Below, piece after piece: positions 1 to 33,858 of a stretch of 33,858 nucleotides of DNA. Every line of letters starts with the position of its first letter. Positions within the stretch are counted from its first letter, which is position 1. The notes beneath the pieces are model-generated. The model was not told the origin of the DNA. It saw only the letters and a program-made list of their open reading frames with translations, and did not search any database. Source of the DNA: a virus; IMG/VR virus record IMGVR_UViG_3300047510_000938, positions 1-33,858 of that record. One strand, given 5' to 3'. A program made the position numbers and the translations under genes.

Positions 1-58
1 ATAATGCCTATGTGCTTTGTGCCTAATATGTGCAGCACTCTTACATACTACACATGTT

Positions 59-66
59 TATTTATC
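59..66 (-). promoter_or_regulatory. T4-type late promoter motif GATAAATA
   Basis: The minus strand reads GATAAATA, matching the NATAAATA late-promoter box of T4-like marine phages. It points left, away from the 627-aa gene. No open frame starts in the 58 bases to its left: the nearest ATGs run into stops within a few codons. The gene it serves must therefore begin beyond the window. Confidence 0.55.
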
Positions 67-84
67 TTGTCAACAAGATTTTTT
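64..84 (+). terminator. Possible weak plus-strand hairpin with T-tract
   Basis: A 6-bp stem (ATCTTG / CAAGAT, loop TCAA) is followed on the plus strand by six T. The stem is AT-rich and weak. No plus-strand gene ends here, so it may be chance or an element next to the late promoter at 59-66. Confidence 0.25.
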
Positions 85-98
85 AATATTTTAAATGT

Positions 99-126
99 GT
101 TAGCCGATTATCTTAAACCGGCTAAC
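99..126 (-). terminator. Hairpin at the 3' end of the 627-aa gene
   Basis: An 8-bp perfect stem (GTTAGCCG / CGGCTAAC, 12-nt loop) covers the last codons and the stop of the 627-aa gene. The minus-strand sequence after it is A/T-rich but has no clean T-run. It could be a terminator or an mRNA 3'-end stabilising hairpin. Confidence 0.4.
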
Positions 127-1991
127 GCTGATATTCTTTCTATTTCTGGGGTTTCTTGAACTTCAAAATCGTTTTCTTTGTATCCCATGATTTCTGATAC
201 TCTTTGATTGATGCGTTCTATGAACTTACTGGCTGGCCTTACATATTGATCGCCATATTCTTTTTCTACCATAGTAAGTACGGCAGTTGGCCCTTTCGGA
301 AACTGGCCCGACTCTCTGTCAAAATAACTTAGAATAAATTCGCCTAATGGAATCTTCTTTTCTTTTTCTAGTGTAATTTCGTCGCCATCTGGCCCTGGAA
401 TTTTATCGCCTTTTTTCTTGCCATTCATTTTTGCTTGACGTACAGCATTGGCAAATGCATTGCCTTCTTTGGTTTTCTTTTCAGCTTTACTGTATTTGTC
501 TTTGAGACGGCCTAGTTCTTCTTGACTTGCGCCTTCGCGCCCTGCCTGTGCAGCTTTTTTCATATATTCTTTGCCGTGCTTTTTAACACCTGTATAATAC
601 TGCAACCCTGACTCATCGAGGTCGTCGGCCTCTTCACTGAATTGTCCCATTAATTGATCTATAGTTCGTTCAATGCTTTCGCCGTAATTAAGTGCTGGAT
701 CAATGCCTCTGGTGCTCCCATCTATTTGTCCGTTTGGAGCAATCTCAGTTGTGCCGCCAATTCCTACAGTTTCAGGACGGCCCTGAGGTCTAATTGATGT
801 TGTAGGTGCTAATTGGGGTTCACCTATTTTTAATACTGTACCGGCCTTTACATTGCCTTTACTGTCTACAACGCCTTTGTTGTCCATCATAACTTGATCA
901 ACTGTGGTTTCAATGCCTTCGGCATTCATATCATTTACAATACTTGTAATAGTGTCGCCTGGTTGAACTTGGTATGTAATAAAGTTTTGAGCTTGTTCGG
1001 CAATAATGTCTTCAAATGACAATTCTTTTGCTTTGGTTGCTTCGCTTACTAGATTGTAAATATAAGGGAATACATCTTTTAATTCTTCATTGAATTGTTT
1101 TACAGTTAATTGATCTATCCAATTGGCCGCAATGTCTTCTGGTACTTCTTCATTTTCTATTGGAACAAAGTTTTCAAACGCATTGGTGTAATACGATGGC
1201 TTTTGGAGATTTTGGATTTCTTTTTTAACCAGTGCTACACGTTCGTTTACAGTATCCATGTGTTCACTGAGACTTTCTGCCATAACACTACTACGAGCCA
1301 TATATTGCTTGAACTTGCGGAGATTTGAAAGTTCTTCACTGAGGCCAGTAATGTATTTGCCAAAATCGTCATATGGATGACCACCTTCACTTACATGAAC
1401 TGCAAGAGCTCTAGCACCACTTAGATGTTTAAATGGATATTTAAATCTTTCTCCATCTGTGTTTTCGATGTAGATAGCACCAATTTTTTGTGTTCTACTG
1501 CTACCTTCTTGAATAGCACCTGTATGTTTGATTGATAGTTTTGCATTTCCAATTTTTTGAAAGCTGGTTTTTGCGCTACCATACATTCTCGATTCAGCCA
1601 TTGTTTGTTCTCCGCGGCGATTTGCTGCCAAAAATTTGTAGTCTCTTTTGGTTAAATTTGTTCTATTGATATCTCTGACTTCAAAGTTCAATAATCTCTT
1701 TTTACTAAAAGTTCTAATATTTTTTAAAAACCCATACCAATCTGATTTTGCAGAACCATATTGTTCTTCAATAAAATTCTTGTTGAACATTATAACAATG
1801 CCATCTTCTTCGTCTAAACTAACGCTTACTTTTCCTAGTTTTTTACCATTGGTTTCAAAATCAAAATCGTAAAATCTAGCTGTTTGTGGTTCGTTTACAA
1901 CATTGCCATTGGCATCGCCGATTTCCACGCTAGGAAACCGTCCTCTAATCTCATTGAATAGTTGTTCTGCTACATTATTTAGGTTTTTCAT
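108..1991 (-). CDS. Virion-associated protein of unknown role with LysM-like segment (627 aa)
   Basis: The specific function is not recognised. Residues about 338-390 resemble a LysM domain (YQVQPGDTITSIV near the start, GTVLKIG at the end) with an internal insertion; LysM domains usually bind peptidoglycan or other N-acetylglucosamine polymers. The N-terminal 230 residues are mixed alpha/beta without a familiar motif. Residues about 395-440 are a Pro/Thr/Gly-rich linker, followed by a Lys/Glu-rich helical stretch near 480-540. No signal peptide or membrane segment is visible. The gene lies 13 nt downstream of the terminase gp17 gene and ends in a hairpin, so it closes the late cluster. Its own late promoter overlaps the gp17 stop codon, and only 7 nt separate that box from the ATG; no Shine-Dalgarno sequence is visible. 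A structural or injected virion protein is an inference from position. Confidence 0.8.
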   Translation of the reverse strand: MKNLNNVAEQLFNEIRGRFPSVEIGDANGNVVNEPQTARFYDFDFETNGKKLGKVSVSLDEEDGIVIMFNKNFIEEQYGSAKSDWYGFLKNIRTFSKKRLLNFEVRDINRTNLTKRDYKFLAANRRGEQTMAESRMYGSAKTSFQKIGNAKLSIKHTGAIQEGSSRTQKIGAIYIENTDGERFKYPFKHLSGARALAVHVSEGGHPYDDFGKYITGLSEELSNLRKFKQYMARSSVMAESLSEHMDTVNERVALVKKEIQNLQKPSYYTNAFENFVPIENEEVPEDIAANWIDQLTVKQFNEELKDVFPYIYNLVSEATKAKELSFEDIIAEQAQNFITYQVQPGDTITSIVNDMNAEGIETTVDQVMMDNKGVVDSKGNVKAGTVLKIGEPQLAPTTSIRPQGRPETVGIGGTTEIAPNGQIDGSTRGIDPALNYGESIERTIDQLMGQFSEEADDLDESGLQYYTGVKKHGKEYMKKAAQAGREGASQEELGRLKDKYSKAEKKTKEGNAFANAVRQAKMNGKKKGDKIPGPDGDEITLEKEKKIPLGEFILSYFDRESGQFPKGPTAVLTMVEKEYGDQYVRPASKFIERINQRVSEIMGYKENDFEVQETPEIERISALAGLR

Positions 1992-1998
1992 AGTAAAG

Positions 1999-2006
1999 TA
2001 TTTATC
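1999..2006 (-). promoter_or_regulatory. Late promoter GATAAATA nested in the gp17 stop codon
   Basis: The minus strand reads TGATAAATA: the TGA stop of the terminase gene shares its GA with the late-promoter box. The ATG of the 627-aa gene follows after 7 nt (CTTTACT). T4 late transcription starts roughly 6 nt after the box, so a leader of only about 2 nt is expected. Confidence 0.65.
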
Positions 2007-3585
2007 AATAATTGCTAGTTATAAAGATTGGCATGGGCAGTTCATAGTTGTCTTCTGCTTCAATTTGACTAAATGTGTCATATACAGTTGCATCCCAATC
2101 TTTCATAACATTCATCATACGTAGTGTAAGAATCAATGAACTTACAAGATCGTCTGAATGTCCAGGCTTGGCTTGAAAACTACTGCCAGTAGCAACAAAA
2201 GCTTTAAGTTCGCTGATCAAAGGTTTGCTACGTATTGTTAGTTTATCGTTTTCAATCATGGTTTTTAATCTTGCACAGGTGGTTACTTTGCTGCTATGAG
2301 TTGTATTAAATCCTTTGCGGAATTTTCTAACATGTCCTTTGCGTATAGGTTCTGAAATAAACAACCCAGGAATGTTCTCTTCGCCAAAGTCCTGTACTAC
2401 CAACAATGCAGCTTCACCAATACCATTGTTTTCAATGCTCCAATATACGTTGCTTTGATCGTGGGTTATATCTCTGATGTATGTGCAAACGTCTCTGAGT
2501 ATTCTTATCTGTCCTGGAATAGCAGTCATGTTATGTTGCCATTCTGCAACCTGTTCGTATGTGGGCAATTCAATTACTTGTATAGCAGCGTTGTCGCCGC
2601 CAGTTCCCATTGCAGGATCTAATCCTATAACATAGCTGTATTTGGGATCTGGTTTTTTATACCAACGTATTTGCCCCATCTGCAATAAAGGCGAATTGCC
2701 TTCCATGATAGCCAACTTCAAGCTGTTAATTAATGTTTCTTCAAAGATCAAGAATTCGCAGCCGTATTCTCTGCGGAACTTTTCTTCTCCAATACGACCT
2801 ATTTCTTCTGCTTTCCACACTTCGTCGCGATCCGGGTGTTCGCTCCAATGTGCAAGGAAACTGTGAAATCCGTTTATTCCTAATTCGCTTTCGTTACCGT
2901 ATTCATCAAACTTTTGTTCAGCCTGTTTCCAGATAGTAGCAAATGTATCTTCGTCGCTGTTGGGTGTGCTGGTAATAATAGCACGGCCACCTGTTGCTAG
3001 TGTAGGTGATATTGAAGTCCAAAATTCTTCTGCTATATTAGGTTGTACGAATGCAAATTCGTCGCAATATAATAGCGAAATACTCAAACCACGTCCAGTA
3101 GTACCTGTGGTTGTTTGACTGATAATTCTAGATCCGTTTTCAAATTCAATCGAACCCTTATTATAACTAGTAACACCTGCTCTAATATGATCTGGGCATA
3201 GTTCGTATACATATCGAATACGCTGCATGATTTCTTGCGCACCTGTGTACTTGTGTGCAGCAATAAGAATAGTTTGATCAGGATTAAACATTGCATACCA
3301 TGCTAGATAAATTGCAGCACAGGTAGTCTTGCCTGTTTGTCTGGGCATCATATTGATATTAAAACGATAGCTATGGTAGCTGTGTAGTAATCTCAGTTGA
3401 TATTCAAAAGGATCAAACAACAATTTGCCTTTTACAGGATGTTGAATATGTGCAAAGTTTCGAGCAAAATAAAGGTAACCATTGTCAGGATCCATACACT
3501 GTAATAGATCTTGAATTTGTTGTTCGGTATAGGTTTCTTGTTTATTGGCTTTTTTTACTAATACGCCATCTAGACTTTTTGACAT
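2005..3585 (-). CDS. 17: Terminase large subunit, T4 gp17-like
   Basis: This is the packaging motor ATPase and headful nuclease, which drives DNA into the prohead at the portal and cuts the concatemer. The ATPase domain shows Walker A MMPRQTGKTT (residues 79-88), Walker B LLYCDEFA (171-178, with D175 and E176) and the coupling motif TSTPN (205-209). The C-terminal RNase-H-like nuclease domain has acidic residues D323 (GLDPA), E385 (SIENN) and D478/D479 (HSDDL), the same arrangement as the metal-binding triad of T4 gp17. Length is 526 aa against 610 in T4. The start codon lies 5 nt after an ACTAAATA late box, with no Shine-Dalgarno sequence between. Unlike T4, where 16 and 17 are adjacent, two other genes separate this gene from gp16. 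All key residues are present, so it should be functional. Confidence 0.97.
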   Translation of the reverse strand: MSKSLDGVLVKKANKQETYTEQQIQDLLQCMDPDNGYLYFARNFAHIQHPVKGKLLFDPFEYQLRLLHSYHSYRFNINMMPRQTGKTTCAAIYLAWYAMFNPDQTILIAAHKYTGAQEIMQRIRYVYELCPDHIRAGVTSYNKGSIEFENGSRIISQTTTGTTGRGLSISLLYCDEFAFVQPNIAEEFWTSISPTLATGGRAIITSTPNSDEDTFATIWKQAEQKFDEYGNESELGINGFHSFLAHWSEHPDRDEVWKAEEIGRIGEEKFRREYGCEFLIFEETLINSLKLAIMEGNSPLLQMGQIRWYKKPDPKYSYVIGLDPAMGTGGDNAAIQVIELPTYEQVAEWQHNMTAIPGQIRILRDVCTYIRDITHDQSNVYWSIENNGIGEAALLVVQDFGEENIPGLFISEPIRKGHVRKFRKGFNTTHSSKVTTCARLKTMIENDKLTIRSKPLISELKAFVATGSSFQAKPGHSDDLVSSLILTLRMMNVMKDWDATVYDTFSQIEAEDNYELPMPIFITSNY

Positions 3586-3590
3586 GCTAA

Positions 3591-3598
3591 TATTTAGT
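3591..3598 (-). promoter_or_regulatory. Late promoter variant ACTAAATA before gp17
   Basis: The minus strand reads ACTAAATA followed by TTAGC and the gp17 ATG. The CTAAATA form of the late box is known from cyanophages. The box lies directly downstream of the terminator at 3602-3627, so one unit ends and the next begins within about 35 nt. The 5-nt gap to the ATG predicts a leaderless mRNA. Confidence 0.55.
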
Positions 3599-3601
3599 CA
3601 G

Positions 3602-3627
3602 AAAAATAGGGCCACTTGGGCCCTATT
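3602..3627 (-). terminator. Rho-independent terminator after the 674-aa gene
   Basis: A 9-bp perfect stem (AATAGGGCC / GGCCCTATT, 5-nt loop) is followed on the minus strand by a run of T (3602-3606). It starts 4 nt after the stop codon of the 674-aa gene and precedes the gp17 promoter. Confidence 0.8.
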
Positions 3628-3630
3628 GAT

Positions 3631-5655
3631 TTAGCGTTTTGCCATTGCAATTAGTTCTTTGAATCTATCCGCATTAAATTCTGGATAGTCGTGACCTTCT
3701 TGATTTCTATCGTCGGTGTATTCTATCATATGATTCAATACATCTTTCATGGATTTTGGACCAAAGCTTGTTCCTAATCTTGACAACACTGTTCCAAGTT
3801 CTGCCATTTGATTGTAATCTCTATCATCCATTTGATCGCCCGAATTGATTTTCTTTTTGATCATTTGTGCAATTTGTGTAGCTTTGCGAGCAACATCGCT
3901 TATTTCATGTGATGGCGATTGAACTTCGCCTTCGTTAGTTTTCTTTTTAAACTGTGGAGGCACTTGCCCTTTCTTTGGCTTACTACCTTTTTTCTTACCA
4001 GCGTGGTCGTCTTTGCCGGGCTTTTTATCAGCCCAGTCTGGAACACCATCGCCGTCGGCATCTGGTTTTTTCTTTTTCTTTTCCTGTAGTGCTTTCCAAA
4101 GAGTTTCTCTAATACCCATTGGATTATCACCGCCTGCTGTTGCAGGATATGAACCTTTTTCTTTGTGTAAGTCGTTGCCACTTGGAATACTTGCACTTAC
4201 ATCATTCATGTATGTCTCGTCTGGTTCGGTTGTAGCATCTCCAAAGTCGCCGTCATCCACTTCTTCTGTAGCAAGTTCTTCAGCACTTATCATGCGAATC
4301 ATATCGCCCATATCAGGTTCGCTAGGACCTTGCTTTGCAGCACACGAACTGCATCCGCAGCCGCCCATATGACTGTCTGTTTGATTGATCATTGCAGTGT
4401 CAACTGCTTTGGCACCGCCTGCGCCCGCTAGTTGCATGATTCTTAGCAATTCTGCTACTTCGGCAGAACTATCAGCATTTAAACTTATATTCATACTTGC
4501 TTCGTTTAATTTTTTCTTGTTTGATATTCCTGCCAATTTTGTTATTCCTTCTACTAGTGCGTTGTTTGTATTATTTGCACTTTCATTTCCTGCAACTCTT
4601 GCTGCGGCTTGCTGTGCTGCTACTCTAGGATCATTGGGTCTTACTCTCACAAGAGCGTTACTGTTGCCTACAATCCACACCATGCCGTCTCCGGCATCTG
4701 TTCCTATACGTGTTCTTCCTCTTGCATCAGTTTTCGCTACGGCAGCGGCGGCTTGAGGATCAACTAGTCTAGCTGCTGGTCTAGCTGCTGGAGCCGGTGC
4801 ATTGCCTAATCTGCCAGGTGCGGTGTTTGTTGTACCAGGTCCGCCGGTTACTGCTCTATTTTGCAATGCTGACAATGTTTGACGTCCAACAACACCGTCG
4901 GCTTGAATTCCAGCATTTTGTTGGAACTGACGTACTGCTGCTTCCGTGTTTGACCCAAATACTCCATCTACTGCATTACCGCTCATACCCAACGACTGTT
5001 GTAATACTCTAACAGCTTCGCCTCTACTGCCTCTGCGTAAAGTTTGTGTAACTTGACCTAAGTCTGGACCGCTGGTTTCCTGTCCTGGTCTAGTTGGCTG
5101 TGGATTAGTAGCAGTTGGTTCTGCCGCGGTTGGTTCTGTTGCGGTTGGTTCTGCCGCGGTTGGTGTTGTAGGTGGCACTGCTGCGGTTGGTTCTGCTGCG
5201 GTTGGTGTTGTAGGTGGCACTGCTGCCGGGCCGCTGGTTTGTTGTCCGGGGCGTCTAGGCATATCTTCTGGAGCAGCTCCACTAAAGCGAATGCCATCTA
5301 ATGCTGTTTGAGCGGCTGCGGCATTTGCTGCACCTCGGGCTGCTGTCCCCCTTGGAAGAGTATCGGGTATTGACGCAATGTCTATAATTCCTGGGCGAGA
5401 TGTAGGATCTCCTCCACTGCCTAATCCTGATTGTACTCCAAAGATTCTATCTCTAATTGCTCTGTTGCTAGGGTTCTGAAAAACGTCATCACTATCTTGT
5501 TTTGCTTGAAATAGCCATTTATCTACCCCGCCAGCATCCTGAACCATTTGTTGCAAACGGGTCATTTCGGTATCGCCAAGAACTGAACTAGCTCTTCTAA
5601 AAAATTCTTGATCGTTTACGGCTTCGTTTATTTTTGTAACTTCAAAAATTTTCAT
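3631..5655 (-). CDS. Peptidoglycan-binding-domain protein with low-complexity linker (674 aa)
   Basis: Residues about 207-265 form a classic PG_binding_1 domain (LRRGSRGEAVRVLQ, then DGVFGSNTEAAVRQFQ, then DGVVGRQTLSAL), a cell-wall-binding fold usually attached to lysins or virion proteins. No catalytic lysis domain is visible. Residues 141-196 are a Pro/Thr/Ala/Glu-rich repeat linker. Near the C-terminus are a CGCSSC cluster (433-438), a Lys-rich segment, and D-A-D-G-D-G-V-P-D (532-540), which resembles a calcium-binding DxDxDG loop. The start follows AGGAG by about 7 nt and sits 1 nt after the stop of the preceding 185-aa gene, so the two are translationally coupled. The N-terminus (MKIFEVTKINEA) resembles that of the 185-aa protein (MKTFVEYLNESK). 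A virion protein that contacts the cell wall is the most reasonable inference. Confidence 0.8.
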   Translation of the reverse strand: MKIFEVTKINEAVNDQEFFRRASSVLGDTEMTRLQQMVQDAGGVDKWLFQAKQDSDDVFQNPSNRAIRDRIFGVQSGLGSGGDPTSRPGIIDIASIPDTLPRGTAARGAANAAAAQTALDGIRFSGAAPEDMPRRPGQQTSGPAAVPPTTPTAAEPTAAVPPTTPTAAEPTATEPTAAEPTATNPQPTRPGQETSGPDLGQVTQTLRRGSRGEAVRVLQQSLGMSGNAVDGVFGSNTEAAVRQFQQNAGIQADGVVGRQTLSALQNRAVTGGPGTTNTAPGRLGNAPAPAARPAARLVDPQAAAAVAKTDARGRTRIGTDAGDGMVWIVGNSNALVRVRPNDPRVAAQQAAARVAGNESANNTNNALVEGITKLAGISNKKKLNEASMNISLNADSSAEVAELLRIMQLAGAGGAKAVDTAMINQTDSHMGGCGCSSCAAKQGPSEPDMGDMIRMISAEELATEEVDDGDFGDATTEPDETYMNDVSASIPSGNDLHKEKGSYPATAGGDNPMGIRETLWKALQEKKKKKPDADGDGVPDWADKKPGKDDHAGKKKGSKPKKGQVPPQFKKKTNEGEVQSPSHEISDVARKATQIAQMIKKKINSGDQMDDRDYNQMAELGTVLSRLGTSFGPKSMKDVLNHMIEYTDDRNQEGHDYPEFNADRFKELIAMAKR
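5112..5226 (-). repeat. Short tandem coding repeats (Thr-Ala-Ala-Glu-Pro linker)
   Basis: Degenerate 15- and 42-nt units encode repeats of TAAEPTA and AAVPPTTPTAAEP. A 29-nt stretch is exactly repeated at 5156-5184 and 5198-5226, an offset of 42 nt or 14 codons. Such repeats can change copy number by slippage without breaking the frame. Confidence 0.75.
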
Positions 5656-5656
5656 G

Positions 5657-6214
5657 TTATGCTCCTATTGGGCTTTTTGTATTTTCTACATCGCCGATAT
5701 CTTTGCTCTCGCCAACAGGGGCTTTTCCGATGTAATCATTGCTACGTTCTTTACGTGCAGTTTCTAATTCTTTTAGTAGATCCATAACTCTAGTTGCACC
5801 TACACTACCTTGGCCACTCTCGCCGCCTAGATCTTCTACAGTGAGTTTAGCAACATATTCACTGTCAGTTTTTTCTTGTTGATACAATTCTTGTGGTTCG
5901 TTAGGATTTCTTACAATCAAATAACTTTGTTTTACGCCACAGCATTGTCCTATGTATTCTTGCAATACTTGAGAGGTAGTAGGATAATTTAGATCAATTT
6001 CATAATAAGTAACATTCATATTTTTTAGTTGTGGAAAGTCCAACGGTCTTTCTTGTATAGGTGTGCTTTTGCCAGCAGTCATTTTGAGCACACCGTATTT
6101 CTGCAATGCAGTTTCCATTGTGTTTTCAAAATTTTCAGGCAATTCGCCAGCAACGCCTATCTTAAATGAATAGACCTTTTTTGATTCGTTCAAGTATTCA
6201 ACAAATGTTTTCAT
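5657..6214 (-). CDS. Conserved late protein of unknown function (185 aa)
   Basis: Function is not recognised. The protein is soluble-looking, with no signal peptide or membrane helix. Residues 15-120 alternate strands and helices in an alpha/beta pattern (FKIGVAGELPENFENTMETA, then VTYYEIDLNYP, then SYLIVRNPNEP). Residues about 136-185 are polar and probably disordered. It sits downstream of the small terminase gene and is coupled to the 674-aa gene by a 1-nt gap. The start has AGGA about 10 nt upstream and a GATAAATA late promoter 25 nt upstream that overlaps the gp16 stop. The context suggests a role in late morphogenesis, but nothing in the sequence specifies which. Confidence 0.75.
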   Translation of the reverse strand: MKTFVEYLNESKKVYSFKIGVAGELPENFENTMETALQKYGVLKMTAGKSTPIQERPLDFPQLKNMNVTYYEIDLNYPTTSQVLQEYIGQCCGVKQSYLIVRNPNEPQELYQQEKTDSEYVAKLTVEDLGGESGQGSVGATRVMDLLKELETARKERSNDYIGKAPVGESKDIGDVENTKSPIGA

Positions 6215-6238
6215 AATTATAGGATCCTGTTATTAGTA

Positions 6239-6727
6239 TTATTTATCTTTATCTAGCCCTTTTAGACGTTCTAGCAAGCTGTTTCTATCAGTAACAACAT
6301 ACCCTTCGCCATTTACTATGCCAGTCGGGGAACCATCTTCTTTGTCTAGTTTTTCTTTTTTCAGTTGCAATTCTACCATTTTAAGTTTTTTGTCTAGTTT
6401 AGCAACTTTGGCATTTAATCCAGTTTGTAACATACTGTTGGCAACTTCAAAAACTCTACCGCTGTACCTTGCTTCCACGTTCATACCCAAGTCCATTAGA
6501 TCTTCGTATGCAGATAATGCTCTAGTGGCTATGTCTTCTAATTCTTCGTCTGCTTTGTCGCCTAACCCTTTAACGTAAGGCAATGCACTGGAAATTTTAT
6601 CAAGCTCTTCTATATCTCTAAAAGTATGCTCTGGCTCAACTTCGACTACAGATTTTTTTCTTGTTCTAGGATTAACAATATCTTCGTTGTCGGGCAAATT
6701 TAACATTTCTTCGAGTTTTTTTGTCAT
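6239..6727 (-). CDS. 16: Terminase small subunit, T4 gp16-like
   Basis: The small terminase recognises phage DNA for packaging and regulates the gp17 ATPase and nuclease. The 162-aa length is close to T4 gp16 (164 aa). The middle region has the typical run of helices (residues about 60-105, including DIATRALSAYEDLMDLG and RVFEVANSMLQTGLNAKVAK), followed by a Lys/Glu-rich coiled-coil segment (about 105-132), the part that oligomerises in this family. The N-terminus is acidic and variable, as in relatives. A GATAAATA box overlaps the stop codon of the upstream gp4 gene, leaving a roughly 20-nt leader with a weak GGAA ribosome site. gp17 is not adjacent: the 185- and 674-aa genes lie between them. 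The assignment rests on pattern and context, without an alignment. Confidence 0.85.
   Translation of the reverse strand: MTKKLEEMLNLPDNEDIVNPRTRKKSVVEVEPEHTFRDIEELDKISSALPYVKGLGDKADEELEDIATRALSAYEDLMDLGMNVEARYSGRVFEVANSMLQTGLNAKVAKLDKKLKMVELQLKKEKLDKEDGSPTGIVNGEGYVVTDRNSLLERLKGLDKDK
6240..6247 (-). promoter_or_regulatory. Late promoter GATAAATA nested in the gp16 stop
   Basis: The last codons of gp16 are GAT AAA TAA (Asp-Lys-stop), which spell the late box. It lies 25 nt upstream of the 185-aa gene, with an AGGA ribosome site in between, a normal promoter-to-gene distance. Confidence 0.65.
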
Positions 6728-6753
6728 AGTAATATTCCATTAAATACTACTAT

Positions 6754-6761
6754 TATTTATC
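6754..6761 (-). promoter_or_regulatory. Late promoter GATAAATA nested in the gp4 stop
   Basis: The gp4 gene ends AGA TAA and is followed by ATA, so the stop codon lies inside the box. The gp16 start is 26 nt downstream. Confidence 0.65.
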
Positions 6762-7194
6762 TACGTTTGCCTTGATGGAAAATATCTCCTTCGTTGATGA
6801 TTCTAAAAACAATGCCTTTTTGTTTGCACCATGCTCTAGCGGCGCTCCACTTGGCTTGATTAACAACAAAATGCAATTTGTTGTGTCTACTATTTCCTAG
6901 ATTTTCTTGGAAGGTATGATTTTTAGGTTTTACTTCAATTAATTCAACTTGCTGTTTGCCAGTTCTATCTTGATAAACTATAAAAAAATCCGGAACATAT
7001 ATGGTCATTTTGCCACTCAAAGGATTTCTATAAGGTATGCTTATGGCTTCGCTGGCCCATTGTGTAACGTTTTCGTTTAAATCACAAAAGCGCATAAAAG
7101 CAAATTCCCAACTGCTTCTATATGTAGGCGACTTTCCTCCTACATATTTTTTAGGATTGGTTAAGGTATATTTTCCTTGAGCAAATCTTGCCAT
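6757..7194 (-). CDS. 4: Head completion nuclease, T4 gp4-like
   Basis: T4 gp4 is needed to finish filled heads before tail joining and has been shown to be a nuclease. The 145-aa protein matches T4 gp4 in length and layout: YRSSWEFAFMRF near residues 25-36, WASEAISIPYRNP (46-58), PDFFIVY (68-74), ELIEVKPK (84-91), and a late WSAARAWCKQKGIVFRI (116-132). The PD-(D/E)xK catalytic set is complete: E30, D69, E87 and K89. The start overlaps the stop of the preceding 124-aa gene by one base (TAATG), indicating translational coupling. The stop codon is part of the next late promoter. Strong charge at the C-terminus (GKRR) is compatible with DNA binding. Confidence 0.9.
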   Translation of the reverse strand: MARFAQGKYTLTNPKKYVGGKSPTYRSSWEFAFMRFCDLNENVTQWASEAISIPYRNPLSGKMTIYVPDFFIVYQDRTGKQQVELIEVKPKNHTFQENLGNSRHNKLHFVVNQAKWSAARAWCKQKGIVFRIINEGDIFHQGKRR

Positions 7195-7568
7195 TAATAT
7201 ACAATATTTCTTTCTTCGCTAGTAGTAGCACGATTTTCTATTGCAAATCCAATACTGCTTATTCTACTTCTATTTGAGTTAAGTATGGTTGCAACCAGTT
7301 TACTAATAGAAACTTCGTTTAATCCTTGCAATGTGTCCAATAATTGGAAAATATTTACATTGTCAATTTTTGCTTGTTGTAACAAAACAGTAGCCACAGC
7401 AATAGCACTGTTGTTATCGAATCCTCTTTTTACAAAGAATCCAACCACACTATCCACTTGATTGCTGGTGACGCTGATTTTTTTACTAAAATATTTGTCA
7501 AAGAATTCTTTGACTTCAGCAGCACTGTCTGGTAATTTATTAATACTTGGATCTACAAAGCTGCTCAT
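7194..7568 (-). CDS. Conserved late protein of unknown function (124 aa)
   Basis: Function is not recognised. The sequence is mostly helical, with a hydrophobic heptad-like pattern through residues 15-95 (AAEVKEFFDKYFSK, then AIAVATVLLQQA, then VNIFQLLDTLQG) and a short polar C-terminus. There is no signal peptide. It is locked between the tube-like gene and gp4 by 1-nt stop/start overlaps on both sides (TAATG), so all three should be made in fixed proportion from one mRNA. The context points to a small tail or head-completion structural protein; this is inference only. Confidence 0.75.
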   Translation of the reverse strand: MSSFVDPSINKLPDSAAEVKEFFDKYFSKKISVTSNQVDSVVGFFVKRGFDNNSAIAVATVLLQQAKIDNVNIFQLLDTLQGLNEVSISKLVATILNSNRSRISSIGFAIENRATTSEERNIVY

Positions 7569-8629
7569 TATCTAGTTCTCACTGGTACAGTTGAAGTTAT
7601 TGAGTTTGGAAATGGATCTTTTGGTAGCACAAATCCCGAATTTTGAGTTACTGTATTTGCTGTTGCTATGTTTGTACTTGGTTTATTTGTATTGATATTT
7701 TGTAAGTTTTGTAGTATTCCTATGCCTGCAAGAATAGTATTTGAATCTACTTGTCCATTTCTAACATCATTCCACACAGTTGATATACCGTTGACCAACC
7801 CGCCAATTGTGAATAAATCCCCAATGTTATTGGGTTTATTACTAAATGTTCCATATGATAAATCATAATGTGCAGGATCTGCAAATCCAGCTGGTTCATC
7901 AACTGCGGTTCTTCCACGACCATAAATTACAGCTTCATAGTTTATTCTCATGGTATTTTTAGTAAGACCAGTTTCGCTTTGACTCATAGTATCGTGACTC
8001 ATATTACTGATCATAGGATTAATTAATGTAAATGCAGTGTGTTCTGGTCTAGCGTTATTAGAATACAATTGATAAACACTGATACTGTTAAAAAATGGAG
8101 TACTGTTAGATCTATTGTTATCTAGTCCGTATCTATATTTGTTAGCGTCCTCGCCTCTGTACATAGAATGGTAATAAGCTTGGGGAACAGTTGTATTTGG
8201 CTGTCCTCTGCTGTTTTTACTTGCATAATTTGGATCTTGATAATAGTATCTAAAATACGCTTCCCATAGCAGTGTAGTTAATCCTGCCATATCGTCGTGA
8301 AATACCAGTTGTACTGGTTCGTAGCGTACACGAGTTTGCACAAGTTTTTTTCTATTGTATTGATTTTTTTCGTCTACATCAACACTGAATGTGGGCAAAT
8401 CTACAGTTTCTACAAGTAAGTTGAACTCTCTTTTATTCAATAGATTTTGTACTGTATATCCTAAACTTGCAATTGCAGATTGATTAACGTCTATAACAAC
8501 ATGATATAAAAATTTAGTCTTAGGACTAAGTCGCATATTATTGCGAACATACAAGGCATCAGCATGAGCATAATCTGCTAGTGTGCCTGCTCTGCTATTG
8601 TTATCAAAAAAAGGTGTATATCTCGACAT
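7568..8629 (-). CDS. Tail-tube-like / baseplate tube-initiator-like protein (353 aa)
   Basis: Residues about 70-125 (VDLPTFSVDVDEK, RKKLVQTRVRYEPVQLVFHDD, LTTLLWEAYFRYYY) and about 225-240 (MRINYEAVIYGRG) follow the strand-helix pattern of the tail tube fold shared by T4 gp19, gp48 and gp54. In T4 gp54, a similar 'V.FHDD...L......Y' segment and a late 'FDVTFAYRVM' strand occupy matching positions. At 353 aa it is longer than gp19 and close to gp48/gp54. It follows gp19 in the same direction but is separated from it by a strong terminator and has its own late promoter 4 nt before the ATG, with no Shine-Dalgarno sequence. The last 70 residues are Asn/Thr-rich. It could be the tube initiator or a second tube-like protein; the exact T4 counterpart is uncertain. 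Confidence 0.65.
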   Translation of the reverse strand: MSRYTPFFDNNSRAGTLADYAHADALYVRNNMRLSPKTKFLYHVVIDVNQSAIASLGYTVQNLLNKREFNLLVETVDLPTFSVDVDEKNQYNRKKLVQTRVRYEPVQLVFHDDMAGLTTLLWEAYFRYYYQDPNYASKNSRGQPNTTVPQAYYHSMYRGEDANKYRYGLDNNRSNSTPFFNSISVYQLYSNNARPEHTAFTLINPMISNMSHDTMSQSETGLTKNTMRINYEAVIYGRGRTAVDEPAGFADPAHYDLSYGTFSNKPNNIGDLFTIGGLVNGISTVWNDVRNGQVDSNTILAGIGILQNLQNINTNKPSTNIATANTVTQNSGFVLPKDPFPNSITSTVPVRTR

Positions 8630-8633
8630 AATG

Positions 8634-8641
8634 TATTTATC
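8634..8641 (-). promoter_or_regulatory. Late promoter GATAAATA abutting a start codon
   Basis: The minus strand reads GATAAATA-CATT-ATG. Only 4 nt separate the box from the start of the 353-aa gene, so transcription should start at or within the initiation codon unless the real start site is shifted. The box lies just after the terminator at 8666-8693. Confidence 0.6.
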
Positions 8642-8665
8642 AATATTATAAACTACGCAGTTAAC

Positions 8666-8693
8666 AAAAAAGGAGCCAGTTGGCTCCTTTTTT
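8666..8693. terminator. Strong bidirectional Rho-independent terminator after gp19
   Basis: The sequence is AAAAAA, then a GGAGCC/GGCTCC stem with an AGTT loop, then TTTTTT: a perfect A-stem-loop-T symmetric terminator that could work in both directions. It lies 25 nt past the gp19 stop and should end the sheath/tube mRNA. Confidence 0.92.
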
Positions 8694-8717
8694 GTAGAGT
8701 GGCAATCTCAATTGTTA

Positions 8718-9347
8718 TTAACCGGTAGCACTAGTACCTGCGTTGCCTGTTGAACGCTGTTGCTTGGTTCCATTGATACCTACGCCAATGCCTAACTGTA
8801 CAGCATTATCATATTGAATAGTTAATGTAACTGTAGTAGGATCGTTGTTTGCATATGCTAACGCACCGTATTCTACGTTGGTTAGGAAACAACCATATAG
8901 TTCCCATGTTTCAAGTACACCTGGAGTATTTGCTCCATTACCACCGTCGAGAATTTCAATACGTTCTACGAACTTGTAATCAATACCGCTTGCGGCGCTT
9001 GATTGTTCAAAAAAGTCAAATTGCTTTTGAAGCTGTTCGCCAACCATCTTTTGTACACTACCATTAACATCGTCACGTAGTGTAATATTAACAGTGTTCC
9101 ATGTATGTTTGCCAGCAAGGTAAATTTTGCTGTTGTACACGTCAAGTTGAATTGGGTCAAACTGTAGTGTAGGTCTAGTTGCATCAATAACTTGTTTGGT
9201 TAGTTCTTGAGTTTCTTTGCTTACACCAAAGTTTTCCAGTGTTACACGGAAACGATATTGCAGTTTAGGCATTAGCAATCCTTGATTGCTTGCGCTGCTA
9301 TCGTTTGCCAAAGGCACTGTTAAATTTAGTAGAGTTGAGATTGCCAT
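8718..9347 (-). CDS. 19: Tail tube protein, T4 gp19-like
   Basis: This is the major inner tube subunit, polymerised under the contractile sheath and the channel for DNA. The 209-aa length compares with 163 in T4. Visible family features are the early YRFRVTLENFG strand (residues about 31-41), RPTLQFDPIQLDVYNSKIYLAGKHTWNTV (spanning about 53-81, ending in the strand ITLRDDVNG) and WELYGCFLTNVEYGALAYANNDPTTVTLTIQYDNA toward the C-terminus, the standard tube-protein ending. The gene follows gp18 with a 63-nt gap holding a hairpin, a CATAAATA late box and a good AAGGAG ribosome site 9 nt before the ATG, allowing extra gp19 synthesis. A strong terminator follows. Confidence 0.93.
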   Translation of the reverse strand: MAISTLLNLTVPLANDSSASNQGLLMPKLQYRFRVTLENFGVSKETQELTKQVIDATRPTLQFDPIQLDVYNSKIYLAGKHTWNTVNITLRDDVNGSVQKMVGEQLQKQFDFFEQSSAASGIDYKFVERIEILDGGNGANTPGVLETWELYGCFLTNVEYGALAYANNDPTTVTLTIQYDNAVQLGIGVGINGTKQQRSTGNAGTSATG

Positions 9348-9371
9348 CTATAGTTTCTCCTTATACACAAG

Positions 9372-9379
9372 TATTTATG
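9372..9379 (-). promoter_or_regulatory. Late promoter CATAAATA before gp19
   Basis: The minus strand reads CATAAATA 24 nt upstream of the gp19 ATG, with AAGGAG (9357-9362) between the box and the start. It provides a dedicated promoter for the abundant tube protein, directly after the hairpin at 9386-9405. Confidence 0.65.
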
Positions 9380-9385
9380 ATATTA

Positions 9386-9405
9386 GGGTCGAGTTTCCTC
9401 GACCC
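9386..9405 (-). terminator. Hairpin after the gp18 stop
   Basis: A 7-bp perfect stem (GGGTCGA / TCGACCC, 6-nt loop) lies 5 nt past the gp18 stop. It is followed on the minus strand by TAATATCAT rather than a T-run, so termination may be partial, or the hairpin may stabilise the sheath mRNA. Confidence 0.55.
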
Positions 9406-9410
9406 CTATA

Positions 9411-12400
9411 TTATAGACCTGATATTTCCCCTGTGTTTTTCAAGCGTAGTGGAATGTAGATGAATTCAACTGCTTTTACTGGTTCAATCGCAATATCAAC
9501 ATAAAGTTCATTTCTGTCAATTCTTGCAGGTGTGTTATTGGTTTCGTCGCATACAACTAGGAAGTCGTACAATGCTCTTAGACCAACCAATTCAACCATC
9601 AAGCTTTCTACCTGTTGTTTGATTTCGTCACGTGTAATCTTATCGTTTGGTTCAAACAAGTATGGCTTTGCTAGACTGTTTAGCTGACTGCGTAGATATA
9701 CCACAAGTCTTGCAACGTTGATTCTATCCAACGCACTTGCATTTCTTGCACGAGTCTTTTGTCCAAATACTGTTAATCCAGCACCAGTTAGGAAAGTGAT
9801 TGGGTTAACATTATTTTGATACAATGTATCTCTTTGGCCTTCGTTAAGAGCAATACTTACAAATTCGCCTTCGTTGTTGACATAACCTGTTGCAGTAGCA
9901 TTGGTTACACCGCCACGTCTTGTACCAGCTGGTGCAAACCATGGATAAGCAACTTGGTCATTTAGTGCCATAGTGCGTAGTACCATATGACTTGCTGGAA
10001 CAACAATGTTGTTGCCTGCGTTGTCGCTGGTAAATCCACTTGGATAGTAAATGCCTAGGTATTCATCTCTGCTTACAAGTCCACGGTCGTTATCTTCAAC
10101 TGCTAGATTAACGTTTGCTGCCCAGTTGTTCAATGTAGTAGCATCTGGTCTTAAACGGAATGGTGAATCTCCAACAACAAATGCTGTTAATCCTCTATCG
10201 TAGTTTAGGCTTACCATTTCACCAATTAGTTCTGGATAAGCTGGGCAAGCCATCAAGTTAAACAAGCGTGTTTCATTGTCACGGATATCTTGGTTACTGT
10301 TAACCAATGCTTGTAATGCTTGGACAACAACTTTACGCTGTGCTTTACGTCCAAAGCTACCTGCACCATCAACTTCGTTAGCACTTTCAGTTACCCAACG
10401 ATGTGGATAATAACTGGTCATTGCTTCGCCGTTGTTGAAGCGTTCGTTGTCAGCATTAACATCAATCCAGTTACGCTCAAAACGCTTTACGTTGAATCCG
10501 CTTCTACGTAGATTCCACAATAGCATACCACGTGGATATAATGCTGGATCTGGAGCATCTGGGTCTAAGAAGTTGCTGCCGAGTAAATCTGCAATTTCTC
10601 CAGCTTCGCCACTGTTTGCGCCGTTTGTGTTATAACGTGCATCTGCAAACAGTATACCGTTTTCTGTGGTTTGATCAGTGTTATCTATCAATGTCCAAGG
10701 ATATGATCCTGCATCTTTAAGTGTTTTGTTATAAAGATAAACAGTTGGATAGTTTTCTAAATCAGCTGTGCTGATCCAAATATCGCCTGTTTGCAGAGCA
10801 GTTGATCCATCGCTTTGTGTAGTCGGTTCGCTTGCACTTACAATCGGTCCGTTTACATCTGTATTGTTGGCATAATATGGTGATGCGCTGTTTTTGTAGC
10901 CTACCCATGTTGTACCGTTATGAATCATTAGATCAACTTCGTCAACAATGCTGCTATACCATAGAGCACCTTGTGCTGCTAATGCAGTTGGAGCATCGTT
11001 GCTTGCAGTGTAAACCAGTGGCTTCCACAATGTAGCACGGAATTGGTCGCCACCTTCGTCGTACAAGTTAGCTGTACCGGCGCCAGTTGTTATATTAAAT
11101 CCGCTATAACCAATCTCAGCAAGCAATCCATCTTGATCTACAAGAATAATATCACCGCCAAGTTTATGTGTAATAACAACACGGTTTTGACTATCCACGC
11201 TAGCCACAACATTAACCAGTCCTGCATCATTAATAGCTTTTGCAATTACATCTGCGTCTGCGGCAGCACCTGTTAGTGTTGCACTAATAGTAATTGCTGC
11301 TGTTAGGTTTGATGAATTTTTTAAAGTTTCTTGTACAAATATTCGATATGTTCCAGCAGCTACTGAACCAGCTACAACTTTACTACTTACAACATTGGTT
11401 GCACCAGATGCTGCTCTTGTGTAGATTTTAAAATCTGCTTTTGGTAAATCAAAGTTTCCTGCTGTGGTTTCTGCATCAAGGTTTGATTGTACATACAGAT
11501 TGCCTTGTATAAGTCCTGCGCCGCCCCCTGCTCTATCTAGATCATAGATTGCAGTTTGATTATTTGGTGCAATAGGTGCATCTGAGCTAACCCAAGTTTC
11601 TGTTGCTGAACTCCATGAGCTTACTCTCCAACGAGCACCTGCATTCGGCTCTGTGGTTTTAAGCCAAACACTTCCAGTAGGACGAGGATTTGAGTCTGTT
11701 CTCTTAAATGCAGGAACACTGGTATGTTTGCTAATCTGCAAACTTGGAGCATAATATGTTCCAGCTGTAATACCAAGATTTGCTAGAGGAGTACCTGTAC
11801 CATCAGTTAGTACAATGTTATCATTGAGTTCACCGTTTGTGTAAAGGCTTATTAAGCCATCTGCTAGATTTGCAAAAATTCCGCTTGCATTTGCGGCTGT
11901 GTTAATGTCAGCTACTAGTGTTGTAGCGGTACTTCCTGTGGTAGTAACAGTAATGTTAGTGCTATCAGTTAGACCAATTGTAAATGTTTGTCCAGCGGCT
12001 GCTGCGCTAAGTGTAGCAGTCACCAACGGCCAGCTAAGTTTCCACTGTCTGCTACCAACATGTACCCAAGTACCTGCGGCAACTCCTGCACTTGTATTTC
12101 CTGAAGACTTGTACCAAAGTCTAGGTTCGTTGCTTACTGCAACCATAGCATAATCGCCAATAGCGCCTACGCTGCCCTTTGGTCTATAGCTGTAGCCGCC
12201 GCCAGCTTCGGTTTGTGTTGCATCAGTAATAACAATAGGAGATTTGTTAGTAAATGTTTGACCGCCAGTGGTACTAATTACCGCATTGTTCCATTCGAAA
12301 ATACCCCAGCTGGTGCTTTGAGTATCTAGCCAATATGTGCCATTAGCAGGGTCAGCTGAAGTTGGAGTAGCACTGGCATTTAGTGCTCCTAAATCCATGT

Positions 12401-12737
12401 CAGCACGTACAACAAATGCTCTGTTGCTGATTCCTAAATACGAATAAGCAGCTTGTAAGCCGTATTCGTTTTGCTCGCCACCGTTGATTGGATTATTGTT
12501 TGCATCAGTAAGGAAACGAGGATCGCCAAAGGTTTCCACCAAGTCTCTCTGCGATGTAAGCAAATAAACCTGACCTGCATTTGCTTTAAGTGTACCTGGT
12601 GCAATGCCGGTGCCTGCACCGTTGGTTTTGTTTTCTGCTGTCGCTACGAAAATAATAGGGGTAGTTCCTGGTTCAGCCGGAGTATAGAAACTCTCGTCAA
12701 TAACTGATACCTGAACACCTGGTGATACTAATGCCAT
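9411..12737 (-). CDS. 18: Tail sheath protein, T4 gp18-like, with large insertion
   Basis: This is the contractile sheath subunit. The N-terminus (VSPGVQVSVIDESFYTPAEPGTTPIIFVATAENK) is the typical sheath start. Residues about 55-112 and about 730-1108 carry the conserved sheath core, including the late KPYLFEPNDKITRDEIKQQVESLMVEL and the C-terminal YVDIAIEPVKAVEFIYIPLRL that forms the handshake strands. At 1108 aa it is far longer than T4 gp18 (659). The extra is an insertion at about 120-700 made of short Trp-rich modules (GTYWLDTQS, GSVWLKTTEPN, GALWYSS, GDIWISTADLE) and two flagellin-IN-like segments (about 244-327 and 470-549). These probably project from the sheath surface. The start has an AGGAG site and an ACTAAATA late box 35 nt upstream. 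There is no sign of frameshift. Confidence 0.95.
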   Translation of the reverse strand: MALVSPGVQVSVIDESFYTPAEPGTTPIIFVATAENKTNGAGTGIAPGTLKANAGQVYLLTSQRDLVETFGDPRFLTDANNNPINGGEQNEYGLQAAYSYLGISNRAFVVRADMDLGALNASATPTSADPANGTYWLDTQSTSWGIFEWNNAVISTTGGQTFTNKSPIVITDATQTEAGGGYSYRPKGSVGAIGDYAMVAVSNEPRLWYKSSGNTSAGVAAGTWVHVGSRQWKLSWPLVTATLSAAAAGQTFTIGLTDSTNITVTTTGSTATTLVADINTAANASGIFANLADGLISLYTNGELNDNIVLTDGTGTPLANLGITAGTYYAPSLQISKHTSVPAFKRTDSNPRPTGSVWLKTTEPNAGARWRVSSWSSATETWVSSDAPIAPNNQTAIYDLDRAGGGAGLIQGNLYVQSNLDAETTAGNFDLPKADFKIYTRAASGATNVVSSKVVAGSVAAGTYRIFVQETLKNSSNLTAAITISATLTGAAADADVIAKAINDAGLVNVVASVDSQNRVVITHKLGGDIILVDQDGLLAEIGYSGFNITTGAGTANLYDEGGDQFRATLWKPLVYTASNDAPTALAAQGALWYSSIVDEVDLMIHNGTTWVGYKNSASPYYANNTDVNGPIVSASEPTTQSDGSTALQTGDIWISTADLENYPTVYLYNKTLKDAGSYPWTLIDNTDQTTENGILFADARYNTNGANSGEAGEIADLLGSNFLDPDAPDPALYPRGMLLWNLRRSGFNVKRFERNWIDVNADNERFNNGEAMTSYYPHRWVTESANEVDGAGSFGRKAQRKVVVQALQALVNSNQDIRDNETRLFNLMACPAYPELIGEMVSLNYDRGLTAFVVGDSPFRLRPDATTLNNWAANVNLAVEDNDRGLVSRDEYLGIYYPSGFTSDNAGNNIVVPASHMVLRTMALNDQVAYPWFAPAGTRRGGVTNATATGYVNNEGEFVSIALNEGQRDTLYQNNVNPITFLTGAGLTVFGQKTRARNASALDRINVARLVVYLRSQLNSLAKPYLFEPNDKITRDEIKQQVESLMVELVGLRALYDFLVVCDETNNTPARIDRNELYVDIAIEPVKAVEFIYIPLRLKNTGEISGL

Positions 12738-12772
12738 TTTAATTTTCTCCTATGGATCAATGTTATTACTAT

Positions 12773-12780
12773 TATTTAGT
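12773..12780 (-). promoter_or_regulatory. Late promoter variant ACTAAATA before gp18
   Basis: The minus strand reads ACTAAATA 35 nt upstream of the gp18 ATG, with AGGAG (12747-12751) before the start. It lies in the 83-nt gap after the kinase gene. Confidence 0.6.
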
Positions 12781-12820
12781 TGATCTTAGGAGAAAACCGT
12801 GGTTTAGGAGGGTAAAAAAA

Positions 12821-13324
12821 CTATAGTTTATCCATGTGATTCATTAGCTGTGAAACATTAAACTCAAGTTCTTCTAATGATCCATTATTGTCAATGGTAA
12901 AATCTGCCATCCATTGCTTAAGACTCATGCTACTAGGATCTTCTTTAGGAAGATGATCTGATCTGTCGACCCAAACTGCATAATCAAACACACCAGTATT
13001 CTGCATAGCAAAAAATTCACGCTTGTTGCGTAATCCGCAATAAATGTCGTGTGCCCGAAATATTTCTCTGCCTAAGCGACTTGCATCAGGAACATTATAA
13101 GCGCAGATAGCATCATACCATTCTGCTCTGTGATTGTGCCGGTCAGCATAACACTCTTCTTCATTATAATATCCATAACTATCCTTTAGCATATCAAAAA
13201 TAAAAAGTTTGCTACAAAACTGACTACTACTCTCAAAGCTATAGCCATATTTGTCGCGAAGCATTTCACAAACAGTGTCTTTGCCATGTCTGCCATGGCC
13301 GATTATCAGTAACTTTTTTCTCAT
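12821..13324 (-). CDS. Deoxynucleoside monophosphate kinase-like P-loop protein
   Basis: The family transfers phosphate from ATP to dNMPs to feed phage DNA synthesis. The N-terminus KKLLIIGHGRHGKDTVCEML has a P-loop GHGRHGKDT (residues 9-17) with the GKDT ending found in T4 gene 1 dNMP kinase, and the late segment DNNGSLEELEFNVSQL is like 'TNDGSLEELFSKI' of that enzyme. VWVDRSDHL (about 117-125) is a plausible strand and acidic loop. Length is 167 aa against 241 in T4, so it is a compact form. It is an early-type metabolic gene placed between neck gp13 and sheath gp18, in the same direction, 30 nt after gp13. No late box or Shine-Dalgarno sequence precedes it; an 18-bp palindrome covers its start codon. 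Another P-loop nucleotide kinase is possible. Confidence 0.75.
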   Translation of the reverse strand: MRKKLLIIGHGRHGKDTVCEMLRDKYGYSFESSSQFCSKLFIFDMLKDSYGYYNEEECYADRHNHRAEWYDAICAYNVPDASRLGREIFRAHDIYCGLRNKREFFAMQNTGVFDYAVWVDRSDHLPKEDPSSMSLKQWMADFTIDNNGSLEELEFNVSQLMNHMDKL

Positions 13325-13338
13325 AATATATATTATGA
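13321..13338. promoter_or_regulatory. Perfect 18-bp AT palindrome over the kinase start codon
   Basis: TCATAATATATATTATGA reads the same on both strands and contains the kinase ATG. It could be an operator, an RNA hairpin that hides the start in read-through mRNA, or a chance palindrome in AT-rich DNA. Confidence 0.35.
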
Positions 13339-13354
13339 TATTGATTAGTTGTTG

Positions 13355-14344
13355 TCAACCAATTAAGAATCCGTATCCTACACCGCCGGCAGCAGCCATA
13401 TCTAGGTCTTTTTCCAACTTTTCCATTTCAGTTTGTGCTTCTTGTTTCAATGAATCACCATTTAGTGTAGTGCCGCCGCTTGGTCCTACTATAGTAGAAA
13501 ATTTACTACGTGCCTCGCCTAGCATATATTTACAATTGGCCAATGTATAGTCTTTGATCCATTGATTGGCTTTGTAATCGTTGAGCAGTTCAAAATCTGG
13601 TCTATAATTATAGCAATACAATAATATTTCTTCTGTGGCTCTAGGTCTTTGTAATATTGTTAATTTTTTAGTGCTAGTGTTCCAAACAAATTCTATAAAA
13701 CTACCAAACATTCTACCTACAAGTTCTTGGTGCTGAGCAAAAAAATCATATGTAGCAAGTCCGCCTATGCCTGACCCTGCTAACAAATATGTATTTGTGT
13801 ATGCTAGATTAAACGGTTCAAACAAACTACCGCCAAGATTTTCTGCACTTGGAAACAATTTCACACCAACTATGTCGCCTGCACTTAAGGGAGTTACAAG
13901 TGTAATTCTTCTTTGCGCACTATCAGTACTGTAACTTGTAGTTTCGGCTCCGTTTACGTCAACTTCTATTCTTGCAATTGCCAACAAATTATAATTGACA
14001 TTTAAAATCTGTTGACCAGCTGTTGCAGTAAAGGTTTGAGTAAAAATTGGATTTCCGGTTCCGGTTCCGCCTAAGCCGCCTAAACGACTTCCTACGCTTC
14101 TACGAAATGCTTGTCTTACTTCAATAACTTCTTGTGGCAACGTATATTCGTTTTTATCAGGAGTTAATGCTAGTACTATATAACTTTCTTCTACGCTGTT
14201 TTCATTACGTTGTCTGTATTTGTTGAAAGATTTTTTCAATGCAGTTTCATAATGAATTGGATCTAGTTCTACATCAACCATACCTCCGCCAAGGAATGTA
14301 TTAACGTAATCGTATATCTCTTGAAATCGTGTAGTGTTGGCCAT
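13355..14344 (-). CDS. 13: Neck (head-tail connector) protein, T4 gp13-like
   Basis: Neck proteins close the filled head and form the site for tail attachment. The 329-aa length is close to T4 gp13 (309). The N-terminus (FQEIYDYVNTFLGGG, HYETALKKSFNKYRQR) and the LTPDKNEYTLPQEVIEVRQAFRR strand pair (residues about 63-85) are typical of phage gp13-type neck proteins, as is the C-terminal WIKDYTLANCKYMLGEARSKF (about 265-285). A Gly-rich loop at about 88-98 is probably flexible. The start has GGAG about 10 nt upstream and a GATAAATA late promoter just beyond, which forms one arm of a palindrome shared with the divergent gp14 promoter. gp14 rather than gp13 identity is possible on fold alone, but the neighbouring plus-strand gene is the better gp14. 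Confidence 0.7.
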   Translation of the reverse strand: MANTTRFQEIYDYVNTFLGGGMVDVELDPIHYETALKKSFNKYRQRNENSVEESYIVLALTPDKNEYTLPQEVIEVRQAFRRSVGSRLGGLGGTGTGNPIFTQTFTATAGQQILNVNYNLLAIARIEVDVNGAETTSYSTDSAQRRITLVTPLSAGDIVGVKLFPSAENLGGSLFEPFNLAYTNTYLLAGSGIGGLATYDFFAQHQELVGRMFGSFIEFVWNTSTKKLTILQRPRATEEILLYCYNYRPDFELLNDYKANQWIKDYTLANCKYMLGEARSKFSTIVGPSGGTTLNGDSLKQEAQTEMEKLEKDLDMAAAGGVGYGFLIG

Positions 14345-14357
14345 GTGTTGTCTCCAC

Positions 14358-14383
14358 TAGTATTTATCGTTGGATAAATACTA
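14358..14383. promoter_or_regulatory. Palindromic back-to-back late promoters for gp13 (-) and gp14 (+)
   Basis: The left arm TAGTATTTATC and right arm GATAAATACTA are perfect 11-bp inverted repeats around the spacer GTTG. Each arm carries GATAAATA: minus strand at 14361-14368 for gp13, plus strand at 14373-14380 for gp14. The gp14 ATG follows its box after 4 nt. The gp13 ATG follows after 16 nt with a GGAG ribosome site between. Confidence 0.75.
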
Positions 14384-14384
14384 C

Positions 14385-15539
14385 ATGCCACGTTTAAGTT
14401 TATATAGACCAGAAAAAAGCAATGATTACGACTTTATAGATGCAACCGTCTATGAGATGTTTACAGTCGGAGGCACTGATGTTTTGGTACACAAATATTT
14501 AGGCCCAAAACTAATAGCAGAAGGTCGTTCTACTGCTGAGCAGCCGTTGTATGATGCTGTAAAAGAAACCAATATTCAAGATCTACTGTTTTTAGAAAAC
14601 AGAGATAGAAAATACGACAACGATATATACACATTGCGTGGGCATTACAATTTACAAGATCAAGATTTTAACCTTAGTCAGTTTGGTTTGTTTTTGAGCA
14701 ATGATACTATATTTTTAACTGTACATATCAACAGTAGTGTTAAAACCATAGGTAGAAAACTCATGAGCGGAGATGTCATAGAATTGCCGCATATGAAAGA
14801 CGAATATGCAGCCAATGATTATAATATTGCATTGAAGAGATTTTATGTGATAGAAGAGGTGACTAGAAGTGCCGAAGGATTTAGTCAAACCTGGTATCCA
14901 CATCTATACAGACTTAAATTAAAACAAATTTATGACGGTCAAGAATACAAAGATATCCTAGACTTGCCAGCAGAAGAAGGCAGTGCAAATACACTGAGAG
15001 ATTTATTGAGTACCTATGAAAAAGAGATGCAGATCAATGCGGCTGTAATAGCGCAGGCTGAAGATAACGCTAAAAAGAGCGGGTACGAAACAACACAATT
15101 TTTTACTGTTAGTGTATTAGACAATGGAGAAGTTGCAATTGTTAGTGCAGACTACAATAGTTTGTTAGCAGATGGAACAATTACTGCTGATACAGTTTTT
15201 GTTAATCCATCAGATACCGGATACAAGGGCTATTTAGTAGGCGACGGATTTCCGCCAAACGGTGCTCCATATGGTGTTGGATCAGGATTTCCTACTGGTG
15301 CTGATTCAGGTGATTACTTTCTAAGAGTGGATTTGTTACCCAACAGACTGTTTAAATTTGATGGCAATAACTGGCGCAAGGTAGAAGATGCTGTTCGTCA
15401 AACATTAACTCCAAACAACGAAAGACAAACACTCAAAGGCAGCTTTATTAACAACACTAGAGTTAACACTATCACAGGTGATGAAGTTGTTGAAAGACAA
15501 GCCCTTAGCAAAGCACTTAAAATCAAGGCAGATAATTAA
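14385..15539 (+). CDS. 14: Neck protein, T4 gp14-like
   Basis: gp14 works with gp13 to complete the neck before tail joining. The N-terminus MPRLSLYRPEKSNDYDFID, the VGGTDVLVHKYLGP segment (residues about 32-45), FLENRDRKYDNDIYTLRGHYNLQDQDFNLSQFGLFLSNDT (about 69-108) and SGDVIELPHMKDEY are hallmark features of marine T4-like gp14 proteins, which are longer (384 aa here) than T4 gp14 (256). The region about 245-310 is Gly-rich and looks like an appended linker or loop. I chose the ATG at 14385 over a TTG at 14370: it gives the family-typical start, and the TTG lies inside the promoter palindrome. The plus orientation is opposite to gp13 and gp18. gp15 overlaps its stop by one base. Confidence 0.88.
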   Translation: MPRLSLYRPEKSNDYDFIDATVYEMFTVGGTDVLVHKYLGPKLIAEGRSTAEQPLYDAVKETNIQDLLFLENRDRKYDNDIYTLRGHYNLQDQDFNLSQFGLFLSNDTIFLTVHINSSVKTIGRKLMSGDVIELPHMKDEYAANDYNIALKRFYVIEEVTRSAEGFSQTWYPHLYRLKLKQIYDGQEYKDILDLPAEEGSANTLRDLLSTYEKEMQINAAVIAQAEDNAKKSGYETTQFFTVSVLDNGEVAIVSADYNSLLADGTITADTVFVNPSDTGYKGYLVGDGFPPNGAPYGVGSGFPTGADSGDYFLRVDLLPNRLFKFDGNNWRKVEDAVRQTLTPNNERQTLKGSFINNTRVNTITGDEVVERQALSKALKIKADN

Positions 15540-17194
15540 TGCAATATTTTTATGACGGTCAGATACGCAGATATCTCACACAGATAGTTAGAGCATTCAG
15601 TAACTTTAGTTACCAAGATGCCGATGGCGATTTGCGTACTGTGCCAGTAATGTATGGTGACATTTCCAGACAGGTTGCTAGTATAATTCGAGACAACAGC
15701 GAAAACAAATTGCCCAGTGCACCAAGAATGGGTGTTTATATAACTGGCTTGCAATTGGATCGCAGCAGATTAAGTGATAGTAGTTTTGTAAGTAAAATAA
15801 ACTTGCGTGAAAGAGATTTTGACAGTGTTGCAGGCGATTATGGAACACAACAGGCCAAAGGCTATACAGTAGAAAGATTGCATCCAACACCTTATACACT
15901 GAGTATTAACATAGATGTATGGAGCAGCAGTACTGATCAAAAATTACAGATACTGGAACAGATCTTTATGTTGTTCAATCCAGACTTGGAATTTCAAACC
16001 ACTGACAACTACATAGACTGGACCAGCTTGAGTGTGTTACAAATTGAAAATATTAATTTTAGCAGCAGAACTATTCCAGTTGGAACAGAAAGTGAAATTG
16101 ATGTTGCTACACTAGGATTTACTGCGCCTATTTACATTTCGCCGCCAGTTAAGGTTAAGAAACTAGGAATTATTACAGACATTATTACTAGTATATTTGA
16201 TCGTGAAGCCGGCACTATTAGTTTAGAAGGATTTAATCCTCCTACAGATGGCAAGGCATGGAGTTCAAACGGCGTTACAGTACTTCCAGACGGTACTGTG
16301 GTTGATCAAAATGGCCTTACCATGACAGTTAGCAGTGGCAGCGGTAGACTGGATCTGAGTAGTCCTATTGTGGTAAGTTATAGAAATTTTGATCTTAGTG
16401 TGCAAAATGGTATTGCTAAACTGGTTATAAACAAAAAATTACGTTTAGGAGAGATCAACTGGCTTAATGTTCTTGAAGCAGAGGCTCCTGCAAAGTATCA
16501 AAATGGCATTAGTCAAATTCGTTTGTATAGAGTAGAACTAGGAACACCTATCATAGGTACCTTTACAATCAGCAATGATAAATTTGAAATGGATATAGAC
16601 TACGATATCGATACTTTACCCAGTGATACTGTTATTCAAGGACCTGCAAGAAACAATGGCAGTATTGATTTTGTAATCAATCCTATCACTTGGAACCCTA
16701 CAAGTTTTAAAACTGTAGGAGTAAGAGCGTTACTTACAGGACCTGTCGGTGGTAAGGTTGAAAGAAAATTTAATCTAACAGAAAAAACAACAAGAATTGA
16801 TACTGATGTAGATGAATCTATAGTTTATAGTCATCAAGTTTTTGTCAACGGAACACCAGTTGCTACTAACAGCAAAAACATAGACGACAAGTATGTTATT
16901 GAATTTGCTACAGCGCCAAGCATCAACAGCTCAATACGTTACGAACTATATCTCAACGAAGACGGTGCAGATGCTTGGAAAAACAGCAACGGCAGCGATT
17001 TTGTTGCTGACCAAAATGATATAGTTGAGTGGGACGGATCGCGATGGCATATTGTGTTTGATGCCAGCGAATCGACACAGATTGTATATGTTACTAATTT
17101 GACAACCAATCAACAGTTGTACTGGAACAAGTATTTTTGGCAGGCCAGTGTCGATGGATATTATCCAAGAGGTACATGGGAACTTGTGCTTTAA
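15539..17194 (+). CDS. 15: Tail completion / sheath terminator, T4 gp15-like
   Basis: gp15 caps the tube and sheath and joins tail to neck. The first 225 residues follow T4 gp15: YFYDGQIRRYLTQIVRAFSNF, RTVPVMYGD, LPSAPRMGVYITGLQLDRSR, and HPTPYTLSINIDVW followed by QKLQILEQIFMLFNPDLEF (about 118-152), then the paired strands LSVLQIENINFSS and IDVATLGFTAPIYISPPVKVK. At 551 aa it is twice the T4 length (272). Residues about 230-551 are an extension of beta-rich segments ending in VEWDGSRWHIVFDASES and YWNKYFWQASVDGYYPRGTWELV, resembling tail-fibre or adhesion-type modules. The ATG overlaps the gp14 TAA (TAATG), so the two are translationally coupled. Confidence 0.88.
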   Translation: MQYFYDGQIRRYLTQIVRAFSNFSYQDADGDLRTVPVMYGDISRQVASIIRDNSENKLPSAPRMGVYITGLQLDRSRLSDSSFVSKINLRERDFDSVAGDYGTQQAKGYTVERLHPTPYTLSINIDVWSSSTDQKLQILEQIFMLFNPDLEFQTTDNYIDWTSLSVLQIENINFSSRTIPVGTESEIDVATLGFTAPIYISPPVKVKKLGIITDIITSIFDREAGTISLEGFNPPTDGKAWSSNGVTVLPDGTVVDQNGLTMTVSSGSGRLDLSSPIVVSYRNFDLSVQNGIAKLVINKKLRLGEINWLNVLEAEAPAKYQNGISQIRLYRVELGTPIIGTFTISNDKFEMDIDYDIDTLPSDTVIQGPARNNGSIDFVINPITWNPTSFKTVGVRALLTGPVGGKVERKFNLTEKTTRIDTDVDESIVYSHQVFVNGTPVATNSKNIDDKYVIEFATAPSINSSIRYELYLNEDGADAWKNSNGSDFVADQNDIVEWDGSRWHIVFDASESTQIVYVTNLTTNQQLYWNKYFWQASVDGYYPRGTWELVL

Positions 17195-17208
17195 CAATAA
17201 TTATTTGT

Positions 17209-17640
17209 ATGAATAAGATTATTTGCAGTGGTGCCCTATTTTATAGTCTAGACACAAAACGTTTTTTATTGTTGCACAGAGCGCAAGGTAAAAAGGGCAA
17301 TCTATGGGGATTGGTTGGAGGAACCAACGAAAGTTGCGAAACTCCTTGGGAGGGACTTCGAAGAGAAATCGAAGAAGAAATTGGCTCTGTAATTATTAAA
17401 AAAACAGTACCGTTGGAAACATTTATCAGCAACGATGACCATTTTCATTTTCACACATATCTTTGCGTTGTTGAAAAAGAATTTATGCCAGCTCTTAACC
17501 ACGAACACAACGGATATAGTTGGGTAAGTTTTGGCAATTGGCCAAAGCCGTTGCATCACGGATTAAACAATACATTAAAAAACAAAAACAATACTCAAAA
17601 GCTAGAAACTGTTATTCAGCTTGTGGACATGATTGCTTAA
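17209..17640 (+). CDS. Nudix hydrolase
   Basis: Nudix enzymes cleave nucleoside diphosphates linked to another moiety (damaged dNTPs, ADP-ribose, dinucleoside polyphosphates). The Nudix box is nearly complete: it begins at the G of GGTNESCE, keeps the Glu six residues later, and has REIEEEIG seven residues after that, so the metal-binding REx2EE core is intact. The usual final aliphatic residue after the last Gly is Ser here. Substrate cannot be told. I start at the ATG at 17209 (143 aa, MNKIICSGALFYSLD) because the frame upstream lies inside gp15. It follows gp15 by 14 nt with no clear Shine-Dalgarno sequence. Its 3' end overlaps the oppositely oriented 871-aa gene by 29 nt. Confidence 0.9.
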   Translation: MNKIICSGALFYSLDTKRFLLLHRAQGKKGNLWGLVGGTNESCETPWEGLRREIEEEIGSVIIKKTVPLETFISNDDHFHFHTYLCVVEKEFMPALNHEHNGYSWVSFGNWPKPLHHGLNNTLKNKNNTQKLETVIQLVDMIA

Positions 17641-20227
17641 ACTGTTCTAACAGCCAATCAAAGTTGTTGATTTTTGCCAATGCTGCTTTATCGTCTTTAT
17701 TGACTTCGCCATAAGCTCTACCTGCTTGTGCGCCTGCTATTGCATATTCTCCAAACGGTTTATCGCTACCACGTGTACACCATGCATTGAGTCTGAATTC
17801 AGTTTCTTCAGCAATCTGTCTATCAATTGCTCTGCTTGCAAGTTTTGCACATTCTCTAAATCCACTACGCCATGCACTAAATGGGTCTGTGTTAAATGCA
17901 GTTTTGTTGCTCATTTCTGCAATAGCTTTGAAATTTTTACTAATACTGGTAGTCATGTCCGGACTGTTTACGTCTACTGTTTTGGTCAATTCAGTCGGTA
18001 GCAGTTTTACACCACCGTATCCGTACACTAGACTGTTTACAGGATTATAGCTGCGCCATACATAAACTGTACTACGACCATCAACATCGTATCGAGCAAT
18101 CTGATAATTAAAATCAAATGTATCTAGTATTTCAGCATCTCCATCTACTACCCAAAACATTTCAGTATCGCACAGATTTGCAGCGGCAATATGTGCTTGG
18201 TGAATACCTTTGACTCCGTGTACACGTTTAGCATGTGGATAACGTTGTTTTAACAAGTTATAGTTTTGGTCAGCATTGGGCTCATTGCTGCTGATAAACA
18301 CAATGTCATATGGCTTAGGTTGACTTACAACTTGATCGTATTCTTTTTTAATTGCAAAAAATCTATATTCTATTTCACGCTGGCTTAAAGTATTGTGTCG
18401 GTTAACCAAACTTACACCGTCATAGTATTCACCATTTTTCCAAACATGATTGATTTTTCTTTCATATTGATTTTGATAAGTTATATAAAAATCCCAATCA
18501 AAGGTTTTGTCAACAACAATATCATTGTTAATCATAAAAAACATTTCGTTATCAGTTTGTTCTAGTGCAGTTTGATACTCAGCGTAGTTGTTTACTGTAA
18601 ACACAGGATACGGTTTAGGAACACTTGCTACAATATCCCATTCTTTTTTCTTGATGTAAAATCTATGTTCAACTTCTTTTTCGCTAACCAATAAATGTCT
18701 ACTGAACAACACAATACCATCTCTGTGTTCTCCGTTTAAAAACACATGATTTATTTCTCTATCATATCTATTATGATGACTAAAATACAAATCAAATACA
18801 AAATTATCTGCAACTTTTACATCGCCGGGCACACCCCAAAACAGTTCACTGGTTGAATTATACAATGCATTGGTATAATCGTCATAGTTGTTGATGGTAA
18901 ATTTATCGTAAGGCTTTGGTTGGCTAGCTACAACCGGGTGTTCTTTTTTATCGATATAAAATCTATGTTCTACTTCATTTTTGCTTACTTCTACACTGGT
19001 GCTGTGTAATACAATTCCGTCATAGCTGTCTCGATTTAAAAACACATGTGTAGTATTTCTGTCCAGTACATTTGTTTCGCTAAAATACTCGTCCCAAAGA
19101 AATTCATCTGCAGGTACAGTATCACTGGGAATACCCCAAAACATATTTGTAGTGCTGTTCTTTTTTGCATCTAAATAGTCTTGATAGGTGTCTATGATAA
19201 ACCGTTCAAACTGTTTACTTTGACTCACCGATTGTTCGTGCTCTATCCTGTTTGCTAAAAATCTATATTCAATTTCTTTAGAAGTCACAGGGGCATGTTT
19301 ACTATACAATACAACGCCATCATACTTGTTGCCGTTTAACCAAACATGATTGCGTTTTCTCAGTTGACTTTGATGGTCAATATAATAATCGAAAATGCTG
19401 TTGTCCAGTATTAGGATGTCCTGCGGAACGCCCCAAAACATTTCGGTTGTGGTTTTTTCTAATGCTTCTAGATATTGTTCATAGTTGTTGATTTCAAATC
19501 GATCGTATGGTCGCGGGTTGCTGGCCATAATTCGTATTTCTTTTTTGTTAACAAAAAATCTATGAGATAGTTCTTTTTCAGTGGCACTATAACTTTTAGG
19601 AACAAGCGCAACGCCGTCTAACCTATCTACATTGCCGTTGCCAAACACATGCACAAAGTCTAGACTCCATTCATCTGGATCGTAGCTGAATTTAAAGGTA
19701 TCTCTTACTATAACATCGTCGTATACCAACCAAAACATATCAGTAATACTACGTTGTCGTGCCTGTTCAAAACTTTCAACTACTTGCAACGTTGGAAAGC
19801 GTTCTACTAGTTTACTGTGCGAAGTTCTATCGTTACCTATGTAAAAAATATCAAAACGCTCTTTTCCACAATAAACATCATAGTCTCCGCAGATATAACT
19901 GTGTTTGACTGTAGGATAATCACCTGGTTCTGTTGGAACAAGTTTTACTCTTCCCCAGTCTTTGATTTGTCTGCTCTTTTTGTAAACATATGGAAATACA
20001 TGCACAGATTTTTCTTGAGTTTCGCCGGGTCTAAAGTACCAAGGAAAGCTATCATAAACACGAATTGTAGGATCAACTACCCAAACAAATTCAGATGTTC
20101 CACGATAGTTCGAAACTTTGCTGTCGTCGTAAACAACAGGATATCTATCAAAGATGTGATTCTTTAAAAAGTCTTGTCCGTTGTGCAACGGTGTTGAAAA
20201 CCGTTCGAATCTGTCAATAGCTCTCAT
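17612..20227 (-). CDS. Tandem glycosyltransferase-like repeat protein (871 aa)
   Basis: Seven related units are spaced about 100-128 residues apart, each anchored by a (M/L)FW-type strand followed by an acidic turn: FVWVVDP (47-53), MFWLVYDD (164-171), MFWGVPQD (263-270), MFWGIPSD (362-369), LFWGVPGD (462-469), MFFMINND (562-569) and MFWVVDGD (690-697). Each is followed about 30 residues on by HVF/HVW (76, 193, 294, 394, 494, 594; YVW at 723), then a DG(V/I) strand, and in units 1-5 by (H/Y)RF(F/Y/L). Only the last unit keeps D-G-D-A-E-I, a D-x-D typical of GT-A metal/nucleotide-sugar binding, plus a nucleotide-binding-like start (FISSNEPNADQN) and the acceptor-side segment up to about 815. 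The gene overlaps the upstream glycosyltransferase by ATGA. Interpretation: a multi-unit GT-A-like protein with one probable active site; substrate unknown. Confidence 0.8.
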   Translation of the reverse strand: MRAIDRFERFSTPLHNGQDFLKNHIFDRYPVVYDDSKVSNYRGTSEFVWVVDPTIRVYDSFPWYFRPGETQEKSVHVFPYVYKKSRQIKDWGRVKLVPTEPGDYPTVKHSYICGDYDVYCGKERFDIFYIGNDRTSHSKLVERFPTLQVVESFEQARQRSITDMFWLVYDDVIVRDTFKFSYDPDEWSLDFVHVFGNGNVDRLDGVALVPKSYSATEKELSHRFFVNKKEIRIMASNPRPYDRFEINNYEQYLEALEKTTTEMFWGVPQDILILDNSIFDYYIDHQSQLRKRNHVWLNGNKYDGVVLYSKHAPVTSKEIEYRFLANRIEHEQSVSQSKQFERFIIDTYQDYLDAKKNSTTNMFWGIPSDTVPADEFLWDEYFSETNVLDRNTTHVFLNRDSYDGIVLHSTSVEVSKNEVEHRFYIDKKEHPVVASQPKPYDKFTINNYDDYTNALYNSTSELFWGVPGDVKVADNFVFDLYFSHHNRYDREINHVFLNGEHRDGIVLFSRHLLVSEKEVEHRFYIKKKEWDIVASVPKPYPVFTVNNYAEYQTALEQTDNEMFFMINNDIVVDKTFDWDFYITYQNQYERKINHVWKNGEYYDGVSLVNRHNTLSQREIEYRFFAIKKEYDQVVSQPKPYDIVFISSNEPNADQNYNLLKQRYPHAKRVHGVKGIHQAHIAAANLCDTEMFWVVDGDAEILDTFDFNYQIARYDVDGRSTVYVWRSYNPVNSLVYGYGGVKLLPTELTKTVDVNSPDMTTSISKNFKAIAEMSNKTAFNTDPFSAWRSGFRECAKLASRAIDRQIAEETEFRLNAWCTRGSDKPFGEYAIAGAQAGRAYGEVNKDDKAALAKINNFDWLLEQFKQSCPQAE

Positions 20228-20808
20228 AGTAGATTTGCCTTAATTCCAAAATGTGCAAGTTGAATATCTGCATCCACATACACTTCTATTCCGTGATGCA
20301 TTGCTTGATTGCAAAAATATATATCTTCGCCGCCGTAGGTATCTAGAGTTTTGTTGTATTCATGTGCAAACCAAGGCTTTGGTAATTGTTCAAATACCGA
20401 TCTCTTAACCAGCATACATCCCATTCCTACGGCCCAAACCGGATGTAACCCTGTGCGAGATTCTAATCTCAGATCAACATTTTTAGAATCAAGAAATGCT
20501 ACACTACGATATGGAGGATATCTAGTACTGTAATTTGCAGCAACTATATCTCGATCGTGTTTTAAAAAACGATCAATAATGTTAGCAGGAAAATGCATGT
20601 CGCTATCAAGCCATAGCAAATGTGTAGCACCAGTGTCTAGTGCTTCATTTGCTAATCTTGTTCTTGATTCTGCAATAACACTTCCACATACTACATGTAA
20701 TTCATAATCAATGTTATCTCGAGTAAGCCTGCCGGTTAGGTTAGCAAGACTTACAGCAAAATTAGTGTGTAGTGTATCGTGTGCAGGTATACAAATACCT
20801 ATGCGCAT
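20224..20808 (-). CDS. GT-A glycosyltransferase (family 2-like)
   Basis: It probably transfers a sugar from a nucleotide-sugar donor. The N-terminus MRIGICIPAHDTLHTNFAVSL is a nucleotide-binding beta-alpha start, followed by SRTRLANEAL (48-57) and the metal-binding D-x-D in HLLWLDSDMHFP (63-73; D68 and D70). GMGCMLVKRSVFE (128-140), GGEDIYFC (159-166, with E161-D162 as a likely catalytic-base pair) and a late AHFG (185-188, metal-ligand-type His) complete the family-2 pattern. At 194 aa it is a minimal GT-A domain without a membrane anchor. Its TGA overlaps the ATG of the 871-aa GT-like gene (ATGA), so the two are made together. The position just after the tail-fibre gene suggests modification of virion proteins, but DNA or cell-surface targets are not excluded. 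Confidence 0.85.
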   Translation of the reverse strand: MRIGICIPAHDTLHTNFAVSLANLTGRLTRDNIDYELHVVCGSVIAESRTRLANEALDTGATHLLWLDSDMHFPANIIDRFLKHDRDIVAANYSTRYPPYRSVAFLDSKNVDLRLESRTGLHPVWAVGMGCMLVKRSVFEQLPKPWFAHEYNKTLDTYGGEDIYFCNQAMHHGIEVYVDADIQLAHFGIKANLL

Positions 20809-20809
20809 A

Positions 20810-21193
20810 TTATACCATTGTGTTTGGAAGTGTTTCTGCGTTTAGATCTTTTTCTGCATCGATTGTTAATTTGTTCCAAATACGTGCTGAACCGGATGCA
20901 ACCTTGACACATTCTTTGAAGTCTTCGGCGCCAAGGCTAGCCATTGCAAGCATGTTTTCAGGTTGTACTTTACCGATTGTTAGCAAGTCTGCGCCTGCTG
21001 CACGACCAAAAGTTTGAATCCAATGATGGCGATCATCGTCTGTTGGAATGTCCATTGCTTCAATAGCTGCACGAACTTGTGATTCTAGTTCCGTGCCTAA
21101 CAATGGCGCAATAATATCCACTACCGACAATTTACGTGCCTTTGTGTGTTCGTTTGCTAAATCTACGTTTAGTACTTCGTATAAGGTTTTCAT
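20810..21193 (-). CDS. Small late protein of unknown function (127 aa)
   Basis: Function is not recognised. The protein is helix-rich and acidic, with segments ARKLSVVDIIAPLLGTEL, VRAAIEAMDIPTDDDRHHWI, ENMLAMASLGAEDFKE and a polar tail. There is no signal peptide, membrane segment or known motif. A clear AGGAG lies 8 nt before the ATG, supporting the start. It is 1 nt upstream of the glycosyltransferase start, so it belongs to the same operon, and it follows the 60-aa gene by 11 nt. It could be a fibre-associated chaperone or a small virion protein; there is no direct evidence. Confidence 0.75.
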   Translation of the reverse strand: MKTLYEVLNVDLANEHTKARKLSVVDIIAPLLGTELESQVRAAIEAMDIPTDDDRHHWIQTFGRAAGADLLTIGKVQPENMLAMASLGAEDFKECVKVASGSARIWNKLTIDAEKDLNAETLPNTMV

Positions 21194-21204
21194 ATGTGCT
21201 CCTA

Positions 21205-21387
21205 TTAATCTGGTATTGGGAAATAGAACCCGCCAAAACTAGCACTCATGCTAATAACCGTTCCGGCACTGATACCAATATATGTTCCAAGAACACTGAT
21301 AGTATAACTACTGGCAAATCCTCCTGCAACAAAATAGTTGCGGATTTGACTCATTGTAATTGTGCTGCCAGTTGGTGGTAGTGCCAT
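21205..21387 (-). CDS. Small Gly/Ser-rich late protein (60 aa)
   Basis: The sequence is beta-like and rich in Gly, Ser, Ile and Tyr. MALPPTGSTITMSQIRNYF at the N-terminus resembles short 'PxxGxITMSQIR' starts that I recall from phage tail-associated proteins. There is no cysteine or membrane helix. An AGGA ribosome site 8 nt before the ATG supports it as a real gene despite its size. Two candidate late boxes lie upstream: ATTAAATA at 21419-21426 and GATAAATA overlapping the fibre stop at 21467-21474. It directly follows the giant fibre gene and may be a fibre-tip or baseplate accessory; this is inference. Confidence 0.7.
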   Translation of the reverse strand: MALPPTGSTITMSQIRNYFVAGGFASSYTISVLGTYIGISAGTVISMSASFGGFYFPIPD

Positions 21388-21418
21388 TGTTAGTCCTATT
21401 TTAAATACAGTAACACAT

Positions 21419-21426
21419 TATTTAAT
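21419..21426 (-). promoter_or_regulatory. Possible late promoter variant ATTAAATA
   Basis: The minus strand reads ATTAAATA 31 nt upstream of the 60-aa gene, at a normal distance. It differs from the main motif at the second and third bases, so it is weaker evidence than the box at 21467. Confidence 0.35.
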
Positions 21427-21441
21427 TGGTGTCAAGTTAGA

Positions 21442-21460
21442 TAGCCGGCAAAACCGGCTA
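21442..21460 (-). terminator. Hairpin after the giant fibre gene
   Basis: A 7-bp GC-rich stem (TAGCCGG / CCGGCTA, loop CAAAA) lies 5 nt past the stop of the 3573-aa gene. There is no T-run after it on the minus strand, so it may be an mRNA 3'-end hairpin or a partial terminator. Confidence 0.5.
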
Positions 21461-21465
21461 CCTAG

Positions 21466-24400
21466 TTATTTATCCAGTAATTTTTCTACCATTGAACGTA
21501 GTTCATCGATTTGATTTTGTTGAGCTTTAAATGCCTCGATAAATGCACCTGCCATAGCACCATAGTTAACAGTTTTAATACCATCCTCTGTGGTGTGTAC
21601 AACTTCTGGGAAGTACTGTTCGATTTCTTGAGCAATAACACCCATATGTCTAGTTTCTTTATCTTCTAGATCTTTTCTCGTAAATGTTACACCGCGAATA
21701 CTTAAGATTTTGCTTAGAGGATCTGCAATAATTTCGATGTTGTCTTTTAAATTACAATCTGAGAATGCTGTAATTTCGCCTGTAGCAGTAAGATTACCTG
21801 TGGTTCTAGCAAAAGTAAATCTTGTTGTTGTATTATCTCTGATAAAGAGATCGCCGGTATAATGGTCAATAAATGTGTTTGTTCCGTTATGATAGAAACG
21901 TGTATCTGATCCTGTACCTAATCTCAGTTCAATGTTGTCACTAAATGTTAATGTGCCACCGACAATGTCTGCTACATCGCTGCGTAAGAAGCTAGTACTG
22001 TCGATACTATCCAGTGTATTAGCATTATCAGCAGTAATACCAGTTAATCCGCTACCATTACCAGTAAAGTTAGTGGCTGCTATGTTGCCAGTTATATTAA
22101 TACTGCCACTACCAGATAGTGTTCCGCTAAACGTATCGTTAGCATCACTGCGTATGAAGCTACCGCTATCTAAGCCATCGACTGTGTCTGCATCTAGCCC
22201 GCTACCAGTACCATCGTTACCAGCGTGCCACACTGTATGAGAGGCGTTAGTTACATTTTCATAGAATGTAAGTCCAGTTAGTCCACTGCCAATATCTAGT
22301 CTTTCGCTAGTAGCATCACTGGCAATACGCATTGTGCCGCCGTTTACATATTGGATGTATCCACGTCTTGTAGCACCTTGGTAGAACCCAATAAACGGAC
22401 TACCAGTAGCACTAGTATCAGAGAACTGCATTTGTTCACCGCTAAGACTGGTTGTAATCAGTCCAGTAACAGTATCAGCAGCATCACTGCGTACAAAACT
22501 ACCACTATCTAGGCTATCAAGTGTATCAGCATTAACATTGGTTAATCCACTACCATTACCGGTAAATGTATCAGTGCCAATGTTGATGTTGCCAAATCCG
22601 CTAGTGATTTCGCCTTGATTCAGAGCACCTGTGCCTGTTAAGTTACTGTAGATACCACTAATACGACCATTTGGTACAGTTCCGCTGCCTAAATTGGTTG
22701 CATTTAAAGCTTGTATTCCGGCGCCATTTGCAGTATTTAGACTGCCTGCATACAAGTCTCCTACTACACCCATGCCGCCGCCTACACGCACTGCACCGGT
22801 TGCTGTTGTGGTTGCTGCGCTAGTATCACTGAATGTTTTGATACCTTCCATGGTTTGGTTACCACCTAATCTAGCACCAGCAACTGTACCGCTGCTCAAG
22901 TTGCTTGCGTTTAGTGTGGTTAAGCCACTACCGTTACCTGTAAATGTATCTGTGCCGATATCGATGTTGCCAAAGCCACTGGTAATACTACCTGCATTGA
23001 GTGCTCCGGTTCCAGTGATACTCAATTGATGCTGTGTAACACCAGTTGCTTGGATACGTGCATCTGGTATAGTTCCACTTGACAAATTGCTGGCATTTAG
23101 TGTTGTAATACCACTACCGTCACCTGAGAATATACTGGTTCCGATGTTGATATTACCAAATCCTGTGTTGATACTACCAGCATTTAAAATACCTGTGCCT
23201 GTAATACTCAATTGATGCTGTGTAACACCAGTTGCTTGAATACGTGCATCTGGTATAGTTCCGCTGGTTAAATTACCTGCATCCATGTCGCCGATGAAGT
23301 TGTCTGCACGTATATCTTTGTTTACATACAATCCACCGCTGATCTTAACTGCGGCACTACCGCCAGCAAATGTTGAACCAGTTGCGTTTGTAGCATCCGT
23401 AAATGTTACAAGATTGTTTGATGCAAGAGTAGTAAATGCACCACTACTTGGAGTTGTATTGCCAATTGGTGTATTGTTGATTGAACTAACAAACAGTTGG
23501 CCGTCGATATACATATCTGCATTTGTGCGTAGATCCAGTCTAACAATAACTTCTGGATTAACCTGTCCTGCTAGTACAGCGGCAGCTTTGGTTTCACCTA
23601 TGGTCATTTGTCTTGCTGCTTGACCAAATGCAATGTTGGTTGCATTGTCTTTGAGCAAGTTAAATGTGCCAGTTTCGTCTGTATCAAGTGTGTTACCATT
23701 TACAAACAAGTTGCCTGCAAGGTTAACATTTGCATTAGCAATGTTAAAGTTACCAGTTGCTGCACCCATGTTAATTGTAGTTGCAGCACCAAATGCATTT
23801 ACAGTAGTTGCACCAGTGTTAGCAAGAGTAAATGTACCACCGCTAACACTTAGATCACTGAGTCCTCCAATCTGTAGATTACCGGTCACTGCTAGATCGT
23901 TGTTGATAGTGGTTGTACCACTTGCAGCACCAATACCAATTGTGGTACCTGCACCAAACGCATTAACAGTTGTGGCATTAGTGTTGAAAACATTAAAAGT
24001 TGTGCTACTAGTGCTTACACCACTTGTGAATGTTGGATTGTTTTGGAATACTAGAGCACCACTGCCGGTTTCGTCGCTAATTACTTCTGCTAACTGAGCC
24101 GATGTAGTTGCAGCAAATTGACTTAGTGGGTTACCAGTAATAGCAAGAGTGCCACTGGTCGGTAGTGTTATGCTAGTATTACCGGTGGTTGTTAATCCAA
24201 GACTATGCGCACCAGTGTGTGTAAAGTTTCCGCCAAGTGTAATAGTTTTGGTTCCATTGTTTACACCAGTACCGCCATATGTTGGTGATATAACAGTGCC
24301 TTGCCAAGTACCAGTTCCAATAGTTCCTACACTTTGAAGACTACTATTAACAACGTTTGTACCAAGTGTTGTACTGCTTAATACACTAGCATCGTTGATA

Positions 24401-27400
24401 AAATATGCCTTGCTGCTTGCAAGATTAAAATCTTCGCTTGAATCAAACGCAGTGTTTACACTATCATATGTTAGTGTGGCATTTGCACCATCAATGGTAA
24501 TACCTGCACCGTTTGCTGCGGTTGCATTTGCTGCACCACTTGCAAGAACAATATTAAGATCGTCCACAGTTAGTGTTGTACTGTTAATAACTGTAGTGCT
24601 ACCGTTTACAGTTAAGTCTCCGGTAACAACTAGATCGTGTCCAATAGTAGTTGTGCCACCGCCATCACCACCTGTACCAATGTTGACAGTTGTAGCAGCA
24701 CCACCGATATTGAGTGTTGTTGCGTTTGTGTTGATTAAGTTAAAGGTAGTTGCGTTGGTTGTAATGTCGCCGCCGTCTACGTTTAGATCTAAGTCAATAT
24801 CAACATTATTATGTATAGTTGTTGTACCAGTAGCAGCGCCAATCTCTACAGTGGTTGCAGCGCCGCCCATATTAATAGTTGTTGCTGTGGTATCTAGTAG
24901 ATTAGCAGTTGTTTGATTAGTACTAATGGTACCACCGTTTGCTGCAATCTCACCAGTAAATGTTGCTTTACCGCTGGTGTCAATTCTTACTCGCTCAGTG
25001 CTTGTATGTTGAATGTCGCTTGTGGTACTTACTGCGCCTGTTTTGATAACAACGTCACCGCCTGTTGCATTACCAGTACCAATGCCGCCTTCAATTGTTA
25101 ATGCACCACCGGCAATATCAGTACCTACACCGTCGCCACCTTTGATAATTGCATTTGTTGGAGTTGCACTTGTTTCGGCAGTACCGAACACAACTTTGGT
25201 ATTTCTAATAACCATGTTATTATCTATACTCAATGTACCAGCAATTACGTTTAATGGGTTGGCTGTTACGTTTGCATCAGTTCTAATTGTAAAACTAGTT
25301 GCATTAAATGTTGCACCAACCACTGGCCAACTGCCGTTGAGATTAGTAATAGCACTACTAGCAATGTTTATTGTGTCGCCTACTTTAACACCTATGGTAA
25401 ATGGTGTATATGTAAATGTTAAACTTGTGCTGTTGAGAATAGTACCAGTTGTAGGATTGCTTAGATAAATGAAATCGTCAGTAACACCGCTAACTGTTGT
25501 ATTTGACGGAATACTGCCGCTGCCTGTAACAACCATACCTGCAAGAATATTTGCAGTGCTGCTCATCGGAACTTCGGTATCGCCGTTGGCTGTTAGAGCA
25601 TTGGTGTTTACAACAACATTAGCAAGATTTACAACCACGTCTTGGCTTGCTGTAGCTTCGTAACTTCTTGCAAAAGTCAACAGTGAACGAGTTGCAGTAC
25701 TGCTGCCTATTTTGATGTTTGTAGCCGCGCCACCAATCTCTAAGCTGGTAACGTTTTCGTTGTATAGACTCCCACTACCTGTGCTCCTCGAGGTAAGTTT
25801 TGCAGATCCAACGTCAAGTCCTTCTGACAGATCTAATGCTGTACCCCATTCAGGAACAGTTCCGTTTGATTTTAGGAACGCATTGTTTCTACCTATATTT
25901 AAGGTGTTAAGAGAACCTGTACTTTGAGCGTAGATTAAATCGCCTACTGCATAAGTAGTAATGTTTGTACCACCTCTTGTAACAGGCACTGGACTGGTTA
26001 AGTTAGATGGATTGAGGAAGAATGCACTGTCAAGTCCATCTAGTGTACCAGCATCAACTACGCCATCTTTGATAAACACTTCGCCGCTGCCGTCTGTGTT
26101 AACATTAAACTGTGTTTGTAAGAATCTGCTGGTTCCTAGTGTTGAGAATGTTCCTAATGGATCAAAATCGGTATTGGCAATGCCAATGTTAACTGGATCG
26201 CCGTAGAATTCGCCACCTACACTGCTACCAGTTAGAGTAATTGGGTTATCGACAGTGTTTGCTTTTTTCAGTGTTTGAACAACATTTTTATAGCTGCTAT
26301 CACCAAACAATGCTGTATCACTGTTTGGTATACCAGTTGCACCCAATCTCGAAGGTGATACTGTGCCACTGATAATGTTGCTAGCATCGATGTTGGTTAC
26401 TGCTAAACTGTTCCAGTTAACTTTAATACGACTGGATGTGTTGACAACAGCATTTATCTGTACGTTGTTTCTAATAAACTCTGCACTTCCGACACCTGTG
26501 CCGTCTATGTTTTGAGCATTGGTTACCAGACCATTAACACTGCTTAGTGCATCTGATCTCAATTCGTGTAGCGTAAAACTGCTTGTAGTAACACTTCCTA
26601 CAAAGAATCTACTACCGCTTGGTATTGCAGTGCCGCCTACACTCGGTAACGCATTCACCGACGAGCCGTCATCAAGGCTAAGTATTCTCACAGCATCGCC
26701 GGTGGTATAACCGTGATTCGCTACAATAATACTGTTGTTGGTTAGGTTAACTGTGAATCTTGTAATGTTGTGATTGTTGTTTGCCGGAGTACTGGTAAAC
26801 TCAACAATATTCAACAAACTAAAGTCTTCGTACAATTCTATGGTATTACCGTCAATTGGTTTTGCATAGTATATACTGTTATTCAGCAATCCGCCAATAG
26901 GAACATTACCCAGTGTTGTATATGTTACAGGATTGCCGTTACCTAAACCGTGTCCAGGAATTGTGATTCTATAGGTAGTATAGTTAACTGCGCCGCCGGC
27001 ACCTACATCACCTGCTAGGAAGTTATGACTGATAACGTCGTCTAGATTGACGGTCTTGCTGGTAGTGATTGCAAGATTATCTTCCACAAAGTCAACGCTA
27101 CTTGCGCTGGCAATAAACAATTCGCCACCAAGAATATCAACATAGGCACGTTTTTCAATTGCAGTAACTTCAACTTCAAAGCCACTGCCGGTGCCTCCTA
27201 TATTAGCAGCACTTGCACTGAGCAAATCGCCAACAGCATAGCCTGTGCCGCCTCTTCTTAGGTCAACGTCGGTAACTTGGCCTGCTGTAACGGTAATATC
27301 TGCCTTGGCACCAGTTCCTACGCCAGTGGTACTGGTTAAAGACACGTTACTGTATGTCTTACTACCAGTAACCGGAGTATACAAGCTACCACTGCTAATA

Positions 27401-30400
27401 TTAGCATTATCAACGTTGGTTAGAACCCCGTATCTAGTTTCTGTAACAGCACCTTGCGCATTACCGTCAGCACTGCTTACAATAGTTCTAGCTGTAGCAC
27501 CTGTTACTGCTTTGGTGCTTTCGTTATCGCCATTGTTTGCAATAGTAAATGTAACACCAGTTGGTGTGCTTAATACTAATCCGTTGCGAGTATAAGTTGT
27601 GTCGCTACCTACAATAATTTGTACATTATTACCAACATTAAAGTTGTGAGCGCCACTGGTTGTAATAGTAGCAATATTACTGCTTCTTGCAACGTTGGTT
27701 ACTGTTGCACTGGTAAATGTATAAGTGCCGCTGGTATCTAATATTAGATACTGACTAGTGTTTGAACTACGCAAGAAGAAGTTATCTGTTATAGCACTGC
27801 TCGACCCTTTACTGTCCGGACGTACTCCGCTATCCACACCGTTGACGAATAGATTAGGAGCACTTACACCAGTTTCCCATGGATCGCCTGTGCTGTCTTC
27901 GTTGTCGTCCCATCCACCAGTAAGGCTAGCTACAAGAATATTTCCACTAGAACTATATGATCCTTTAGCATAACCTGTAGCACCTGTAATGCCAGGCTGT
28001 GTAATTAATGCACCGTCTGTGGCTGTAATATTGCCACTTAGTGTAAGTTCTACTTGCTCGTAATTTTCAGTACCAATGTCACCTGCTTTTAAGTCAACTG
28101 CTGGAATTTCGTCAACTTGTTCAAGTCTAGAAAGATATCCAGGAGTATTGGTGTTAGTAAACTGGCGTGTTGCTGGAATCAAGTCTGGATTAAGCTGACC
28201 GTTGGTGTTGAGCTGAACAATAGCACCCGGCACCGCCGCAGTACTAACTGATTTGTCAACAAAGCCGCCTAGTCTGTTACTGATAAAACTACGTACAGCT
28301 AGCTGAGTAGATAATCTAGCATCGCTTGGTCCGCCAATTTCGTCATCGCCTAGATTAACGTTTGCAGATATTTCTTCAATAGCAACATCAGACAGACTTA
28401 GACGTAGTGCATCAAGTTCGTCCACCTGCACTCTGTTACGGAAGGTAATGTTACCAGTTCTGTTAAACGCTGTAATAAAGTCACCGACCTTAAAGTCACC
28501 AAGTTCGTTAGTACCCGATGAGTAAACACGACCAGGTAGTTCTTCAAACTGTTCAAATTGTGCTCTGGTGTTACCGCCGTTCTGTGGTAAAGCGTTATAG
28601 TCTGTACCAGAACCTGCATATTCCCAAGTGTGTGAAGAACTGTTAACAATACTTGGTCTATGGAACCAACACTGCTTTTCCAATAGATTAATTAGGTTGG
28701 TCAAGCTACTACTACCGTCTGTAGCAGTAATTGAGAAGGAAGCTGTGCCTAATCCTTGTCTTGATGCTGCTTCGTTAACACCTATACTAGTGTTAGGACT
28801 ACCGGCATGATCGCTGGTAATAGTGCTGGTTTCGTTAAACTGAATTCTCAACAAGCTGCTGCCTACAGCAACCTGTTCGATACTAACTGTTAAGCGGCGT
28901 TCGCGAGGTTCCCAGTCTTGTACAATAGCACTATTGTTATTACCGCCAGTTGTGCCAGTAATTGCACGTCCTGGCACAAATTCATAGCTTTCTGCGCCCG
29001 ATTCTAATATTAGAGTTTGATATGTTTGGTGCGAACTCAATATTTCTTCAACAAAGAACTCAATAACACCTGATAAGAATTTTTGTGTTCCTACTCCGAC
29101 TGCAAGGACGTTAACGTTAAATAATAAAGATTCGTCAAATGTTAGACTAAATTCATCCTCGTTAACAATTTTAATATAATAGGTTTGTTCCGGGTCTAAA
29201 CCGCTAACGATTGTACCTCCGTCGTTGTCATAGATCACACGTTGTCCGTTGTTGAATCCGTGTCCTACAATTGTAAAAATATTGGTTGCAACATTGACAT
29301 CTGTAGCGGCATCAAATGTTGTTTCAACAGGTGCTGATTTGAAGCTGTTGGTAATATCGCCTTCTGAACTTACTTCAGTTGGATCTGGAAGATCTGTGGG
29401 ATCATTTATAATAGTTGTGACAACGTCAAACTTTCCGCCAACAAAATTTTGAACTCCTGCGCTTAGATTGGTAATGTAAGTTATTGCTTCTGTTTTTGCA
29501 AAGTTGATGGCTGCAATAGTTTGTAGTTCTTGACCGCTGATGCTTATTCTACTACTGTCTTGTAGATTTCTAGTGTAGTATGATAAACCTGCACTGCGTG
29601 AATATCTATTACCAGTATCCCATGTGTCTTTTGCCACAGCTTCAACAATCAACTGTGTATCTCTGTTGCATTTAGCTTGATCGTATATGAAGCCGTACCA
29701 AATGTTGGCTTGTATCTGCTCATTGATATACTGTGTAACTCTTTGACTTATGTTTATCTGCCCAGTAGTTGATAGATTTACAGTTGCATCAGTAACAAAT
29801 GTTGGATTTACCCAGCTAGTGCCTGGTTCAATTTTTGTTAATCCTGTGCCATCAGCTGTGATAAAGTCAATAATCTCTTGTATTCTGGCACCAGCAAAAG
29901 TAATACTTTCTGCACTCCCTGGTGTTCCACTGGTGTCTTGTGTGCTGGTATTACCTGCAGTTTTTGTAACCAGTGTTTCAGCAATGACCTGTTGTATCAC
30001 TTCTTTTAATCTTACATATGATGCAAGTGTTTCTTCTTTTTTACCTGAGCCATACTGTGCAATTGCTCCAACAAAGTATGCAACAGCAGCATTAAATGTT
30101 TCTAAGTTGCCGCCATATGTTAGATCATAGATTAGGGCATCTATTACTAATCCAGTGTCTCTACGGCATTTTGCTGCGTCATAGGAGAATCCAGCAGTAT
30201 ATGGGTCGATATTGTTGGCTACTTGGAATGCAATCCAAGCGTCAATTTCATCTTGCATAAATGTTTTGTTTGCAATTATCTGAGCTCTTGCATCGCCGTA
30301 ACCAACTAGATAGCTGGTGTTGTAATCAGTTGGATCTGGGAATACATATGCATCAGCAACTGATCCTGGTGCAACTGTACTGCTACCGTTTTCGATGATA

Positions 30401-32187
30401 TCGATTATTTCATCCCAAAGTAACCCTGCACGAGTTTTCATTGTGCTGTCGCTGAGAGCATTTACAGTAAATGTTTTTGCTTGAGTATACGCAGCCAGTG
30501 TTTGATCTTTTTGCAAAGTAATAACATTATTTGCATTTGCTCGCCAGTAGGCTAATCCTGCGTTAACTGTTCTATAGTTAGCATTAAACATGATGTCCCA
30601 TTTGATTGCATCTATAATCAATTGGACATCTCTGGCACACTTGGCTTCGTTATAGGTAAATCCTGCCCAGATACTCGGTGTTGCTGCGCTAACCTGTGAG
30701 TTAATATAATTTACAGTTGCAGTAGCAATTAAATCTTTTGCCAATAACAACTGTGTATAAGCACGTTTGTATGCAGGATCTCTAAATCTTAAAACGTATT
30801 CTTCAACAGGAGTATCACGATTGATACCAACAATAGTTATTGTTTGCTTGCCTTCTGAAGAACCAGTGGAAGTAACAAACGCCCGATCAAAATCAAATGC
30901 TTTAGGCGAATAACCCGAACTTCTTAAAGCATACAAGCCAAAGTTTGTTGCACTGTTAGTGATAGAACAATAGCCGCCTGATTGACAATAAACACCGTTA
31001 AGCAAAAAGATTTGGAAACAGCTAACAATCTGAGCATAAGCATCGTTTGTTAAACGCCAACCGGTACCGCCGAAGCTGATATGTGTAAAAGCGTTTGCAA
31101 CCATTGACTTACCTTGTTCTGGTACACCTCCGATTGTTGGATTTTCTGCTTCAATAGCATTGATAGGAACGTTTGGAGATTGAACTTTTGTACCGTCAAT
31201 TTTAGCACCATTCATTCCTAAGAAAGAAATAATACTAGTGTTCTGAACGTAGGGAGATGTAGTAATAGTTGGACGAGTATTTGGCAGATTGGTATAACCT
31301 GTTCTGTCACATGCAGGATCAAATGGATCATCAAAAGCAACAGCATAATCGGCTTGAACAAGTGGAACAAAGTTTGCGTCAACACCGTCGCGGAATGTAA
31401 ATTCACCAAAGTAACATGCATTACGCACACGTAGCATGTCGAGGTTGGCATTTGCAGGACGGATAATACATCCTCTTAAACCGTCGCCTTTGATAACAAC
31501 GTTATCTGGAACAATTACAGGATTGTCTTCTGTATAATCGCCGACTGCAACTTTGATGTTAATGCGCTTAAAATTAATTGTGGTGTCAGCATTGTATACT
31601 AACCCAGATGCAATTTGACATGCACGCTTAATAGTCTTAACTGGCGCACTCTGACCATCATTGGCATCGTCTCCCTGTTCTTGGCTAACGTAAACAACGT
31701 TGCCGCCAAAAATGTCAGGGTCATTAAAGAATAATTGTCCGTTAGCGTTTATTGCTAGAACTTGACCATTGGTACCGATTCTGCTAGGAAGAGTCATTTG
31801 ATAACCACTATCAAGTGTATTCGGAGCCTTTAATGTAACACCGTCTTCGCCGGATGCAGTAAGTTCTCTAAAAGTAAGAGTTCCAGCATCTTCGATATCA
31901 ACGTTATTTTTAAAGTTAAAACCACCTGCTTCGGTTACAGTAAGTTGTTCAACACCGTTAACATCAATGCTAACCTGCGCCTGACTACTATCGCCAGCAT
32001 CACTAACTAGAACCTGTGTATCGTTTTCAAAGACACGCTTGGTAATATCTTGAACTGTGTTGTCATCGCGTAGCAGGAACACTTTACCATCTGCTGTGTT
32101 GATTGCCAATTCGCCTGATTCAAGTTGAGAAACTATCGGCTTTTTGCCGGCCACTGCACTACGCTTGTGTTTAATTCTTGTCGCCAT
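21466..32187 (-). CDS. Giant tail-fibre protein with C-terminal peptidase S74 chaperone domain (3573 aa)
   Basis: Likely host-recognition fibre. Order: a tail-protein N-terminus (MATRIKHKRSAVAGKKPIVS, GELAINTADGKVFLL); a pectate-lyase-like beta-helix from about 165 (VYVSQEQGDDANDGQSAPVK) to about 430; three helical repeats with AKC-x-RD (Cys near 517, 674 and 840); several HG(F/L/Y)xxG-type beta modules (about 970, 1742, 1820); six copies of an NATT(I/V/L)N-x-GGAATT-type motif between about 2150 and 2850; GSGLTTLNASNLSSGT-type repeats (about 2950-3240); three LDS-x-SF(L/V/I)RSD fibre repeats (about 3226, 3339, 3396); and an S74 domain from S3476-D-C-N-L-K3481, with the Ser/Lys dyad and MGVIAQEIEQYFPEVV. 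S74 domains trimerise the fibre and then cleave themselves off. A strong AGGAGG lies 8 nt before the ATG. No frameshift is seen across 10.7 kb. Confidence 0.93.
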   Translation of the reverse strand: MATRIKHKRSAVAGKKPIVSQLESGELAINTADGKVFLLRDDNTVQDITKRVFENDTQVLVSDAGDSSQAQVSIDVNGVEQLTVTEAGGFNFKNNVDIEDAGTLTFRELTASGEDGVTLKAPNTLDSGYQMTLPSRIGTNGQVLAINANGQLFFNDPDIFGGNVVYVSQEQGDDANDGQSAPVKTIKRACQIASGLVYNADTTINFKRINIKVAVGDYTEDNPVIVPDNVVIKGDGLRGCIIRPANANLDMLRVRNACYFGEFTFRDGVDANFVPLVQADYAVAFDDPFDPACDRTGYTNLPNTRPTITTSPYVQNTSIISFLGMNGAKIDGTKVQSPNVPINAIEAENPTIGGVPEQGKSMVANAFTHISFGGTGWRLTNDAYAQIVSCFQIFLLNGVYCQSGGYCSITNSATNFGLYALRSSGYSPKAFDFDRAFVTSTGSSEGKQTITIVGINRDTPVEEYVLRFRDPAYKRAYTQLLLAKDLIATATVNYINSQVSAATPSIWAGFTYNEAKCARDVQLIIDAIKWDIMFNANYRTVNAGLAYWRANANNVITLQKDQTLAAYTQAKTFTVNALSDSTMKTRAGLLWDEIIDIIENGSSTVAPGSVADAYVFPDPTDYNTSYLVGYGDARAQIIANKTFMQDEIDAWIAFQVANNIDPYTAGFSYDAAKCRRDTGLVIDALIYDLTYGGNLETFNAAVAYFVGAIAQYGSGKKEETLASYVRLKEVIQQVIAETLVTKTAGNTSTQDTSGTPGSAESITFAGARIQEIIDFITADGTGLTKIEPGTSWVNPTFVTDATVNLSTTGQINISQRVTQYINEQIQANIWYGFIYDQAKCNRDTQLIVEAVAKDTWDTGNRYSRSAGLSYYTRNLQDSSRISISGQELQTIAAINFAKTEAITYITNLSAGVQNFVGGKFDVVTTIINDPTDLPDPTEVSSEGDITNSFKSAPVETTFDAATDVNVATNIFTIVGHGFNNGQRVIYDNDGGTIVSGLDPEQTYYIKIVNEDEFSLTFDESLLFNVNVLAVGVGTQKFLSGVIEFFVEEILSSHQTYQTLILESGAESYEFVPGRAITGTTGGNNNSAIVQDWEPRERRLTVSIEQVAVGSSLLRIQFNETSTITSDHAGSPNTSIGVNEAASRQGLGTASFSITATDGSSSLTNLINLLEKQCWFHRPSIVNSSSHTWEYAGSGTDYNALPQNGGNTRAQFEQFEELPGRVYSSGTNELGDFKVGDFITAFNRTGNITFRNRVQVDELDALRLSLSDVAIEEISANVNLGDDEIGGPSDARLSTQLAVRSFISNRLGGFVDKSVSTAAVPGAIVQLNTNGQLNPDLIPATRQFTNTNTPGYLSRLEQVDEIPAVDLKAGDIGTENYEQVELTLSGNITATDGALITQPGITGATGYAKGSYSSSGNILVASLTGGWDDNEDSTGDPWETGVSAPNLFVNGVDSGVRPDSKGSSSAITDNFFLRSSNTSQYLILDTSGTYTFTSATVTNVARSSNIATITTSGAHNFNVGNNVQIIVGSDTTYTRNGLVLSTPTGVTFTIANNGDNESTKAVTGATARTIVSSADGNAQGAVTETRYGVLTNVDNANISSGSLYTPVTGSKTYSNVSLTSTTGVGTGAKADITVTAGQVTDVDLRRGGTGYAVGDLLSASAANIGGTGSGFEVEVTAIEKRAYVDILGGELFIASASSVDFVEDNLAITTSKTVNLDDVISHNFLAGDVGAGGAVNYTTYRITIPGHGLGNGNPVTYTTLGNVPIGGLLNNSIYYAKPIDGNTIELYEDFSLLNIVEFTSTPANNNHNITRFTVNLTNNSIIVANHGYTTGDAVRILSLDDGSSVNALPSVGGTAIPSGSRFFVGSVTTSSFTLHELRSDALSSVNGLVTNAQNIDGTGVGSAEFIRNNVQINAVVNTSSRIKVNWNSLAVTNIDASNIISGTVSPSRLGATGIPNSDTALFGDSSYKNVVQTLKKANTVDNPITLTGSSVGGEFYGDPVNIGIANTDFDPLGTFSTLGTSRFLQTQFNVNTDGSGEVFIKDGVVDAGTLDGLDSAFFLNPSNLTSPVPVTRGGTNITTYAVGDLIYAQSTGSLNTLNIGRNNAFLKSNGTVPEWGTALDLSEGLDVGSAKLTSRSTGSGSLYNENVTSLEIGGAATNIKIGSSTATRSLLTFARSYEATASQDVVVNLANVVVNTNALTANGDTEVPMSSTANILAGMVVTGSGSIPSNTTVSGVTDDFIYLSNPTTGTILNSTSLTFTYTPFTIGVKVGDTINIASSAITNLNGSWPVVGATFNATSFTIRTDANVTANPLNVIAGTLSIDNNMVIRNTKVVFGTAETSATPTNAIIKGGDGVGTDIAGGALTIEGGIGTGNATGGDVVIKTGAVSTTSDIQHTSTERVRIDTSGKATFTGEIAANGGTISTNQTTANLLDTTATTINMGGAATTVEIGAATGTTTIHNNVDIDLDLNVDGGDITTNATTFNLINTNATTLNIGGAATTVNIGTGGDGGGTTTIGHDLVVTGDLTVNGSTTVINSTTLTVDDLNIVLASGAANATAANGAGITIDGANATLTYDSVNTAFDSSEDFNLASSKAYFINDASVLSSTTLGTNVVNSSLQSVGTIGTGTWQGTVISPTYGGTGVNNGTKTITLGGNFTHTGAHSLGLTTTGNTSITLPTSGTLAITGNPLSQFAATTSAQLAEVISDETGSGALVFQNNPTFTSGVSTSSTTFNVFNTNATTVNAFGAGTTIGIGAASGTTTINNDLAVTGNLQIGGLSDLSVSGGTFTLANTGATTVNAFGAATTINMGAATGNFNIANANVNLAGNLFVNGNTLDTDETGTFNLLKDNATNIAFGQAARQMTIGETKAAAVLAGQVNPEVIVRLDLRTNADMYIDGQLFVSSINNTPIGNTTPSSGAFTTLASNNLVTFTDATNATGSTFAGGSAAVKISGGLYVNKDIRADNFIGDMDAGNLTSGTIPDARIQATGVTQHQLSITGTGILNAGSINTGFGNINIGTSIFSGDGSGITTLNASNLSSGTIPDARIQATGVTQHQLSITGTGALNAGSITSGFGNIDIGTDTFTGNGSGLTTLNASNLSSGTVAGARLGGNQTMEGIKTFSDTSAATTTATGAVRVGGGMGVVGDLYAGSLNTANGAGIQALNATNLGSGTVPNGRISGIYSNLTGTGALNQGEITSGFGNINIGTDTFTGNGSGLTNVNADTLDSLDSGSFVRSDAADTVTGLITTSLSGEQMQFSDTSATGSPFIGFYQGATRRGYIQYVNGGTMRIASDATSERLDIGSGLTGLTFYENVTNASHTVWHAGNDGTGSGLDADTVDGLDSGSFIRSDANDTFSGTLSGSGSINITGNIAATNFTGNGSGLTGITADNANTLDSIDSTSFLRSDVADIVGGTLTFSDNIELRLGTGSDTRFYHNGTNTFIDHYTGDLFIRDNTTTRFTFARTTGNLTATGEITAFSDCNLKDNIEIIADPLSKILSIRGVTFTRKDLEDKETRHMGVIAQEIEQYFPEVVHTTEDGIKTVNYGAMAGAFIEAFKAQQNQIDELRSMVEKLLDK
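21467..21474 (-). promoter_or_regulatory. Late promoter GATAAATA nested in the giant fibre stop
   Basis: The last codons GAT AAA TAA (Asp-Lys-stop) form the late box, as in gp16. It is 79 nt upstream of the 60-aa gene and would drive the small-gene/glycosyltransferase operon, with the hairpin 21442-21460 in the leader. Confidence 0.5.
23018..23076 (-). repeat. Direct repeat copy A within the fibre gene
   Basis: A 59-nt stretch matches 23204-23262 with one mismatch, an offset of 186 nt (62 codons). It encodes part of the GTIPDARIQATGVTQHQLSI segment. Surrounding codons also repeat with lower identity, indicating a recent in-frame duplication of a fibre module. Confidence 0.85.
23204..23262 (-). 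repeat. Direct repeat copy B within the fibre gene
   Basis: Partner of 23018-23076, with 58 of 59 bases identical by eye. The only difference is at a third codon position region (TGG against TGA on the plus strand) and is silent or near-silent in the protein. Confidence 0.85.
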
Positions 32188-32195
32188 AAAGGCTT

Positions 32196-32201
32196 CCTCC
32201 T
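32196..32201 (-). promoter_or_regulatory. Strong ribosome binding site AGGAGG of the giant fibre gene
   Basis: The minus strand reads AGGAGG with 8 nt to the ATG. It is the strongest Shine-Dalgarno sequence seen in the window and fixes the start of the 3573-aa gene. Confidence 0.85.
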
Positions 32202-32218
32202 AGTTAGGTGCGGGTCAA

Positions 32219-32256
32219 GTCTATATAGACGCCCAGATACATGCGATAGAGATCGC
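32219..32256 (-). promoter_or_regulatory. Structured leader of the giant fibre mRNA
   Basis: Between the late box (32265-32272) and the ribosome site lie a perfect 12-bp palindrome GTCTATATAGAC (32219-32230) and a small hairpin GCGAT-AGAG-ATCGC (32243-32256). The leader of about 75 nt is much longer than that of other late genes here. Confidence 0.4.
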
Positions 32257-32264
32257 TACAAAGT

Positions 32265-32272
32265 TATTTATC
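32265..32272 (-). promoter_or_regulatory. Late promoter GATAAATA of the giant fibre gene
   Basis: The minus strand reads GATAAATA 77 nt upstream of the fibre ATG and 12 nt past the terminator hairpin of the preceding fibre gene. It follows the terminator-then-promoter layout seen elsewhere in this window. Confidence 0.65.
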
Positions 32273-32284
32273 AAGGAAGTTAAA

Positions 32285-32310
32285 GTGGTAGCTTTATTAG
32301 AAGCTACCAC
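32285..32310 (-). terminator. Terminator hairpin with the stop codon in its loop
   Basis: A 10-bp perfect stem (GTGGTAGCTT / AAGCTACCAC) has a 6-nt loop. On the minus strand it is followed by TTTAACTT. The TAA stop of the partial fibre gene falls at the loop edge, so the stem's first arm encodes the final Gly-Gly-Ser-Phe. Confidence 0.65.
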
Positions 32311-33858
32311 CGTCTATTGTATCAGTCCAAACTGGAGTATTGTCACCGCCGCCTACTACTGTGAGTATTTGGAAGCTGTTGCTGGCATCACTGGTACCTG
32401 CTGCGGCAGTAACTTGTACTGGATCGGCTGCATTACCATAAAGTATACCATCAGTGGTAAATGTGCTTACACCTGTACCGCCGTATTGTACTTCAAGATC
32501 TGTATTGGTTAGGATTAACGTTCCGTCTACAGTCAAGTCTTCGTTTACGGTAACGTTCTGATCAAATGTTGTTAACCCGCCTGTGGCACCAATTGCTATA
32601 ACTGTTGCAGCACCACCAAAGTTAATTGTTGTTGCAGTTGTATTCAACAAGTTGAATGTAGTTTGATTAGTGCTCAGTGTGTCATTGTTAATTGCTAGAT
32701 CAGTGGTTAAGGTAGATACAGTTTCACTTAGTCTAAACTTTTCAACAACACTACCGCTGATCATTGTGCTGAAGACCATATCAAAGTCTTCTTGTGTACC
32801 AGTAACATCCTGTGCTACGATATCAATCTTACCGCCAATTTCAAAGTTATCGTTTGAAGTTTCAAGTTCAAATTTGATACCAGTACCTGCTCCGGCTACA
32901 ACTGTTCCGCCATCGCTTCTGTTTACCAGTGTAATTGGATAGATTATTTCGTTACCAGAACTATCGTCAGCGCCAGTGATAAATCTTAACTGTTCTGGAG
33001 ATTCGATAGTGTCAGTTTTGATTAATATCTTATCGCTGGCTAGATTTGTAAGTTGCAGAACACCTGCATTGTTGCCGCCAATATACTGTTGAACGTGTAG
33101 TTCTTTAGCAATACCTACACCGCCGGCAACAGTTAATGCACCTGTTTGATAATCGCTGCTAGCAGTTGTGTTTAGAATTTCAACTGTGTTAGTTGCTTCA
33201 ATTCTAAACAGATTGTTGCTAACAATAACTCTACGTGAACCATTTGTAAAGAATTCTAGCTCATCATTGTTGGCGCCTGGGCTGGTTTCTGGACGTATAA
33301 ATGTGTTTTGGTCAACATCTTTAACGCCGCCTAATGATCCCCATGCAATGCCATCATAGCCTTCAAATACTGTAGTATCTGTGTTGAAACGAATTTGACC
33401 TGTTATAGGCGATGGACGTTCTACAGTAGTACCAACTGGTATTTGCAATGTTTGAACGCTATCGATAATTACTTGTTCGTTGCGTAAATTCAATGTACCA
33501 GTTTGAGCACCGAAGTTGATAGTTGTAGCAGCACCAAATGCATTAATGGTTGTTGCATTTGTGTTAAACACGTTAAATGTGCCGGTCTCGTCGGTGATAA
33601 TGTTAGTACCATTAACTTGGATATCTCTATCAGCAATGATATCTCTATCAGCAGTAATGTCAACACCTGCATGTAGATTACGCTGTGTGCTAATACCACC
33701 TGTGACTCTTAGAGCGCCTGTGACATTATCAATTGCATCATCGTTATTGAGTACAATAACATTCGGTACAGATCCAAATTCAACAACTTCCGATCCGTCA
33801 GTGGTATCAATTACAATATAATCACTGATATTTTCATGTACTCTAAATACGTTTGTAG
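32297..33858 (-). CDS. Tail-fibre / structural protein, 3' part only (5' end beyond window)
   Basis: The frame is open to the right edge without a stop, so the gene is truncated by the window and the GTG at 33571 is not its true start. About 519 residues are visible. It carries the same modules as the neighbouring giant fibre: VTGALRVTGGIST, TFNVFNTNATTINAFGAATT, TFNLLNTTATTINFGGAATV, TGALTVAGGVGIAKELHV, and a late VQYGGTGVSTFTTDGILYGN segment. A short in-frame duplication reads ITADRDIIADRDI. The C-terminus (TPVWTDTIDGGSF) lacks an S74 domain, so this protein is not self-cleaving in the same way. It is probably a second fibre or tail structural protein arising from the same module pool. Confidence 0.85.
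   Translation of the reverse strand, partial: TNVFRVHENISDYIVIDTTDGSEVVEFGSVPNVIVLNNDDAIDNVTGALRVTGGISTQRNLHAGVDITADRDIIADRDIQVNGTNIITDETGTFNVFNTNATTINAFGAATTINFGAQTGTLNLRNEQVIIDSVQTLQIPVGTTVERPSPITGQIRFNTDTTVFEGYDGIAWGSLGGVKDVDQNTFIRPETSPGANNDELEFFTNGSRRVIVSNNLFRIEATNTVEILNTTASSDYQTGALTVAGGVGIAKELHVQQYIGGNNAGVLQLTNLASDKILIKTDTIESPEQLRFITGADDSSGNEIIYPITLVNRSDGGTVVAGAGTGIKFELETSNDNFEIGGKIDIVAQDVTGTQEDFDMVFSTMISGSVVEKFRLSETVSTLTTDLAINNDTLSTNQTTFNLLNTTATTINFGGAATVIAIGATGGLTTFDQNVTVNEDLTVDGTLILTNTDLEVQYGGTGVSTFTTDGILYGNAADPVQVTAAAGTSDASNSFQILTVVGGGDNTPVWTDTIDGGSF

Follow-up and report, generated by a model that had tools for sequence, protein, structure and literature searches.

The tail sheath protein encoded in the window, a 33,858-nucleotide stretch of viral DNA, is 1108 residues long, and it raises the question of what its large insertion consists of and what such an insertion might do on a contractile tail.

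The sheath gene and its conserved core

The gene (P0001) occupies positions 9411..12737 on the minus strand, exactly the bounds given by the first-pass annotation. Its identification as a tail sheath was borne out by a full-length match to phrog_10581 (residues 1-1103, E 4.8e-229) and by the sheath C-terminal domain PF17482, found at residues 1001-1097 (E 1.9e-16) in a Pfam search of the whole protein. The predicted model superimposed on the T4-type sheath 9ev2 with a Z score of 34.0 and an rmsd of 2.4 over 336 aligned residues (model range 20-1090). The phage is a jumbo-type myophage, and the product is the subunit of its contractile tail sheath, which is of the T4 type. As judged from sequence and predicted model, its core has the T4-type fold and consists of an N-terminal and a C-terminal part. 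The N-terminal part, residues 1-115 (12393..12737; this and all other sheath segments are on the minus strand), is conserved in relatives and aligns to 9ev2 from residue 20. The C-terminal part, residues about 716-1108 plus the stop codon (9411..10592), contains PF17482 and corresponds to T4-type sheath structures. In the sheath family, the core assembles around the tube and then contracts.

The gene neighborhood fits the contractile sheath family, since the sheath gene adjoins two tail tube genes downstream, one encoding a tail tube protein (8718..9347, minus; phrog_4542, E 8e-52) and the other a second tail-tube-like protein (7568..8629, minus; phrog_13438, E 2e-17). A deoxynucleoside monophosphate kinase-like gene (12821..13324, minus; phrog_139, E 6e-13) precedes the sheath, and the RaK2 and Paride loci have the same order of kinase, sheath and tail tubes. 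On the plus strand, 15539..17194 encodes a protein that resembles tail sheath stabilizers (phrog_227, E 1e-18, residues 2-223 of 551) and is extended far beyond the matched part at its C terminus. The phage that carries the oversized sheath is large and water-dwelling.

The insertion itself spans residues about 116-715 (10593..12392). When the sheaths of relatives L012 and L010 were compared in blocks of 40 residues, the identity was 80-92% up to about residue 120, 19-72% between, and 90-100% past residue 720. An insertion of roughly 580 residues had been proposed; its presence was upheld and its size is about 600 residues. Whole-protein Pfam and PDB sequence searches found the sheath core alone and nothing for the insertion.

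Trp-rich repeats and Flagellin_IN-like modules

Four Trp-rich peptides had been noted in the insertion, alternating with two modules. All four were found in place, within repeats that match one another by profile and are located between the modules. The repeats are W1 (residues 118-160, 12258..12386), W2 (338-392, 11562..11726), W3 (575-618, 10884..11015) and W4 (632-690, 10668..10844). The hhalign comparisons gave E values of 2e-10 to 1e-8 for W1-W3, 4e-6 to 6e-6 for W1-W4, and 4e-9 to 9e-9 for W2-W4 (96%). A possible further repeat, W1b (185-234, 12036..12185), matched weakly to W2b (36.5%, E 4e-4) and to W4 (31%, E 5e-4). On these profile comparisons, the Trp-rich repeats are mutually homologous and form the scaffold between the modules. 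A search for their family returned no match that would make them adhesin-like; the segment with W3 and W4 gave weak Pfam matches to Reg_prop in 5/37 sequences (best E 0.01) and to SH3_5 in 3/37.

Module 1 comprises residues about 238-330 (11748..12026). Module 2, including its N-terminal strands, comprises residues about 430-565 (11043..11450), with an IN-like core at 462-541 (11115..11354), and is missing from L163, L143, L126 and L136. The two motif regions originally proposed, residues 244-327 and 470-549, are both present and have the same predicted order of strands and helices (E251-255, E262-265, H271-285, E287-292, E295-300, E307-312 and H317-320 in module 1; E462-471, E482-488, H494-504, E510-514, E519-524, E530-533 and H538-541 in module 2; predicted model, pLDDT 86.9). 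Profiles were built from 37 of 40 representatives for module 1 (alignment A3, excluding the unrelated-looking inserts of L127, L158 and L167) and from 41 of 45 for module 2 (alignment A4, excluding L106, L152, L172 and L175 as too divergent). The two profiles matched each other with a probability of 95.7% and an E value of 9.1e-9 in hhalign. Furthermore, the module-1 profile detected module 2 at about residues 470-543 (domain E 0.0049; converted from 474-547 of the stop-to-stop frame, which is 4 residues longer at its start). In the profile comparison, control regions gave no match to module 1 and none to the IN segment of FliD. By these profile matches, modules 1 and 2 are homologous to each other.

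The relation of the modules to the Pfam family Flagellin_IN (PF07196), proposed from the outset, was upheld by profile, by fold and by orthologous modules that pass the Pfam curated cut-off of 22.7 bits, while the window's own copies were below detection, with no match to PF07196 up to E 10, none in a scan of the window record, and none at E <= 1 for module 1 or module 2. At E <= 1, PF07196 was matched by 11/37 module-1 and 16/41 module-2 sequences, every other family by at most 2 sequences, and PF07196 by 0/37 in the control segment 573-690. Module 2 of the L023 sheath, which is 67% identical, scored 26.8 bits at the same region, the L024 contig scored 27.2 bits at module 2, and the third insertion site of the Phosso sheath scored 28.4-32.3 bits, all above the cut-off. 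Atu_ph07 reached 26.6 bits in one scan and 23.4 bits on a segment but 19.6 bits on the whole protein, and the L154 contig sheath straddled the cut-off at 22.6-23.2 bits. A module-1 profile restricted to the window clade picked up the third-site domain in L084 (E 1.9e-6). The profile match to authentic FliD was modest, with probabilities of 25.5% and 16.2%, and it exceeded 60/60 column shuffles.

Module 1 modelled alone gave a confident fold (pLDDT 91.2). In VIA-align, the top 16 rows were all flagellar cap or flagellin chains, the best being 6iwy (Z 9.5, rmsd 2.1, 84 aligned); module 1 has the fold of those outer domains of FliD and flagellin in which the Flagellin_IN motif lies. VIA-align also matched the model to 7kh1_A6, which we take to be the sheath chain of Vibrio phage XM1 (Z 7.4, 93 aligned), and to the phiTE chain 9cba (Z 6.9). 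Foldseek found no match between the module and the PDB at E <= 0.001, PDB profile searches with the modules gave chance-like matches alone (a copper ATPase and designed TIM barrels among them), and the window's module regions by themselves had no convincing PHROG. Ig-like families were matched by single module members (Big_3_5, E 0.45; Ig_VWA7, E 0.022), and Ig-fold chains were placed below FliD in the structure search. Lectin-like Pfam names came up weakly, each in no more than two members (CCL2-like, E 0.014). Other lone matches, including SLT_beta (L115) and Kinesin (L022), were single and weak and were attributed to chance.

Judged by profile and, for module 1, by predicted fold, modules 1 and 2 are related to the Flagellin_IN domain but have diverged from it; they have element order and profile similarity in common with it. 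The host protein of Flagellin_IN belongs to the flagellum, whereas the modules belong to a contractile tail sheath and not to a flagellar filament or cap protein, and two structures can share a fold without sharing a function. The IN profiles matched no non-sheath ORF in the loci analysed.

Variation of the modules among related sheaths

Sorted by segment length rather than homology, 118 sheaths comprised 55 with both modules, 24 with module 2 only, 19 with module 1 only and 20 with neither; the relatives are the best 80 of at least 598 loci per scan, and the counts are not family-wide frequencies. On the tree, the same length labels imply at least 9 presence/absence changes at site B, at least 6 at site C and at least 2 at site A. 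The 9 changes at site B overstate those of the IN module, because some relatives carry a different insert there, the inserts of L127, L158 and L167 being unrelated-looking. Module 1 is absent from L108, L117 and L120, and on the tree it was lost in the L108-L124 clade, which is nested inside the window's own clade. Several copies were counted in the L154, L165, L160 and L166 sheaths with HMM profiles that contained many of the sequences being counted. Profiles limited to the window clade matched 18/64 sequences outside L001-L080; of these 18, 10 (L108-L125 and L153) either branch within the window clade or resemble it, L125 not being in the tree. From these sequence comparisons, the modules are discrete cassettes that have been gained, lost, stacked or replaced at no fewer than three sites with the core undisturbed.

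The sheaths of Phosso, Atu_ph07, PA5oct/Paride, RaK2 and 121Q belong to the same family (36.9-48.8% identity to the window's sheath among the 60 matches listed) and differ in having modules at other sites, in other numbers, or none. Agrobacterium phage Atu_ph07 and Sinorhizobium phage Phosso, which are cultured, each carry inserts at two sites. A single domain likened to FliD is already known on the sheaths of XM1, phiTE, Sf14 and Adele. In the XM1 report, a DALI comparison linked the insertion domain (InD) to domain D3 of FliD; InD was regarded as unique to XM1, and gene exchange from the host was suggested (PMC10457771). XM1 has one insert in a small sheath, whereas the sheath encoded in the window holds two copies, related to each other, within a scaffold of Trp-rich repeats, and its relatives have further sites and copies. 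The phiTE, Sf14 and Adele sheaths, classed as type 2, carry a single lateral beta-sandwich with a helix, a fold also noted in nozzles and auxiliary capsid proteins as well as in FliD and flagellin; the available text describes neither a sequence-level Flagellin_IN link nor copy-number variation (PMC12846349). Type 3 multi-domain sheaths have an N- plus C-terminal core with outer added domains, most of them in Ackermannviridae and jumbo phages, for which adhesion or stability was suggested; in the portion available these domains are mainly Ig-like and flagellin is likened in overall architecture alone (PMC9230969). The crAss001 auxiliary capsid protein gp36 is described as having a FliD-like FD surface domain, with 6iwy among its best matches (PMC10172136), but this domain sits on the capsid and belongs to a protein of its own, whereas the modules are inside the sheath protein. 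What appears to be new is that a single sheath holds at least two IN-like copies, that three or more insertion sites are used, and that modules have repeatedly been lost and multiplied; a search of the open-licence PMC literature found no description of a sheath with several IN-like modules.

The extra mass of this oversized sheath of a large phage resolves into named, countable cassettes. Because these are naturally present or absent among related sheaths, the reason for oversized sheaths becomes testable: adsorption, stability and contraction can be set side by side for a core that has a module and for the same core lacking it. The modules also link phage surface decoration to flagellar outer domains at the sequence level, where earlier descriptions, in their available parts, offer structural likeness alone.

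Possible roles of the modules

The reading preferred here, tentatively and at a little short of an even chance, is that a T4-type core and a Trp-repeat scaffold with swappable Flagellin_IN-like cassettes form an outer accessory decoration that aids host contact. The N- and C-terminal core assembles around the tube and contracts, as in the rest of the family, and the 600 or so inserted residues form the scaffold, with Flagellin_IN-like domains, two in this sheath, set into its connecting stretches. Relatives swap cassettes at three or more sites with the core intact. From topology and by analogy with published sheaths, the modules probably project from the tail on the outer face, because added domains lie there in solved sheaths. 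The many copies along the tail could then touch the host surface, or what surrounds it, weakly and multivalently ahead of baseplate binding, and the modules might conceivably adhere to host surface material or glycans, as first suggested. A bolder form of this proposal is distinctly less probable. The sheath would be a display rack, in which the scaffold offers several sites for Flagellin_IN-type and other surface domains that are swapped, stacked or lost, so that the whole tail length gives a fast-changing multivalent surface gripping hosts or waterborne material in a very common lineage of aquatic jumbo phages.

Alternatively, the modules may mainly stabilize a long sheath by contacting neighbors, cementing discs or strands, and tuning stiffness and contraction force, which would make them a decoration with a mechanical rather than an adhesive role; this explanation is less probable but a serious rival. 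Such a role was proposed for added sheath domains, and domain II of phage 812 touches its neighbor (PMC9230969, available text); likewise, the crAss001 gp36 FD domain, which has the same fold, is described as packing on the capsid (PMC10172136). The modules are also under purifying selection, with dN/dS of 0.16-0.18 as compared to 0.05-0.06 in the core over 56 pairs, that is, faster evolving yet constrained. The same values, well below 1, gave no sign of positive selection or of an arms race. Against stabilization, relatives without module 1 or without both modules keep the core unchanged, therefore the module contacts cannot be essential. Moreover, the modules vary more than any other region of the sheath (L012 and L010 are 95% identical in the core and 37% in module 1).

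Rather improbable is the notion that the modules are passengers the phage could mostly do without, having a fold common on phage surfaces that inserts easily and is tolerated in loops far from the tube, with little function. The repeated presence/absence changes by length label, the strong divergence of the modules and the unrelated-looking inserts at the same site would agree with it, but the purifying selection argues against it, as does the presence of module 1 in 54/54 window-clade sheaths compared. Additionally, the cost of carrying the modules would be large, because a sheath contains very many copies of its subunit.

Compared with host contact by an outer decoration, it is very improbable that the modules imitate domains of the flagellar cap or filament and so engage the flagella of motile hosts, or ligands specific to flagella: FliD and flagellin domains are the best structural matches, the flagellotropic phages Milano and 7-7-1 are in the same match list, and host gene exchange was suggested for XM1, but T7-type nozzles, auxiliary capsid proteins and the sheaths of other phages share this fold, and Flagellin_IN is a motif of the outer domain, not of the polymerizing part.

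A T4-type sheath with a large insertion

The 1108-residue protein encoded on the minus strand at 9411-12737 of this 33,858-base virus record, the same limits as in the first-pass annotation, is a tail sheath. It matched phrog_10581 over residues 1-1103 (E 4.8e-229), carries the sheath C-terminal domain (Pfam) and was similar to solved T4-type sheaths in a sequence search. Its downstream neighbours are two tail-tube-like genes. On the upstream side come a dNMP kinase-like gene and one for a head-tail adaptor, with a terminase further along. Relatives are encoded on at least 598 IMG/VR stretches, and those annotated include the jumbo myophages Phosso, Atu_ph07, PA5oct/Paride and RaK2. In the whole-sheath model (pLDDT 86.9), the core flanking the insertion superimposed on the T4-type sheath 9ev2 with Z 34.0 and rmsd 2.4 (336 aligned).

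The identity of two related sheaths, L012 and L010, was counted per 40-residue block. The insertion was placed at residues about 116-715 because identity was 80-92% to about residue 120, dropped to 19-72% in the middle and recovered to 90-100% past 720. Its most variable parts are two Flagellin_IN-like domains, module 1 (about 238-330) and module 2 (about 430-565). The four Trp-rich peptides picked out earlier proved to be part of repeats that match one another in profile comparison: W1 with W3 (95.7-96.8%, E 1e-8 to 2e-10), W2 with W4 (96%, E 4e-9 to 9e-9) and W1 with W4 (86-87%). Matches between the remaining pairs, such as W1-W2 and W2-W3, were weak or absent. A further repeat, W2b, found in relatives lacking module 2, matched W2 (79%) and W4 (72%), and module 2 appears to sit inside it. 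The pattern suggests a scaffold built of repeats, perhaps a duplicated pair; no named family was found for it.

Relation of the modules to Flagellin_IN

Comparison of the two modules by hhalign (95.7%, E 9.1e-9, 73 columns) indicates that they are related, and the module-1 profile also found module 2 of the window sheath. When module members were scanned singly and counted at E <= 1, Flagellin_IN was matched by 11 of 37 module 1 sequences (best E 2.4e-5) and 16 of 41 module 2 sequences (best 4.1e-5), compared with at most two members for any other listed family. The scan gave no match for module 1 of L119, L115 and L163, canonical by eye. In the same proteins, control segment 573-690 matched in 0/37 and segment 112-231 in 3/37; two of these three, from Phosso and Atu_ph07, were checked singly and fall in an extra insert of those sheaths.

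A profile of 39 FliD proteins was also compared with each module, using 60 column shuffles per module as the null. The FliD IN segment scored 23.8 with module 1 and 24.2 with module 2, above all 60 shuffles in each case (mean 10.5, maximum 20.4; mean 10.4, maximum 16.4), at match probabilities of only 25.5% and 16.2%. Three other FliD segments and two Trp-rich regions scored at the null.

The strongest sequence evidence comes from relatives. L023 shares 67% identity with the window sheath, and its module 2 scored 26.8 bits against the Flagellin_IN cut-off of 22.7; the contig of L024, likewise from the window's clade, scored 27.2 at the calculated position of module 2 and 14.3, below the cut-off, at that of module 1. 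The third-site insert of Phosso scored 28.4-32.3 bits, and the same domain in L084 was found by a profile built from window-clade module 1 sequences alone (E 1.9e-6). The first-pass annotation had proposed Flagellin_IN-like modules; kinship holds through these relatives, but both window copies go undetected by Pfam and the window sheath is therefore not a member by its own score. Its modules are divergent relatives of Flagellin_IN. In G002, the virus record with L154, a second frame of 385 residues, not a sheath, also exceeded the cut-off (293830-293970, 24.5 bits).

Modelled alone, module 1 had a pLDDT of 91.2, and the first 16 rows of its VIA-align list were all flagellar proteins. The best was H. 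pylori FliD 6iwy (Z 9.5, rmsd 2.1, 84 aligned), with Vibrio flagellins at 8.2-8.9 and E. coli FliD at 8.2, followed by phage proteins, including those of XM1 (7.4), phiTE (6.9-7.2), Pa193 (6.5), E217 (6.0), A-1(L) (6.0) and T7 (5.2-5.4); a Z of 7-8 may be ordinary here, and the flagellar likeness is persuasive because the list is uniform and independent sequence evidence exists. By Foldseek alone, the T7 tail (E 0.007) came out ahead of FliD (0.064), and no PDB match reached E <= 0.001. Against viral models, the second-best match was a tail sheath (E 3.2e-4).

The XM1 sheath insertion domain resembles FliD D3 (PMC10457771). For the lateral sheath domain of Adele, phiTE and Sf14, counterparts are described in nozzle and auxiliary capsid proteins, FliD and flagellin (PMC12846349), and a crAss001 capsid protein carries a FliD-like domain (PMC10172136). 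From these sources, sheaths bearing a FliD-like domain were known before. A survey of 112 modelled sheaths described jumbo phages with multi-domain sheaths, the additions being mainly Ig-like (PMC9230969). The literature searched held no report of several related copies in one sheath, of three or more sheath insertion sites or domain multiplication, or of a Pfam-level sequence link between sheath domains and Flagellin_IN.

Cassette behavior and possible role

Among related sheaths the modules behave as cassettes. In a 29-sheath alignment, residues 240-330 are cleanly absent from L108, L117 and L120, otherwise close to the window sheath, and residues about 430-560 are absent from L163, L143, L126, L136 and others. 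By segment length, 118 distinct sheaths comprise 55 with both modules, 24 with the second only, 19 with the first only and 20 with neither. In a quick tree of core columns only (77 rows), a fully supported clade of eight rows that lack module 1 is nested within a module-1-bearing clade, so loss is the simplest account. An extra insert past about window residue 179 occurs in Phosso, Atu_ph07, L084, L154, L160, L165 and L166; the last four have three or four IN-type matches per sheath, some weak, or two or three with the window-clade profile alone. In L127, L158 and L167, a Thr/Val-rich insert without the IN pattern replaces module 1 at its place, site B, which suggests that this site accepts unrelated domains.

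In solved sheaths added domains are positioned away from the tube (PMC9230969); by analogy, the modules would lie on the outer side of the sheath and could provide multivalent surface decoration of the tail. Adhesion or stability has been proposed for such domains (PMC9230969). That the modules are accessory adhesion domains is put forward with slightly less than even confidence. Stabilization of the sheath is a less probable role; the ease of module loss speaks against a structural contact that is essential. Over 56 closely related pairs, the median dN/dS was 0.16-0.18 for the modules, 0.11-0.14 for the Trp-rich parts and 0.05-0.06 for the core; all are under purifying selection, which speaks against the improbable reading that the modules are pure passengers. 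Mimicry of the flagellum is very improbable.

Other genes of the window

The sheath stabilizer-like neck protein (15539-17194, plus strand) is enlarged as well, by about 330 residues, its family match covering only residues 1-223 of 551. At 3631-5655 (minus strand), a 674-residue protein has an endolysin-family match at residues 172-286, surrounded by Thr/Pro/Ala-rich sequence with short tandem repeats. The 871-residue product of 17612-20227 (minus strand) consists largely of roughly 100-residue repeats with a motif like EMFWGVP...NHVFLNG, seen by eye, and had no PHROG match at E <= 0.001; the adjoining 194-residue gene matches phrog_1574, a family of unknown function. A 3573-residue tail-fibre-like protein (21466-32187, minus strand) matched phrog_5342 over several stretches (E 1e-171), and its gene contains a 186-bp tandem repeat at 22897-23262.

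Follow-up and report, generated by a model that had tools for sequence, protein, structure and literature searches.

Phage proteins that appear to join a single GT-A glycosyltransferase domain to an arm of inactivated duplicates of that domain's fold

The DNA analysed here (the window) is the whole 33,858 nt of IMG/VR record IMGVR_UViG_3300047510_000938, a 33.9 kb record of an uncultured virus. It carries the structural region of a T4-like type of myovirus, with genes for a terminase, a tail sheath, a gp15-like protein and a very large tail fibre. Among cultured phages, PA5oct-like Pseudomonas jumbo phages have the nearest terminases (55% identity), and for this reason an origin from a SAR11 myophage was set aside. 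Between the neck and sheath genes, at 12821–13324, the window also encodes a 167 aa protein that resembles dNMP kinases (phrog_139, phrog_38514).

The locus under study lies mostly on the minus strand and starts with the gene for a 3573 aa tail-fibre-like protein (21466–32187, minus strand), whose C-terminal end, judged by eye, resembles an S74-type intramolecular chaperone. This gene is directly upstream of p127 (20810–21193, minus strand; phrog_1409), which encodes a 127 aa protein of unknown function, and p127 is followed by GT194 (20224–20808, minus strand; Anp1 / phrog_1574), which encodes a 194 aa glycosyltransferase (GT)-like protein. The stop codon of GT194 overlaps by 4 nt, as read from the coordinates, the start of the gene for an 871 aa protein, P0001 (17612–20227, minus strand; ATG at 20227, stop codon at 17612–17614), so the two genes are possibly translationally coupled. 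A NUDIX hydrolase gene on the plus strand (17137–17640) is convergent with the gene for P0001.

P0001, hereafter the array protein, is built of seven units, and homologues with 57–82% identity were found at 26 loci of viral contigs, some of them truncated by contig ends. In the 7-unit clade the gene order fibre, p127, GT194, array and NUDIX is conserved, with the NUDIX gene kept as the array's neighbour. GT194 and p127 are each present at 21 of the 25 loci, a set that includes loci ending at contig edges. The family belongs to uncultured aquatic phages, and in this phage the cluster lies beside the tail-fibre gene. Pelagimyophages have a tail-fibre island that is described as a cluster for host recognition, with glycosyltransferases and, in some of these phages, radical-SAM cassettes (PMC7029224).

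The seven units, all encoded on the minus strand, differ in length and completeness. Unit 1 (residues 1–124; 19856–20227) is truncated and divergent, occurs in the 7-unit clade only and begins with a stretch (residues 1–23) modelled at a pLDDT below 50. Unit 2 (residues 125–239; 19511–19855) is GT-A-like; it has the first beta-alpha-beta element, lacks the C-terminal helical part and carries YDD in place of the DxD motif. The middle units that follow are shortened GT-A-like units, namely unit 3 (residues 240–337; 19217–19510), unit 4 (residues 338–437; 18917–19216), unit 5 (residues 438–537; 18617–18916) and unit 6 (residues 538–637; 18317–18616). The protein ends with unit 7 (residues 638–871; 17615–18316), predicted to be a complete GT-A domain with C-terminal helices and the sole candidate catalytic unit.

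An earlier reading made from the letters alone (the sequence-only reading) had proposed seven related units with anchors at residues 47, 164, 263, 362, 462, 562 and 690, each followed by HV(F/W) and then DG(V/I), and these positions are exact. It had also described units 2–5 as almost evenly spaced and shortened. The even spacing holds (steps of 99, 99, 100 and 100), but the shortened units are units 3–6, which measure 98–100 aa, with unit 2 intermediate at 115 aa. A strand said to be common to the first and last units is present as VKLVPTE (94–100) in unit 1 and VKLLPTE (740–746) in unit 7.

In Smith-Waterman comparisons against 200 shuffles, pairs among units 2–6 gave z scores of 19–43 and unit 7 gave 7–12 with units 2–6, while unit 1 was weakly related to the others (z = 0.5–8). 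Profile-profile comparison of a middle unit with unit 7 returned a probability of 95% (E = 2.6e-8). On these alignment scores the repeats of the array are far above chance, in agreement with the proposal of seven related units, of which unit 1 is the weakly related one.

No family scored above cut-off when P0001 and unit 7 were compared with Pfam, PHROGs and NCBIfam, and the GT2-like matches of array proteins were all sub-threshold. A Pfam match to DUF568 (E = 0.034) was below the cut-off and was discarded. Unit 7 had no match by sequence in the PDB, and weak PDB sequence matches of residues 208–295 to TFAM (E = 0.03–0.05) were taken as chance. When the array, unit 7, another array and p300 (a paralogue described below) were searched with tblastn against 50,697 cultured-phage records, no significant match was obtained, and hydropathy gave no transmembrane segment in the array protein. 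Searches of mostly open-access literature turned up no phage GT arrays of a tandem or degenerate kind, and a GT with an arm of its own inactivated copies has apparently not been described before. The array protein represents a widespread family of predicted phage enzymes that is absent from standard family libraries.

AlphaFold2 modelled the full array protein with a mean pLDDT of 86 and a pTM of 0.56, a value that leaves the overall shape of the array not fixed by the model; units 5–6 modelled alone reached a pLDDT of 95 and a pTM of 0.83. Unit 7, taken from the full model, matches many GT-A enzymes with Z scores of 9–11 over 130–140 residues. Among these matches are B4GALNT1, with a Z score of 11.2 and an rmsd of 2.8 across 141 residues, as well as WrtF, ThuS and the PBCV-1 capsid GT. 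As modelled, unit 7 has a Rossmann-like alpha/beta/alpha GT-A fold. In the units 5–6 model each unit singly superposes on GT-A enzymes (Z = 5–6.7 over ~96 residues, rmsd ~3) and also matches GT-A-like nucleotidyltransferases, unit by unit. The middle units look like a trimmed GT-A core, an assignment that, with Z scores modest when taken alone, leans on sequence homology to unit 7. According to the secondary structure of the model, a middle unit has no counterpart of three parts of unit 7, namely the first helix, the second strand and the C-terminal helices, and unit 2 retains the first helix and second strand that are missing from the middle units. Structure prediction and structure search thus bear out the earlier suggestion that the units share a fold with one another and with GT-A enzymes.

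The sole near-full-length structural relatives found were two BFVD entries, A0A6J5LK21 (804 aa; E = 1.4e-38) and A0A6J5L5L5 (1076 aa; E = 4.2e-35), both from uncultured Caudovirales phages and both named ‘Uncharacterized’. These modelled proteins probably belong to the array family, though the structural alignment gives only 16–17% identity. Our searches yielded no characterised homologue with a role other than the one suggested from the sequence.

As the sequence-only reading had noted, the sequence D-G-D-A-E-I (residues 695–700) is confined to the last unit of the array protein. Both Asp residues of its DxD motif (D695-G696-D697; 18137–18145, minus strand) are invariant in unit 7, where the motif is present in 54/54 array copies and 77/77 stand-alone copies (131/131, near-duplicates included). 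The first Asp occurs in none of 203 middle units and none of 49 unit-2 copies (near-duplicates included), and the second is present in all unit-2 copies and in 123 of the 203 middle units. Of the 22 copies of unit 1, 19 have the first Asp, and the second position is variable. Invariant in 32/32 aligned unit-7 sequences is F790-R-E792-C793 (17849–17860, minus strand), which lies in the helix after the sheet and is a candidate for the region of the catalytic base, an xED motif in helix alpha-F of GT-A enzymes. The YGYGG sequence at residues 735–739, in which G736, G738 and G739 are invariant across all aligned sequences, is a candidate G-loop; a C-His was not identified in unit 7. Taken with the fold, the DxD motif makes it likely that unit 7 is a GT-A glycosyltransferase that transfers a sugar. 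Some GT-A enzymes function without a DxD motif (PMC7185993); units 2–6 are missing the C-terminal helices besides the first DxD Asp, and they are very likely non-catalytic.

The arm is not a relic. Estimates of dN/dS are ~0.02–0.26 in every unit, unit 7 alike, for pairs with usable divergence. A less redundant set of 90 middle units shows no variation at H494, G504, L507 or E518; in this set E529 is conserved in 98% and R522 in 93%, and the sequence of unit 7 differs in the stretch that holds E518, R522 and E529. The non-catalytic units are kept by purifying selection and have invariant residues of their own, which rules out decaying pseudo-units.

Unit 7 also occurs as a stand-alone protein of ~220–240 aa, which is abundant: a scan with one such sequence found relatives encoded by at least 600 IMG/VR contigs. 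The loci examined were the best 80 of these at least 600 contigs, and among them stand-alone unit 7 makes up the majority and outnumbers arrays. That the stand-alone form is commoner among the loci fetched suggests that the arm is dispensable for basic function, and since the catalytic unit often exists without an array, the array would be an accessory rather than the core of the activity. Known forms comprise bare unit 7, unit 2 joined to unit 7, arrays of 4, 5, 7, 8 and 12 units, and split arrays. Four full-length members among the homologues of P0001 have ~240 extra residues C-terminal to unit 7, and such an extension was noted at loci L016, L020, L021, L023 and L025.

Many of these forms share a conserved slot, in which two GT8-like genes, p200 and p300 precede the unit-7 or array gene and radical-SAM genes often follow. 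The tallies of radical-SAM, GT8-like and p200 genes rest on profiles built for this analysis; radical-SAM identity is backed by Pfam or NCBIfam for several proteins, and the GT8-like label comes from sequence inspection, Pfam giving no match. The p300 protein is a ~300 aa paralogue with a DADN motif, encoded upstream of the unit-7 or array gene in many loci. Directly before it, again in many loci, is p200 (5517–6116 in L127, and relatives), a ~200 aa protein with no match in Pfam or PHROGs. Depending on the phage, the same slot holds bare unit 7 or 2, 4, 4+2 (split), 5 or 8 units, and in slot arrays the DxD unit is always last and single. The 12-unit array has a different setting. Split arrays (L104 and L112–L116) consist of two ORFs with an overlap of ~25 nt, and three distinct sequences have the break in the same position.

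The middle units of L127 are 83–94% identical in DNA; in this type of comparison the last middle-unit row of L118 was left out because free end gaps gave it asymmetric values. Judged from DNA that is 94% identical, some middle-unit copies are recent duplications. In the 7-unit clade middle units group with those at the same position, whereas in other members they group with those of their own protein, on few columns and with many forks unresolved. The copy-number series, the clustering and the 83–94% DNA identity together indicate repeated changes in the number of units, with one DxD unit kept throughout at the end of the array. The sequence-only reading had the array growing by internal duplication between units 1 and 7. 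Internal duplication is upheld, but arrays in other phages lack unit 1 and open with unit 2, which places the duplicated block between units 2 and 7. In many phages the predicted enzyme has acquired, ahead of its single active domain, a string of shortened and inactivated copies of its fold that number from one to eleven. Such a natural series in one genomic slot (bare unit, 2, 4, 5 and 8), with a 12-unit form elsewhere, makes the relation of repeat number to acceptor reach or product length directly testable.

Several known proteins resemble the array in part. GT-A enzymes such as B4GALNT1, WrtF, SunS/ThuS and the PBCV-1 capsid GT are like unit 7 in fold and DxD motif; the array protein differs from them in its arm of inactive units and in having no family-level sequence match (Pfam, PHROGs, NCBIfam, PDB). 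OGT and SPINDLY have the same layout, an N-terminal repeat arm followed by one C-terminal catalytic domain. The repeats of OGT are helical TPRs, however, and its catalytic part is GT-B, whereas the array has alpha/beta repeats that stem from its own catalytic fold, and its catalytic unit matches GT-A. These differences rule out an OGT-like identity, and the array offers an example of a repeat arm made by copying and inactivating a catalytic fold. The full array model also matches K4CP, the E. coli K4 chondroitin polymerase (2z86), in Foldseek, and K4CP likewise has more than one GT-A domain per chain. Both GT-A domains of K4CP work, whereas the array protein has the DxD motif in one unit only, and a K4CP-like polymerase with two intact GT sites is ruled out on that ground.

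These observations are consistent with a model in which one GT-A glycosyltransferase is served by a non-catalytic arm of duplicated, inactivated modules that position an extended acceptor, a reading that we judge to have an even chance of being correct. Unit 7, at the C-terminus, would be the single working GT-A domain and would transfer the sugar. Units 2–6 would be inactivated relatives of unit 7 that have lost its C-terminal helices and first metal-binding Asp, units 3–6 would also have lost the first helix-strand pair, and unit 1 would be a further-reduced, weakly related unit. Selection would retain this string of modules as an arm that binds or positions the acceptor for the one active site, in the manner of the OGT layout, and tandem duplication and loss of a middle unit would vary its length. 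Binding of the acceptor by units 2–6 is about as probable as its opposite.

As acceptor, tail fibres of phages and surface glycans are the most likely candidates. That it is the tail fibre in particular is a tentative suggestion, the link to the fibre being one of position, and phage GTs may act on DNA or host glycan instead. Glycans have been reported on capsid and tail-tube proteins of mycobacteriophages in work cited in PMC12619734. A further step would be an ‘accordion’ glycosyltransferase, in which the copy number of inactivated modules determines how far the enzyme reaches, or how long its product is, on the tail fibre or a surface glycan. We consider this unlikely; if true, unit duplication would let phages tune host recognition fast.

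A processive, scaffold or ruler role had been suggested in the sequence-only reading. The alternative that the arm is a molecular ruler, which sets product size or acceptor reach so that glycan length or fibre spacing would follow the number of units, draws on the range of 1 to 12 units among relatives with a constant catalytic unit and on the confident placement of adjacent middle units relative to each other (pTM 0.83). Glycan synthesis offers a precedent for such control in WbdD, which regulates the length of O-antigen chains (PMC3482155), although WbdD is a kinase/methyltransferase, unlike the GT array, and could be a functional analogue only if unit number controls product length. Unit number is nevertheless identical in all full-length members of the 7-unit clade, and split arrays fit a single continuous ruler poorly, which makes this reading rather unlikely.

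Inactive units might instead act as a chaperone or scaffold that holds partners such as GT194, p300 and the GT8-like proteins in a complex. Other GT-like genes are adjacent and conserved, and COSMC (C1GALT1C1), a GT-A relative that was retained after losing its DxD motif and catalysis, assists T-synthase (PMC7185993). COSMC is a separate chaperone protein, however, whereas the array units are fused to the active domain. In the 7-unit clade neither p300 nor GT8-like genes came up in the vicinity of the array, so partners would vary by clade while the unit signature stays constant, and we regard a scaffold as quite unlikely.

The position of the array gene between tail-fibre and tail genes would also suit a structural or adhesive virion protein, in which degenerate GT-A units would serve the tail as modules that bind carbohydrate and unit 7 would be vestigial. 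This is very unlikely given that both DxD Asp residues and further residues of unit 7 are invariant, that stand-alone unit 7 adjoins sugar-nucleotide and radical-SAM genes, and that it is also found in an apparent bacterial chromosome. Sugar modification of phage DNA, rather than of protein or surface glycan, is highly improbable: viruses are known to encode GTs for hypermodification of DNA (work cited in PMC12619734) and the window encodes the dNMP-kinase-like protein, but the gene context is one of tail fibre and glycan synthesis, and base-modification genes were not recognised within the window.

Among 84,980 prokaryote genomes, relatives were found at 7 loci only, all in metagenome-assembled genomes. 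One of these loci appears to be truly chromosomal: it lies on a Bdellovibrionia contig that carries p300 and unit 7 followed by a radical-SAM/SPASM (twitch) gene, with MoxR, DUF58 and S49-peptidase genes around them. The trio of p300-like GT, unit-7 GT and twitch/SPASM radical-SAM genes is seen in Bdellovibrionia metagenome-assembled loci L137 and L139, and in it the phage module may have a cellular relative. Other family members have UDP-glucose dehydrogenase and radical-SAM genes nearby. A 382 kb IMG/VR contig (L132) has fourteen radical-SAM genes within ~30 kb around its 5-unit array, a density unusual for a virus record.
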